In this document: in pieces, positions 1 to 48,074 of the stretch | Layout: every line of letters begins with the position of its first letter | How positions within the stretch are numbered: the stretch's first letter is position 1 | Assembly (NCBI GenBank): GCA_030530605.1 | Contig: JAUMUO010000001.1 | Location: 59,439-107,512, forward strand | DNA: 48,074 nucleotides | Source: Candidatus Saccharimonadota bacterium | GTDB taxonomy: Bacteria; Patescibacteriota; Saccharimonadia; Saccharimonadales; Saccharimonadaceae | Reading direction: 5' to 3' | Position numbers and translations under genes: made by a program | Notes under the pieces: model-generated | Seen by the model: only the letters and a program-made list of their open reading frames with translations | Database searches by the model: none | Told to the model about the DNA's origin: nothing

Positions 1-843
1 CTAGAAAACACCCCCGGAACTTACGAAGAATCGGACGGTGCTATCATCTTCAACGGCGAAAAGTTCGGTCTTCACACCCGTGTTTTCATCAACAAAGAAG
101 GCCTCCCCACCTACGAAGCCAAAGATGTCGGCCTGATTTTCCAGAAAGACGCCGATTATCATTTTGACAAGTCCATCGTCATCACCGGCGACGAGCAAAA
201 AGAATATATGCGCGTCGTCATGAAAAGCATTGAGCAATATGCCCCCGATTTAATCGAAAAGTCCACCCATCTAACTCACGGCATGGTTAAACTCCCCGGT
301 ATGGTCAAGATGAGCTCGAGAAAGGGTAATTTCCTCCGCGCCGTAGATGTCCTTCAAATGGTTAAAGACGCCCTAAAATCTGAATATAATTCCGATGATG
401 AAAAAATCGCCCTCGGCGCAATAAAATATGCGTTCCTAAAAAGCAAACTCGGCGGCGACATCGAGCTCGACATTAAAGAATCCGTCTCCATGACCGGCAA
501 CTCCGGCCCCTACTTACAATACTCCGCCGTCCGCGCCAAAAAAATCCTAGAAAAATCTGAAAACAATAACAAAACCAATAATCTAAATAATCATGAAATA
601 AATCTAATTAAAAAATTGAATCAATATGAATCAGTATTAGCCGAAGCCGAAAAGGACTTGGCTCCGCACAAGTTGGCGACTTACCTCTACGAAACCGCCC
701 AAGAGTTCAGCCGTTTTTATGAAAATTGCCCCGTCGCCGGCTCTGAAAATGAGGGGACTAGAAGGCTAATCGTTGAAACTTACCTCAAAATTATCACCCA
801 CGGGCTTAATATACTCGGGATTGAAGTCCCAGAAAGGATGTAA
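1..843 (+). CDS. argS: Arginyl-tRNA synthetase, C-terminal part (5' end outside window)
   Basis: The reading frame is open from base 1 to the TAA at 841-843, so the gene starts upstream of the window. It charges tRNA-Arg with arginine in the cytoplasm. The visible part holds the end of the class I catalytic domain, including a KMSKS-like loop (KMSSRKGN), followed by the helical DALR-type anticodon-binding domain with the usual NSGPYLQYSAVRA segment. A short Asn/Lys-rich, AT-rich stretch around 560-630 is a lineage-specific linker. The stop codon directly abuts the ATG of orn, so the two genes are probably co-transcribed. The family assignment is firm. Confidence 0.95.
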   Translation, partial: LENTPGTYEESDGAIIFNGEKFGLHTRVFINKEGLPTYEAKDVGLIFQKDADYHFDKSIVITGDEQKEYMRVVMKSIEQYAPDLIEKSTHLTHGMVKLPGMVKMSSRKGNFLRAVDVLQMVKDALKSEYNSDDEKIALGAIKYAFLKSKLGGDIELDIKESVSMTGNSGPYLQYSAVRAKKILEKSENNNKTNNLNNHEINLIKKLNQYESVLAEAEKDLAPHKLATYLYETAQEFSRFYENCPVAGSENEGTRRLIVETYLKIITHGLNILGIEVPERM

Positions 844-1404
844 ATGAAAGCTACCCTCCTTTGGATTGATTTAGAAATGACCGGTCTCGTCCCCGGCAAA
901 GATAAAATTTTAGAAGTCGCCGCTATTGCTACCGACTGGGATTTGAACGAAGTAGCGACTATGACCGCCGTCGTCAAAGTCGATAATGATATCATTAAAG
1001 ACCGTATGGTTGGCGATTTTTGGGAGAAGAACAAAGAATCAAGAGATGGCCTCATCGCTCAAAATGAAACTGGAGAATCCGCCAAAGAAATCGAAGAAAA
1101 ACTCCTGAGTTTCCTAGATGAAAATTTTGAAAAGGAAAGCATCAAGGACGACCACAAAGGCAAAGGCAAAATCATTTTGGCCGGCAACTCTATCCACCAA
1201 GACCGCAAATTCATTGACATAGAATTCCCGGAGCTATCCAAGCGTCTTCACTATCGTATGCTCGATGTCTCCGCCTGGAAAGTTTATTTTGAGGGCAAGC
1301 TCCATCAAAAGTTCCTCAAGAAAGAAGCCCACCGCGCCCTCGACGACATCCGCGGCAGCATCGACGAGCTCAAATTTTATCTTACCTTTATGAAAGGAAA
1401 CTAA
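844..1404 (+). CDS. orn: Oligoribonuclease (DEDD 3'-5' exonuclease)
   Basis: 186 aa, the normal size for Orn. It degrades 2-5 nt RNA fragments, and pGpG in species with c-di-GMP. The DEDDh exonuclease motifs are visible: WIDLEMTG with D9 and E11, then GNSIHQDRKFID, then HRALDDIRGSI near residue 165 with the catalytic His and Asp. The ATG follows the argS stop with no gap, and a ribosome-binding site (AAAGGATG) lies inside the end of argS. The stop overlaps the next ATG by one base (TAATG). Orn is less common outside proteobacteria and actinobacteria, but this match is clear. Confidence 0.93.
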   Translation: MKATLLWIDLEMTGLVPGKDKILEVAAIATDWDLNEVATMTAVVKVDNDIIKDRMVGDFWEKNKESRDGLIAQNETGESAKEIEEKLLSFLDENFEKESIKDDHKGKGKIILAGNSIHQDRKFIDIEFPELSKRLHYRMLDVSAWKVYFEGKLHQKFLKKEAHRALDDIRGSIDELKFYLTFMKGN

Positions 1405-1676
1405 TGAATTTAGAAAATCTCGGCCCTTACGAAGTCAAGCAAGAAGAAGACCGTAAACTTTACTTGAAAAGCGGCAAAGCCTTTTTCATTGAAAACCCCC
1501 ACACTATTGAAATCCGCACCGACCAAAAGCTAGGCAAACTTCTTCAGGAAAAATACGAGTCCGTGATGGAAAGCCGCTACTTCGGTAAAGCCGGTATAGA
1601 AATCGTCCCGAGTGGCCAACTCACAGGGGACGAAATCGATGATTTAGTTCGCTTAAGCTATAATCTTACTTCTTAA
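1404..1676 (+). CDS. MmcQ/YjbR-like small protein
   Basis: 90 aa, with its start coupled to the orn stop (TAATG). The second half resembles the C-terminal half of the MmcQ/YjbR family: a Lys/Arg-rich strand, then an acidic stretch ending in DEIDDLVRLSYNL, which matches the family's typical end (hSYdLv). That family has a DNA-binding-like fold and no settled function. The N-terminal half is shorter than in typical members (about 115 aa). The last 11 bases overlap the convergent mscL gene. The family call is by eye and moderate; no function is claimed. Confidence 0.6.
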   Translation: MNLENLGPYEVKQEEDRKLYLKSGKAFFIENPHTIEIRTDQKLGKLLQEKYESVMESRYFGKAGIEIVPSGQLTGDEIDDLVRLSYNLTS

Positions 1677-2124
1677 GACTGTCTCTGATTTCTTTCAATA
1701 GCTTAATCTGCTCTTTCTCAAGATTCTCTTCTTTTTTATCTTCCTTCTTTTCTTCAGCTTCTTCTTCCTTCTTCACCTTGTCAGCTACCGCTTTGGCACG
1801 CTCTTTCATCTTGTTCATCGCCTTCACCACGAGGAACAACGAGAACGCAATAATCAAGAAATTCACCACCGCTTGTAAGAACGAACCGTAGGCAATCACC
1901 GCCTGGTCGTGGCCACCGAAGAAATTATTAATCCGAATTGAAAGGTTGGAGAAATTCACTCCGCCGAGCAATAACCCTACAAATGGCATAATAATATCGT
2001 TCACTAGCGAGCTCACAATCGAAGTAAATGCCGCCCCAATCACCATACCTATGGCGAGGTCCATCACGCTCCCTTGCGAAATAAATTCCTTAAACTCCCC
2101 TACAAAACCCTTACTTTTTGCCAT
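1666..2124 (-). CDS. mscL: Large-conductance mechanosensitive channel MscL
   Basis: 152 aa. MscL forms a homopentameric pore that opens under membrane tension and releases solutes during hypo-osmotic shock. The N-terminal FKEFISQGSVMDLAIGMVIG block and first transmembrane helix (TM1), the loop, TM2 (about residues 70-95) and a charged Lys/Glu-rich C-terminal helix are all visible. The C-terminal tail is longer and more highly charged than usual. The start at 2124 is chosen over an in-frame ATG 24 nt upstream because AAAGGAG sits 5 nt before it and the family begins at this point. It runs convergently with the YjbR-like gene and overlaps it by 11 nt. Confidence 0.93.
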   Translation of the reverse strand: MAKSKGFVGEFKEFISQGSVMDLAIGMVIGAAFTSIVSSLVNDIIMPFVGLLLGGVNFSNLSIRINNFFGGHDQAVIAYGSFLQAVVNFLIIAFSLFLVVKAMNKMKERAKAVADKVKKEEEAEEKKEDKKEENLEKEQIKLLKEIRDSLKK

Positions 2125-2213
2125 AAAAACTCCTTTACTTTTCTTCATTTTACCACAGGAAGCTGAAAATTAAAACAAGTCACTATGAGTGCCAGTACGC
2201 ACTAAAAACAAAG

Positions 2214-3830
2214 TTATTTCTTCTTCATCTTCCGAAGAATTTCGTTGGTTTTCTCGTCGTCGTCTATTGCGGCCTCAAGTTCTTTAGCGAAATTCTCGGT
2301 TTCAATCTTCTTTAAGGCCATCTGGTATCTTTTTTGAAGTTCTAAAACCTCTTTCTTCAAAGCCGCCTCATCAAAATCACCATAATACTTATTAAACACA
2401 TCCGACAAAAGTTCAATCGTAGTATCATCTTCTGGCATTTTCAGATTAATTTTTGAGCCCGCATCCCCACCAAATAATTGAATCGCAAGCAACCGGTCTT
2501 CTATAACCTTGATAGTCGTATCAAGCGAAGTCTTATCAACCGTAGTTTTCACTTGTTTTAGCCGCCGCGGCTTGCTACTTGACAACTTCTTTGCCAATAA
2601 ATCTTCTACCGAAACATCTAGCCGCTTTGCGACCAGTTGTTCATAGTGCTTCTTTATCACCGGGTCTTTAAGATAGGAAATCAACCGCACCGCAAGGTCC
2701 GAATATTCCTTCTTGCCCTGAGCAGTGCTCAAATTCAAAATTTCTTCATAGCGCTCCAAAAGATAATCCATCGCCGGTTTACAATTTTCAACTGCCTCCT
2801 GCCAGAGCTTTGGGTCTTTTTGAATTAATTCATCCGGGTCTTTACAGCCGTGATAATCTGAAATTACCGAAAGCGAAATACCTAGCGCCCCAGCCAAATT
2901 AATTGCTCGCTCGGTGGCCTTTAGCCCCGCCTCGTCGCCGTCGTAAGCCAGGCGCACATCCGAGGTCAAATTAGAAAGCATCTTTAGATGTTGTTCGGTC
3001 ATAGCGGTGCCAGAAGTCGCTACGGCGGTCTTTACCCCAGCTTGGTGCGAAGAAATTACATCCATATTCCCTTCTACTATCACCACATAATTTTTCTCAC
3101 GAATCGCCGGCTTGGCCTGATAAAGTCCAAACACAAAACGCGATTTATTAAACAGCAGCGTTTCCGGAGTGTTTAGGTATTTCGGGATGCCATCTTTTTC
3201 CAAAGTTCGTGCGGTATAGCCGATTACCGTTCCATTAGTATCAATAAATGGTATCATCATCCGTTTTCTAAACAAGTCGCCGCCATATTGATTCAAAAGT
3301 CCGGCATCTTCTAATTCCTTCTTGGAGAATTTTTTCGAGCCAAGAAATTTCGAAAGTGCGTCTTTAGAACTAGGTGCATAGCCAATCCGAAATTCCTTTA
3401 CGGTCTTTTTGTTGAGATTTCTTTTGTAAAACACATATTCGCAGACAGCCTTGTTTTTGGACAGCGCGAATTGATAGTATTTAGTGGCAAGTTCCAAAGC
3501 TTCTTTGGCACGCAGTTTTCGCTCGGAAACCTTTTTGTCGCCCTGATATTTTTTTAACTCTACACCGGCTTTAGCGGCTAATTTTTCTAATGCCTCGCGG
3601 AAGCTGATGCCTTCAACCTCCATAATAAAAGTAAAAATGTCGCCCCCCTTGTTAGCAGAAAAATCGTGCCAGATGCCTTTTTCAGGAGAAACCATAAAGC
3701 TAGGGGTCTTATCAACACCCCACGGCGAACGACCCTTCAGGCTCCGCCCGGCCCGAGAAAGTTCTACGTATTCACCGACCACATCTTCCACCGGAAGACG
3801 TGATTTAATTTCTTCTTTAACATCTTCCAC
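2214..3830 (-). CDS. dnaG: DNA primase DnaG with a ligand-less zinc-binding domain
   Basis: 538 aa from a GTG start at 3830. The longer open frame upstream runs through the promoter and does not resemble DnaG. It makes RNA primers at the replication fork. Order: CHC2-type N-terminal domain (about 1-95), catalytic core with Toprim motifs VVIVEGNMDVI and LAYDGDEAG, then a helical DnaB-interaction-like C-terminus. In the CHC2 domain the flanking sequence (DKTPSFMVSPEKG, GGDIFTFIM) is well conserved. The Cys/His zinc ligands are gone: CPFH is replaced by SPWG at 35-38, and HCFGCG by HDFSAN at 55-60. A -10 box (3840-3845, minus strand) lies 9 nt before the GTG, so the mRNA is probably leaderless. 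Confidence 0.93.
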   Translation of the reverse strand: MEDVKEEIKSRLPVEDVVGEYVELSRAGRSLKGRSPWGVDKTPSFMVSPEKGIWHDFSANKGGDIFTFIMEVEGISFREALEKLAAKAGVELKKYQGDKKVSERKLRAKEALELATKYYQFALSKNKAVCEYVFYKRNLNKKTVKEFRIGYAPSSKDALSKFLGSKKFSKKELEDAGLLNQYGGDLFRKRMMIPFIDTNGTVIGYTARTLEKDGIPKYLNTPETLLFNKSRFVFGLYQAKPAIREKNYVVIVEGNMDVISSHQAGVKTAVATSGTAMTEQHLKMLSNLTSDVRLAYDGDEAGLKATERAINLAGALGISLSVISDYHGCKDPDELIQKDPKLWQEAVENCKPAMDYLLERYEEILNLSTAQGKKEYSDLAVRLISYLKDPVIKKHYEQLVAKRLDVSVEDLLAKKLSSSKPRRLKQVKTTVDKTSLDTTIKVIEDRLLAIQLFGGDAGSKINLKMPEDDTTIELLSDVFNKYYGDFDEAALKKEVLELQKRYQMALKKIETENFAKELEAAIDDDEKTNEILRKMKKK

Positions 3831-3835
3831 TATGC

Positions 3836-3845
3836 TATAATTATA
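3836..3845. promoter_or_regulatory. Palindromic bidirectional -10 element (dnaG / 3850 gene)
   Basis: TATAATTATA is its own reverse complement and gives a TATAAT on both strands. On the plus strand TATAAT (3836-3841) is preceded by TG-C and followed 8 nt later by the ATG at 3850. On the minus strand TATAAT (3845-3840) is preceded by TG-T and followed 9 nt later by the GTG of dnaG. Both are extended -10 promoters that should start transcription at or within a base or two of the start codon. The two promoters physically overlap, so polymerase binding should be mutually exclusive. Confidence 0.75.
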
Positions 3846-3849
3846 ACAT

Positions 3850-4479
3850 ATGGCAAATGACATTGAATATCTGAACCAGATAGCACAGGATAATCGGGTT
3901 GCCAAAAAAGAAACTCTTGGCAAATTCCCGATTGAGCCAAAGTGGCTAAAAATTATCGGTGCTGGCATTCTGGGTGTAATTCTAATTATCATCATCGGTG
4001 GGTTACTTGGCGGGCTTGGTCACAAAGAGCGTGATTTAGTGGACCAAATTTACGCCCGAACTAGAAACCTTAATCAGGCTATTTCAGAATATGGACCAAA
4101 AGTAAAATCTTCCGAGCTTCGCTCAATGGGCAATTCGCTTTCTAACGTGCTCGCCGAAACCAATTCCAAAGTCGGCGCACTACTGACCTCTGAATATGGC
4201 GCTGATGGCACCGACCCGCGCGATGAAGCTACCACCACTTCCGAGCTAGATCATATCGCTGAAGTCAACACTAATCTAAATTATGGCTGGCTGAACGGCT
4301 TAATGGACCGCTATTTTGTAATGGAAATGACCCGCGAGATTGCACTTCTAATGTCGCTTGAAACCGAAGTCACCGAAAAAGCCTCTAGCGAGTCCGTAAA
4401 AAATGTCCTGGTAAATTCTTGGAACAATCTAAGCCAGCTTGAAAATCAATTCTCTAGCTACGAGAATTCCACAAACTAG
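3850..4479 (+). CDS. Single-pass membrane protein of unknown function
   Basis: 209 aa, not recognised. There is a 35-residue charged cytoplasmic N-terminus, one strong transmembrane segment at about 36-56 (Ile/Gly-rich, GVILIIIIGGLLGGLG), and a largely helical extracytoplasmic region of about 150 aa with no cysteines. It is transcribed divergently from dnaG through a shared palindromic -10 box and ends 45 nt before the sigma-factor gene. The ATG lies 8 nt after the TATAAT with no ribosome-binding site, so it is probably leaderless. The coding call is firm; the function is unknown. Confidence 0.8.
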   Translation: MANDIEYLNQIAQDNRVAKKETLGKFPIEPKWLKIIGAGILGVILIIIIGGLLGGLGHKERDLVDQIYARTRNLNQAISEYGPKVKSSELRSMGNSLSNVLAETNSKVGALLTSEYGADGTDPRDEATTTSELDHIAEVNTNLNYGWLNGLMDRYFVMEMTREIALLMSLETEVTEKASSESVKNVLVNSWNNLSQLENQFSSYENSTN

Positions 4480-4488
4480 CCCTAGACC

Positions 4489-4516
4489 TTGCTTTTCCAC
4501 CAAAAATCCGTATAAT
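4489..4516 (+). promoter_or_regulatory. Promoter of the sigma-factor gene
   Basis: TTGCTT (4489-4494), a 16-nt spacer and TATAAT (4511-4516). The ATG of sigA is 8 nt after the -10 box, with no room for a Shine-Dalgarno leader. Unlike most start-proximal promoters in this window it has a recognisable -35 and no TG extension. Confidence 0.7.
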
Positions 4517-4524
4517 AATTACCA

Positions 4525-5490
4525 ATGGAAGAAGAAAAAGACGATATTTTAAATGCTGTGATGTTAGAAGACGAGCCCGAGCTCGGTGATCTCGCCGAAG
4601 AAGAGGAGCTCTCCGATGAAGAGCTTGCTATCACTGTTGATAATGTCGACGCTTTTGCAGACGACTCCGTCCGCCTATATCTCCGCGAAATCGGTAAAAT
4701 CCCTCTCCTAGAACCAGAAGAAGAGCAAAAGCTCGCCAAAAAGGCCGCCAAAGGCGACAAGAAGGCTAAAGACAAAATGGTCGAGGCCAATATGCGCCTT
4801 GTTGTGTCTATCGCCAAGCGCTACTCTGGCCGTGGTCTTGATTTTCTTGATTTAATCCAAGAGGGAAACACTGGCCTTCTAAAGGCCGTCGAGAAGTTTG
4901 ACCCGGACAAAGGTTTCAAATTCAGTACTTATGCTACTTGGTGGATTCGCCAGGCTATTACTCGTGCTATCGCAGATCAGGCCCGCACTATTCGCATCCC
5001 GGTCCACATGGTTGAAACCATTAACAAGGTTCTCCGTGCGACCAGAAAACTCACTCAGGAATTAAACCGCGAACCGACCGTTGATGAAATCGCTAAAGAA
5101 ATGGATATGGAGCCCGAAAAGGTAGCCTATGTCATGAAGATTAAACAGGACATTGCCTCTCTGGATCAGTCCGTCGGTCGCGACGGCGACGATGAAGATT
5201 CCGTCCTTGGGGATTTTGTAGAGGATGAAGAGCGTATCACCCCAGAAGATTCCGCCGCTAACCAGCTCCTAAAGGAACAGCTTGCCGAGATTATCAGCAC
5301 CTTGAGTGATAGGGAACAAAAAATCATCAAGCTTCGCTTTGGCGTTGGTGGTGGCCGCCCCCATACTCTTGAGGAAGTCGGCGCCGAGTTCTCCGTGACC
5401 CGTGAGCGCATCCGCCAAATTGAGGCCAAGGCCCTCTCTAAGCTTCGCAAGAACAAGGAAACTAAAAAACTCCACGAATATCTGAGGTAA
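4525..5490 (+). CDS. sigA: Primary sigma factor (RpoD/SigA family)
   Basis: 321 aa. It directs RNA polymerase to housekeeping promoters. It lacks most of the long region 1.1 and has a short acidic N-terminus. Region 1.2 ([16 protein letters not shown]) is followed by region 2 with the -10-reading helix ([17 protein letters not shown]), region 3, and region 4 with the -35-reading helix-turn-helix ([20 protein letters not shown]). An acidic loop ([10 protein letters not shown]) lies between regions 3 and 4. The complete set of regions marks it as the vegetative sigma factor rather than an alternative one. Having dnaG and the sigma gene side by side recalls the classical macromolecular-synthesis operon, but here they are divergent. 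Confidence 0.96.
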
Positions 5491-5493
5491 TCC

Positions 5494-5877
5494 ATGAAGA
5501 AACTACTTAAAAAACTTATTCTCCCCGCTCTACTTCTCGCCGGCGCGATTGGCCTTTTTGCCACTTCTCCAGTCTTTGCTGAAGGGGAAAATTGTGTTGA
5601 AACCAGTCTTTTTGGCACCTATTGCGACGACGGCACCGGCAGCGGCATCTTCTTCATTTTGGAAATTATCCTCACCGTCCTGACTTTCGGCGTCGGCATC
5701 GCTGGTACTATTGGCATCGTTATCGCCGGCATCCAATACGCCTCCGCTAGAGACAACGAACAGACAATCGCAAAGGCTAAAATGCGCATCTTCCAAATCG
5801 TCATCGGTATGATTATCTGGGCCACTCTTTATATTGCCCTCCGCTGGCTCCTGCCGAACTTCGGCTCTAGCAATTAA
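5494..5877 (+). CDS. TrbC/VirB2-like pilin-type membrane protein
   Basis: 127 aa. A signal peptide (about 1-29, ending PVFA) is followed by a short Cys-containing loop (C34 and C44) and two hydrophobic helices separated by a charged turn (ASARDNEQTIAKAKMR). This is the TrbC/VirB2 pilin architecture of type IV secretion systems. It begins 3 nt after the sigma-factor stop, with GAGG upstream, so it is probably read from the sigA transcript. The same layout recurs at 12807 and in the 14513-16623 cluster, but this copy is more divergent (DNEQTIAKAK in place of GDPAKTKKAR). Confidence 0.7.
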   Translation: MKKLLKKLILPALLLAGAIGLFATSPVFAEGENCVETSLFGTYCDDGTGSGIFFILEIILTVLTFGVGIAGTIGIVIAGIQYASARDNEQTIAKAKMRIFQIVIGMIIWATLYIALRWLLPNFGSSN

Positions 5878-5882
5878 TGTGA

Positions 5883-5888
5883 TATAAT
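5883..5888 (+). promoter_or_regulatory. Extended -10 promoter, leaderless start at 5895
   Basis: TG-A-TATAAT with the ATG 6 nt downstream. No ribosome-binding site fits between them. Confidence 0.65.
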
Positions 5889-5894
5889 ATAACC

Positions 5895-6356
5895 ATGAGC
5901 GAAAAACAAATCTCCTGGACCGCCAAAGAATACATCAGTAAAGATAAAAAAGCCGGTTGGTATGTTGGCCTAATTTTCGTCGGTTTATTATTTATTGCCC
6001 TTGGCGTCCTAATGAAATGGTGGAGTTTTATCGCCCTTATTGCCGTTTCCGTTCTTGCTCTTATTGTTTATTCTGTTCGTCCCGCCAGAGAGCTTAAATA
6101 TCGTTTAGATAGCACCGGTCTTTATGAGGGCAACAAAAAATATACCTTCACCGAGTATCGCTCCTTTGGCATCTTAAAAGACGGTGAATTCTTTGCTATT
6201 ATTTTGAACCCCAGAAAACGCTTTTCCGGCCGCGTCAAAGTTTATTTCCCGGAACAAGATGGCGAAAAAATCGTTGATGCCTTCGGCGCCCATCTTCCAA
6301 TGGAGCCTGTAAAACTCGATTTTATTGATAAATTAATCAATTTTCTCCGAATTTAG
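5895..6356 (+). CDS. Two-helix membrane protein, PH-like tail, unknown function
   Basis: 153 aa, not recognised. A short basic N-terminus (WTAKEYISKDKKAGWY) is followed by two hydrophobic helices at about 24-62. A soluble domain follows, with alternating strands (ELKYRLDSTGLYEGNKKYTF ...) that suggest a bacterial PH-like fold. That assignment is by secondary-structure impression only. The gene has its own start-proximal -10 box (5883-5888) and follows the pilin-like gene by 17 nt. Confidence 0.75.
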   Translation: MSEKQISWTAKEYISKDKKAGWYVGLIFVGLLFIALGVLMKWWSFIALIAVSVLALIVYSVRPARELKYRLDSTGLYEGNKKYTFTEYRSFGILKDGEFFAIILNPRKRFSGRVKVYFPEQDGEKIVDAFGAHLPMEPVKLDFIDKLINFLRI

Positions 6357-6358
6357 TA

Positions 6359-6387
6359 TTGTAAAAGTAAAACGCTTATGCTACAAT
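6359..6387 (+). promoter_or_regulatory. Promoter upstream of the 6431 gene
   Basis: TTGTAA (6359-6364), a 17-nt spacer and TACAAT (6382-6387), with a TG extension (TATGC). The predicted transcript has a leader of about 35 nt carrying a Shine-Dalgarno-like AAGGTGG just before the ATG at 6431. Confidence 0.6.
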
Positions 6388-6430
6388 AGAGGTAATTAAT
6401 AGGTTATATTTTAATAGAAAAAGGTGGGCT

Positions 6431-6949
6431 ATGGATCAGTTCAGTCAAACTAATAATAATGATTTACAAAAAGCAATAGATGAAATTTCTGGTGGCAACG
6501 ATGGGGCTATCGCTCCCGCCGAACCAGTTAACGATAATGTTCAAGTCAATGTTAATCTCGGTGAACCTCCGGTTCCCCCAACTAATGATTTTGGTATGCC
6601 TCCAATGGACGGCGCCGAAGTCAATCCTCCAGAACCGGCTATGAGCGATTTAGATCGCATGACCGCCCCCGCTCCGGAAATGCCGGCAGAAGAGCCTACC
6701 CCGGCCCCTGAAATGGCCCCAGCCGGCGATTTGAACTCCGTCCGTGAATCCGTCTTAAAAGAACTCGTTCCAATTATCGATAAGACCGGCCTTTCTGCCG
6801 ATCGCCAATTTGGCATCATCGCCGCCGTTGTTGAATCTAGCCACGACAAATCCTTTATTCCAAAGGCTTTAGAAGCCGCCCGCGCTATCCCAGACGAGAA
6901 GCTCCGCGCCGAAGCCCTCCTCAAAATCGTCGGGCTCATAGATCGATAG
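6431..6949 (+). CDS. Proline-rich, acidic hypothetical protein
   Basis: 172 aa, not recognised. Residues 1-105 are low-complexity and rich in Pro, Glu, Ala and Asn, with no cysteine. Residues 105-172 look like a folded helical domain (SVRESVLKELVPIIDKTGLS ... KALEAARAIPDEKLRAEALL). No signal peptide or membrane helix is seen, so it is probably cytoplasmic. AAGGTGG precedes the ATG, and a strong terminator follows at 6953-6978. It sits immediately upstream of the DGR but has its own promoter and terminator, so a functional link is not implied. Confidence 0.75.
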   Translation: MDQFSQTNNNDLQKAIDEISGGNDGAIAPAEPVNDNVQVNVNLGEPPVPPTNDFGMPPMDGAEVNPPEPAMSDLDRMTAPAPEMPAEEPTPAPEMAPAGDLNSVRESVLKELVPIIDKTGLSADRQFGIIAAVVESSHDKSFIPKALEAARAIPDEKLRAEALLKIVGLIDR

Positions 6950-6952
6950 TCT

Positions 6953-6978
6953 AAAAGAGGGCAAAAGCCCTCTTTTTT
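6953..6978 (+). terminator. Rho-independent terminator after the 6431 gene
   Basis: AAAAGAGGGC, AAAA loop, GCCCTCTTTT stem, then a run of six T. It insulates the DGR operon from upstream transcription. Confidence 0.85.
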
Positions 6979-6979
6979 G

Positions 6980-6988
6980 TGCTATAAT
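6980..6988 (+). promoter_or_regulatory. Extended -10 promoter of the DGR accessory/RT operon
   Basis: TG-C-TATAAT directly after the preceding terminator. The ATG at 7024 is 35 nt downstream, behind a strong AGGAGG (7015-7020). Confidence 0.65.
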
Positions 6989-7023
6989 TTTTAAAAATTA
7001 ACCGGGTGGGCAAAAGGAGGAAA

Positions 7024-7824
7024 ATGCCCAACGTAATACAAGAAGAACAAAACAAACTGCGCTATTTTGAATCAAAAAGAACAGTACTCACCAGAGAAAA
7101 GAAAAACTATACACAGCTAATTTTTATGCGCGCGTCCGGGGAATGGCTAAAAGCCTTTAACCACTCCGCCGTATTCTTTGTCCAGAAGATTGCGCCCCAA
7201 ATCAAATCCGCCGCCAGACTTCAAGAAGACCGCGATTACGAGGTCAAGGCCGAAGTAGTAGTATCGATTCCAAATATCGAACGTTTAGTCCAAAAACTAA
7301 AACAAATTGACATAGAGCTAGTGGAGGAAAAGGACGGAATTTATACTTTCGCCCTAGGATACAGAATACCCGCAGACGAATACAATCTGATGCGCGAACA
7401 AAATCAAACCATCCTAGAACGTTCTGGCAAAATGGCTCTCCCTGTGGTCTTAATGCCAAATCTTCTGGAAGACATTAAGGAACTCTTTACAACCGTTTTC
7501 TGGGAGACCCGTAAGATGGAAGGGGCTATCAGAGAAATGATCGGCACCGATATGGTAAAAATCCCTCGGGATATGATCGCCAAATACACCACAATGGCCC
7601 GAAACACCGAAAGTGATGTCCACGCCTATCTAGAAGACGCCATGAATGATATTGAGACCATGAATGGAATCTATTTTGCTCTAGACACTCTAAGAATTAT
7701 AGATGAAAAAAAGATGTTTGAAATTGCCACTAAAATTGCTCGGGTCCGTAACCAAATCATTTACGAAATGAAAAAACAAGGCATGAAAGACGTCGATGCT
7801 AAGTATAAAGGAAAAGTTAAGTGA
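7024..7824 (+). CDS. DGR accessory protein, Avd-like helical domain with N-terminal extension
   Basis: 266 aa. The start at 7024 is set by AGGAGG 3 nt upstream; an in-frame GTG at 7006 is rejected. The C-terminal half (about 135-255) is a run of long amphipathic helices ending ALDTLRIIDEKKMFEIATK, consistent with the four-helix-bundle Avd family that binds the DGR reverse transcriptase and TR RNA. Classical Avd is only about 125 aa. Here about 130 extra residues precede it, with a mixed alpha/beta pattern (VVSIPNIERLVQKLKQIDIE ... GIYTFALGYRIPADEY) loosely like the MutS-type domain reported in some DGR accessory genes. Its stop overlaps the GTG of the RT (GTGA), so the two are translationally coupled. 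The role comes from position and fold impression, not a sequence match I can prove. Confidence 0.65.
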   Translation: MPNVIQEEQNKLRYFESKRTVLTREKKNYTQLIFMRASGEWLKAFNHSAVFFVQKIAPQIKSAARLQEDRDYEVKAEVVVSIPNIERLVQKLKQIDIELVEEKDGIYTFALGYRIPADEYNLMREQNQTILERSGKMALPVVLMPNLLEDIKELFTTVFWETRKMEGAIREMIGTDMVKIPRDMIAKYTTMARNTESDVHAYLEDAMNDIETMNGIYFALDTLRIIDEKKMFEIATKIARVRNQIIYEMKKQGMKDVDAKYKGKVK

Positions 7825-8966
7825 AAAAGGTTGAAAACCGCTGGTCTAAAAACCAACTAAAATACTGGCCAGAAAACAACGACGACCTCTTGTTTGCTCT
7901 CTATGAATCTTACAAAATGGCTAAAAGGGCAAAACTGCGAACAGACGACGAGAACAAATTTGAAATGTTCTTTATGGAAAATCTCATCCAACTTAGAGAT
8001 GATATTATAAACCGCAGATACCACCCCAGCCGCGGAAAAGCCTTTATCACGCATAATCCCGTCATTAGAGAGATTTTTGCGGCTCCATTTAGAGATAGGG
8101 TGGTCCACCATTTATTATATGCCATGAACGGTCTTTGGTGGGACAAGCACTATATCTATGATTCCTACTCTTGCCGAGATGGTAAGGGCACGCTCCTCGG
8201 CGTCCAACGCATCCAACACTTCATGGAAAAAGCCTCCAAAGCCGGCTCAAAAAAAGCCTATATCATCAAAGCCGACATCTCCGGGTATTTTATGAGCCTA
8301 AACCGTGACAGATTGTTTAAGGAAGTCCTGTGGGGGTTAGAGCGCCAATTCCCAAACAAAGGTTTCGAGTATGAACTTTGCCGCTATCTCTGGGCAGAAA
8401 TCATTTTCGACGACCCTGTCGCTGGAGTGCGGATGGCTGGCAGTAAAAAAGAGTGGGACCCTCTCCCAAATAACAAAAGTCTCTTTCACCAACCACCCGG
8501 CGTTGGCATAGTAATCGGCAATCTGACCTCTCAATCACTTTCTAACACCTATCTAAACCAATTGGACCGTTATATGAAGTACGAGCTTAAATTCAAATAT
8601 TACGGTCGCTATGTAGACGACTTCGTGGTCGTTGTACCAGAGGAAGAGCTTGAAGACGCTGTGAAAAAATTCAAACACGATATTCCTAAATTTCTAAAAA
8701 GCCTAGGATTAAAAATGCACCCTAGGAAGTTCTATGTCCAACCCATAGAACGCGGCCTACCATTTCTAGGTAGAGTTGTTCATCGCACCTATCTCACCGC
8801 CGGCAAACGCACCCGAGCACGATACTGGTCCGCCGCACAACAATATATGAACGGCTTAAAAGACGACGAATCTATTATTTCCTATCTTGGTATGACCAAA
8901 CATCTAAACGCCGAAAAGCTTAACAAACAAATCTTCGATTCCGTCGGCTGGGATTATAACTTCTAA
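7821..8966 (+). CDS. Diversity-generating retroelement reverse transcriptase
   Basis: 381 aa from a GTG that overlaps the accessory gene stop. It copies TR RNA into cDNA while misincorporating opposite adenines. RT motifs are in order: REIFAAPFRDRVVHHLL (81-99), the first catalytic Asp in KADISGYF (D152), IGNLTSQ (232-238), YVDD (264-267), GLKMHPRKF (296-304) and FLGRVV (315-320). The SQ in motif 4 (IGNLTSQ), where retroviral and group II RTs have QG..SP, is typical of DGR RTs. No maturase, endonuclease or RNase H domain is present. All catalytic residues are intact, and the TR and VR lie just downstream. Confidence 0.95.
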   Translation: MKKVENRWSKNQLKYWPENNDDLLFALYESYKMAKRAKLRTDDENKFEMFFMENLIQLRDDIINRRYHPSRGKAFITHNPVIREIFAAPFRDRVVHHLLYAMNGLWWDKHYIYDSYSCRDGKGTLLGVQRIQHFMEKASKAGSKKAYIIKADISGYFMSLNRDRLFKEVLWGLERQFPNKGFEYELCRYLWAEIIFDDPVAGVRMAGSKKEWDPLPNNKSLFHQPPGVGIVIGNLTSQSLSNTYLNQLDRYMKYELKFKYYGRYVDDFVVVVPEEELEDAVKKFKHDIPKFLKSLGLKMHPRKFYVQPIERGLPFLGRVVHRTYLTAGKRTRARYWSAAQQYMNGLKDDESIISYLGMTKHLNAEKLNKQIFDSVGWDYNF

Positions 8967-8971
8967 CCTGG

Positions 8972-9005
8972 GTGCTGGGTCCTCCTTAGAACGGGCAGCA
9001 CTTTT
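8972..9005 (+). terminator. Weak hairpin plus T-run after the RT gene
   Basis: GTGCTG (8972-8977) can pair with CAGCAC (8996-9001) around an 18-nt loop, followed by TTTT. The long loop makes this a weak terminator, but it lies between the RT stop and the TR on the correct strand. Confidence 0.4.
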
Positions 9006-9019
9006 AGGGGAGTATTCGC

Positions 9020-9279
9020 AACAAGGAAGGCTGGGGGCAAACTACGAAAGAAGCCCCTGCGCCAACGGACAGTAGCGCCACCGGCGCTACTGCGCTACGC
9101 AGCGAACGGCGTTCCCGTTGTTCTTGTTGTTGTTGTTCTGGGGGTTCACATTTGACGTATTGAAGTTCAGGTTGTAGCTGTTGTTGGTATTGTAAATAGA
9201 GGAGGACCAATAGTTCCCGTTCGTCCCGACGTTGTTCAACGTCGTACCATTGTAGTTGCCAGCGTAGGTAAAGCCAGCA
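9020..9279 (-). repeat. DGR template repeat (TR)
   Basis: 260 nt aligning without gaps to the VR at 10241-10500 (constant offset 1221). There are 241 identities and 19 differences. Every difference is an A in the coding-sense (minus-strand) TR: 12 of 17 AAC codons and 1 of 4 AAT codons are altered in the VR. Read in the VR frame the TR encodes 21 Asn residues between AGF and AVRC. The AAC bias is the classic design that lets adenine mutagenesis reach many amino acids without creating stop codons. The first 98 nt (9020-9117) contain no differences and act as the invariant 3' side with the initiation of mutagenic homology. The TR opposes the RT gene and matches the target orientation. Confidence 0.95.
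9071..9091. repeat. Inverted repeat within the TR
   Basis: AGTAGCGCC, a 3-nt loop and GGCGCTACT: a perfect 9-bp stem. The same hairpin is present in the VR at 10292-10312. Confidence 0.8.
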
Positions 9280-9532
9280 CTACGCAACACCTATACGCAC
9301 AGCTCCTGAGCCTCAGACGAATGTCAACCACACAGAGTCCTAACGAACAAAAACGTGGTAACGTTTTAGAGGCGACTGTTAATCGCAAATCACCCTGCCG
9401 GATAATCGCACTAGTCTGTATGGACCTTGCTTGCGCAAGAGCGCCTCCCCTTCCTTGTTTAAATAACCAGCCTATTCTAAAGATTATTCACTAAAATACT
9501 TCCTCGGACGGATGGCTACTCTCCTAAACGCT

Positions 9533-9562
9533 ATTATACTACTAGGGGGCCTTCAGGCACAA
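9533..9562 (-). promoter_or_regulatory. Candidate promoter for the TR RNA
   Basis: On the minus strand TTGTGC (9562-9557), an 18-nt spacer and TATAAT (9538-9533). Transcription from about 9526 would run through the TR and give an RNA of at least 500 nt. The -35 lies inside a hairpin element that is repeated near 10100. This is the best-placed promoter for the TR; the RNA start is inferred. Confidence 0.5.
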
Positions 9563-9571
9563 GGCCCGAAG
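9545..9571. repeat. 27-nt hairpin element, copy 1
   Basis: GGGGGCC followed by an arm that pairs with GCCCGAAG across a 5-nt loop. It matches 10088-10114 at 26 of 27 positions; an A in place of G at 9555 weakens this stem. The two copies lie 543 nt apart and flank the gene-free stretch between TR and VR. Confidence 0.8.
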
Positions 9572-9573
9572 TC

Positions 9574-9602
9574 TTGCCAAAATTAGACATATACGATATA
9601 AT
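9574..9602 (+). promoter_or_regulatory. Strong sigma-70-type promoter in the TR-VR interval
   Basis: TTGCCA (9574-9579), exactly 17 nt, TATAAT (9597-9602). It faces a terminator about 55 nt further on, and no open reading frame lies between them. Confidence 0.65.
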
Positions 9603-9608
9603 ACAAAT

Positions 9609-9681
9609 ATAAGGTAAGGAGCTTATCTAGAAAACTCTTTACCCGTTGGGATTGGTTAGTCGGTTATCCGACTAACTTTTT
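9609..9681 (+). ncRNA. Candidate small RNA (or attenuated leader) of about 73 nt
   Basis: The RNA is bounded by a consensus-like promoter (9574-9602) and an intrinsic terminator (9655-9681). It has no open reading frame of useful length. The 5' end is placed 7 nt after the -10 box. It matches no RNA family I recognise. It could be a stand-alone small RNA inside the retroelement or the regulated leader of a longer plus-strand RNA ending at 10153. Confidence 0.4.
9655..9681 (+). terminator. Rho-independent terminator inside the TR-VR interval
   Basis: GTTAGTCGG, TTAT loop, CCGACTAAC (perfect 9-bp stem), then TTTTT. The T-run is on the plus strand only. Confidence 0.8.
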
Positions 9682-10119
9682 ATATTAGGGGTCTTTTTCC
9701 TTTTTAAGGTAACCTTCAATACGACTTCTTGTATCTCCAACTTACTCCTTTCCAGGGGCCCTGGTTACGCTCTAGAACTGAACTGTTTTAATGAAGCCCC
9801 CTCGCAGGAAGTCTCCGCAAGGTCCCACCTCGCTTTGCTTAAGCTCCATTAAGACTCTAATACTCCCAACCTGCTTATTATTCTAAAAATGATATTACGA
9901 AAAACAAGACTTGATTTTTAGCGGTAAAAGAGGCAATACCACACTTTGCGGAAAAACACCAGCGCTAGCTTTTTGAACAGGGGCGAAACCGCTTAACAAT
10001 GCTTGCGGTTAACGCCTTCAAACCGCTTCTAATTTTTACAATTTCACAATGTTAATTTAACAAACTAACCTAGTCGTTATTATGCCGGGGGGCCTTCGGG
10101 CACAAGGCCCGAAGATCCC
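9682..10119. other. Gene-free, structured-looking interval between TR and VR
   Basis: I see no credible ORF here. The stretch contains several inverted repeats: the 9800-9840 region folds on the minus strand with an imperfect 8-bp stem, and AACCGC at 9987 pairs with GCGGTT at 10004. A second copy of the 27-nt hairpin element lies at 10088-10114. A minus-strand promoter-like pair (TTGTTT, 16 nt, TAGAAT) lies near 9882-9910. I looked for tmRNA (T-loop, CCA end), RNase P RNA (GAGGAAAGUC, ACAGAA) and SRP RNA signatures and found none. Its length and structure suggest one or more unassigned RNAs belonging to the element. Confidence 0.5.
10088..10114. repeat. 27-nt hairpin element, copy 2
   Basis: 26 of 27 positions match 9545-9571. 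In this copy CTTCGGGC and GCCCGAAG pair perfectly. It sits directly upstream of the 10120-10153 terminator. Confidence 0.8.
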
Positions 10120-10153
10120 GAAGCACCGTCTTTTGGACGGTGCTTCATTTTTT
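10120..10153 (+). terminator. Strong rho-independent terminator facing the target gene end
   Basis: GAAGCACCGTC, TTTTG loop, GACGGTGCTTC (perfect 11-bp stem), A, then six T on the plus strand. It cannot end the minus-strand target mRNA by the usual mechanism because no T-run follows on that strand. It therefore implies a plus-strand transcript coming from the TR-VR interval. Confidence 0.8.
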
Positions 10154-10240
10154 CAGACAAGCCATAAGGTTCTATCTACAGCTCAACATCAACACATCTC
10201 TCTTGGTTCTACCAAACTTCTTTTCTCGCAAGAGGACAAG

Positions 10241-10500
10241 AACAAGGAAGGCTGGGGGCAAACTACGAAAGAAGCCCCTGCGCCAACGGACAGTAGCGCC
10301 ACCGGCGCTACTGCGCTACGCAGCGAACGGCGTTCCCGAGGTACTTGCTGCTGTAGTTCTGGGGGAACACATTTGACGTATTGAAGCGCAGGTTGTAGCT
10401 GCTGTTGGTATCGTAAATAGAGGAGGACCAATAGAGCCCGCTCGTCCCGACGTTGCCCAACGTCGTACCATTGTAGCGGCCAGCGTAGGTAAAGCCAGCA
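10241..10500 (-). repeat. DGR variable repeat (VR)
   Basis: Aligned to the TR at offset 1221. It covers the last 64 codons of the target gene plus 67 nt past the stop. Substitutions fall between 10339 and 10478, changing 13 of 21 template Asn codons to Arg, Gly, Ser (x4), Leu (x2), Asp, Arg, Phe and Tyr (x2). Residues 670-716 of the target are affected. The 98 nt from 10241 to 10338 are identical to the TR, as expected for the non-mutated side. All changes are consistent with adenine-specific mutagenesis; no insertion, deletion or non-adenine change is present. Confidence 0.95.
10292..10312. repeat. Hairpin/cruciform overlapping the target stop codon
   Basis: AGTAGCGCC, 3-nt loop, GGCGCTACT. 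The TAG stop (10308-10310) lies within one arm. Hairpins just beyond the variable region are known cis elements for DGR retrohoming in Bordetella phage. Here the hairpin overlaps the stop rather than lying after it. Confidence 0.75.
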
Positions 10501-12485
10501 GCGCTATTAGTGTCTAGCTCTGGGTTTAGGGAACCGGAATCGCCTTTAATCATGTTCTGGCGAATAGTGCCGTCTGAAGTGTAATACTGATATGTTTGGG
10601 TTGGTTGTCCACTCCAAGAAGCGCTGGAATTATACGCTCGGGCAAGATTAGCAAATTCAGCATTTGCCGCTACCACCGAAGTACCGCTATCTGATACTTT
10701 TGGTAGTCTCCAACCCTTTGGACAAATGTCCATTGAGGATGAGCCAGAGGTTTTACCATCGTTATAGTAGGAGAAGCCGAGGGTGGCGGTATAGTAACTA
10801 TAGTAGGCAGTGGCTTCTGGTGTTGGGTTACCTGTTTGGTTGTTTGTATCGCCTGCGGCTCTATAACCTATCTGGATATAGTTAGGGTAGCTTGTACTGA
10901 AATCTACTGCTGCCGAGGCTGAAGCTACAGCCAAATTATTGAAGTTCCCTGTAGAAGTATAGCGTGCGTTCTTTGGCGTGATGTAGTAGGACTTGCTATC
11001 GCTACTTGGAATGTTGGTATTAGCATTGGTTAGAGCCTTACCTTCAGTTACAAGGTCGGTGGCGGTGAGGGTGAGGTTATTAATCATCCAACACTTGCCG
11101 TCTGGGAGTTTCTTGACTTTGTATTCGTGGTTATCGCGATTATCCACCAGAGTAGTAATCTTCTGAGACTCAAGCGTGCTACAGTCGAAGTCTTGCATAT
11201 ACTGTGTGCCGATCTCCCACACCCCATAGAACTTCACCGTTCCTCCAGAGGTCGTGGAAACACTCTGTCCCGCCGCCGCTGCTGCGCTAACAATTGCTGA
11301 GGTCGAGAAGGACCCTCCACTCACCACATCATTTCCGGAAATCTGTGCTACCGAAGCCGCATCGCTGGCAAACGCCCAGCCGACCAGATTATAAGTTTCA
11401 CTTGAGAAACCGTTTTCTGGGATAGTCGCATTGCTAGAAAGTAATTGCTGTGTCGCCGACATACTACCAGAAACTGGCAACGCCTCTGTTGGAGCATTTG
11501 CTACATAAGAGAAGGTATATTGGTTATCCCAAACCGCGTAAAGCATCACACCAGAAGTAGCAGGTGTTTGGCCAGCCGCCTCTGCAGCTGCTATCAAACT
11601 ATCCACCGAAATACCACTTTCACCTGCATTGAGGGTCTTACCACCTACTGTCGCCGGGTTAGAAGCTCCTGCGGTTAAAGCCCATCCCCTAATACCTTGA
11701 CCTTCTTTAACAAAGCCATTTTCTGGCATCGTGATAGTACTACCAGCCATAATAGTGCGTGGTGCCATAGAACCACTGCCACCATTACCGTTGAAGTTCA
11801 AATTATACCTTGCGCCATCTGCATTTGCGACTGCCGAAAAGACCACATTATTAGAATATGTACCTGCCGGAAGTGCCGAAGTGAGCACCGCTCCAAATTT
11901 AATCGCATAGGTGTCATAGGTGCTAGACGCACAAGCAACTGGGATTGGATAATCTAAATCTGCACAATAGGCCGCATCATCTGAAGATTTATTGTAAATC
12001 TCTGTACCGCTACCGCCCGCTGCGCCAATTGGGTACCAGTGCGTGGTATCACCCGGTTTCTGGAAACCCCAAGTATTCGCCGTAAGCACCGTTGCACCAG
12101 AAGTAATTGCGTCGATTTCCGTAGTTACCGAGGAAAGACTGTGGGTCATACCAGTAGAAGTGTCTTGCGTTAGGACGGAGAGAGTATATCCTTTAAGAAC
12201 ATTCGTGGTCACTACTACGTTAACCGTGCCGGAAATCGAAGTACCAGAAGGAGAAGGAGAAATCGTCGTGTGGCCTTCATTATCCTCAAGCTGTAAAGCA
12301 CTCTTATCTACAGCAAGCTTCACAAATTCCTTAACGTTTACGCCTACTTCTGAGCCTGCCAACGCCTCTGTCTGCGCATTACTGCGTGCCACAGGGAATA
12401 ACATTGCCGACAAAACCAGCATTAAGCTCGCAAAACTCACGAGGCTGACTATTCTTTTTACCATCATTCTTGAGGTTTTTTTCAT
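10308..12485 (-). CDS. DGR target: secreted FISUMP/C-type-lectin-like surface protein
   Basis: 725 aa. The start at 12485 is preceded by TAGGAGAG; a further upstream ATG at 12536 lacks a site and adds no signal-like sequence. Order: signal peptide (about 1-38), a beta-rich domain (about 39-225) ending LPAGTYSNNVVFSAVAN, two InlB/Listeria-Bacteroides-type repeats (each with PENGF, GWA and YAVW or YGVW), then a FISUMP-type domain from about 430. That domain has the signatures LPDGKCWMINNL, CPKGWRLP, YWSSSIY and GNAVRCVAQ at the very end. The last ~55 residues are the variable lectin-like face. No LPxTG or C-terminal anchor is seen because the protein ends at the variable domain, so attachment is probably through the N-terminal part. 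Its ligand is unknown. Confidence 0.9.
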   Translation of the reverse strand: MKKTSRMMVKRIVSLVSFASLMLVLSAMLFPVARSNAQTEALAGSEVGVNVKEFVKLAVDKSALQLEDNEGHTTISPSPSGTSISGTVNVVVTTNVLKGYTLSVLTQDTSTGMTHSLSSVTTEIDAITSGATVLTANTWGFQKPGDTTHWYPIGAAGGSGTEIYNKSSDDAAYCADLDYPIPVACASSTYDTYAIKFGAVLTSALPAGTYSNNVVFSAVANADGARYNLNFNGNGGSGSMAPRTIMAGSTITMPENGFVKEGQGIRGWALTAGASNPATVGGKTLNAGESGISVDSLIAAAEAAGQTPATSGVMLYAVWDNQYTFSYVANAPTEALPVSGSMSATQQLLSSNATIPENGFSSETYNLVGWAFASDAASVAQISGNDVVSGGSFSTSAIVSAAAAAGQSVSTTSGGTVKFYGVWEIGTQYMQDFDCSTLESQKITTLVDNRDNHEYKVKKLPDGKCWMINNLTLTATDLVTEGKALTNANTNIPSSDSKSYYITPKNARYTSTGNFNNLAVASASAAVDFSTSYPNYIQIGYRAAGDTNNQTGNPTPEATAYYSYYTATLGFSYYNDGKTSGSSSMDICPKGWRLPKVSDSGTSVVAANAEFANLARAYNSSASWSGQPTQTYQYYTSDGTIRQNMIKGDSGSLNPELDTNSAAGFTYAGRYNGTTLGNVGTSGLYWSSSIYDTNSSYNLRFNTSNVFPQNYSSKYLGNAVRCVAQ

Positions 12486-12562
12486 TTTCTCTCCTAGATT
12501 ATTAATTCCTTCCCCTCTTATCAGAGGGAAGACCACGACTAAATGACCTTATTAATAACTCC

Positions 12563-12591
12563 ATTATAATGTATATGCTTTTAATAATCAA
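12563..12591 (-). promoter_or_regulatory. Promoter of the DGR target gene
   Basis: On the minus strand TTGATT (12591-12586), exactly 17 nt, TATAAT (12568-12563). The leader of roughly 70 nt contains the TAGGAGAG ribosome-binding site. This is one of the best sigma-70-like promoters in the window, so the target is probably well expressed. Confidence 0.75.
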
Positions 12592-12611
12592 GCCCATTTG
12601 GCAATAAAAAA

Positions 12612-12704
12612 TGGCGGAGGGTGGGAGATTCGAACTCCCGCTCCAGGTTTCCCCAGACTAACGATTTAGCAAACCGTCCCCTTCAGCCACTTGGGTAACC
12701 CTCC
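12612..12704 (-). tRNA. tRNA-Ser (anticodon GCU)
   Basis: Acceptor stem GGAGGGT / ACCCTCC, discriminator G and an encoded CCA (12612-12614). It has a 5-bp anticodon stem with loop TTGCTAA (anticodon GCT at 12668-12670 on the minus strand). A long variable arm (TCTGGGGAAACCTGGA) and a T-loop TTCGAAT follow. The long variable arm and the anticodon identify serine AGC/AGU reading. It lies directly upstream of the DGR target promoter. Confidence 0.96.
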
Positions 12705-12793
12705 GTTTCATCTATTCTACCACATTTTCCCCCTTCTTCCTAGACTTTATTTCCTTATAAAGCTACCACTTTACAAATCCCCCATCCTCGTGG

Positions 12794-12799
12794 TATAAT
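12794..12799 (+). promoter_or_regulatory. Extended -10 promoter, leaderless start at 12807
   Basis: TG-G-TATAAT with the ATG 7 nt downstream. Confidence 0.65.
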
Positions 12800-12806
12800 A
12801 ACCATA

Positions 12807-13142
12807 ATGATAGATTATTTGAAAATCCTCGCCCTCTCCGTTCAAGAAGGCGCTGAAGCCGCCAAAGCCGACATTATGCCAGCCGAACTGGTTGGTCCCA
12901 CTGGTGTCTTCACTAAAATCTCCAACACCTTGCTTCTTGTCATTGGTGTTATTTCTGTTATTATGCTGATTTACGGTGGTTTCCGTTATATCATTTCCGG
13001 CGGCGACAATAAAAAAGTCACCGACGCTAAAAACACCATCCTTTATGCTATCATCGGTTTGATCATTTCTTTGCTCGCCTACGCAATCATCAACTTCGTT
13101 ATTGCCGCTATCACCGGCCAAACTGTTAATCTAAACAGTTAA
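12807..13142 (+). CDS. TrbC/VirB2-like pilin-type membrane protein
   Basis: 111 aa. A short N-terminal region without a clear signal peptide is followed by two hydrophobic helices (about 36-58 and 78-104) flanking a polar turn with GGDNKKVTDAKNTILYA. This is the same plan as the clustered pilin-like genes at 14513-16623. It has its own start-proximal promoter and overlaps the convergent comF by 17 nt. A pilin or pilin-like membrane subunit of the type IV secretion-like system is the best guess. Confidence 0.75.
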   Translation: MIDYLKILALSVQEGAEAAKADIMPAELVGPTGVFTKISNTLLLVIGVISVIMLIYGGFRYIISGGDNKKVTDAKNTILYAIIGLIISLLAYAIINFVIAAITGQTVNLNS

Positions 13143-13830
13143 TACAAACCACCGCCCCATAAATTCGCTTCGCGCCACTTTCGCGAAGCTTTTTTGCTGC
13201 CGCTCGCATCGACGCACCCGTCGTCCAAACATCATCAAGGAGCAGATACCCTACATCCTCTGATAACCTCTCCTTTTTCTTACTCCCTCCAAACTTCTCC
13301 ATTAACCCCACTTCTTTCGCCACTTCCATATTAACCGCATAAGCCCTCTCCGCCTGCTTCTTCCTAGTCACCTCATCCGCCCCAACCTGAACCGTCTTAT
13401 TCACCCGTTTCAAAATTGGCGCCACCGCCCAATCTTTCCTTCGCGAAAATTCTCCCGCCAACCTCCAAGTATGGTCAAAACCTCTCTCGCGAATATGCTT
13501 ACGTATCGTCGGCAAGGGAACTACCACAATTTTTCCCGGCAAATCACCTGGCACTGCTTCATCCAACAAATCCACCAAAATCTCTGAAATCCCTTTTAAA
13601 CTTTTGAATTTATAATCTTCTACTAATTTTGAAAGCGCCCCCTCTCTCAGGCCAGCTACAAACAGCCGGTCAAGCTCCGGAAGAACCGGCACCTCACCCA
13701 CTACTTCAATGTCATTTCTACAACGCTCGCACAACAAACTTCCTGCCTTTCCACAGCCACGACAATAAAATGGCAACATCATATTGAGAAAGCGCGAAAA
13801 AATAGACTTTTTTACAACACTATTTTTCAT
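13126..13830 (-). CDS. comF: ComF family phosphoribosyltransferase-like protein
   Basis: 234 aa. ComF is a competence-associated protein with a zinc finger and a type I phosphoribosyltransferase fold, thought to help process incoming single-stranded DNA. Two CxxC pairs are seen (C23/C26 and C34/C37), then VVPLPTIRKHIRERGFDHT and the PRPP-loop signature LLLDDVWTTGAS. An unusual charged insertion (about 180-195, KFGGSKKKERLSEDV) precedes the PRPP loop. GGGGGT lies just before the ATG. Natural competence is plausible for the organism, but only this one component is in view. Confidence 0.9.
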   Translation of the reverse strand: MKNSVVKKSIFSRFLNMMLPFYCRGCGKAGSLLCERCRNDIEVVGEVPVLPELDRLFVAGLREGALSKLVEDYKFKSLKGISEILVDLLDEAVPGDLPGKIVVVPLPTIRKHIRERGFDHTWRLAGEFSRRKDWAVAPILKRVNKTVQVGADEVTRKKQAERAYAVNMEVAKEVGLMEKFGGSKKKERLSEDVGYLLLDDVWTTGASMRAAAKKLRESGAKRIYGAVVCINCLD

Positions 13831-13881
13831 TATTTTACCCCCATAATTGTTGTGCTTTTTTCAATCAAACCCATAATTCTC

Positions 13882-13910
13882 TTGATTTTATCATAAAACG
13901 CCATTATAAT
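13882..13910 (+). promoter_or_regulatory. Promoter of hsp20
   Basis: TTGATT (13882-13887), 17 nt, TATAAT (13905-13910). The comF promoter region overlaps it on the other strand (GATAAAAT). No CIRCE or other heat-shock operator is visible. Confidence 0.65.
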
Positions 13911-13939
13911 AAAGCTTAATAACATTAATTGGAGGTCAT

Positions 13940-14437
13940 ATGGCTCGTAATAATAACGAAGATATGCTGATGGAAGACGAACTCGCCGCTGCGTTCTTGG
14001 ATGACAGCGCCGTTTCCGAATCGGATGATCTCGATCTCGCTGCTCCGGAAGAACCGGCTCCAGCACCATCAGAAGATGATGGGTGGGAAGATAACACCGA
14101 CGATTTCCCTGGACAACTCGCTGTAGATGTCTACGAAACCGCCGATAAATTGGTCGTTAAGGCCAGAACTGCGGGAATTTCTAAATCCGATTTGGATGTC
14201 AGCATTTCTGACAACATCTTGACCATCTCCGGCGTCCTTTCTGGCGGCGAAGATGAGCACACCACTCGTTGGCACATCCAAGAGTGTTACTGGGGTGAGT
14301 TCTCGCGGACAATCGCTCTCCCAGTTCAAGTCAAAGAAGACGAAAACAGCGTCAAGGCAGAGCTAAAAGACGGCGTCTTAACTATTTCCTTTGAGAAGGA
14401 AAAGGTTGAAGCTCCAAAGAGAATCACCATTTCTTAG
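13940..14437 (+). CDS. Small heat-shock protein, Hsp20/alpha-crystallin family
   Basis: 165 aa. ATP-independent holdase chaperone that binds unfolding proteins. An acidic, disordered N-terminal arm of about 55 residues is followed by the alpha-crystallin domain (about 58-155) with VDVYETADKLVVKA, the ISDNILTISG strand and the ELKDGVLTISFEK end motif. The tail ends PKRITIS, where many members have the IxI motif (here ITIS). GGAGG lies 7 nt upstream of the ATG. A bidirectional terminator follows. Confidence 0.95.
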   Translation: MARNNNEDMLMEDELAAAFLDDSAVSESDDLDLAAPEEPAPAPSEDDGWEDNTDDFPGQLAVDVYETADKLVVKARTAGISKSDLDVSISDNILTISGVLSGGEDEHTTRWHIQECYWGEFSRTIALPVQVKEDENSVKAELKDGVLTISFEKEKVEAPKRITIS

Positions 14438-14461
14438 TCTCTGTTCCACCTAGAAACAAAA

Positions 14462-14487
14462 AAATCGCCCCCGAAGGGGCGATTTTT
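14462..14487. terminator. Bidirectional rho-independent terminator
   Basis: AAATCGCCCC, CGAA loop, GGGGCGATTT with T-runs on both strands. It serves hsp20 on the plus strand and the pilin-like gene at 14513 on the minus strand. Confidence 0.9.
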
Positions 14488-14512
14488 ATATTACTGATTA
14501 GTAGCTCAAGAA

Positions 14513-14935
14513 TTAACTCGCAAAGATATTCGCAAGTACGAAATTCACAATCGCAAATGCGAGCAGGGCAATTACAAGACCAATAATGCCGTAGAGAATC
14601 GTATCTCTCGCCTTCTTGGTTTTTCCAGGATCACCCTGTGAAGTCATGTAGGTAAAGCCACCGATAATTACCATAATTACCGCAACCACGCCCAAAACTG
14701 CCAAAATCCAGTTAATAATAGTTTGAATGGTCTGGAATAAATTGCCACCATTCACATTATCTTTGTCTTCTGGAAGATTACATTGCGCATAAGTTGGAGC
14801 AGTTCCGGTCCCATCCTCACCACCTCTCAACGAACCTTTCGGGCAAGCAACCTCAGCAGCCATCGCCGGCGCCGCCATAAACATCCCTGCTACCGCCACC
14901 GCTGCCCCCACTAAAAGCATCTTAATCTTTTTCAT
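14513..14935 (-). CDS. TrbC/VirB2-like pilin, cluster copy 1
   Basis: 140 aa. A signal peptide ending PAMA-A near residue 27 is followed by a variable exposed segment with two cysteines (C31 and C52) and two hydrophobic helices. Between the helices is the cluster signature GDPGKTKKARDTILYG. This is the VirB2/TrbC pilin layout. It has its own promoter (TATAAT at 14966-14961 on the minus strand) and the AAGGAATTGAA site, and ends at the shared terminator. The C-terminal 45 residues are nearly the same as in the copy at 15017, while the exposed segment differs. Confidence 0.85.
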   Translation of the reverse strand: MKKIKMLLVGAAVAVAGMFMAAPAMAAEVACPKGSLRGGEDGTGTAPTYAQCNLPEDKDNVNGGNLFQTIQTIINWILAVLGVVAVIMVIIGGFTYMTSQGDPGKTKKARDTILYGIIGLVIALLAFAIVNFVLANIFAS

Positions 14936-14970
14936 TTCAATTCCTTATTTACTTAATCTCATTATACACT

Positions 14971-15001
14971 AAAAAGTCCCCTCCGTCTAGACGAAGGGGA
15001 C
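14971..15001 (-). terminator. Rho-independent terminator after pilin copy 2
   Basis: GTCCCC...GGGGAC stem enclosing the palindrome CGTCTAGACG, followed on the minus strand by TTTTT. Confidence 0.85.
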
Positions 15002-15016
15002 AGCTTCTCTCCCAGT

Positions 15017-15421
15017 CTACTTGAAGATATTAACAAGTACGAAGTTCACAATCGCGAACGCAAGTAGTGCGACCACGAGACCAACGATACCGTAAAGAAT
15101 CGTATCCTTTGCCTTCTTCACCTTAGCAGCATCACCTTGTGAAGTGGAGTAGTTGATACCACCAATGATAATCATTGCCACGGTTACGAACGCAAGTACA
15201 GCAAGGATAACATTAATCACGATCTGGAGAGTACCCATTAGGCTTCTCTTTTCAGCCGTACCGGCACCAGAACATTTATCAAAACTTGCAGCATAGCTCT
15301 TGCCATCTGGACACATCACCAACTTATCGTCAGCGCTTACCGGAGAAGCAATACCAACCACGCCGGCTGCTACCACTGCTAGACCTGCTACAATAACCTT
15401 AATTTTCTCTTTAATCTTCAT
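15017..15421 (-). CDS. TrbC/VirB2-like pilin, cluster copy 2
   Basis: 134 aa. A signal peptide ends near PVSA-D (about residue 31). A short variable segment contains MCPDGKSYAASFDKC (a cysteine pair), followed by two helices and the signature QGDAAKVKKAKDTILYG. An extended -10 (TG-G-TATTAT) lies about 50 nt upstream and AAGGA just before the ATG, so it is probably transcribed separately from copy 3. As with its neighbours, the exposed loop between signal peptide and first helix is the divergent part. Confidence 0.85.
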   Translation of the reverse strand: MKIKEKIKVIVAGLAVVAAGVVGIASPVSADDKLVMCPDGKSYAASFDKCSGAGTAEKRSLMGTLQIVINVILAVLAFVTVAMIIIGGINYSTSQGDAAKVKKAKDTILYGIVGLVVALLAFAIVNFVLVNIFK

Positions 15422-15499
15422 AATTTTTCCTTAAAATTAATCTTGTTGCTCTCATAATACCATACTATATCCTTTTTTTCAATATCGAAATTATGATAC

Positions 15500-15892
15500 T
15501 TACTCTTTAAATAGGGAACCAAGTACAAAATTCACAATCGTATAAGCTAGAACCGCCAAAACTACACCAAGAATAGCATACAAAATTGTATCTCGTGCTT
15601 TCTTGGTTTTGGCCGGATCACCCTGGGAAGTAGTATATCCCACCGCTCCAATCACCACGAATAGCACCGCCACAATTCCTAGCACCGCAACTACTACATT
15701 AATAATATTCTGTGCTACATTAACCACCTGGGCCTCTCCTTCTCCAGTCGGGCAACCAGCCGCTTTCAGAGCATCCGGGTCACTCAACTTACTACAAGCC
15801 GGGTCATTCCCAACCTCTACCGCCAAAACTCTGGTTGGCAAACAAGCCGTAAACAAAGCTAAAATTGCTACAATAATCAATTTCTTTTTCAT
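15500..15892 (-). CDS. TrbC/VirB2-like pilin, cluster copy 3
   Basis: 130 aa with signal peptide (about 1-24), a Cys-containing exposed segment (CSKLSDPDALKAAGC), two helices and the signature QGDPAKTKKARDTILYA. Its ATG overlaps the stop of copy 4 by 4 nt, so the two are translationally coupled. The gene is the last of a three-gene minus-strand unit that begins at 16623. Confidence 0.85.
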   Translation of the reverse strand: MKKKLIIVAILALFTACLPTRVLAVEVGNDPACSKLSDPDALKAAGCPTGEGEAQVVNVAQNIINVVVAVLGIVAVLFVVIGAVGYTTSQGDPAKTKKARDTILYAILGVVLAVLAYTIVNFVLGSLFKE

Positions 15893-16173
15893 TGGCCACT
15901 CCCTGAATTAATTATAAAATTCGTCATCACTGTCGCCAGCCCTACAATTACCAAGCCAATCACTGCGAATAATACTGCGTCACGTCCCTTTTTAATTTTG
16001 GCCGGATCGCCCTGAGAAGTAGTCCAAACCACTGCCCCAAAAATAATTCCAATCACCGCCACTATCCCGAGTATTGCATACGCCCAGTTCAAAATCGCCT
16101 GCATATTAAGCTCACCCTGCGGAATTTTGTCTCCGACCACCTCGCTAGCACTTTTTGCAAATATTTCTAACAT
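15889..16173 (-). CDS. TrbC/VirB2-like small membrane protein, cluster copy 4
   Basis: 94 aa, the shortest copy. It has no evident cleavable signal peptide and no cysteines. The two-helix core with QGDPAKIKKGRDAVLFA is present. AGGAG lies 5-9 nt before the ATG. It lies 9 nt after copy 5 and overlaps copy 3. Lack of a signal peptide suggests an inner-membrane component or a pilin inserted by another route. Confidence 0.75.
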   Translation of the reverse strand: MLEIFAKSASEVVGDKIPQGELNMQAILNWAYAILGIVAVIGIIFGAVVWTTSQGDPAKIKKGRDAVLFAVIGLVIVGLATVMTNFIINSGSGQ

Positions 16174-16182
16174 CCTTTCTCC

Positions 16183-16623
16183 TTACTGTGATGTTATCAC
16201 CGTTGCTATTAATCTTGAAATCACGTTCGCAAGCGTCACTATAAGAAGCCCAACTAGCGCCGCCGTCAAAGTCTTCCGACCCTTCGTCGCAAAGGCCACA
16301 TCACCACCAGAGCGTAGGAACAAATATCCGCCATAAATCACAAACCCAAGTGCCACCACACCAGCAACCGTAAAGAGATCAACCAAAACATTCAGGATAA
16401 TCGTCCAAATAAATATGGCAAGGTTATCACCCGCCGTCCCAGCATCGCTACCAAGCTCTGGCGACTTTATATTACAACTCTCATCCATCTCTAGTCCGTA
16501 GTACCACGGCCGAAGCCCCAAAAACTCTGTATCACATTCCGCCGCAAAGACGCTACCATTCGGCACCAAAACCCCGATAAACGTCGCAAGCGTCAAAGCT
16601 AAAGCCAAAATTTTCTTTTTCAT
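16183..16623 (-). CDS. TrbC/VirB2-like membrane protein, cluster copy 5
   Basis: 146 aa with signal peptide (about 1-27, ending VFAA), two cysteines in the exposed region (CDTEFLG and ESCNIKSP), and two helices. The turn between them is divergent (GGDVAFATKGRKTLTAA) compared with the other copies. It is the first gene of the 16623-15500 unit. Its -10 (TATAAT at 16635-16630, minus strand) lies 6 nt before the ATG, so the operon mRNA is probably leaderless. Confidence 0.75.
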   Translation of the reverse strand: MKKKILALALTLATFIGVLVPNGSVFAAECDTEFLGLRPWYYGLEMDESCNIKSPELGSDAGTAGDNLAIFIWTIILNVLVDLFTVAGVVALGFVIYGGYLFLRSGGDVAFATKGRKTLTAALVGLLIVTLANVISRLIATVITSQ

Positions 16624-16629
16624 ATTTCT

Positions 16630-16635
16630 ATTATA
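16630..16635 (-). promoter_or_regulatory. Promoter of the pilin operon, leaderless start at 16623
   Basis: On the minus strand TTGGCG, 17 nt, TATAAT with a TG-A extension. The ATG is 6 nt after the -10. Confidence 0.7.
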
Positions 16636-16665
16636 TCAGACCTTGTAATTTTCGCCAAGATATGC

Positions 16666-16671
16666 TATAAT
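16666..16671 (+). promoter_or_regulatory. Extended -10 promoter of the VirB6-like gene
   Basis: TG-C-TATAAT, 22 nt before the ATG at 16694. It is divergent from the pilin-operon promoter, with about 30 nt between the two -10 boxes. Confidence 0.6.
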
Positions 16672-16693
16672 TACGGAGTTAAGAGTTTTACCT

Positions 16694-19660
16694 ATGAAAC
16701 TGCGAGAAAAGATAGCACAGAAACGGTTTTTGGGGCCATTATTGGGCTTGATTTTCGCATTTTTCTTATGCTTTGTCAATAGTTCGTCCACCTCTGCTAA
16801 ACCTCTCAGTGTCCCCATCCACACCACCCCCATCACCGTTCTCGCCGACCCTATTGAAGGTATTGAAACCCCTGAAGAAGAAACTGAAACTACTGAGGAA
16901 AATAGCGAGGAAAAATCCGAAGAAGAACCCGAGACTTGTTACGACCAGGTCAAAGGTATCGGCTGGCTAGTCTGTCCTACCTCTGGCGTTCTCGCCAAAG
17001 CCGTCGACTCTATCTACAAAGTCATTAGCGACCTTCTCGTCGTTCAACCTATGACGACCGACTCTGATTCGCCTGTCTTCATTGTCTGGCAATACGTTCG
17101 CGACCTCACCAACATTGTCTTTATTATCCTCATTCTCGTCGTCATTTACTCCCACCTCACCGGAGTTGGCTTTGACAACTACAATATCAAGAAAATTCTA
17201 CCAAAACTCATCATCACTGCCATTTTAATCAACTTAAGTTATCTCATCTGCTCCGCTTTAATCGACACATCCAACATCGCCGGCGCTTCGCTCCGCGGTT
17301 TCTTTGAAAACATTGAGTCTCAAATCAACGCTAGTGGTGATGCTATGATTACTTGGGAAGCCTTCGCCGCTATGCTCGGCGGTGGCGGTGCTGTTGCTGG
17401 CCTGGCCGTTTCTGCTGCCGGCGGCATCGGCGCTATTCTACCGATGTTTATCCTTTCTCTACTTTCTGCCTTTATCTCTATCCTCGTCGGTCTTGCCACT
17501 ATTGCTATGCGTCAAGCAGTTGTCGCTCTTCTTGTGATGGTTGCCCCGCTTGCCTTCGTCTGTTATATGCTTCCAAACACTAATAAATGGTTCACCAAGT
17601 GGAAAGATATTCTAACCACTATGCTAATTTTCTTCCCAATGTTCTCCGCTCTCTTTGGCGCTTCCCATCTTGCTGGTTGGGCCATTATTGCTAAAGCCCA
17701 GCAAGACGGTTCGCTCTTTATGACCATCCTCGGTATGGCCGTTCAGGTTGTACCGTTCTTCCTCGCCATCCCGATGATGAAGATGTCCGGCTCCGTACTT
17801 GGCAAAGTCAGCGGCGCGCTCGACAACCTCGGCAAAAACACCACCGGCCGTCTCCGCCCGGTCGCCGAAGATTTCCGCGACACCGCCCGCGCCAAAAAAC
17901 TCGACGAAGCCTCTCGTTCTAGAAACTATGCTTCCGGGGCCTACTGGCGCGCTCGCTTCGACCGTAATAAATACCTCCGCGCTGAAGATCGTGCTGAACA
18001 CGAAGAAAATCGCAAAATAACTTATTCTGCTTATTCCAACGCTCGTTCTACTGGCCGCACTCTAAAGCGCTGGGAAAACGGTCGCGCTGTCTATAAAACT
18101 AAAAAGGATAAGGATGGTAATGAAATCGACAACGTCAAAGTCACCAGCGCAATGCGTGATAACTACCTAAATCGCGAGCTCAAACTCGCCGCCGAAGCTG
18201 ATGACCTCAAGACCGCCAACGCTATGAGTAATGTCAATGCCTATTTACGCTCTACCGAAGCTAAAGAAGATAAGATTTTGAAGGCTCTCGCCGATAACCA
18301 AGCCCAGAACTATCTTGACCTTCGCACCCAACAATCTGCCAAAGCCCGAAACGACCGCTCTGACCAAAGATTCTACTTCGAGCAAGTCCAAAAGGCCTCT
18401 AAAATTGATAAGAGCGGCAATATCGTCAACCGTAGTCTTTACAACCAACTCGTAAGGACTGGTGCCGGTGCTGACGCGCACGACTCAGATGAAACTATTC
18501 GTCAAAATGCCCTTACTACCGTGACCGCCGACGCTTATGAAGCCTTCGAAAAGCAGCGTAAAGAAACCACTTCTAAATATGCTACCTACTTCGATAAGCA
18601 GATTACCAAAAACGTGCTTCACGGCTACGATGGCGCGCTTCATAATAAAAACATCGAGGCCGTTGTCGCTGCTCAGAACACCCTTGCCAAACGTGGCGAC
18701 TATGACAAAATCGAAGAGTATCTCGCCCATTTCATGGATCATACTAAGAATAAGAAGGGGACCATCAACTTTGAAAACCAAGACGGCTATGTTGAGCTTG
18801 GTTCTGACTTTGCCAACGTCTTAGCAAGTGACTTGCTACAATATAAAGACGCCGCTCCAATCCTCGGTCGTCTCGGTAAATTCATCAACATGGAAACTTG
18901 GCGCAACAGTAATACTACTGAAGACGGCAAACCTTTGCGCAGTAGAAGCTATATTACTATGGAAGAATACAACCAAGGTGGCTACGATTATGTTGAGGCC
19001 GGCCAACCACAGACCTATAATATTAAGACCTCTTCCGGCGCGCTTCAAAAAGGTACTAGTATTGGCAATATCGACCGCACCGGCTTCGGCGCCATGCAAC
19101 AACATATTGATCGTTACCATCATGGCGATGAAGAATACTTCACTAGTTACGTCAGCAACTTCCTGCCAGAAATTATTTCCAATGTTCCTAAGTTTGAGAC
19201 TGACGGCGAACAAATTATGAACACTCTCGGCTTTATGACCGGTATGAAATGGGATGAGAAACACGCCACCTGGAAACAAGGCGACGGCCAAATTCATATG
19301 GCTGTCATTCGTAAATATATGGATGGTCAAACCGACAAAGATATGAATGTCTTTAAGACCAACGCCTACCAGGCCATCTGTTCCGCTATTGCTATTGATA
19401 TGGGCGAATGCGCCTATAAGACTATTGACGGTTCCGGTAGAATGTTTAATGCCGACGGCAGCTCTAACCTAGAACTAGACAAAAATGGCAACCCACAATT
19501 CAATCCTTCCGAGAATGTGCTACAAGTCTTCCGCGGTATGGTCCGCAAAGACGTTATTAATACTCTCCAGAACAACATCAATCACGGTACCAACGGCGGT
19601 ATGAAGCCAACTATTATGCGCGCTCTTGGTCTTACTATCCCCGATTCAACTCAAAAATAA
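16694..19660 (+). CDS. VirB6/TrbL-like type IV secretion membrane protein with long soluble tail
   Basis: 988 aa. A signal peptide (about 1-36) is followed by a Glu/Thr-rich segment (55-80) and a cysteine pair (C82 and C94). A polytopic membrane region of about 270 aa follows (about 135-390; Gly/Ala-rich helices such as GGGGAVAGLAVSAAGGIGA). From about 400 there is a hydrophilic, charged tail of nearly 600 residues. VirB6/TrbL proteins form the inner-membrane channel of type IV secretion systems. Signal peptide, multi-helix core and its place between pilin, PrgI and VirB4 genes support this. The very long cytoplasmic tail is unusual and I recognise no enzyme in it. Confidence 0.75.
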   Translation: MKLREKIAQKRFLGPLLGLIFAFFLCFVNSSSTSAKPLSVPIHTTPITVLADPIEGIETPEEETETTEENSEEKSEEEPETCYDQVKGIGWLVCPTSGVLAKAVDSIYKVISDLLVVQPMTTDSDSPVFIVWQYVRDLTNIVFIILILVVIYSHLTGVGFDNYNIKKILPKLIITAILINLSYLICSALIDTSNIAGASLRGFFENIESQINASGDAMITWEAFAAMLGGGGAVAGLAVSAAGGIGAILPMFILSLLSAFISILVGLATIAMRQAVVALLVMVAPLAFVCYMLPNTNKWFTKWKDILTTMLIFFPMFSALFGASHLAGWAIIAKAQQDGSLFMTILGMAVQVVPFFLAIPMMKMSGSVLGKVSGALDNLGKNTTGRLRPVAEDFRDTARAKKLDEASRSRNYASGAYWRARFDRNKYLRAEDRAEHEENRKITYSAYSNARSTGRTLKRWENGRAVYKTKKDKDGNEIDNVKVTSAMRDNYLNRELKLAAEADDLKTANAMSNVNAYLRSTEAKEDKILKALADNQAQNYLDLRTQQSAKARNDRSDQRFYFEQVQKASKIDKSGNIVNRSLYNQLVRTGAGADAHDSDETIRQNALTTVTADAYEAFEKQRKETTSKYATYFDKQITKNVLHGYDGALHNKNIEAVVAAQNTLAKRGDYDKIEEYLAHFMDHTKNKKGTINFENQDGYVELGSDFANVLASDLLQYKDAAPILGRLGKFINMETWRNSNTTEDGKPLRSRSYITMEEYNQGGYDYVEAGQPQTYNIKTSSGALQKGTSIGNIDRTGFGAMQQHIDRYHHGDEEYFTSYVSNFLPEIISNVPKFETDGEQIMNTLGFMTGMKWDEKHATWKQGDGQIHMAVIRKYMDGQTDKDMNVFKTNAYQAICSAIAIDMGECAYKTIDGSGRMFNADGSSNLELDKNGNPQFNPSENVLQVFRGMVRKDVINTLQNNINHGTNGGMKPTIMRALGLTIPDSTQK

Positions 19661-19769
19661 TATTATACTGCCATTTACAAACTAGTAGTTTTATGATAAA
19701 ATATAAATAGTTATAGATTCATTAGAGTAGTTCTTTCACATATACATTCTAGTTCAAGGAGGTGGTGAA

Positions 19770-20474
19770 ATGGATGTAATTTTCAAAATTGCCGGTTGGA
19801 TGATACTTATTCTCATAGGACTGGTCGGCTTAATGGTCCTAATAAATAATTGGGAAGATATTATACTGTTCTTCTCAAATCTTTCATCAACATCTACCAA
19901 GGAAGAATCTGGCGAACAAGATAAAGCTGAGCAATTCAAAGAAAAAGTCTTCGATATCTTAAAATATAAAGGGCAATATGACCCCAAACTACAACTTAAG
20001 GTATACAGCGATAGCAACATCACTATCTATGAAGACAAAAGAATTACTTGGAAACACAAATCTGGTAATCCCAGGGAAGATTGCGTAGAATACATCGACA
20101 GGCTTTACTCTCTTTGCCATGACAGAGAATACGAAATGTCCCAAAGCATTCAAGTGAAGGCTCGTAAAATTCTCGCAAGCAATGAAGAGTTTCAATCTGG
20201 TAATTTAAGGCTCTATTCTGGCGAAAGATCTTCTAGTATTCGAATATCTGTAGCTGGCCAGCTAGTTTTCTGCCAAGACAATATAGATAACCATATATCC
20301 ACTTACAGGCCAGGGAAATGGGAGCAGGAACTCGATCGTATTCTCGAAAAACGCCTTGACGAAAGCGAGAAACAAATGCCAGAGTTATTTATGGCCGAAA
20401 AAGAGCGAAAGCAAAGAGAAGCAGAAGAGGAAATCCGCAAATTTTCTCCAATTGACGACAGTGCTTACTTCTAG
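19770..20474 (+). CDS. Membrane-anchored hypothetical protein
   Basis: 234 aa, not recognised. One N-terminal membrane helix (about 5-27) is followed by a mixed soluble domain containing two cysteines (DCVEYIDRLYSLC) and a charged C-terminal helix (MAEKERKQREAEEEIRKF). AAGGAGGTGG stands before the ATG, a strong canonical ribosome-binding site. A clear terminator follows at 20490-20517. Base composition is more AT-rich and less C-ending in codons than the flanking secretion genes, so it may be an insertion into the locus. Confidence 0.75.
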   Translation: MDVIFKIAGWMILILIGLVGLMVLINNWEDIILFFSNLSSTSTKEESGEQDKAEQFKEKVFDILKYKGQYDPKLQLKVYSDSNITIYEDKRITWKHKSGNPREDCVEYIDRLYSLCHDREYEMSQSIQVKARKILASNEEFQSGNLRLYSGERSSSIRISVAGQLVFCQDNIDNHISTYRPGKWEQELDRILEKRLDESEKQMPELFMAEKERKQREAEEEIRKFSPIDDSAYF

Positions 20475-20489
20475 AATCTATAACTACCC

Positions 20490-20517
20490 GCGCCGCTAAC
20501 AAAGCGGCGCATTTTTT
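20490..20517 (+). terminator. Rho-independent terminator after the 19770 gene
   Basis: GCGCCGCT / AGCGGCGC perfect 8-bp stem, 5-nt loop, followed by A and six T. Confidence 0.9.
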
Positions 20518-20540
20518 ATCTCTAAAACTCTTAAGTATGT

Positions 20541-20546
20541 TATAAT
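20541..20546 (+). promoter_or_regulatory. Extended -10 promoter, leaderless start of the PrgI-VirB4 operon
   Basis: TG-T-TATAAT with the ATG of the PrgI gene 6 nt downstream. Confidence 0.65.
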
Positions 20547-20552
20547 TACTAT

Positions 20553-21602
20553 ATGGCACAGTACAAGGTCCCACAAGATGTTGAGGCCGACGATAAACTG
20601 CTTGGGCCGTTTACCTTTCGCCAGTTCGTCTACCTAATGATAATGGGCGGGATGATCGCCCTTGCTGTTGCTTTGTTTCAAATTTTTCCGCTTCTTGCTA
20701 TTCTTCCGCTTCCAATCGCAATTTTCTTCGCCGTTTTAGCCCTCCCTCTTAAAAAAGACCAGCCGATGGAAACTTATCTCGCCGCCATCGTCTCTTATCA
20801 CTTAAAACCCCGGAATCGTTTTTGGAATCCTGGCCAGCGCGAATCTACTATTACTATTACTGCTCCAAAAGTTGTTGAACAACCCCGCACTCGTAACATC
20901 ACCGGCGAAGAGGCTAGCACGCGTCTCTCTTTTCTTGCCAATGTTATTGATACCGAAGGGAACAGCCTTCGAAATTCTGCCCCGGCTCAGCCAATGCAGC
21001 CAGCTTTTTACACCGCTAATATCTCTGCTCCTGATGTTCTCGAGCCGCCGCATCCAGACCAACTCACTCAAATCATGGCCAACAACCAAAGTTCTCAACG
21101 CACCGAAATCATTAATCAAATGCGCGCTTCTTTTGCCGCACAAAATAATCCTGGTACCGCCGGCTACATCCCTCAGCAACCAGGACAACCAGCCCAACAA
21201 CCAGCTCCTCAGCAACCGGTCCAACAACCGGCTCCCCAGCCAGTAGTCCCTCAACCAGTCCAAACACTTACTCCGGTCCAACCATATATTACTACTCCAG
21301 CCCCTGCGCCCGCTCCGGTTGCTAACACAGTTCAGGATATGCTTCAAACTCCAGCCCCTGCGCCAGAGCCGCCAAAAGACGAGCCCGAAATCGCTCTACC
21401 AACTCCGGCTGAACTTGCCGCTATTGAGCCTCTCAAATCTGCCGTTGTCATTACTCCAGACACTGCTGCGATGAAACGCGCCGCCGAAAACAAGGCCCGC
21501 CTCACCGCCCTCGCTAAAGACACCGAACTTTCTGTCGCTACTATCGCTAAAGAGGCTAATCGTATTAACAAAGATGACGAAGTATATATATCATTAAGGT
21601 AA
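20553..21602 (+). CDS. PrgI family protein (VirB3-like) with Pro/Gln-rich tail
   Basis: 349 aa. The N-terminal 95 residues match the PrgI family: MAQYKVPQDVEADDKLLGPF, then two adjacent membrane helices (about 27-65) and the short amphipathic end ETYLAAIVSYHLKPRNRFW. PrgI sits at the VirB3 position beside VirB4 in many Gram-positive and CPR secretion loci. The remaining 250 residues are an extended, presumably cytoplasmic Pro/Gln/Ala-rich linker (about 190-290) and a helical end, far longer than the usual PrgI of about 120 aa. It heads an operon with the TraC-like and VirB4 genes. Confidence 0.85.
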   Translation: MAQYKVPQDVEADDKLLGPFTFRQFVYLMIMGGMIALAVALFQIFPLLAILPLPIAIFFAVLALPLKKDQPMETYLAAIVSYHLKPRNRFWNPGQRESTITITAPKVVEQPRTRNITGEEASTRLSFLANVIDTEGNSLRNSAPAQPMQPAFYTANISAPDVLEPPHPDQLTQIMANNQSSQRTEIINQMRASFAAQNNPGTAGYIPQQPGQPAQQPAPQQPVQQPAPQPVVPQPVQTLTPVQPYITTPAPAPAPVANTVQDMLQTPAPAPEPPKDEPEIALPTPAELAAIEPLKSAVVITPDTAAMKRAAENKARLTALAKDTELSVATIAKEANRINKDDEVYISLR

Positions 21603-21611
21603 GGAGGAAAG

Positions 21612-22448
21612 ATGAACCCAAATAATCAACAACCACAACCGGCTCCCCAGCCAATGCCACCTCAAGGCCAAATGCCTCAGGGTCAACAGCCTCAAGGCCA
21701 GATGCCACCACAAATGGCACCACAAATGCCAAATCCAGCTATGATGCAGGCCAACCCCGACCTTCCTATTTCCACTCAGTCCACCCTTCTTATCTCCGAG
21801 CTCAGAGACAGCCTCGTCATTATGAAAGACGGCTCCTTCCGTGCGGTCATCGCCTGCCAGTCCATCAACTACGACCTCATGTCCGAAATGGAACGCGACG
21901 GCGTCGAATTCTCCTACCAACAGTTCATCAACTCCTTAAACTTCACCACTCAAATTTTGGTTCGTTCTCAACGCGTTGATATCGGTCCTTACATTGAACG
22001 CCTTGCTAAAATTCGTCGCGAAAATGATAATATGCTTCTCGGTGTCCTGATGGACGACTACATTGATTTCATTGACGCTCTTTCTCAAGAGGCCAACATT
22101 ATGGATAAATCCTTCTTCATTGTCATCCCTTACTACCCAGACCCAAATGCTGAAAAAGTTCTCCAACAAACCAAGAATTTCTTCAAATCTTTCAGCCGCG
22201 GCAAAGAGCCCCAAGTCACCAAAATCGACCGCACTACTTACGATGCCGCCGTTAAAGAAATTAACAACCGCGTCGAATCCGTAATGAACGGCCTTTACAA
22301 TATCGGCATCCACTCCGTCCGTCTCAACACTCGCGAGCTTGCCAGCCTCTATTACAACTTCAATAACCCCGACACCGCCGTCCGCGAGCCGCTCGTTGAT
22401 TTTAATCAAGTTGCCACAACCTACGTAAAGAAAGGAGATAGAAAATGA
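21612..22448 (+). CDS. TraC-like protein, separated N-terminal module of VirB4
   Basis: 278 aa. A Pro/Gln/Met-rich leader (1-45, repeats of QGQMP type) is followed by a domain of about 220 aa. Its pattern is that of the VirB4/TraC N-terminal region (ISELRDSLVIMKDGSFRAVI ... QFINSLNFTTQILVRSQRVD ... RELASLYYNFNNPDTA). It has no Walker motifs. AAGGAGG lies before the ATG, and the stop overlaps the VirB4 start by 4 nt (ATGA). The coupling and domain content suggest one VirB4 functional unit split into two polypeptides. The Pro/Gln-rich leader echoes the tail of the preceding PrgI. Confidence 0.75.
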   Translation: MNPNNQQPQPAPQPMPPQGQMPQGQQPQGQMPPQMAPQMPNPAMMQANPDLPISTQSTLLISELRDSLVIMKDGSFRAVIACQSINYDLMSEMERDGVEFSYQQFINSLNFTTQILVRSQRVDIGPYIERLAKIRRENDNMLLGVLMDDYIDFIDALSQEANIMDKSFFIVIPYYPDPNAEKVLQQTKNFFKSFSRGKEPQVTKIDRTTYDAAVKEINNRVESVMNGLYNIGIHSVRLNTRELASLYYNFNNPDTAVREPLVDFNQVATTYVKKGDRK

Positions 22449-24268
22449 GTAGAAAACAAAAGAAGGCGCGCTTAAAGGCCGCCGAAATGCAAAATGCTGA
22501 AGAACTAGAAATCCAGCGCGCGTTTGAGCAGGGCATCACCACTCTCCGTGACCTCATCTCCCCAAGTTCTATTGAAATTCACTCTAGCTATTTCCGTCTT
22601 GGCACTAAATATGGTCGCACTCTTTATGTCTATGGTTACCCTCGTTCTCTTTATACCGGTTGGCTTTCTCCTATTATTAATATCGATGAAGTACTTGATA
22701 TCTCCATGTATATTTATCCGGTTGACACCGCCGTGGTGATGAAAAACCTTGAGAAAAAGGTAACCCAGCTTGAAGCCTCTATTGCGGTCAACTCCGAAAA
22801 AGGTCGTATCCGCGACCCAGAACTTGAAGCTGCCATCGGCGACGCTGAGGAACTCCGTGATGACCTCCAGGTCGGCCGTGAAAAATTCTTCCGTTTTGGT
22901 CTTTATGTTACTCTCTGGGCCGACTCTCTCGACGAGCTAAACTTTGTCCAACGCAAAATTGAAACCATTTTTGGTCAGCAAATGATTTTCTCTAAGGTTG
23001 CTTCTTCTCAACAAGAGCAGGGCATGAACTCTTGTCTCCCACAGTGTACCGACCAACTTCAGATTCGTCGCAACATGAACACCGGCGCTATTTCCACTTC
23101 CTTCCCGTTCACTTCCGCCGACCTCACCCAGGAAAAGGGTATATTATATGGTATCAACATGCATAACACTGGTCTAGTTATCTTTGACCGCTTTACTCTT
23201 GAAAACGCTAATATGGTCGTCTTCGCGAAATCTGGTGCTGGTAAATCTTTTGCCGTTAAGCTTGAAGCCCTCCGCTCTATGATGGTCGGCTCTGAGATTT
23301 TAATTATCGACCCAGAAAATGAGTACCAGCGTCTTTGCGACGCCGTCGGTGGTTCTTATATTCGTCTCAGTCTTAACTCCGACGTCCGTATCAACCCCTT
23401 CGATTTACCAAAAGTTGTTGATTCTGAAGACGCAAACGACGCTCTGCGTGCCAACCTCGTCACCCTTCACGGCCTTTTCCGCCTAATGCTTGGTGGTTCT
23501 GGCATCGGCCCGAACGGCCAAATCATCCCGGCTCTCACCCCTGCCGAAGAAGCCGACCTAGACCAGGCCTTAATTGATACTTATGCTCGCGCCGGTATCA
23601 CTTCGGATCCTTTGACTCACCAATCCACCCCGCCAACTATTCTAAATCTCTACGATACTTTGCTTCACATGGGTGGCTCCGGCCCAGCTCTCGCCCAGCG
23701 TCTCAAGAAATATACCACCGGTACTTTTGCGGGTATCTTCTCTCAACAATCCAACATTGATATTAATAATCAAATGGTCGTCTTTAACATTCGCGACCTT
23801 GAGGACCAACTCCGGCCAGTTGCGATGTATATCGTCCTTTCTCACATTTGGAACATCATCCGCGCTAATCAAAAGCGCCGCATCCTCATCGTTGATGAGG
23901 CCTGGCAATTAATGGATCACGAAGATTCCGCGAACTTCCTGTTTAGTCTTGCTAAGCGCGCTAGAAAGTATTACCTCGGTCTTACCACGGTTACGCAGGA
24001 CGTCGAAGACTTCATGGCTTCCAAAATGGGCCGCGCCATTGTCGCAAACTCCTCTATGCAGCTACTTTTGAAACAAAACCCATCCGCCGTGGACGTCCTT
24101 TCCGACGTCTTCAAGCTCACCGAGCAAGAGAAAAAGCTTCTTGCCAACTTCCCAGTTGGAAACGGCCTCTTCTTCGCCGGCCAAAATCACGTCCACATCC
24201 AGGTCATCGCTTCCGACACCGAAACTTCTCTCATCACAACGAACCCTCAAGATAAAGCTCCCCGTTAG
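22445..24268 (+). CDS. virB4: VirB4-type secretion ATPase
   Basis: 607 aa. It powers substrate transfer or pilus assembly at the inner membrane. The N-terminal 250 residues carry the second part of the VirB4 middle region. Walker A (KSGAGKSFAVK) is at about 261-271, and Walker B (RRILIVDEAWQLM) at about 478. The late motif LTTVTQDVEDFM and the Gln/Arg region (SSMQLLLKQ) typical of VirB4/TraC follow. No relaxase or VirD4 coupling protein is visible in the window, so a role in conjugation is not indicated here. It overlaps the TraC-like gene by 4 nt. Confidence 0.92.
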   Translation: MSRKQKKARLKAAEMQNAEELEIQRAFEQGITTLRDLISPSSIEIHSSYFRLGTKYGRTLYVYGYPRSLYTGWLSPIINIDEVLDISMYIYPVDTAVVMKNLEKKVTQLEASIAVNSEKGRIRDPELEAAIGDAEELRDDLQVGREKFFRFGLYVTLWADSLDELNFVQRKIETIFGQQMIFSKVASSQQEQGMNSCLPQCTDQLQIRRNMNTGAISTSFPFTSADLTQEKGILYGINMHNTGLVIFDRFTLENANMVVFAKSGAGKSFAVKLEALRSMMVGSEILIIDPENEYQRLCDAVGGSYIRLSLNSDVRINPFDLPKVVDSEDANDALRANLVTLHGLFRLMLGGSGIGPNGQIIPALTPAEEADLDQALIDTYARAGITSDPLTHQSTPPTILNLYDTLLHMGGSGPALAQRLKKYTTGTFAGIFSQQSNIDINNQMVVFNIRDLEDQLRPVAMYIVLSHIWNIIRANQKRRILIVDEAWQLMDHEDSANFLFSLAKRARKYYLGLTTVTQDVEDFMASKMGRAIVANSSMQLLLKQNPSAVDVLSDVFKLTEQEKKLLANFPVGNGLFFAGQNHVHIQVIASDTETSLITTNPQDKAPR

Positions 24269-24295
24269 ACTCTAGACTTCTCCCCTTAAAAATGT

Positions 24296-24301
24296 TATAA
24301 T
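24296..24301 (+). promoter_or_regulatory. Extended -10 promoter, leaderless start at 24310
   Basis: TG-T-TATAAT with the ATG 8 nt downstream, 28 nt after the VirB4 stop. Confidence 0.65.
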
Positions 24302-24309
24302 TACACCGT

Positions 24310-26991
24310 ATGGAAAAATTTGAAGGTCGACCAAAAACCAGTAGGGATTTTTTCCGTGACCTTGAAAAAGATGCCGCTATTTCTCATAATACTGAAGAGC
24401 AAAAATACCTCGAAGAGAAACGCTTGAAAGAAGAGGAAACTGCTAAGCTCCAGAATCAAAAGGAGAAAAAATCTTTCTACCGACCTAGAAGATACATCAA
24501 TCAAAAAGAAGTCGCAAAAAGTCTCACCAAAAAATCTTGGAGCTTCAAGCGCTCCGCCCCGATGGTCGCCATCATTGGCGGCATCACAGCCTGTCTTTTT
24601 GTAATCTTCGGCTCTACCTCTCTTCTCGGCGCCCATCTTGAAGCCCTTTACACCGAAGCTACCGACACTCAATATACTAGCAGTACTCTCCGTGGCACCC
24701 GCCTCTTTTCCTATATGTTAACCGGCGGCGACCAAATTTCCACCTCCTGGTCCGGCGCTAGAAAATACAAAACTTTCTCGCCCTGGCTTAAATCGCGTCT
24801 CAAGAAAAACGGCATCACCGTTGCCGACGGCGCTCTTGAATTTAAAGGCCAAACTATCACCGCCGATAATTTCGCAACTACTTACCGCGATAATGTTGAA
24901 TTCCGCGAGGCTTACACTACCTCTAAACGGGGAAGAGTCGCCGGCTTCTTTGATGATGCCGCCGAACGGGTCTACCAAAAACTCGGCCTCTCTAGAAACA
25001 TCTTCGAAGATTTCAAACAGACTGGCGATGCTGACGCGGACGATGCCAAGTGGAATCAAACCATGTCCGAGCAATTTGAAACCGAAGACCTCGACACTTC
25101 TACTCATACTGTCGACGAAGAGCAAGTTACCGATGAAAATGGCAATCCCAAATTAGACGAGAACGGCAAGCCTATCACCGAAAAATCCGAAATTGCCGAC
25201 TCCGGCAAAGCTAAATCCACCGAGGGCGCCGACTCCACCAGCAAAGCCAATGCCTATCTCACCAAAGCCACCGCTGCCGTCTCCACCGCCTGTGGCGCCT
25301 TAAAAATCGGCTCGCTTCTTGCTACCACTGTCTCTGCCGTTGAAACCTACAGCACCATCCATTATTTTATGAACATTATGGAAACTCCAAGTAAGACCAA
25401 GTGGGGCGCCGGCGACGAAGCCGCCGCAAACCAAGTCAACAATTTCTTTACTAGAACCGTCACTACCGAATATCCCGACCCTGAAACCGGTGAAAAAATC
25501 AAAATCACCGGCTCGCCGCTCGAGGGCGAAAACGAACGCGTCATTCTTGGTGGCGTCAAACCCAATATCGAAAAAGCCAACAAATATTCCTTCAGTCGTC
25601 TTTCTAAAGTTTTGAAGGGAACTATGGCCACTTATGGTGCTACCGCCGTGAGTTGCTCGCTCGCCAATGCCACCAACGCCGCACTCTCTCTTGCTTCGCT
25701 TGCCATTCCTGGCGGCGGCTTCATCAAACTCACCACCTCACTCTTAATGGACACTGCTATTAAAGTCGGCGCCCAGCTCGCCGTCACTGCCGCGCTTACT
25801 TTTGTCGTCCCAACCATCGCCCGCACGCTCTTTGAAAATCACTTTGAAAGTTTAGCTGGTATCCCGGCCGGCGAAGCCTTTGGTAAAGGTGCCGCCGCCG
25901 CCAACACTCAGCTCGCCGCCCGAAGTTCCGGTCAATCCGGCGCTTCTGAAGAAAAACTCGCTCAGTATTCTCGACAGACTAATGAAGTTCTCGCTCTCGA
26001 CGCCGAGCTAGATCGCCATACTCACTCCCCATTTGATGCTAGCAACAAAAACACTTTCCTCGGCAGTATTGTAAATTCCGCCCTCTCTTTTGCCACTACT
26101 AACTCATTATTTGGGCCTCTAAGCACCCTTGCTAATCTCACCACTAGCAGCCTCACTAATCTCGCCGGCACCACCTATGCCGATTCCGGCCTCAAATACT
26201 TTGACTTCTATGGCGAGTGTGACGACCTCGAAGATATCGGCGGAGTCAAAGGCGATATTTATTGTAACCGCATCACCATCACCGACCCATCCACTACCGA
26301 CATCCGCCCAGACGATGAAACTTATGTCGCCGTCGTGTCACCAAACCTTGAAATGAACGGCGAAAATGAAGTCATCAAGGACGGCTCCCGCCTCGCTAAA
26401 TACATTAATTTCTGCGCTAATCGCGAATCACCTTGGGGTGTTTACGATGCCAATATCGCCGCCAGCTTTGAAACCAGTCTCGGTCCGCTCGACACCGTGC
26501 CTTATATCGGTGATGCCGTCGCCATCGTCAACGCGATTGAAAATCTTGATCCCGAAGTTGAACTTTGGGCTAAAGGCACCATTTGTAATGCCACCGCCGA
26601 AAACCCTTACTGGGAATCCGAAATGAAATACTACCAACGCTACATTGAAGATAACCGCATCCTCTCCCAGCTCGGCGCCTTCAAAGAAACTGATTTGGAA
26701 GACCCTGTTCTTGCCTATGAGGACCACTACGAAAAAACCCACCCCGCCGACAATTCCAAAGCCGGCACCCTCGCCCGCATCACCGGCAGCACTAAAGACG
26801 ACATCGAAACCATGCTCGCCGTCATCGACTACTACAACTTCCTCGCGGATTATCATCCGGAAGAACGTTACGCATTCGTCAACAAACCAGCAGAAAAAAG
26901 TTTATATGTAGAAAATAATTATACTGAGTATTTTGATAAAAATAATTATCATATTATATATGATACAAATGAGGGGGTGTCTATATGTTAA
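24310..26991 (+). CDS. Large membrane protein of the secretion locus, unknown function
   Basis: 893 aa, not recognised. A basic cytoplasmic head (1-80, coiled-coil-like EEKRLKEEETAKLQ) is followed by one strong membrane helix (about 86-108) and a long exported or periplasmic-type region. That region contains an acidic Asp/Glu/Lys stretch (about 235-315) and hydrophobic Ala/Gly-rich segments around 315-340 and 440-510. Several cysteines occur in the last third. Its place between VirB4 and the cell-wall hydrolases suggests a structural scaffold of the apparatus, perhaps VirB8/VirB10-like in role, but no domain supports that. The last ~40 codons (from about 26880) turn sharply AT-rich. The stop overlaps the next ATG by 7 nt. 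Confidence 0.75.
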   Translation: MEKFEGRPKTSRDFFRDLEKDAAISHNTEEQKYLEEKRLKEEETAKLQNQKEKKSFYRPRRYINQKEVAKSLTKKSWSFKRSAPMVAIIGGITACLFVIFGSTSLLGAHLEALYTEATDTQYTSSTLRGTRLFSYMLTGGDQISTSWSGARKYKTFSPWLKSRLKKNGITVADGALEFKGQTITADNFATTYRDNVEFREAYTTSKRGRVAGFFDDAAERVYQKLGLSRNIFEDFKQTGDADADDAKWNQTMSEQFETEDLDTSTHTVDEEQVTDENGNPKLDENGKPITEKSEIADSGKAKSTEGADSTSKANAYLTKATAAVSTACGALKIGSLLATTVSAVETYSTIHYFMNIMETPSKTKWGAGDEAAANQVNNFFTRTVTTEYPDPETGEKIKITGSPLEGENERVILGGVKPNIEKANKYSFSRLSKVLKGTMATYGATAVSCSLANATNAALSLASLAIPGGGFIKLTTSLLMDTAIKVGAQLAVTAALTFVVPTIARTLFENHFESLAGIPAGEAFGKGAAAANTQLAARSSGQSGASEEKLAQYSRQTNEVLALDAELDRHTHSPFDASNKNTFLGSIVNSALSFATTNSLFGPLSTLANLTTSSLTNLAGTTYADSGLKYFDFYGECDDLEDIGGVKGDIYCNRITITDPSTTDIRPDDETYVAVVSPNLEMNGENEVIKDGSRLAKYINFCANRESPWGVYDANIAASFETSLGPLDTVPYIGDAVAIVNAIENLDPEVELWAKGTICNATAENPYWESEMKYYQRYIEDNRILSQLGAFKETDLEDPVLAYEDHYEKTHPADNSKAGTLARITGSTKDDIETMLAVIDYYNFLADYHPEERYAFVNKPAEKSLYVENNYTEYFDKNNYHIIYDTNEGVSIC

Positions 26992-28274
26992 AAAAGTTTC
27001 TTGTTAGCTTTCTAGCAGCCCTAGCAATCATCACCCCTGTCTCCGCCGTTTCCGACGCCGTCGTCGATAAGATGAACTCGATTGAGAGTTATTATTATAA
27101 CCCCGAAGGCAAACTAAAATGTATTCCGAACTATCAAGGTGACGTCACCGTCGCTGGCGGCACCGCCGAAGAAAAAATTTGGTCCGGCCTTACCTCCTTC
27201 CTCACTTCCGAGCAAGCCGCTGGTATTATGGGTAACTTTGTCAGCGAATCTGGCCTAAACCCCGTCCGCCATGAAACTAGTTTCCTAAACAAAAATCCTA
27301 ATTTCGACCTTTCCTCGAGTCCAGAAGTTGCCCACGGTATCGGCCTTGCCCAATGGTCTTTCTCTCGTCGTATCAGTCTTTATAATTTCATCAAATCCCG
27401 CGCTCCTGAACTTATCAAATACTTTGACGATGGCCAAACTTATGGCCGCCTTTCCGGCGCCGAGTTTGTCGAAAAAGCTGGTGAAGAAGTCGCAAACCAA
27501 CTTATTTCTCTTGAAATTGAATACCTAAGAGATGAAATTAATAATACCTATCCAGCCATCAAAAACGCTAACACCGTTGCCTCCGCCACCGAAACTTTCT
27601 TAAGAGATTATGAGCGTCCTAAAAATCCAGACCTAATCCATCACCCGGACCGTCTGCCTCAAGCCGAAGGTATCTATAGTCGTCTTTCCGGAAAAACTAT
27701 TGAGGTTCATGCCACCACTTCTGGCGATCCAGATTGTACTAACGCTTCCGATATCACCACTTCCGGCGACGCCGGCTCGCTCCAATCGCTCGTAATGGAA
27801 TATGCTTGGGATACTTATCACTCCGCCGTTTTCACCGACCGAAAACCAGCCTACGCCGAAGCCGTCACTCGACGCCTCGCGTCAGGGAAATATGTCGGCG
27901 GTAGCGTAAACGGTGTCGCCGGTATCGACTGCGGTGGCTTTGTCACCACTCTTATGCAAGAATCTGGCTTCGCCCCAGATTACAACTCCGGAAATGGCAA
28001 CACCGCTATTCAGGAAACTTGGGTCCGCACCAACGGCTGGCAACTTCTAAATGCTAACCCCGGCACCCCGGTCGACACTTCCGTCCTTCAACCCGGCGAC
28101 GTCGCCTTCACGACCGGCCACACTTTTGTTTATGTTGGCAACATCCCCGGCTTCCACTCCAATATCGCCTCCGCTTCCTACGGCAACGAATCTGGCCGCG
28201 CACCTATGGCCGGCCACGAATCTCTCACAAAAAACGGCAAAGGTGAAACCGTCCGCTGGTACCGCAAACCATAA
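26985..28274 (+). CDS. Secreted cell-wall hydrolase: phage-tail-lysozyme-like plus NlpC/P60-like domain
   Basis: 429 aa. Signal peptide (about 1-21). A lysozyme-like domain of the phage tail lysozyme type follows (about 65-230): SEQAAGIMGNFVSESGLNP with the likely catalytic Glu, then GIGLAQWSFSRR. The C-terminal NlpC/P60-like cysteine peptidase domain (about 265-429) has GIDCGGFVTTLM (nucleophile Cys) and GDVAFTTGHTFVYVG (His). Such two-domain enzymes act as VirB1-type hydrolases that open peptidoglycan for the secretion apparatus; they could equally act on a partner cell. GGGGGTG precedes the ATG, which overlaps the preceding gene. Confidence 0.85.
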   Translation: MLKKFLVSFLAALAIITPVSAVSDAVVDKMNSIESYYYNPEGKLKCIPNYQGDVTVAGGTAEEKIWSGLTSFLTSEQAAGIMGNFVSESGLNPVRHETSFLNKNPNFDLSSSPEVAHGIGLAQWSFSRRISLYNFIKSRAPELIKYFDDGQTYGRLSGAEFVEKAGEEVANQLISLEIEYLRDEINNTYPAIKNANTVASATETFLRDYERPKNPDLIHHPDRLPQAEGIYSRLSGKTIEVHATTSGDPDCTNASDITTSGDAGSLQSLVMEYAWDTYHSAVFTDRKPAYAEAVTRRLASGKYVGGSVNGVAGIDCGGFVTTLMQESGFAPDYNSGNGNTAIQETWVRTNGWQLLNANPGTPVDTSVLQPGDVAFTTGHTFVYVGNIPGFHSNIASASYGNESGRAPMAGHESLTKNGKGETVRWYRKP

Positions 28275-28283
28275 GAAGTATGC

Positions 28284-28289
28284 TATAAT
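28284..28289 (+). promoter_or_regulatory. Extended -10 promoter, leaderless start at 28296
   Basis: TG-C-TATAAT with the ATG 6 nt downstream. Confidence 0.65.
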
Positions 28290-28295
28290 TAATAT

Positions 28296-29660
28296 ATGAA
28301 CAAGAAGGTAGTAAAACCCCTTTTCCTACTTAGCTTCGCTTTTTGTCTCGCTTTTCTCCCACCCCTCGCCACTTTTGCTGATGACGGCGAAGGATATAAC
28401 GCCATCAATGTTTGGTCCGAATCAAAATTAAAACGCTACGCTGAAGATAATATTTTATATTACGATGATCAGTTTGAAGAAGAACGCGGAGAAGGAGATG
28501 AATGTATTAGCAACGGTGGTGTTGCTATAGATATTGACGCTAGTGACAATATCGGCTACATTATGTCAAAACTTAAAGAGGCTGGTTATAGTGTCACTTC
28601 TATTGCCGCCATTATGGGAAATCTTAAGGCTGAAAATAGCACTCATAATCCTCGACTTCTTGAAAAAGCCCTACCTAATGGAAGTCATATTGTCCCAGAC
28701 GGATTTATAGCTTACGATTTAAGCAAAAGCGGTTCTGACGGAAAAATTTATAACGGCGGTCTTGGTATTGCTCAATGGACATACTGGTCTCGCGTTAAAA
28801 GTCTTCAGGAGCACGCCAATAATCTTGGCGAACCAGTATATTCTCTAGTTGCTCAAACTAGTTTTCTTGTTCAAGAAATTCAAGGTTATGACGGTCTTTC
28901 ACCAAGTGCCTTAAATACTCTGAATATGCGAGATGCTACTAATCGTGTATTATTCAACTACGAAAATCCTGAAGTTAAATCTGAGTCTGTTCAAAATACT
29001 CGTTATAATTATGCCACAGAATATTATACTCGTTTACTCGGGGAAAACCCTGATGAACCCACTCCTGAAAATCCTGATTTAGTAATTTGTCCAGAAGGCG
29101 GTGGTGGAACCGGTGGCGGAAATTGGAGCGATGAAGATATCCAAAAATATATTTATCTACAAGGTGACTCCCGCTGGGGTAACTTAAATTATGGGCCAGA
29201 TGGTATTAATGGGAACAATGGCACATCTATTCGAGAAAGTGGTTGTGGTCCATCCTCATTTGCTACTATTGTTAGTATTCTAAAAAACCAATATATCTAT
29301 CCAAGTGAAACAGCTGATATTGCCGGCCGTGGCGGACAACATTGTTACAAAGATGGATCCTGGTGTGGTAGTAATCACAGTATTACCACCTATCTTGGTA
29401 ATTATTACGGTGTGAACACTCAGCCAATTTCTATCTCCATCCAATCTATCCAAGCCGCACTTGATAGTGGCCAAATGGTCCACATTGTTGGAACTGGTAG
29501 TCTACCATTCTCTCAAGGTGGCCACTATGTTGCTATTATTAAATCTGCCAATGATAAATGGTGGGTTGCCAACTCTGGTTACACCGCTCATAAATGGGAA
29601 GCTTATGATCCAATTACTATCGTATCTAATGCTCGCTACGCTGTAGCAGTCTGGAATTAA
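28296..29660 (+). CDS. Secreted cell-wall hydrolase paralogue: phage-tail-lysozyme-like plus C39-like peptidase
   Basis: 454 aa. Signal peptide (about 1-28). The lysozyme-like domain (about 85-245) is paralogous to that of the 26985 gene: VTSIAAIMGNLKAENSTHNP and GLGIAQWTYWSRV. After a Gly-rich linker the C-terminus differs. It is a peptidase C39-like domain (about 285-454) with SGCGPSSFATIV (Cys), GGHYVAI (His) and a VANSG (Asn) segment. A cysteine pair (QHCYKDGSWCG) is inserted. The gene is notably more AT-rich than its paralogue and has its own start-proximal promoter. Confidence 0.85.
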   Translation: MNKKVVKPLFLLSFAFCLAFLPPLATFADDGEGYNAINVWSESKLKRYAEDNILYYDDQFEEERGEGDECISNGGVAIDIDASDNIGYIMSKLKEAGYSVTSIAAIMGNLKAENSTHNPRLLEKALPNGSHIVPDGFIAYDLSKSGSDGKIYNGGLGIAQWTYWSRVKSLQEHANNLGEPVYSLVAQTSFLVQEIQGYDGLSPSALNTLNMRDATNRVLFNYENPEVKSESVQNTRYNYATEYYTRLLGENPDEPTPENPDLVICPEGGGGTGGGNWSDEDIQKYIYLQGDSRWGNLNYGPDGINGNNGTSIRESGCGPSSFATIVSILKNQYIYPSETADIAGRGGQHCYKDGSWCGSNHSITTYLGNYYGVNTQPISISIQSIQAALDSGQMVHIVGTGSLPFSQGGHYVAIIKSANDKWWVANSGYTAHKWEAYDPITIVSNARYAVAVWN

Positions 29661-29662
29661 TT

Positions 29663-30145
29663 ATGAAAGAAAAAACACCTCTTAAAAAATATATCATCCT
29701 ACTAATCATCGCAACCATTGTCTTATTTCTGATTTTATTTTTCCTCCTCTTCCGCCAAAAACCAGAAGGGAATATCAATTGTGTTAAAGATGAACAATCT
29801 GGAGAAACAATTTGTTCTACTGATTATGAAAAAGAAATTGGGGATAACGATAATAATAATCGCAACACAATTTTCATCGGCTTATCTTTTCTAGATGATT
29901 ATGGATATTCCAATTCTCAACAAGATATTATCTTATCAGAACTTAAATCCTATTTTTCTAAATACGACCAAGTTAATTATGAAAAAGATAGTTTTAAATA
30001 TGAACCAATTGAAACTGAGACTGGTATAGACTTTTCTAAAGCTAGTTTTAAATTAACTTCTAATACCTCTGAATATTTTATAGTTCATCTTAACACAAAA
30101 AATTCTATTGCCTCTATCTCTGTTTTTATAGAAAAAGCTAACTAA
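29663..30145 (+). CDS. Membrane-anchored hypothetical protein
   Basis: 160 aa, not recognised. Very short basic head, one membrane helix (about 10-30), then a hydrophilic extracytoplasmic domain with a cysteine pair (NCVKDEQSGETIC) and an Asn/Asp-rich patch. It starts 2 nt after the preceding stop, so it is probably co-transcribed with the C39-type hydrolase. It is strongly AT-rich. It overlaps the convergent recF by 8 nt. Confidence 0.75.
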   Translation: MKEKTPLKKYIILLIIATIVLFLILFFLLFRQKPEGNINCVKDEQSGETICSTDYEKEIGDNDNNNRNTIFIGLSFLDDYGYSNSQQDIILSELKSYFSKYDQVNYEKDSFKYEPIETETGIDFSKASFKLTSNTSEYFIVHLNTKNSIASISVFIEKAN

Positions 30146-31127
30146 CACTCGTCAAAATCACCTGATTTTCCTGAAAATTCTTCACCAAAGCCTTTTGCCT
30201 AGTCTCATCAAGTTCAGAAAACACATCATCAAGTAAAACCAGTGGCTTCTTATGAAGTTCCTCAAACAGCATCTCCGCCTCAATAAATTTCAGCGCCAAA
30301 ATTATCGAACGCATCTCCCCCCGCGAGGCCGTCCCATCTGCCGGCACTGAGTTAAACAAAAACACAAAATCATCTTTATGAACCCCAAAATTCGTATGGC
30401 CGGTCAATCTATCACGTTCAAAATCTAAACTAAGTAACCGAAGATACTCACTCTCCAAAGCCTCGCCAGTATAAGAATTATAAACCAAAGTTACCTCATC
30501 TCGGTTTTCCGAAATCCCCCGATAAACTCCCGTCAGCCGGTCATTAAGAGCCGAAACTAGCGCCATCCTCTTTTCCCGAATTATTACCCCATATCGCGCC
30601 AAAAGCACATCCCAAGAAAACAAATCTTCCGCCGAAGTAAACTCCCGCTTTAATAATTCATTCCTCTGCTTTAGCGCCTTATTATACCGTGACAAGGCAC
30701 TACTATATCCTTCTGAAAATTGCGCCAGAAATCTATCAAAATAATCTCGTCGCCGCGTCGGGGAAGAAGTAATTAAAGCGAGATCCGCCGGCTCAAACAA
30801 CACTGCCGGGTAACGATTTTTCTTCGGCAGTCTCGCCCATTTTTTATCTGAAACCATAAAAGATTTTTTAGTGCCATCATAGGCTACCACCGTCTTTTCA
30901 CCATCTAAAAAATTCAGTTCAATCCTATAAAATTCCGACCCCCGCCGAATAATCTCTCTATCTACCGCCTTAAAACTTTTCCCCTGAACCGCCACATATA
31001 TCGCCTCAAGAACCGAAGTTTTTCCGGAGCCGTTTTCGCCTAAAATTTGCGTTGTTTGTTTCTCAAAATCAAGCCGATACTGACTATGGCAACGAAAATT
31101 TTTAAGCGAAATATCCTGTATTATCAT
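30138..31127 (-). CDS. recF: DNA replication and repair protein RecF
   Basis: 329 aa, somewhat shorter than the usual ~360. ATP-binding SMC-like protein that helps load RecA at single-strand gaps. Walker A (GENGSGKT, 30-37), the RecF segment LFEPADLALITSSPTRRRDYFD, a signature-type SRGEMRSIILALK and Walker B (PLVLLDDVFSELD) are all present. The C-terminus stops soon after ILTSVS. Its ATG overlaps the dnaN stop by 4 nt, giving the standard dnaA-dnaN-recF order. Confidence 0.94.
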   Translation of the reverse strand: MIIQDISLKNFRCHSQYRLDFEKQTTQILGENGSGKTSVLEAIYVAVQGKSFKAVDREIIRRGSEFYRIELNFLDGEKTVVAYDGTKKSFMVSDKKWARLPKKNRYPAVLFEPADLALITSSPTRRRDYFDRFLAQFSEGYSSALSRYNKALKQRNELLKREFTSAEDLFSWDVLLARYGVIIREKRMALVSALNDRLTGVYRGISENRDEVTLVYNSYTGEALESEYLRLLSLDFERDRLTGHTNFGVHKDDFVFLFNSVPADGTASRGEMRSIILALKFIEAEMLFEELHKKPLVLLDDVFSELDETRQKALVKNFQENQVILTSVS

Positions 31128-32230
31128 ATATTAAGTGGCATTACGATATGCCGATAATTATTATTCTTCTCATTTCTAATCAAAACTGGCGCCATTTTTA
31201 CTTCCATCCCAAATCTAACCATTGGCTCCTCTAGGGCATTAAGCGCCGCCATTAAATACCGTGAATCAAGTTTAACCTTCCCACTCTTTTCCACTTTTAC
31301 TTTAATTTCAGACCGGTTTTCACCCGCCTCATTTAGAATTGAAGAAATCGCAAAAACCCCTTTATCAGCATCCGTTTCACAAATAATAGATTGATTCACT
31401 TCTCTAGAAAATACTGCCGCCATCTTTGTGATTCTGAGTAACTCATCTTTATTTAATACTACTTCAATCCCAGTCTCACTTGGAATTAAAGACCGATAAT
31501 CTGGGTAAGTCCCATCAATTAATTTAGAAGTTATCTCAATTTCACCCATCCTAAAGCGTACTTGAGATTCATCAAACACCATTTCTATCTCATCCATATC
31601 ATCAGAAATAGAACGCAGTACCTCCGAGAGGGAACTAGCCGGCACAATCGCCTTCACCTCGGAAGACACCTTCTTGATAAATTCTCTTTCTGCCAACCTA
31701 TAGCCATCTGTCGCAGCAATATATAAATTATTATCCGCCGTATTAAAATATACTCCAGTAAGCGCCGGCCGAGTTGTATCATTACTAGCCGCCACAATCA
31801 CCTCTGAAACCCCCACCTTAAATTCATCAATCCCCATCTTATATTTCACTGCCGCTTTTTCATCAATCTCTGGTAATTCTGGAAAATCATCCGCTGCCGT
31901 TCCATTAATTGTAGACTTATAATTTCCAGCCTCAACCTTCACCTTCATCCCATCAGTTTTAATGGAAATCTTCTCACCTCGCGGTAAATTAGAGACAAAT
32001 TCTGCAATTAGTTTTGCTGGTACCGTAATCACCCCATCTTTTGCTGAAACTACTGGCACATATTCTACCACCGCCATATCAAGGTTGGTCGCAGTTAAAC
32101 TTACTTTGTTAGACTCTGCTCGAATTAAAACATTAGATAAAATCGGGAGTGTAGCTCTTGCCCCAGCTGCTACCCTACTAACTGATGCTAATGCCTTTGA
32201 TAATTTTTCTCCAGTAACTTCAATCTCCAT
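31124..32230 (-). CDS. dnaN: DNA polymerase III beta clamp
   Basis: 368 aa. The sliding clamp that tethers the replicase to DNA. The three repeated clamp domains are recognisable: MEIEVTGEKLSKALASVSRV; TRPALTGVYFN with ATDGYRLAERE; and VRFGMEVKMAPVLIRN with the C-terminal HIVMPLNI (family end: MPMRL). AAGGAAGG lies upstream of the ATG. It lies between the candidate origin (32231-32453) and recF. Confidence 0.96.
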   Translation of the reverse strand: MEIEVTGEKLSKALASVSRVAAGARATLPILSNVLIRAESNKVSLTATNLDMAVVEYVPVVSAKDGVITVPAKLIAEFVSNLPRGEKISIKTDGMKVKVEAGNYKSTINGTAADDFPELPEIDEKAAVKYKMGIDEFKVGVSEVIVAASNDTTRPALTGVYFNTADNNLYIAATDGYRLAEREFIKKVSSEVKAIVPASSLSEVLRSISDDMDEIEMVFDESQVRFRMGEIEITSKLIDGTYPDYRSLIPSETGIEVVLNKDELLRITKMAAVFSREVNQSIICETDADKGVFAISSILNEAGENRSEIKVKVEKSGKVKLDSRYLMAALNALEEPMVRFGMEVKMAPVLIRNEKNNNYRHIVMPLNI

Positions 32231-32453
32231 TTGAATCCTTCCTTATATATATTAATAGTAGTAATAATAAGCTATGTGTAAATGTGTAAATCCACCCTCC
32301 TGACCACTGTAAAACCGAACAAATTTTCTGTGGAAACACACGTGTAAATCCCACCAAAACTACGTGTAAAACCGAACATTTCCCACAGCATTTCACAACG
32401 ATAAATAGCTTTTGTCAAAAAAGTGGAAACCTTTTCACAATTTTCCCACAATT
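32231..32453. other. Candidate oriC: dnaA-dnaN intergenic region with two ~57-nt direct repeats
   Basis: 223 nt without a gene. Two tandem units begin with GTGTAAATCC (32284 and 32342) and each contains TGTAAAACCGAACA (32308-32321 and 32365-32378). DnaA-box-like sequences occur (TGTGGAAAC at 32329, TTTCCCACA near 32380 and 32440, TTTTCACAA). AT-rich tracts lie at both ends. Position between dnaA and dnaN, repeats and DnaA-type boxes together fit a replication origin. Confidence 0.6.
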
Positions 32454-33836
32454 TTAAACATAAAGATTCTCCCGGATACTCATAATTTGCTCTCTAAGGC
32501 TAAAATCAAGTTTCATATCCTCTTTAATTTTACGAATTCCGTGCATTACAGTAGTATGGTCCTTCACACCTACTTCTAAAGCAATCTTAGTAGTGGAAAG
32601 CCCAAGTTCATCCGAAAGTAAGAACATTGCCACTTGCCTAGCAGTTTTAATATGTGCCACCCGGCTCTTGCCAGTCATTTCATCAACGGAAAGATTAAAA
32701 GCCTTCGCGACTTTTTCAACTACCTTTTTTGGCGCAACTCCGCCCCCACTCCGTCTAATCGGTGACATCCCTCCGGCCATCCCATCATTAATCACTTCAA
32801 GCGGTGTTTTACCTCTAAGTTCTGCAATCGCCGAGAGATGCTTAAGTTGCCCCTCAAGGTCGCGGATGTTTGTTTTTACATTTTCCGCGAGATAGGTGAT
32901 CGCCTCATCTTCAATTTCAATCCCTTTATATTCTGCCATTGAACGTAAAATCGCACATTTATCTTCAAAACTCGGCATTTGAAGGTCAATCGCACCCGTT
33001 CCCCAAGTTAGTCGCGACGCCAGCCGTTCATCAAGTGTAGCAATCTGGCTCGGCAAGCGATCTGAGGTTACGATAATTTGTTTATTCTCTTGATATAAAT
33101 CATTAAAGATATTAAAGAATTCTTCCTGGCTGCGATCCTTCTTAATTATCTGCTGAAAATCATCGATAATTAAAACATCTATCTTCCGATATTTTTTCGC
33201 AAAATCTTCACCTCGATTTTTCTTAATTAAATCAATAAACTCAGAGAAGAAATGGTTAGTGGAAGTGTATAAAACTTTCATTTCCGGATGGAGCCGCGCA
33301 ATTTCGTTACCAATCGCCTGTACAAGGTGAGTTTTTCCAAGCCCCGGCCCGCCATAAAGGAAAAAAGGATTATATTTTTCACCCGGATATTTTACTACGT
33401 TTTTAGCAATCGACACTGCTAGCTCATTATTCGAACCAACTACAAATGAATCTAAAGTATAAGAAGGGTTAAGACCAGTCCCGAAAGTCCGCGAACTCTT
33501 TGTCGGCGCCTTCGCCGCAAATCTCTGCGCCACTTCCGACACCGCATCTCCACTAGATAAAACTTCTCGCCCACTACTCTTTTTCCGCACGCGACTAGAA
33601 GATTCTACGATATATTCAACACTCTTAAAGTCGATATGATTTTTCTTTAAAGCGTTTTCGATAGGCTTGTTATACTTATTTTTTAGTTGCTTTACGATAA
33701 AAACATTCGGTGCGCCCACCTGGACTACACCGTCTCTAAAAGAAACTAATTTCGTAGAATCAAAGAAAGTAATATATATAGTGTGGGGAACCGCTTGTTC
33801 TACATCGGCCAGTACATTTTTCCACACGTCAAACAT
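32454..33836 (-). CDS. dnaA: Chromosomal replication initiator DnaA
   Basis: 460 aa. AAA+ initiator that binds DnaA boxes and unwinds oriC. The N-terminal interaction domain (1-75), a short linker, Walker A (GGPGLGKT, 162-169), Walker B (DVLIIDDFQQI) and the domain IV DNA-binding signature GVKDHTTVMHGIRKI are all present. AAGGAG lies before the ATG. DnaA-box-like TTTTCCACA sits inside the first codons (33818-33826) and repeats upstream, suggesting autoregulation. Confidence 0.97.
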   Translation of the reverse strand: MFDVWKNVLADVEQAVPHTIYITFFDSTKLVSFRDGVVQVGAPNVFIVKQLKNKYNKPIENALKKNHIDFKSVEYIVESSSRVRKKSSGREVLSSGDAVSEVAQRFAAKAPTKSSRTFGTGLNPSYTLDSFVVGSNNELAVSIAKNVVKYPGEKYNPFFLYGGPGLGKTHLVQAIGNEIARLHPEMKVLYTSTNHFFSEFIDLIKKNRGEDFAKKYRKIDVLIIDDFQQIIKKDRSQEEFFNIFNDLYQENKQIIVTSDRLPSQIATLDERLASRLTWGTGAIDLQMPSFEDKCAILRSMAEYKGIEIEDEAITYLAENVKTNIRDLEGQLKHLSAIAELRGKTPLEVINDGMAGGMSPIRRSGGGVAPKKVVEKVAKAFNLSVDEMTGKSRVAHIKTARQVAMFLLSDELGLSTTKIALEVGVKDHTTVMHGIRKIKEDMKLDFSLREQIMSIRENLYV

Positions 33837-34093
33837 CAGAATTCTCCTTCGTATTACCTTCTTTATTAAACTTTAAAGTAATTATACCAAACATCCAAAA
33901 ACTTTTCCACAAGAAATCTCAAGATTTTTTCATTATATAATATGTATTTTTAGAATAGGGAACAACTTTTCCACAGAAATCACCTTCTATCTAATAAAGT
34001 GTGGAAAACATCTTGGATTTAGTGGAAAACTGTGCTATAATATACCAAGAATTTGCTAAATAATAAAATACTAGAACATAAGGAAACAAGATT
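33837..34093. other. dnaA-rpmH intergenic region with DnaA-box-like sites
   Basis: 257 nt without a gene. TTTTCCACA at 33903-33911 and 33967-33975, and TGTGGAAAA at 34000-34008, plus a partial copy at 34021. The centre is AT-rich. At the right end an extended -10 (TG-C-TATAAT, 34036-34041) drives rpmH. This may be a second part of the origin or DnaA-dependent control of dnaA and rpmH. Confidence 0.6.
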
Positions 34094-34231
34094 ATGCCAA
34101 AACGTACTTATCAGCCACACAAGCGCCAGCGCAAGGTTGAGCATGGTTTTATGAAAAGAAATGCCACTAAGAATGGCCGCAAGGTCTTGGCTCGCCGCCG
34201 CATTAAAGGCCGCGCCCGCTTGTCCGCTTAA
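34094..34231 (+). CDS. rpmH: Ribosomal protein L34
   Basis: 45 aa, the standard L34 size. It starts [19 protein letters not shown] and ends with a basic segment ([16 protein letters not shown]); both are hallmark L34 sequences. The gene is divergent from dnaA, as is common, with a promoter at 34036-34041. It is followed at once by a terminator, so it is not co-transcribed with rnpA, which lies 6 kb away. Confidence 0.97.
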
Positions 34232-34236
34232 TTTTT

Positions 34237-34262
34237 AAGAAGCCCAAGAGGGCTTCTTTTTT
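34237..34262 (+). terminator. Rho-independent terminator after rpmH
   Basis: AAGAAGCCC, 4-nt loop, GGGCTTCTT stem running into a T-run. Confidence 0.9.
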
Positions 34263-34329
34263 CGCCAGAAAAAAGTCTTGCTAGCCCCTTGGGACACTAC
34301 AAGGCTTTTTTCGCCAGAAAAAAGTCTTG
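34256..34329 (+). repeat. Two identical 25-nt direct repeats with internal hairpin
   Basis: Copies at 34256-34280 and 34305-34329, 49 nt apart. Each contains CTTTTTTC and GAAAAAAG, which pair around GCCA. The first overlaps the T-run of the rpmH terminator; the second ends in the -35 box of the next promoter. They probably arose by local duplication next to the inserted surface-protein gene. Confidence 0.8.
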
Positions 34330-34356
34330 ACAAGCATGAGCGATATGTATTACAAT
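34327..34356 (+). promoter_or_regulatory. Promoter of the second FISUMP gene
   Basis: Perfect TTGACA (34327-34332), 18 nt, TACAAT (34351-34356). The ATG is at 34398 behind AAAGGA. Confidence 0.7.
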
Positions 34357-34397
34357 GGAACAAAATAAGGTCATATTAACACAAAGGATTTTTGCTT

Positions 34398-36743
34398 ATG
34401 AGCGCAACAACAAAATTACAATTTACATTAACCAGCCCAGGAACGGACCCAGATCCTACACCGGACAATCCGTCCTATACTCCCTCAACTCCATCTGGCA
34501 CCACTTATGTTACCCCCGGTTCTCCAAATACTGGTGATAACACAGCAGGTGATGCTGGCTCTGGCACCGTCTTTGCGGCCCTCTTTGCCGTAATTGGTTT
34601 TGCCGCTCTTGCAATTTTCCTTGTTAGATATCTTAAGAAAAATCGCCACCTTTCCTTTGCGGAAAGAGGCTCTTTCCATATCTCCGCTCGCCCGCGTGTT
34701 TTTGCGACTGTTGCTCTAACGCTAGCTGTGGCCTTCATTGGCGGAATTACTATTACTAATATGTATAATAGTGCTAGAAACACCGAAGCTGCTTCTCAAA
34801 GAGAACTTCCTGTTTCTGTTGCTTCAAGTATTACTTTCGACGTCGATCGTGGCCAAAGCAGTATAAAATCTGACACTATTAAGGTCGAAAACAACGGTGC
34901 TAAGTATGATCTCTATATTTCTACCACGAATAATAAATTCGCTCGTGATGCTTCCACCTACCTCAGCCCGGTTAGCGCTTCCATCACCTCTCCAAATTCT
35001 GCTATCGAGGAAGACCAGTGGGGTATGACTACTCAGCCAAACATTGTTAATCCTGCTGTTGGTGGTCAAATTTGGGCGGCTGCTCCAACCACTGAAACTA
35101 AAATCCAATCCGATGTCACTGCAAGTACCACTCCAGCTTACTACGCCGTAAACCTTGGTAGTGATCTTCCTGATGGTACTTACTCTACCGAAGTCACTTA
35201 CAGGGCTATCGCTAAAAATTACAAAGTCACCGTCGATAATGGTTTCGTCAACAAAGAAGGTGACAAGACTGTAGACTATTTCGACAGTGGTGTAGATGTG
35301 ATGATTCGCGAAAGTTGTACTGCTTCTAGTAAGACCTTCGATTATTGGTATGTCTATGAAGGCTTGGACAGCGCTTCTGTAATTGCTAAGGTCCAGGATA
35401 TTCTCTATCGGTTTACCATGCCGGCTAAAGATGTTCATGTCAAAGCTATTTGTAAAGGCGACCCGGACTCAGACCCACAAACCAAGTGGGAAATCCACTA
35501 TGACAAGAACGCTACCAATGCTACTGGCGACATGCCTGCACAGGTTGTGACTAGCGAACCTGCCACTCTTGACGCTAACAAGTTTATCTATACCGGTTAC
35601 ACCTTCCAAGGCTGGGCTTGTAGCAAGACCGCTACTGTCAAAGATTTTGATAATAGCCAAGGAAATATCACAAAGTCCGTCCTTGAAGGCAAAGGCTGTA
35701 CCAAGACCCCTGGTAGCAGCGAGACTTCTCCTGCCACCAACGATTACTACACTCTCTATGCTATTTGGAAGAAAGATACTACCCCTGAACCACAGTACAT
35801 CCAAGATGTAACTCCAGAAATGTGTGATGAAATGAGCCTCTTTGAGATTAAGACCCTACCAGATCGCCGCGTTGAAACCGGCGCCGAAAAAGCCGGCTAC
35901 ACCTATATTACGGACTCTCTTGGCAAGCACGTACAATACTCATACACTAAATTTGCTGATGGTCGTTGCTGGATGCTCCAAGACCTTGCTTACCATCCAA
36001 CCGGTGCTACTACTTTGACGGTCGCAGATACTGATGTCTCCGAACAACGCACCGTCACTTTCAGCGTTCCTACTGGCGCAGCCGGCTCTGGCGCACTATA
36101 TTACACCCAGTCTGGGTATAGCACACTGTATAACTATGAGGCTGCTACTGGCGGATACTGGAGCAGATGGAGTAGTAAAGCTGCCAATAAAGTCGTACCA
36201 GATTCTCTCTGCCCAGCCAGCTGGAAGATCCCAGATGCTTCTCATAGCCCAACTGACCCATCTTACGGTACTAACTCTGGCGAATTCTATAACGTATGGG
36301 ATTACAACATTGGTCAAAAGAACGGTGGAGGCACTAGCTTCAGTGTTCCTAATAAGCGTAACTTCATATTCAAAGAATCGATTACTACCTCTAGTGGCAC
36401 CTTTACCGCCCTACACTTTAAATATAACGGTTCTAGGGACTTTGGTAACAACACTTGGGCTGATGATGGCGGAGACGCCACTAAAGGCAAAGCTGGCAAC
36501 TATGCTTCCTACTTCCTAAGCACAACTACTACAAAGAACAGTGAGCCTGCGCCTGCTGCGTATAACCCACATGCGCCCGGAGTCGAGGAGGGAGACCCAG
36601 ATATCGACGGCATCGGTGTTACTACTGCAGCTCACGGTTCCGCCGTCCGTTGCTTACTAAGAACCAAAGACCAAAGAGTCGACATGGGCGGCAACAGGGC
36701 TACCCCAGGCGGAAATTACGGCGACGCTTCTGTTAACGACTAG
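34398..36743 (+). CDS. FISUMP-domain surface protein (paralogue of the DGR target, without VR)
   Basis: 781 aa from the ATG at 34398 (AAGGA 9 nt upstream). The first ~48 residues are Pro/Thr/Ser-rich and end in SPNTGD, then a membrane helix (about 54-76) and KKNR: an LPxTG-like cell-wall sorting pattern, but at the N-terminus. A second hydrophobic helix follows (about 96-116). Next come a beta-rich domain ending LPDGTYSTEVTYRAIAKN (as in the 12485 protein), an InlB-type repeat (GYTFQGWAC ... YTLYAIW), and a FISUMP domain with FADGRCWMLQDLAY, LCPASWKIPD and GSAVRCLLRTK. No second TR-like sequence or AAC-rich variable end is present, so it is not a target of the DGR as seen here. Confidence 0.85.
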   Translation: MSATTKLQFTLTSPGTDPDPTPDNPSYTPSTPSGTTYVTPGSPNTGDNTAGDAGSGTVFAALFAVIGFAALAIFLVRYLKKNRHLSFAERGSFHISARPRVFATVALTLAVAFIGGITITNMYNSARNTEAASQRELPVSVASSITFDVDRGQSSIKSDTIKVENNGAKYDLYISTTNNKFARDASTYLSPVSASITSPNSAIEEDQWGMTTQPNIVNPAVGGQIWAAAPTTETKIQSDVTASTTPAYYAVNLGSDLPDGTYSTEVTYRAIAKNYKVTVDNGFVNKEGDKTVDYFDSGVDVMIRESCTASSKTFDYWYVYEGLDSASVIAKVQDILYRFTMPAKDVHVKAICKGDPDSDPQTKWEIHYDKNATNATGDMPAQVVTSEPATLDANKFIYTGYTFQGWACSKTATVKDFDNSQGNITKSVLEGKGCTKTPGSSETSPATNDYYTLYAIWKKDTTPEPQYIQDVTPEMCDEMSLFEIKTLPDRRVETGAEKAGYTYITDSLGKHVQYSYTKFADGRCWMLQDLAYHPTGATTLTVADTDVSEQRTVTFSVPTGAAGSGALYYTQSGYSTLYNYEAATGGYWSRWSSKAANKVVPDSLCPASWKIPDASHSPTDPSYGTNSGEFYNVWDYNIGQKNGGGTSFSVPNKRNFIFKESITTSSGTFTALHFKYNGSRDFGNNTWADDGGDATKGKAGNYASYFLSTTTTKNSEPAPAAYNPHAPGVEEGDPDIDGIGVTTAAHGSAVRCLLRTKDQRVDMGGNRATPGGNYGDASVND

Positions 36744-36758
36744 CCTCACCATCTTCCC

Positions 36759-36788
36759 AACTCGCCCCCTAACCCGGGGCGAGTTTTT
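36759..36788 (+). terminator. Rho-independent terminator after the second FISUMP gene
   Basis: AACTCGCCCC / GGGGCGAGTT, 7-nt loop, continuing into TTTTT. Confidence 0.9.
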
Positions 36789-36801
36789 GTTCTGCTTATG
36801 G

Positions 36802-36807
36802 TATAAT
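36802..36807 (+). promoter_or_regulatory. Extended -10 promoter of the ABC exporter operon
   Basis: TG-G-TATAAT, 10 nt before the ATG at 36818, so the leader would be at most a few nucleotides. Confidence 0.65.
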
Positions 36808-36817
36808 ATATACTAGA

Positions 36818-38554
36818 ATGGTCAAAGAACACTTAAAGTATATCAAGGAATATTGGGCTATTGCCAAGCTTAGTCCTTTCTTCTTTGCGCTTAACCTTCT
36901 CACCGCCGCTGCCTACAAAGCCCTTGCGGTAGTTTATCCTTTCCTAGGCGCTATGGTCATCAAATCTCTCACCGAAAAAAACGCCGAGGAAACTTACTGG
37001 AATATCGCCTTCTTTGCTATGGCCTACATTGGTTACCGTTTAGTACTTTATCTCAACTGGCGCGCCTATTCTTGGAACGTCAATTACAGCTACAAACGCC
37101 TTCACGACGAAATTTTCAACAAGCTCATCTCCGTGGACCAGGATTTTCCTGAAAAAGTCCCCAAAGGTTTCTTTATGAATACCGTCAACGCCGACCTTAT
37201 CTCTATCGGTGAAATGGCGGACGAGCTCGCCGAATTTTTCACCACCCCCATCCAAATCATCAGTATTGTCGTCATTGTCTTCCAATATGGCATCATCTAT
37301 CCAATTCTTTTCTTCCTCTCGCGCGTCACCTATCACTATGTTAAGGACCAGGCTGATAAAAACTACAATTACTTCTGGCAGAAATCTCGTATCAGAGACG
37401 ACCAATATTCAAATTTCCTCGGCCAAGTTGCTAGTGGTATTCAAGAGGTAAAAACTTTCAATATGCTCCCGAAACTTCATAAAAAACTTGGTGCCATCCA
37501 GGCTCGTTATAATAAAAATTATAAAATTCAGCGTTCCGAAAAAACCATCAGAGATGTTGACTCTAAATTCATTTTCTACGCTTTCCAAACCTTAATCTAC
37601 CTCGTCTTAATCATTAATTTAATTAATGGCCAAATCACCATTGATATTTTAGTCCTCATCGCCGCTTATCATGAGTCCATCATTGGTTACCTAGACGATT
37701 TCACTGATGCCTGTATGGACATCCGCCTGACGAACGCCGCCGTCCATCATATTAAAGCCATTTTAGATTATCACCCCGAAAAGGAATTCGAATTTGGCAC
37801 CACTTCTATTGAAAATCTCGACGGCCACATCGTCTTTGATAATGTCTCTCTCACTATCAATAAAAAGCCCATTTTAAGAAATATCAGTTTTGACGTCAAG
37901 CCTCACGAAACTGTGGCCGTAGTTGGCTTTCCGGGGGCGGGGAAGACCATGCTTTTCAACCTCTTGCTTCGCCTCAAGCGCCCGACTAAGGGCAAAATCT
38001 ATCTCGACGATATCAACATTGAAGATTTTTCCAAAGAGATTTACACTTCTTCCGTTGCTGTCGCCAACCAGACTCCGTTTATCTTCAACACATCTATCCG
38101 TAATAACCTTGATTTTGTCGACACTGATATTAAAAAACAAATTGAAGCCTGTAAAATTGCCGGCATTCATAAATTTATCGAAACTTTACCAATGGGATAT
38201 AACACTATTCTCCGCGAAAACGCTTCTAATGTTTCCGGTGGCCAAAAGCAAATGATTTCAATTGCCAGAACCATCCTCACCGACGCTGAAATTATTTTAT
38301 TAGATGACGTCACCACTTCGCTTGACCCAGACACTGCTAAACTCGTCCCGGCGCTCTTAAAACGTCTTGAAAAAGACCACACCGTAATTATGATTACTAA
38401 AAAACCAGAATTAATGAAAGCCGCGGACCGCGTCATCGTCTTAAATAACGGTAAAATTGAAGCTATCGGGAAGCACAGCACTCTGATGAAAAAGAGCCGC
38501 ACTTATCGCGAGCTTCAACTTTATTCTAGCCCGAGAGGAGTAAAAAATGCTTAA
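36818..38554 (+). CDS. ABC exporter half-transporter, degenerate-site subunit
   Basis: 578 aa. Six-helix membrane domain (about 20-300) fused to a nucleotide-binding domain. Walker A (GFPGAGKT, about 371), signature NVSGGQKQ and Walker B (IILLDDVTTSLD) are present. The catalytic Glu after Walker B is Asp, and the switch His is Lys (MITKKPELM). These two changes mark the ATPase-degenerate half of a heterodimeric exporter. The partner is the next gene, whose start overlaps by 8 nt. The substrate is unknown; drug, lipid or peptide export are all possible. Confidence 0.9.
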   Translation: MVKEHLKYIKEYWAIAKLSPFFFALNLLTAAAYKALAVVYPFLGAMVIKSLTEKNAEETYWNIAFFAMAYIGYRLVLYLNWRAYSWNVNYSYKRLHDEIFNKLISVDQDFPEKVPKGFFMNTVNADLISIGEMADELAEFFTTPIQIISIVVIVFQYGIIYPILFFLSRVTYHYVKDQADKNYNYFWQKSRIRDDQYSNFLGQVASGIQEVKTFNMLPKLHKKLGAIQARYNKNYKIQRSEKTIRDVDSKFIFYAFQTLIYLVLIINLINGQITIDILVLIAAYHESIIGYLDDFTDACMDIRLTNAAVHHIKAILDYHPEKEFEFGTTSIENLDGHIVFDNVSLTINKKPILRNISFDVKPHETVAVVGFPGAGKTMLFNLLLRLKRPTKGKIYLDDINIEDFSKEIYTSSVAVANQTPFIFNTSIRNNLDFVDTDIKKQIEACKIAGIHKFIETLPMGYNTILRENASNVSGGQKQMISIARTILTDAEIILLDDVTTSLDPDTAKLVPALLKRLEKDHTVIMITKKPELMKAADRVIVLNNGKIEAIGKHSTLMKKSRTYRELQLYSSPRGVKNA

Positions 38555-40304
38555 ATATTATTATCGGATTCTAAAACACTTCTTTGAGCTAAGATGCCTT
38601 GACAAAAAATGTACTGCTCACCTCATCATCTCCGCCACTTTAAGAGTGCTTGCCTTCCTGCTCATCCCGTTTGCCGCTTCCGAAATCATTAATCATCTTG
38701 CCGAGGAAGATTTCACTGGTGCTTACTGGAGCTTATTGTTCTTCTTCGCCTCTGCGATTTTGTTCATCGCCTGTCGCCATTATAATTTCTGGGCCTATTA
38801 TAAAACCGCGAACTACGTTCATAACCATCTTCAACTTCGAATTTTAGACAAGGTCACCGAGTTCGACCCAAGCTTCACTACCGACATCTCTAAATCCGAG
38901 CTCATCGCTACTGCCTTCCGCGACATTGACAAGACCCGCCAAATGCCAGATTTTCTCATTGACACGCTCAGCAACTTCATCGGGATGATTTCTGCCGTAG
39001 TGATTTTGTGTGTAGTAGAATGGCGCATTGGTCTTATCTCTTTTGTACTCCTCGCCGTCGCTATTGCTCGCTTTGTCTATCACACCAAAAAACGTGATTA
39101 CTACCTTTCTATTCAACACGAGCACGTCGATGAAATCACTGACCTCTATTCTCAGATTATCGATGGTTACAAAGAAGTCCAGACCTTGAATCTTAAAGAA
39201 AAACTCCGCGAGTCCCACGAAAGCGAAAAGGCACTCTGGGACAAGTATCACAAAAAACAGCGACTCCATCGCGATACTGCCGCTGGGCTCACTCCGCTGA
39301 TTTTAGATTTTGGTCGCATCGCGCTTTATCTTCTCGCTGCTGGCTTTATCTTAAACGGTCAGTATAATGTTTCTTTCCTCGTCCTCATCATTGGCTATTA
39401 TGAAGATATTGTCGAGCGCTTTGACGACGTTACGGAGTGTATTGATAATATGTCGCGCTGTGCCGTTGGTATTGAAAGACTCCGCCGTCTTCTAAACTAT
39501 AGAACCCCGCATATGCTAGAGTTTGGGAAAGACAGCACTGATGACATTGAGGGAATTGTTGAGTTTAAAGACGTTTCCTTTAAGTATGAAGAGCCGCCTA
39601 AATTCGCTCCGGACGGAACTAAGTTAAGAGTCCCGCTTAAAAAAGCCCCAAGCCTTAAGCACGTTTCCTTCAAGGCTGTCCCTGGTGAAATTACCGGGAT
39701 TATTGGCAAATCCGGCTCTGGTAAATCCACTATCTTCCGGCTTTTACTTCGTCTTTACAAAGCCGAAAAAGGCGAAATCCTTCTAGACGATACCGATATT
39801 TATGATTACACCAAGAAAGTTTATGCGACGAACGTCAGCATTGTCACCCAGCGCCCGTTTGTCTTTGACGCTACCATCCGCGAGAACTTAGATCTTGTTG
39901 ATAGCAATCACAAACGTCAAATCGCCGCCTGTAAAAAAGCTGGCATTCACGAAGACATTATGAAGTTAAAAGATGGCTACGACACTAAATTGGTGGCGGA
40001 CGGTGGCAATCTCTCCGCCGGCCAAAAACAATTATTGTCGCTCGCTAGGACGCTGCTTTCACGTTCCGAGGTCTTGCTCTTTGACGAGGTCACTTCCGCC
40101 CTTGACCCGGCCTCTACCAACCGCATTATAGAAGTTTTGAAGGAGCTGAAAAAAGACCACACCGTCCTTATGATTACCCATAAGCCCGAGCTAATGGCGC
40201 TTGCCGACCACCTCATTGTTATTGATAGTGGCCGCATCGCCGCCGAAGGCACCCCCGCCGACCTCCTTAAAAAATCCACCCTCTACCGCTCCCTCCAGCA
40301 ATAA
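38547..40304 (+). CDS. ABC exporter half-transporter, catalytic subunit
   Basis: 585 aa. Membrane domain (about 20-300) and a nucleotide-binding domain with Walker A (GKSGSGKST, about 387), signature NLSAGQKQ, Walker B with the catalytic Glu (LLFDEVTSALD) and the switch His (MITHKPELM). A charged insertion (EEPPKFAPDGTKLRVPLKKA) precedes Walker A. It pairs with the degenerate subunit upstream, in the manner of TM287/288- or BmrCD-type exporters. It lies just upstream of rnpA with no terminator between them. Confidence 0.92.
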   Translation: MLKYYYRILKHFFELRCLDKKCTAHLIISATLRVLAFLLIPFAASEIINHLAEEDFTGAYWSLLFFFASAILFIACRHYNFWAYYKTANYVHNHLQLRILDKVTEFDPSFTTDISKSELIATAFRDIDKTRQMPDFLIDTLSNFIGMISAVVILCVVEWRIGLISFVLLAVAIARFVYHTKKRDYYLSIQHEHVDEITDLYSQIIDGYKEVQTLNLKEKLRESHESEKALWDKYHKKQRLHRDTAAGLTPLILDFGRIALYLLAAGFILNGQYNVSFLVLIIGYYEDIVERFDDVTECIDNMSRCAVGIERLRRLLNYRTPHMLEFGKDSTDDIEGIVEFKDVSFKYEEPPKFAPDGTKLRVPLKKAPSLKHVSFKAVPGEITGIIGKSGSGKSTIFRLLLRLYKAEKGEILLDDTDIYDYTKKVYATNVSIVTQRPFVFDATIRENLDLVDSNHKRQIAACKKAGIHEDIMKLKDGYDTKLVADGGNLSAGQKQLLSLARTLLSRSEVLLFDEVTSALDPASTNRIIEVLKELKKDHTVLMITHKPELMALADHLIVIDSGRIAAEGTPADLLKKSTLYRSLQQ

Positions 40305-40310
40305 ATATGG

Positions 40311-40316
40311 TATAAT
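40311..40316 (+). promoter_or_regulatory. Extended -10 promoter, leaderless start of rnpA
   Basis: TG-G-TATAAT with the ATG 7 nt downstream. It fixes the rnpA start at 40324 rather than at the far-upstream in-frame ATG. Confidence 0.7.
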
Positions 40317-40323
40317 ATACAAT

Positions 40324-40668
40324 ATGTTAAACAAAAGATACCGTTTTCATTCTCGTGGCGGAGTAAGATATACTTACCAGCACGGCAAGAGCATTAGGAG
40401 GCCCAACATCACGCTCGTCCACGCGGTCAATTCTCGTGGTCGTCAGCGTTTTGCGGTGGTCGTATCTAAGAAGGTTGCCAAGTCCGCCGTGGAAAGAAAC
40501 CGTATCCGCCGGCGTGTCTATGAAGCTATCCGCGTGGTCAAAAAAGAACAAAATTTTGAAGCCGAAAAGGACAACATCTTTGTTATTTATGCCAAAAACA
40601 TCAAAACGATGCCGTTTACAGATTTAAAATCCCTAATCTCTGGTCTTCTTCAGGAAAGTATGCTATAA
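40324..40668 (+). CDS. rnpA: Ribonuclease P protein component
   Basis: 114 aa. Protein cofactor of the tRNA 5'-end-processing ribozyme. It begins MLNKRYRFHSRGG and contains the RNR signature (SAVERNRIRRRVYEAIR) and an IFVIYAKN strand, as expected. An extended open frame reaching into the ABC gene is rejected because its extra residues look nothing like RnpA. The -10 box of yidC overlaps its stop codon. Confidence 0.94.
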   Translation: MLNKRYRFHSRGGVRYTYQHGKSIRRPNITLVHAVNSRGRQRFAVVVSKKVAKSAVERNRIRRRVYEAIRVVKKEQNFEAEKDNIFVIYAKNIKTMPFTDLKSLISGLLQESML

Positions 40669-40669
40669 T
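40664..40669 (+). promoter_or_regulatory. Extended -10 promoter, leaderless start of yidC
   Basis: TG-C-TATAAT. The rnpA stop codon (TAA 40666-40668) is formed by the -10 box itself. The ATG of yidC is 6 nt downstream. Confidence 0.7.
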
Positions 40670-40675
40670 TAACTC

Positions 40676-41713
40676 ATGTTTGAGTTAATTGACTTTTTAA
40701 TCGTTCGCCCATTGGTGAACATCCTGTTCGTTATTTATAATTTTGTTGGTGATTTTGGTCTTGCCATTATTATCTTCACCGTCATCGTCAAGCTCTGTAT
40801 GTGGCCGCTCGTCAAGAAGCAGCTTCACCAAACTAAATTAATGCGAAAGATTCAGCCAGAGCTCGCCGAGATTAAAAAACGCTGTAAGGGCAACCGCCAG
40901 ATGGAATCCCTCCAGATGATGGATCTCTACAAGCGAAACAACATCAAGCCCTTCCGCTCCGTCCTTACCCTCTTGATTCAACTTCCTATCTTTATTGCTC
41001 TTTACACTGCTATTTCTGTCGTGGCGAACCCACGCCCTGCCAGTGGTGATATGTGTGGCTATACCAATATCAGCCACTGTGTTTATGCTCCAGTCCAAAA
41101 TCTAGATCGCATCAAAGGGCTAGCAGAGAAACAGGATAACTTCCTAAAAGAGCGTGCCGACGGTAACACCGAGGCGACTTATGATTTCGCACCTAAGCTC
41201 TTTGGTCTCGTCGATTTGAACGCCACCGCTTCCGGTGTCTTCCAGGGCGGTGTCACTGTCTCTGAAATTGTTATTCTGTTCTTCGCCATCGGCGCTGCCG
41301 TGATGCAATACTGGGTTTCCCGCCAACAGCTCCCGACCGGCAACAATAAGAAAGATAAAAAGACCTTCCGCCAGATTATGAAAGAAGCCAAAGAGGGTAA
41401 AGAGCCTGACCAAGACGATATGAACGCTATGATGTCTCGCCAGATGGGCTTTATGATGCCAATGATGATGTTCCTCATTATGTTTAATCTCCCCGGCTCG
41501 CTCTCGTTCTACTACCTCTTGACCAATATCATCACTGTTATCCAGCAGAAAATCGTTCTTAATAAATCTGAGGACGAAATGGAAGCAACTGCCGACAAGG
41601 CAATCTTAAAAGAACTCAAAAAGGTCAAAGAAGCCGAGGTCATCGAAAACAAAAAAACCGGCACCAAAATCACTCGCATCTCCGCCAAGGATAGTAAAAA
41701 GAAAAGGAGATAA
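40676..41713 (+). CDS. yidC: Membrane protein insertase YidC/OxaI
   Basis: 345 aa. It inserts and folds membrane proteins with or without Sec. It is the short form without the large periplasmic domain. The first helix and FGLAIIIFTVIVKLCMWPL, then QPELAEIKKRCKGNRQ, the hydrophilic-groove helix LLIQLPIFIALYTAI, and the final helices (NLPGSLSFYYLLTNIITVIQ) followed by a basic tail for ribosome contact are visible. A 60-residue loop after the third block (about 118-180) and a charged loop (about 222-250) are family-typical. It is upstream of jag. Confidence 0.95.
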   Translation: MFELIDFLIVRPLVNILFVIYNFVGDFGLAIIIFTVIVKLCMWPLVKKQLHQTKLMRKIQPELAEIKKRCKGNRQMESLQMMDLYKRNNIKPFRSVLTLLIQLPIFIALYTAISVVANPRPASGDMCGYTNISHCVYAPVQNLDRIKGLAEKQDNFLKERADGNTEATYDFAPKLFGLVDLNATASGVFQGGVTVSEIVILFFAIGAAVMQYWVSRQQLPTGNNKKDKKTFRQIMKEAKEGKEPDQDDMNAMMSRQMGFMMPMMMFLIMFNLPGSLSFYYLLTNIITVIQQKIVLNKSEDEMEATADKAILKELKKVKEAEVIENKKTGTKITRISAKDSKKKRR

Positions 41714-41718
41714 TTACT

Positions 41719-42180
41719 ATGAATAAAGATGAAGCAATTAGATATGCCACTAAATTCCTAGAGGATTTACTGAGCTTCTTTGGTATCAACGTTGCCGTTG
41801 ATAGCACCTGCGAGGATGATGTCATCCAGCTTGAGGTTCCATCTACCTCTCTAAACTCACTTCTTATTGGCCGCAATGCCGATAATTTAAGGTCACTTCA
41901 ATATATTGTGTCCCAGGCTCTCGTTGCCCACGGTGCTGAAATCACTCGCGTCAATGTCGACGTTGCCGACTACAAGCGCGCCCGTGCCGACCGTATCGCT
42001 GAAAAAGCAGAGGGCTGGATTGCGAAAGTTCGTAAAACTGGTGAGCCAATGACCCTAGAATTGAATGCTGCCGACCGCCGTGTCGTCCACAAAGTTGCCC
42101 AGGATTATTCCGACATTGAAACTCACTCCGAGGGCGAAGGTCGCGAACGTCACCTCATCATTTCAAAGATAGCTGAATAA
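41719..42180 (+). CDS. jag: KH/R3H RNA-binding protein Jag/KhpB
   Basis: 153 aa. The KH domain (LIGRNADNLRSLQYIVSQ, about residues 49-70) is followed by an R3H domain (DRRVVHKVAQDYSDIETHSE, from about 115). The N-terminal Jag domain seen in firmicutes is absent. KhpB-type proteins bind RNAs and affect cell-wall and division genes. AAAGGAGA precedes the ATG, and the gene follows yidC by 5 nt as in most genomes. Confidence 0.93.
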   Translation: MNKDEAIRYATKFLEDLLSFFGINVAVDSTCEDDVIQLEVPSTSLNSLLIGRNADNLRSLQYIVSQALVAHGAEITRVNVDVADYKRARADRIAEKAEGWIAKVRKTGEPMTLELNAADRRVVHKVAQDYSDIETHSEGEGRERHLIISKIAE

Positions 42181-42546
42181 ATGAAAGAGAAAAAGTCGCT
42201 AAATCCCCTAACCATTGTAATCACTATTATATTATTAGGCTCTTTAGCGATTTTTCTATTGCTACATTTTTTGCTAACTGATAAAGGTCAAAGCGACCGC
42301 GACCGAGAGGCCGAGGCCGGCATATCTTCCGTTGAACAGGGGGAGAAGGAAAGGGAAGAATATCCAATTCTAAAAAACCTCCCGATTAAAAACGCCGTTT
42401 ATACTATTGGTTATCAATTCGAAGAAGACGGCAAGCCTACCATTATCATCACCGCCACCGAGTACTACCAACCCTTCGCATTAGAAAAACTAAAATCTTT
42501 AGGCGACGTTTCTGGTTATAGGATTAGGATAAGAGAAGCAGAGTAA
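42181..42546 (+). CDS. Membrane-anchored hypothetical protein
   Basis: 121 aa, not recognised. One membrane helix (about 10-31), a charged linker and a small alpha/beta extracytoplasmic domain (AVYTIGYQFEEDGKPTIIIT). It begins directly after the jag stop (TAAATG) and is co-transcribed. Its stop and that of the convergent LCP gene meet with no gap inside a 20-nt perfect palindrome. Confidence 0.75.
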   Translation: MKEKKSLNPLTIVITIILLGSLAIFLLLHFLLTDKGQSDRDREAEAGISSVEQGEKEREEYPILKNLPIKNAVYTIGYQFEEDGKPTIIITATEYYQPFALEKLKSLGDVSGYRIRIREAE

Positions 42547-42556
42547 TTACTCTGCT
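42537..42556. repeat. 20-nt perfect palindrome joining two convergent stop codons
   Basis: AGCAGAGTAA followed immediately by its reverse complement. The centre is exactly at the boundary between the two TAA stops. Both genes therefore end with the same codons (Ala-Glu-stop). No T-run follows, so it is not a standard terminator. Confidence 0.8.
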
Positions 42557-44271
42557 GTCTCGTTATTCTCAGGCTTATCAACCCCAACAATAATCACAAT
42601 ATCATAGCCAGTAGCATTGATTTCGGCCGGTACCTTTGGTGAAGTCGCTACACCATATTTACCGGCAATCTTCCCAAGACTCCCCGGGGTGCGCTCCGTC
42701 ACGTCATAAATTCTAATACCTTCCCAGTAGCCTTCTGGCGCATCATCCACAAAGATATTTTCAAATCCATCTGCTTCAAGTTTACTCTTTTCAGCTGAAG
42801 CTACACCACTCTCGCCAGTGCCGTTAAGTACTAAAATCTTTGGATTTTCTCTAGCGATAGGATCACTTAGAAGCTGACGCTTTACATAATCTTGAATATC
42901 AACATAATTATAACGCCCAGCTGCCGGTACCACGAAGGAAACTTCATAGCCAAGACCACTTGGATCAAAAGCAGTCGTAGAAACTAAGCTCGTACCATCG
43001 CCCTGGTCAATTAAGGAAACTGAACGCATCGCTGAGAAGTCAATCGTGGTGGCCGTATTATAAATACTCTTCAGCTCATCCATTGAGAAACTAGTACGAA
43101 GATTATCGCCTAAAGTATTCAAAAGCCCAATAGTATCAGTAATGCTGATATTACTCTCGGTAAATTTATCCTTGAGAGCAATTAAAATCTTCTGCTGGCT
43201 GTTTGCGCGAGTAAAGTCGCCAGAGGCAGTACCGTGTCTAGCCCGTGCGAGCCCCAAAGCTTCCTCTCCAGTTAGAGTTCTTGGGACACCCGCTTCCATT
43301 ACAATTTCTGTCCAGCCAGCATCATTGATGTCTTCATCTACTGTTACGGTAATTCCGCCAAGAATATCAACGATTTGAACCAACGCCCCCCAGTTTAGAT
43401 GAACATAATATTGAAAATCCATATTCAAAATTCGACCGACTTCTTCCTCTAGGGCCTTCGCCCCACTATCTTCATCAGTGTCATCTATATTATTACACCA
43501 ATAAACTTCGTTGATTTTGCCAGTTGAAGTACAAGTATTACCAAGATAAAGATCACGTGGTAAACTGATCATTGCTACGTCACCAGATTCTTTATCTATT
43601 GACACAGCCATAATTGAATCTGTCAGCTGTGCACCATCGTGAGTTTCATCCTCCATCGTGTAGCCAGAAGTGCCAAACACTAGGATATTCGTGCGCCCAT
43701 TTTTGTCAGTTTTTAGATCTACATATTTATCCGTCATAACGGTGCCAATTAAATCACCCATACCACTTCTACCGCCAGTAATTTTCCGAATAATCGCATC
43801 GCCCCAGAAATAAGCTACCACTCCGCCAATTACAATGAAAATTAAAAGACCAATCAAAACTCGTTTAATAATCTTTTTCTTCTTTGGCTGGTCTTTTTTA
43901 ATTTCGTCTTCAGAAAGATCCATATCAAAGCCACTTACTGGCTTTATAAAATCAGAACGAGTTTGCTTATGGTTTCTATTCATCCTTTCTCCTTTGGGTG
44001 CACCTTCAAACGCAGCCTCTAAAAGAGCGTCTTCTTCTGCTTCGCGGTCTGCTTTCCTACGAACTGGGCGAACAATACGGCGAATCGGCTCTTTTGGCTT
44101 AGGTTCTTCATCAATAATACGTGGACTAAGGCTCTCTTTGGCGACTACTTTTCTGCGTGTAACTGGCCCCTCTTGCGCCACCCGAGCCCGTAATTGTCTC
44201 ACACCCTCAACCCCGACACTAGTTGGAGCTGCTGGCTTTCTTCTCATACCATCAATAGTCTTATTTGCCAT
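42547..44271 (-). CDS. LytR-CpsA-Psr (LCP) family protein
   Basis: 574 aa. LCP enzymes transfer glycopolymers from a lipid carrier to peptidoglycan at the outer face of the membrane. A long basic cytoplasmic head of about 130 residues (rich in Arg/Lys/Glu) is followed by one membrane helix (about 137-157). The LCP domain has DSIMAVSIDKESGDVAMISLPRD-like core motifs (SLPRDLYL; GGITVTVDEDI; LTGEEALGLARARH). A LytR_C domain (from about 475) starts ILVLNGTGESGVA. The cysteines in the LCP domain (NTCTSTG and YWCNN) may form a disulfide. The promoter is divergent from the lexA-like gene. Confidence 0.9.
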   Translation of the reverse strand: MANKTIDGMRRKPAAPTSVGVEGVRQLRARVAQEGPVTRRKVVAKESLSPRIIDEEPKPKEPIRRIVRPVRRKADREAEEDALLEAAFEGAPKGERMNRNHKQTRSDFIKPVSGFDMDLSEDEIKKDQPKKKKIIKRVLIGLLIFIVIGGVVAYFWGDAIIRKITGGRSGMGDLIGTVMTDKYVDLKTDKNGRTNILVFGTSGYTMEDETHDGAQLTDSIMAVSIDKESGDVAMISLPRDLYLGNTCTSTGKINEVYWCNNIDDTDEDSGAKALEEEVGRILNMDFQYYVHLNWGALVQIVDILGGITVTVDEDINDAGWTEIVMEAGVPRTLTGEEALGLARARHGTASGDFTRANSQQKILIALKDKFTESNISITDTIGLLNTLGDNLRTSFSMDELKSIYNTATTIDFSAMRSVSLIDQGDGTSLVSTTAFDPSGLGYEVSFVVPAAGRYNYVDIQDYVKRQLLSDPIARENPKILVLNGTGESGVASAEKSKLEADGFENIFVDDAPEGYWEGIRIYDVTERTPGSLGKIAGKYGVATSPKVPAEINATGYDIVIIVGVDKPENNETAE

Positions 44272-44293
44272 AAAATTCCACTTATACTTACCT

Positions 44294-44327
44294 ATTATAA
44301 CACAAACCTCCGAAAATTTGATATAAT
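44294..44327. promoter_or_regulatory. Divergent promoters: LCP gene (-) and lexA-like gene (+)
   Basis: Minus strand: TG-T-TATAAT (44299-44294), with a leader of about 16 nt to the LCP ATG. Plus strand: TG-A-TATAAT (44322-44327), 8 nt before the ATG at 44336. No SOS-box palindrome (CGAAC..GTTCG or CTG..CAG type) is obvious to me. Confidence 0.6.
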
Positions 44328-44335
44328 ATAACTAT

Positions 44336-44689
44336 ATGAGCGTGAAATTAACCAAGAAACAGACTGCGGTCTATAATTTCATCAAAGAGTTTATTGCGGA
44401 GAATAGCTATTCGCCCTCTTATCGTGATATTATGTCCGGGCTTGGCCTTTCTTCTGTCTCTGCGGTAGCTGAGCACGTCGATAATCTCGTGCGCATCGGT
44501 GCTTTAAGGAAAGCTCCTGGCGCTGCCCGTTCGCTTGAGGTCGTTGACATTTCTTACCCTGAAACTACCGAGCTTTTCAAACTACATCTGTTAGCCGCTA
44601 CCCCTTCTGAAAAAGAAACTTTAAGAAAAGCTGCCATAATTTTAGGAGTGGATTTAGAAGAGAAAGAAAATGAAAAAGAAATTAATTAG
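44336..44689 (+). CDS. LexA-like DNA-binding domain protein lacking the peptidase domain
   Basis: 117 aa. Residues 1-70 match the LexA winged-helix domain (LTKKQTAVYNFIKEFIAENSYSPSYRDIMSGLGLSSVSAVAEHVDN split across three helices). Canonical LexA has about 200 aa with a Ser/Lys self-cleavage domain; none is present. Instead a short helical tail of about 45 residues follows. Without autocleavage it cannot be inactivated in the usual RecA-dependent way. It begins a four-gene operon with overlapping ends. Confidence 0.8.
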   Translation: MSVKLTKKQTAVYNFIKEFIAENSYSPSYRDIMSGLGLSSVSAVAEHVDNLVRIGALRKAPGAARSLEVVDISYPETTELFKLHLLAATPSEKETLRKAAIILGVDLEEKENEKEIN

Positions 44690-45626
44690 CATTGTTGTTC
44701 CTGCTCATAATGAAATCGAAGGACTTTCGAATTTTCTTGAAGGCCAACTCCTTACCGCGCTTGAGAATATAGAAGATTACGATTTTGAAATTATTTTTGT
44801 AGACGATGGCTCTACTGATGGCACTCTCGACCTTCTTCACGAATATGCCTCCCGCTCTAAAAATTTCCGAGTGATTTCTTTCTCACGTAACTTTGGTAAA
44901 GAAATTGCCCTTTCTGCTGGTTTAAGATATGCGAAGGGCGATGCTGTAATTACGATTGACGCCGATGGCCAACAGCCGCCGAAATTAATTCCTAAGTTCA
45001 TTAAAGAGTGGGAAGACGGTGCCGACATTGTTGCCGGTGTTCGCGACCATTACACCAAACACGGCTTCATTGCTAAAACTGGTAGCAAGATGTTTTATTG
45101 GCTGCTTCGCAAAATGGGAAATAAATACACTGTCCCGGGTAGCACGGATTTTCGTCTACTCTCTCGCCCCGTGGTTGATGAGTTTAACAAGCTAACCGAG
45201 CATAACCGCATCACTCGCGGCCTCATCGACTGGCTCGGTTATGATCAGAAATATGTTAAATATACTTATGGTGTTCGCCTCGCCGGCAAACCTTCCTATA
45301 ATTTCAAAAAACTTTTCCGCCTCGCAATCGACAGCTTTGTTTCTATGTCTTCCACTCCGCTGGTCATCTTTGGTTATATCGGGATTATCATTACAATTCT
45401 GTCTGGCGCACTCGGCTTGTTTTGCTTAATTAATCAGTACATCCTGGGCGACCCACTTCATTTCTACTGGCCGGGCACTCTCCAGATGGCGATTCTAATT
45501 ACTTTCTTAGTTGGCCTAGTCTTAATTTCTCAAGCCGTCACTGCGCTCTATATTTCTAGTATTCACGCTGAGGCCTTGAATCGTCCGCTGTTTGTTGTTG
45601 ATAAAAAGAAATCGAGGAACTTATGA
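44670..45626 (+). CDS. Glycosyltransferase family 2, polyprenyl-phosphate sugar transferase type
   Basis: 318 aa. It starts inside the lexA-like gene (20-nt overlap). GT-A domain (1-225) with SIVVPAHNE, VDDGSTDGT, SRNFGKEIALSAGL, and the metal-binding DADGQQPP. Two C-terminal membrane helices (about 232-256 and 272-295) follow, as in GtrB/DPM1-like enzymes that load sugars onto undecaprenyl phosphate. It probably supplies a cell-envelope glycan, which fits with the adjacent LCP gene. Confidence 0.9.
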   Translation: MKKKLISIVVPAHNEIEGLSNFLEGQLLTALENIEDYDFEIIFVDDGSTDGTLDLLHEYASRSKNFRVISFSRNFGKEIALSAGLRYAKGDAVITIDADGQQPPKLIPKFIKEWEDGADIVAGVRDHYTKHGFIAKTGSKMFYWLLRKMGNKYTVPGSTDFRLLSRPVVDEFNKLTEHNRITRGLIDWLGYDQKYVKYTYGVRLAGKPSYNFKKLFRLAIDSFVSMSSTPLVIFGYIGIIITILSGALGLFCLINQYILGDPLHFYWPGTLQMAILITFLVGLVLISQAVTALYISSIHAEALNRPLFVVDKKKSRNL

Positions 45627-46795
45627 ACGATTTTAGCTACCTAAAAGAAAACGACATTTATTGTGATGCGGCTTGCCAAAGTCTTCGCCCACAGCCGGTC
45701 ATTGACGCACTAAATGAATACTACAGGGAGTTTAATTCTTGTGGCGAGCGTGTCAAATATCCGTGGGGAATTACTACCGACCAAAAGGTAAATGCTACTC
45801 GCGAAAAAGTCCTAAAATATCTGAAATTAAAAAAGAAGGATTACTTTGTTTCCTTTACATTAAATACCACCTACGGTCTTAATCTTGTTCTTTCGCAGTT
45901 TGATTATGAGAAGGCTGGTATTAAAAAAATCATTACTTCCGATATTGAACATAATTCGCCATTTCTTTCTACAATAGCTTTCGCAAAGCGCACCGGCCTT
46001 CCGCGCGAGATTATCACTAGAAACGAAGATGGCTCTATCCCGATTGATACCGATTTTAACCACGCGCTTGTAGTGGTAAATGCTGCCTCGAACATCGATG
46101 GTCGTAAACTCGAGAACATTAAGGATGTCGAAAAGAAAATTCATAAGAGCGGAGGCTTCTTAATTATCGACGCCGCCCAGGCGATGGCTCATTCTAAGGA
46201 TGTTTTGGAAAAAACCTCTGCCGATGCCATTTGTTTTTCGGCTCACAAAATGTATGCTCCGTCTCTCGGCGGGATTATTGTTCGTCGTGATTTGTTACTA
46301 TATATTAAAACCAGTTTTGTTGGCGGTGGCATGGTCAGCGATGTTGACCGAGATACTTATGATTTACTGTCTAAGGAGCCGGAACACGCCTATACTAAAT
46401 TTGAGTCCGGCCTTCAAGCTTGGGGTGAAATTATCGCTCTTGGTGCCGCGATTGACTGGCTAGAAGGCTTGAAAAAATCCGACCATCAAAATCTGGAAAA
46501 TAATTATGAAGAACTATTTGAATTCTTAAAGAGCAAAGAAAAACTTCATGTGGTTAATCAAGTTGCTAACCCAACTATTTCGCTTTATGTTGATAAAAAT
46601 GAAACTGGTTTTGACTCTCACTTCCTCGGCTCCGCCCTCGCAGACCAGGGGATTATGGCTAGAACCGGCTATTTCTGTGTCCATTATTATCTTGACCACG
46701 TCAAACACTATCCGCCACTTCTACGGTTTTCACTTGGCTATCACACCCGTCCTTCCGACATTGAAAAAATCAAGAAAGCCCTGGAGAATCTGTAA
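45623..46795 (+). CDS. Class V aminotransferase, SufS-like cysteine desulfurase
   Basis: 390 aa. PLP enzyme of the SufS/CsdA group. Visible: DAACQSLRP start, TLNTTYGLNLVLSQ, EHNSPFLS, IIDAAQAMAHS, the PLP lysine in SAHKMYAPSLGG (K209), and the active-site loop Cys in RTGYFCVHYY (C352). C352 aligns with the catalytic Cys of SufS (RaGhhCaqP). It would release sulfur from cysteine for Fe-S clusters or thio-modification. No other suf genes are in the window. ATGA overlap with the glycosyltransferase. Confidence 0.85.
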   Translation: MNDFSYLKENDIYCDAACQSLRPQPVIDALNEYYREFNSCGERVKYPWGITTDQKVNATREKVLKYLKLKKKDYFVSFTLNTTYGLNLVLSQFDYEKAGIKKIITSDIEHNSPFLSTIAFAKRTGLPREIITRNEDGSIPIDTDFNHALVVVNAASNIDGRKLENIKDVEKKIHKSGGFLIIDAAQAMAHSKDVLEKTSADAICFSAHKMYAPSLGGIIVRRDLLLYIKTSFVGGGMVSDVDRDTYDLLSKEPEHAYTKFESGLQAWGEIIALGAAIDWLEGLKKSDHQNLENNYEELFEFLKSKEKLHVVNQVANPTISLYVDKNETGFDSHFLGSALADQGIMARTGYFCVHYYLDHVKHYPPLLRFSLGYHTRPSDIEKIKKALENL

Positions 46796-47853
46796 TGGTT
46801 TGTATCGCAGCATTTATTATTTTAATTGTCGTAGGCGTGTTCGTCGCCTTTATTAGTATTTTCAAGCGCGATCTTGGTAAAAAATACCTCAAGGTTTTGA
46901 AAAAATCTTGGCACTGCTTTACAAGACACCTGACGTTCAGAAAATGTGACACCAGTTTTCAAGACGACGTTAAAACCGCACTCCTCAAAAAGGTCGTGCT
47001 AAAAAAACCAGAAGCAGTAAAGCCTTTAAGTATAACCATTGAAGTTGCCAGCATTCTAATTGTTATCGTTACGGCCTGGTCTTTAATTGAAGGCGTCAAA
47101 GCCGGTCTCGCACTTTGGACGCTTGGCACCTGTAATGTTTCGCACCCTGCTTCCTGTGCGCTCGGCACCGAATCTTGTTCTATTGACGAGGAAAATCTTA
47201 ACTGGTTATCCGAGTGGGGCGAAATCTTCGCCGCCATCCCGGACCGTCTCAAAAATTGGGACGCCAAAGAATACCTCGTTACACCAATCGAAACCATCAA
47301 TGAACTTTCAAAAGATTACCAAAAATCGACCGAGCTTCCCGCTGCCCTGGATATTATGGACCCAGGCTGTACCGTCTGTCTTTCTTCCTTTAGGAATCAA
47401 TTAAAAAACACTGATTTTATAAACAAACATAATGTGTATATTATGTTATATGTCATCAAGAACGACGATAATACTCCAAAGTTCAAGAATTCAGAAATCT
47501 TCACTAATTATTACTATGCGTTGCTGCTTTCTGAAAAAGATGAAAATTATCGTGGCCTTAGCCTGAAGCTGATTAATGAACTTTATACTGGCCAAAGTAA
47601 GGATAACCAAAACTGGCAATATCTCTTTGATAATGTCTATGATAATGAGACTGCCGAGAAAACCATCAAAGAGTGGTTGAAAGATTGGAAACTCTCTGAT
47701 GCTGATATTAAAACTATTTCCGAAAAGACCAAGAGCGAGGAAGTAAAAGCCCATATTGAGAAAGTTCGTAAAATGGTAGAGGACAATATCAAGCCAAAGG
47801 GTATCCCAACTATGATTTATGATGGCAAAAAGCACCTCGGTTTGTATAAATAA
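46795..47853 (+). CDS. Membrane protein with thioredoxin-like CxxC domain
   Basis: 352 aa, no named family recognised. Two membrane helices (about 3-23 and 80-102) are separated by a basic region. A Cys-rich segment (CNVSHPASCALGTESC) follows, then a domain from about 180 with DPGCTVCLSSF (C192/C195) and, near the end, KGIPTMIYDGKKHLG. The CxxC and the later Ile-Pro-Thr (cis-Pro position) are the two key features of a thioredoxin/DsbA fold, with a helical insertion between them. It is probably a thiol-disulfide enzyme facing outward. TAATG overlap with the SufS-like gene. Confidence 0.75.
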   Translation: MVCIAAFIILIVVGVFVAFISIFKRDLGKKYLKVLKKSWHCFTRHLTFRKCDTSFQDDVKTALLKKVVLKKPEAVKPLSITIEVASILIVIVTAWSLIEGVKAGLALWTLGTCNVSHPASCALGTESCSIDEENLNWLSEWGEIFAAIPDRLKNWDAKEYLVTPIETINELSKDYQKSTELPAALDIMDPGCTVCLSSFRNQLKNTDFINKHNVYIMLYVIKNDDNTPKFKNSEIFTNYYYALLLSEKDENYRGLSLKLINELYTGQSKDNQNWQYLFDNVYDNETAEKTIKEWLKDWKLSDADIKTISEKTKSEEVKAHIEKVRKMVEDNIKPKGIPTMIYDGKKHLGLYK

Positions 47854-47864
47854 CAGGTTTGTGC

Positions 47865-47870
47865 TATTAT
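47865..47870 (+). promoter_or_regulatory. Extended -10 promoter, leaderless start at 47877
   Basis: TG-C-TATTAT with the ATG 6 nt downstream. Confidence 0.55.
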
Positions 47871-47876
47871 TATAGT

Positions 47877-48074
47877 ATGGATAATAGTGTAGAAAACTCT
47901 ACAAAAAGACGCCGCAATTTCCGCCCTGTGATTTTTATTGCCGTCCCTGTCTTGGTCATTGCCGGCGTTGTTATTACTATTCTTGTCAACAAGAAACCGG
48001 CCGAACCTCCAAAGACCAACCAGCCTGAAACCGTCTCTACTAAAACTGAAGAAAAAAAAGAAGAGAAGAAAGAA
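47877..48074 (+). CDS. Membrane-anchored protein, 3' end outside window
   Basis: First 66 codons only; no stop before the window ends. A short Arg-rich head (TKRRRNFRP), one membrane helix (about 17-36), then a Pro/Lys/Glu-rich linker (low complexity, TEEKKEEKKE). The body of the protein is not visible, so no function can be given. It may be too short for ORF callers at the window edge, but the promoter, ATG and membrane helix support a real gene. Confidence 0.7.
   Translation, partial: MDNSVENSTKRRRNFRPVIFIAVPVLVIAGVVITILVNKKPAEPPKTNQPETVSTKTEEKKEEKKE

Follow-up and report, generated by a model that had tools for sequence, protein, structure and literature searches.

How is a template repeat (TR) transcribed and recognised as the template of a diversity-generating retroelement (DGR) when it lies antisense to the reverse transcriptase (RT) gene? 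This question is raised by a locus of a Candidatus Saccharimonadota bacterium (GCA_030530605.1, contig JAUMUO010000001.1), of which positions 59,439–107,512 of the forward strand were analyzed as a window of 48,074 nt, whose coordinates are used throughout. Detailed knowledge of DGR RNAs is limited to BPP-1, and surveys detect these elements via the RT and the pair of TR and variable repeat (VR). Here, the locus was compared with about 70 related DGR loci of the lineage (70 with a TR/VR pair), and we consider it very probable that it is an active cellular Saccharibacterium DGR with an autonomous, closed template RNA.

Anatomy of the locus

The plus strand carries an intact accessory gene (7006–7824, 272 aa) and an intact DGR RT gene (7821–8966, 381 aa) with the motifs YVDD and IGNLTSQ, and homologues of the accessory gene adjoin the RT in essentially all lineage loci. 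The RT was recognised by Pfam RVT_1 above the cut-off and by the PHROG reverse transcriptase family at 3e-75. Its best PDB relative, which would place it in the DGR group, is the BPP-1 DGR RT (8ub7 and others, E 1e-24), with a group II intron RT at 7e-5, and it is nearest to DGR rather than retron RTs. Scans of collections of genome and viral contigs with single RT sequences returned no matches, whereas an alignment query did find matches. The accessory protein matched no Pfam family; its AF2 model (pLDDT 94) consists of an N-terminal alpha/beta domain and a C-terminal Avd-like helical bundle. The C-terminal part of about 107 aa matches BPP-1 Avd (4dwl and chains of 8ub7, TM by target length 0.71–0.81) and also the S23 family protein 2rld; on this model, the C-terminal half has the Avd fold.

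The target gene lies on the minus strand (10308–12485), its ATG at 12485 carrying an AGGAGAG ribosome-binding site, with an alternative GTG at 12536. Its product contains a FISUMP domain (NCBIfam TIGR02145, 46.1 vs. the cut-off of 41.65 bits), has the VR at its C terminus and is predicted to be exported, an N-terminal hydrophobic segment being visible in the sequence. In DGRs, the VR characteristically belongs to a C-terminal ligand-binding domain with the C-type-lectin fold. An earlier, sequence-only reading had described the target as secreted and lectin-like; sequence does identify a FISUMP domain, and the lectin fold is putative, the predicted structure of the target domain being poor (pLDDT 71) and matching on that model no C-type-lectin fold. 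With accessory gene, RT, TR, VR and FISUMP target all confirmed, the same reading was right to describe a complete DGR with intact parts.

Adenine-specific rewriting of the target

TR (9020–9279) and VR (10241–10500), both on the minus strand, are the sole long direct repeat of the region. The TR is antisense to the RT and its 3′ end lies 54 nt beyond the RT stop, while the VR extends 67 nt beyond the target stop and ends in an IMH-like 3′ end identical to that of the TR. Common to both repeats is a 10-bp GC-rich hairpin near the target-stop position (9070–9092 in the TR, minus strand; CAGTAGCGCC-GGT-GGCGCTACTG), read from the sequence of the window only. When the previously noted 260-nt match was recomputed, 19 of the 260 positions differed, all 19 at adenines of the coding-sense TR (A>G nine, A>T six and A>C four times); adenine makes up 66 of the 260 bases, so that such an outcome has a chance of (66/260)^19, or ~5e-12. 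Across the 70 lineage loci, whose TR/VR pairs were chosen at ≥70%, adenines account for 1481 of 1597 differences. The TR end is poor in adenine, which makes up 12% of its final 35 nt and 30% of the rest.

The rewritten positions span 10339–10478 (minus strand), and the 13 codons that they alter are all Asn codons. These residues lie between 670 and 716 counted from the ATG at 12485, which agrees with the earlier count if that start is used, and between 687 and 733 from the GTG at 12536. The claim that all changes fall in Asn codons describes the present state of this VR but fails as a rule of the system: a further VR copy on contig C8, which shares the TR of the window, has adenines altered in Thr and other codons too.

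This copy is the fourth VR of a genome with three complete DGRs, in which all RT-accessory pairs are intact and all TR/VR differences are at adenines (19/19, 24/24 and 18/18), with zero non-adenine differences over 715 nt. The window target (C2) and the C8 copy are identical over 578 nt and then differ at 27 positions within 192 nt, all 27 at TR adenines (62 of the 192 bases), which shows recent rewriting. The recent activity proposed earlier thus gains independent backing, and with this pair an ultra-small, uncultured bacterium supplies a natural record of DGR rewriting of a kind that is rare. The C8 copy has no stop, IMH-like end or a2 (the final 11 nt of the TR, see below), yet its changes are adenine-only, which means that it is either an archived copy or the product of homing independent of the IMH-like end and a2. 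As the IMH-like end is missing, an archived copy that gene conversion made from the window target in an earlier state is no less likely than a second target undergoing homing at present.

Orientation of the template repeat and its candidate promoter

In 67 of the 70 lineage loci the TR is antisense to the RT just beyond the RT stop (median gap 64 nt, about 5–100 nt in most loci), and in three relatives it lies on the RT strand. The convergent layout had been thought unusual; this does not apply to the TR and applies to the target, which is convergent in a minority of 12 of the 70 loci. An antisense TR is therefore the norm of the lineage and the position of the target its variable part.

It had also been argued that the TR RNA needs its own promoter. 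A candidate −10 element (TATAAT) is found at 9533–9538 on the minus strand, with an expected transcription start at ~9526, and its spacing is conserved in relatives: on the TR strand, an exact TATAAT lies 60–105 nt 5′ of helix P1 (described below) at 23 of 33 sites, and on the opposite strand at 5 of 24. This comparison of sequences shows a conserved putative −10, which would probably serve as the promoter of the TR RNA.

A structured RNA element and a closing helix

Sequence homology between the 5′ flank of the window TR and those of relatives is almost absent, and for this reason covariation was used instead of similarity. The helices that a naive finder proposed in the 5′ flanks were wrong at many loci, and the finder was abandoned; a first covariance model restricted to P1 and P2 (R1) was too rigid in length; all scans were made with a second model, R2, built on 14 loci. 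In the window, R2 identified a structured element 5′ of the TR (9368–9448, minus strand, 59.3 bits), a predicted three-way junction of P1 (GGAGGCG/CGCCTCT), P2 (CTTGC/GCAAG) and P3. Exactly three matches, one per DGR, were found in the whole genome (678 kb). In held-out loci with a match at E<5, 29 of 29 top matches were on the TR strand, 5′ of the TR and 0–209 nt away from it; 26 of 69 loci had no match at this threshold. Among 393 genomes of the class, eight had matches, all of one genus, including a new one (G337) whose match adjoins a DGR RT (49% identity).

In 35 loci, the covariation score was 0.603 as compared to 0.226 for shuffled and 0.08–0.18 for slid alignments. Both sides had changed in seven of the seven pairs of P1, which was 96.7% paired, P2 was 92.9% paired and P3 only 62–67%, all pair counts being biased toward the structure by an alignment (A8) made with the model. 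Taken together, sequence comparison shows that a conserved, covarying RNA with a predicted three-way junction precedes the TR. At the gathering threshold, Rfam recognised tRNA-Ser alone in the window, which indicates that the element is not a curated family.

Immediately 5′ of P1 lies a1 (AACAAGGAAGG, 9449–9459, minus strand), which is complementary to the TR 3′ end, a2 (CCTTCCTTGTT, 9020–9030, minus strand), the IMH-like end of the TR/VR homology. The probability of the a1:a2 pairs was 0.88–1.0 in the whole-RNA fold of the window, and unconstrained folding predicts this helix in all three RNAs of the genome. In relatives, a1 is located 0–9 nt ahead of P1 and varies greatly, with 41 different sequences among 43 loci and repeats of ~7–12 bp. 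In these 43 loci the mean helix score was 19.02, compared with a permuted mean of 12.70 (sd 0.41, maximum of 5000 permutations 14.27), and in 66 loci unselected for the scaffold it was 20.24 vs. 17.10 (sd 0.30); such tests ignore shared ancestry, and partner swaps between relatives should make them conservative. Controls with the TR interior and the 3′ flank were null, and pairing of the TR end with the 3′ flank gave no signal either in these 66 loci of the lineage (16.59 vs. 16.25, sd 0.29) or in clusters of canonical DGRs. The alignments and folds thus show a conserved capacity of the leader strand a1 to pair with the TR end, a2, as a predicted closing helix.

Beyond the lineage, the closing helix was also significant by permutation in 26 non-redundant clusters of canonical DGRs (Bacteroidetes, Patescibacteria and phage). 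The 5′ closing helix of BPP-1 was no better than chance, and the permutation result for same-strand Saccharibacteria (n = 5) was not significant; in two same-strand relatives, L127 and L131, helices were seen by eye, with a1:a2 folding weak in L131 (~0.57) and absent in L127.

Proposed mechanism and alternative explanations

Following this, we propose that a dedicated promoter would yield an RNA ordered as 5′ leader, a1, three-way-junction scaffold, linker, TR and a2, in which a1 would pair with a2 and hold the start of reverse transcription beside the scaffold. The RT and the Avd-like accessory protein are predicted to bind this RNA at the scaffold and to prime at a2, beginning the copy at or near it. 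The first ~35 nt copied, being A-poor (IMH-like), would remain unchanged, the remaining TR adenines would be randomised, and the cDNA would replace the VR in the C-terminal domain of the target, a presumed ligand-binding protein.

Alternatively, the locus might be an ordinary BPP-1-like DGR with its functional scaffold 3′ of the TR, antisense to the RT 3′ end, the 5′ element being an unrelated leader or attenuator of TR transcription. The homology of the RT and the Avd-like part to those of BPP-1 is in line with such a view, as is the role of the BPP-1 spacer 3′ of the TR, to which RT-Avd is recruited and from which cDNA synthesis is primed (PMC12875486). Nevertheless, we regard it as unlikely: the space between TR and RT stop is short (~5–100 nt in most loci), pairing between TR end and 3′ flank leaves no signal in the 66 lineage loci or the canonical clusters, and an attenuator needs no covarying pairing with the exact TR 3′ end 400–500 nt off.

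Short inverted repeats bound the segment from scaffold to TR, and three relatives carry the TR on the RT strand, as would be expected if a1 and a2 were DNA inverted repeats of a cassette that can invert or move, an account that would cover its orientation opposite the RT. The constant orientation in 67 of 70 loci, the lack of relation between the ~7–12 bp repeats of different loci (41 different a1 among 43) and the strand-specific covarying RNA structure inside the segment make this highly improbable. Equally hard to credit is a decayed element, intact by chance with its activity lost, given the three intact RT-accessory pairs, the absence of any non-adenine difference from the 715 nt compared across them and the 27 adenine-only differences adjoining 578 identical nt in C2 and C8. 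The closed template RNA remains the preferred reading; as an independent gene, it would explain why the strand of a TR and its side relative to the RT can vary. Moreover, the closing helix directly predicts the cDNA start site and opens the recognition of the TR as template to tests by simple compensatory mutations, while scaffold, promoter and TR-end helix together offer a route to template RNAs without a nearby VR.

Comparison with known systems

The locus resembles BPP-1 (brt, avd, TR, mtd) in its homologous RT, Avd-like fold and adenine-specific transfer from TR to VR, as well as in the VR at the target C terminus and the unchanged TR/VR 3′ end. By contrast, a single strand of BPP-1 carries target-avd-TR-spacer-RT in this order, whereas in the window the TR is antisense and 3′ of the RT; the accessory protein is extended by an N-terminal domain, and the TR and VR ends are identical while IMH and IMH* of BPP-1 differ. 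The structured spacer of BPP-1 lies 3′ of the TR (PMC12875486), whereas here the structured element lies 5′ and its helix would close onto the TR end. A further trait of BPP-1-type RNAs is cDNA primed at an adenosine inside the RNA. In the window, a BPP-1-type structured spacer between TR and RT is absent, the TR lying on the strand opposite the RT with its end 54 nt from the RT stop; also absent is a GRNA-loop hairpin 3′ of the VR, the 10-bp stop-codon hairpin having a GGT loop. Since BPP-1 works with a 3′ spacer and without a 5′ closing helix above chance, a 5′ scaffold is not needed by every DGR.

DGRs of CPR/Patescibacteria belong to RT clade 2 of Roux et al. (2021; PMC8144416), and several per CPR genome have been noted (PMC10907252). 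Like them, the present element is a cellular DGR of the CPR, where such elements are enriched, is one of several per genome and has a target without a recognised enzymatic domain. An RNA structure or closing helix is not described in the accessible literature on these DGRs, and our literature search found no DGR RNA structure outside BPP-1; we provisionally regard the 5′ scaffold and closing helix as new. Cassettes with an inverted RT form pattern G5 of Yan et al. (2019; PMC6642488), whose frequency is more than 20-fold below that of the BPP-1 order. The RT orientation opposite to TR and VR is shared with G5, but the latter is a survey category, whereas here the arrangement is fixed lineage-wide, with the TR 3′ of the RT and the target usually 5′ of and co-oriented with the RT.

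The plan of the proposed closed RNA is that of retrons. In retron msr-msd RNA, a structured RNA at the 5′ side and a template at the 3′ side are joined by an a1:a2 helix closing the 5′ and 3′ ends. Retrons are marked by an RT group of their own and by msDNA with a branching guanosine; the locus is not a retron, differing in RT family, adenine mutagenesis and the possession of TR/VR and a target. The chances appear even that closure of the template RNA by a 5′ leader strand and the TR 3′ end is general in DGRs and has so far gone unrecognised, with BPP-1 as a special case; if so, DGR RNAs would share the closed plan of retron RNAs.

The retroelement and its layout

All parts of the diversity-generating retroelement (DGR) placed at 6980-12591 by the sequence-only reading are present as it described them, and the reverse transcriptase (RT), accessory and target genes are all open. 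The template repeat (TR, 9020-9279) and the variable repeat (VR, 10241-10500) are minus-strand repeats whose gapless alignment spans 260 nt. Their 19 mismatches all fall on adenines of the coding-sense TR and alter 13 Asn codons in total; the residue numbering of that reading (670 to 716 of the target) is correct given the ATG start at 12485. The nearest solved structure to the RT is the DGR reverse transcriptase of Bordetella phage BPP-1, and a FISUMP domain in the target scores above the NCBIfam cut-off. The accessory protein had no match among Pfam or NCBIfam families. Its model (pLDDT 94), built from an alignment of 66 homologues encoded at the same position in related loci, predicts an alpha/beta domain at the N terminus and, after it, a helical bundle of ~107 residues, which resembles the BPP-1 accessory protein Avd, both on its own (4dwl) and within the BPP-1 DGR ribonucleoprotein (8ub7), with TM-scores of 0.71-0.81 by target length, as well as S23-family proteins. 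The match to Avd makes the accessory protein, as modelled, an Avd-like protein with an additional domain.

The genome, a Saccharibacterium of 678 kb whose nameable relatives are Candidatus Saccharibacteria mostly from goat, sheep and deer gut, harbors three complete DGRs, one on contig C2 (that of the window) and one each on C4 and C5; every one of them has an RT, an accessory gene and a TR and VR of its own. TR/VR differences fell at TR adenines in 19/19 (C2), 24/24 (C4) and 18/18 (C5) cases. Several DGRs per CPR genome are already on record (PMC10907252).

The sequence-only reading had regarded the convergent TR as unusual. However, among 70 loci of the lineage with a recognisable TR/VR pair, the TR is antisense to the RT and directly beyond its stop codon in 67 (median gap 64 nt) and on the RT strand in three, unlike related RTs of Bacteroidetes, Moranbacteria and viral contigs, where it lies immediately upstream of the RT on the same strand. 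The convergent TR is therefore a fixed trait of the lineage and not a peculiarity of the window. The target lies on the RT strand upstream of the accessory gene in 55 of the 67 antisense loci, and converges on the RT from beyond the TR in the other 12, the window among them. A rare cassette with inverted RT is known as pattern G5 (PMC6642488). In several genomes (G041, G014, G013 and G058; loci L135-L138) the RT match is split in two within a single open frame, which suggests an insertion between residues ~178 and ~184.

A structured RNA ahead of the template repeat

The TR flanks are barely alignable by sequence across loci, and it was folding that revealed a recurring pattern. A covariance model built from 14 loci (R2; window 9368-9448, minus strand) describes a three-way junction of a 7-bp helix P1, a P2 hairpin and a P3 hairpin, frequently with a YNMG-like tetraloop, with AAGU ahead of the P1 3' strand. 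Searched with every filter off, it matched 43 of 69 short TR regions at E<5, with no scaffold match at this threshold in the other 26. For all 29 matched loci that were held out of the model, the best-scoring match lay 5' of the TR and on its strand, a result free of model-fitting bias. The own genome gave exactly three matches, one for each DGR, and the 393 genomes of the class gave matches in eight (E<=0.001), all of the same genus; one of these was previously unseen, and its match adjoins a DGR RT. In an alignment of 35 loci, P1 was 96.7% paired with two-sided changes at 7/7 pairs and P2 92.9% paired, counts that lean towards structure because the alignment was fitted to the model; the covariation score of 0.603 compares with 0.226 on shuffling and no more than 0.18 with slid partners. 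P3 is weakly supported. In L237 (G337), TR 3' ends and 5' elements appear tandem-duplicated downstream of the RT (~870-1650), perhaps as two template RNA genes serving one RT.

The ~10 nt directly 5' of P1 (a1) are complementary to the last ~10 nt of the TR (a2). In the window, a1 AACAAGGAAGG (9449-9459) pairs with a2 CCTTCCTTGTT (9020-9030), which is the exact end of TR/VR homology; the corresponding pairs are AGGAAGATG with CATCTTCCT in C4 and TGTGGAAAGG with CCTTTCCACG in C5. Over 43 loci, with 41 distinct a1 sequences, the mean helix score was 19.02 as compared to 12.70 (sd 0.41) when the two strands were drawn from separate loci; among 5000 partner permutations the highest score was 14.27, in tests that ignore phylogeny. 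The distance from a1 to P1 was 0-9 nt, and most a2 strands ended 0 to +2 nt away from the homology end. With 66 loci picked irrespective of the scaffold the score was 20.24 as compared to 17.10 (sd 0.30); windows taken as controls from inside the TR and from the 3' flank gave no pairing signal. Unconstrained folding of the whole window RNA gave a1:a2 a probability of 0.88-1.0, and the C4 and C5 folds agree with this pairing.

Outside the genus, inspection by eye gives the order a1-P1-P2-P3-TR-a2 for L127 and L131, loci of two families with the TR on the RT strand, within the 255-262 nt separating RT from TR; folding backs their closing helix only in part. In 26 non-redundant canonical DGR clusters, pairing of the TR end with the 5' flank scored 20.08 against 17.53 permuted (sd 0.56; 0/3000), and control windows were null. 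Examples are TTTAAATCC:GGATTTGAA (L303), AATCAATCC:GGATTGATT (L307) and, in the Pseudomonas-phage-like L368, TTGAATCTG:CAGATTCAA; in BPP-1 the best 5' partner of the TR end was no better than chance. Since its basis is one permutation test that ignores phylogeny, generality of this pairing across DGRs is put forward as a possibility and not as a result.

Of the exact TATAAT sites, 23/33 on the TR strand lie 60-105 nt ahead of P1, against 5/24 on the other strand. In the window this candidate -10 box lies at 9533-9538 (minus), at the spacing clustered across loci, which predicts a template RNA that begins near 9526 and reaches the TR end after ~500 nt. A simple promoter scan missed the box because it has no good -35. 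Two copies (84%) of a 38-nt palindrome (CTTCGGGCC..GGCCCGAAG) lie at 9534-9571, immediately ahead of the TR promoter, and 10077-10114, each followed on the minus strand by TATAAT/CATAAT; they may represent an operator or a promoter that has been duplicated. On the plus strand, a promoter-like TTGCCA-17-TATAAT with an intrinsic terminator at 9654-9677 (9574-9680) might encode a small RNA of ~70 nt transcribed away from the TR RNA; another terminator lies at 10120-10146.

Recent rewriting

A fourth VR copy, with no adjoining DGR, lies on contig C8 within a 1192-aa protein (L068, 8060-11635) with several FISUMP-like domains, in the first of these, mid-protein (residues ~650-714). Relative to the window TR it has 21 changes in 192 positions, adenines only; they are distributed independently of those in the window VR, and some affect adenines outside Asn codons. 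The C8 gene and the window target are identical over 578 nt directly up to the VR, where the copies differ at 27/192 positions, 27/27 at TR adenines (62/192 bases; chance of the order of (62/192)^27, about 5e-14). Judged from these sequences, at least one copy was therefore rewritten after the domain exchange, so recently that the 578 nt had acquired no other change; this pair, from one genome, bears out the recent activity suggested by the sequence-only reading. The C8 copy has no stop codon, IMH-like end of the TR/VR homology or a2, and may thus be an archived state and not a live target.

A 783-aa exported repeat protein (34392-36743, plus strand), whose C terminus (..AVRCLLRTK) is like DGR target ends, had no TR match and is possibly a non-diversified relative of the target. 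It adjoins oriC, marked by clustered DnaA boxes (TTTTCCACA) at 33818-34010 between dnaA and rpmH. The DGR target is directed away from oriC, ~22 kb distant, an orientation that favours DGR editing in E. coli (PMC12875486). A conjugation/T4SS-like cluster (16694-29660), of a type that occurs in CPR genomes, includes a TraG/VirB4 ATPase (22445-24268) and two phage-tail-lysozyme cell-wall hydrolases.

Proposed mechanism and comparison with known systems

Following this, we propose that the template RNA is a gene of its own, presumably with use of its own promoter, that RT and the Avd-like protein would bind the 5' scaffold, and that the closing helix would bring the TR 3' end to the scaffold, where copying would begin. 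The final ~35 nt of the TR are adenine-poor (12% vs. 30%), so that the end required for homing would be copied unmutated, and the adenine-rich part would yield the variable target codons. The arrangement is provisionally new, relative to the searchable literature, several key DGR papers being outside it. In BPP-1, recruitment of RT-Avd is the task of a structured spacer 3' of the TR (PMC12875486), whereas the Saccharibacteria scaffold is on its 5' side and the ends are joined by a helix; the Saccharibacteria template RNA would thus be a permuted form of the BPP-1 arrangement, and by analogy it would resemble retron RNA in plan.
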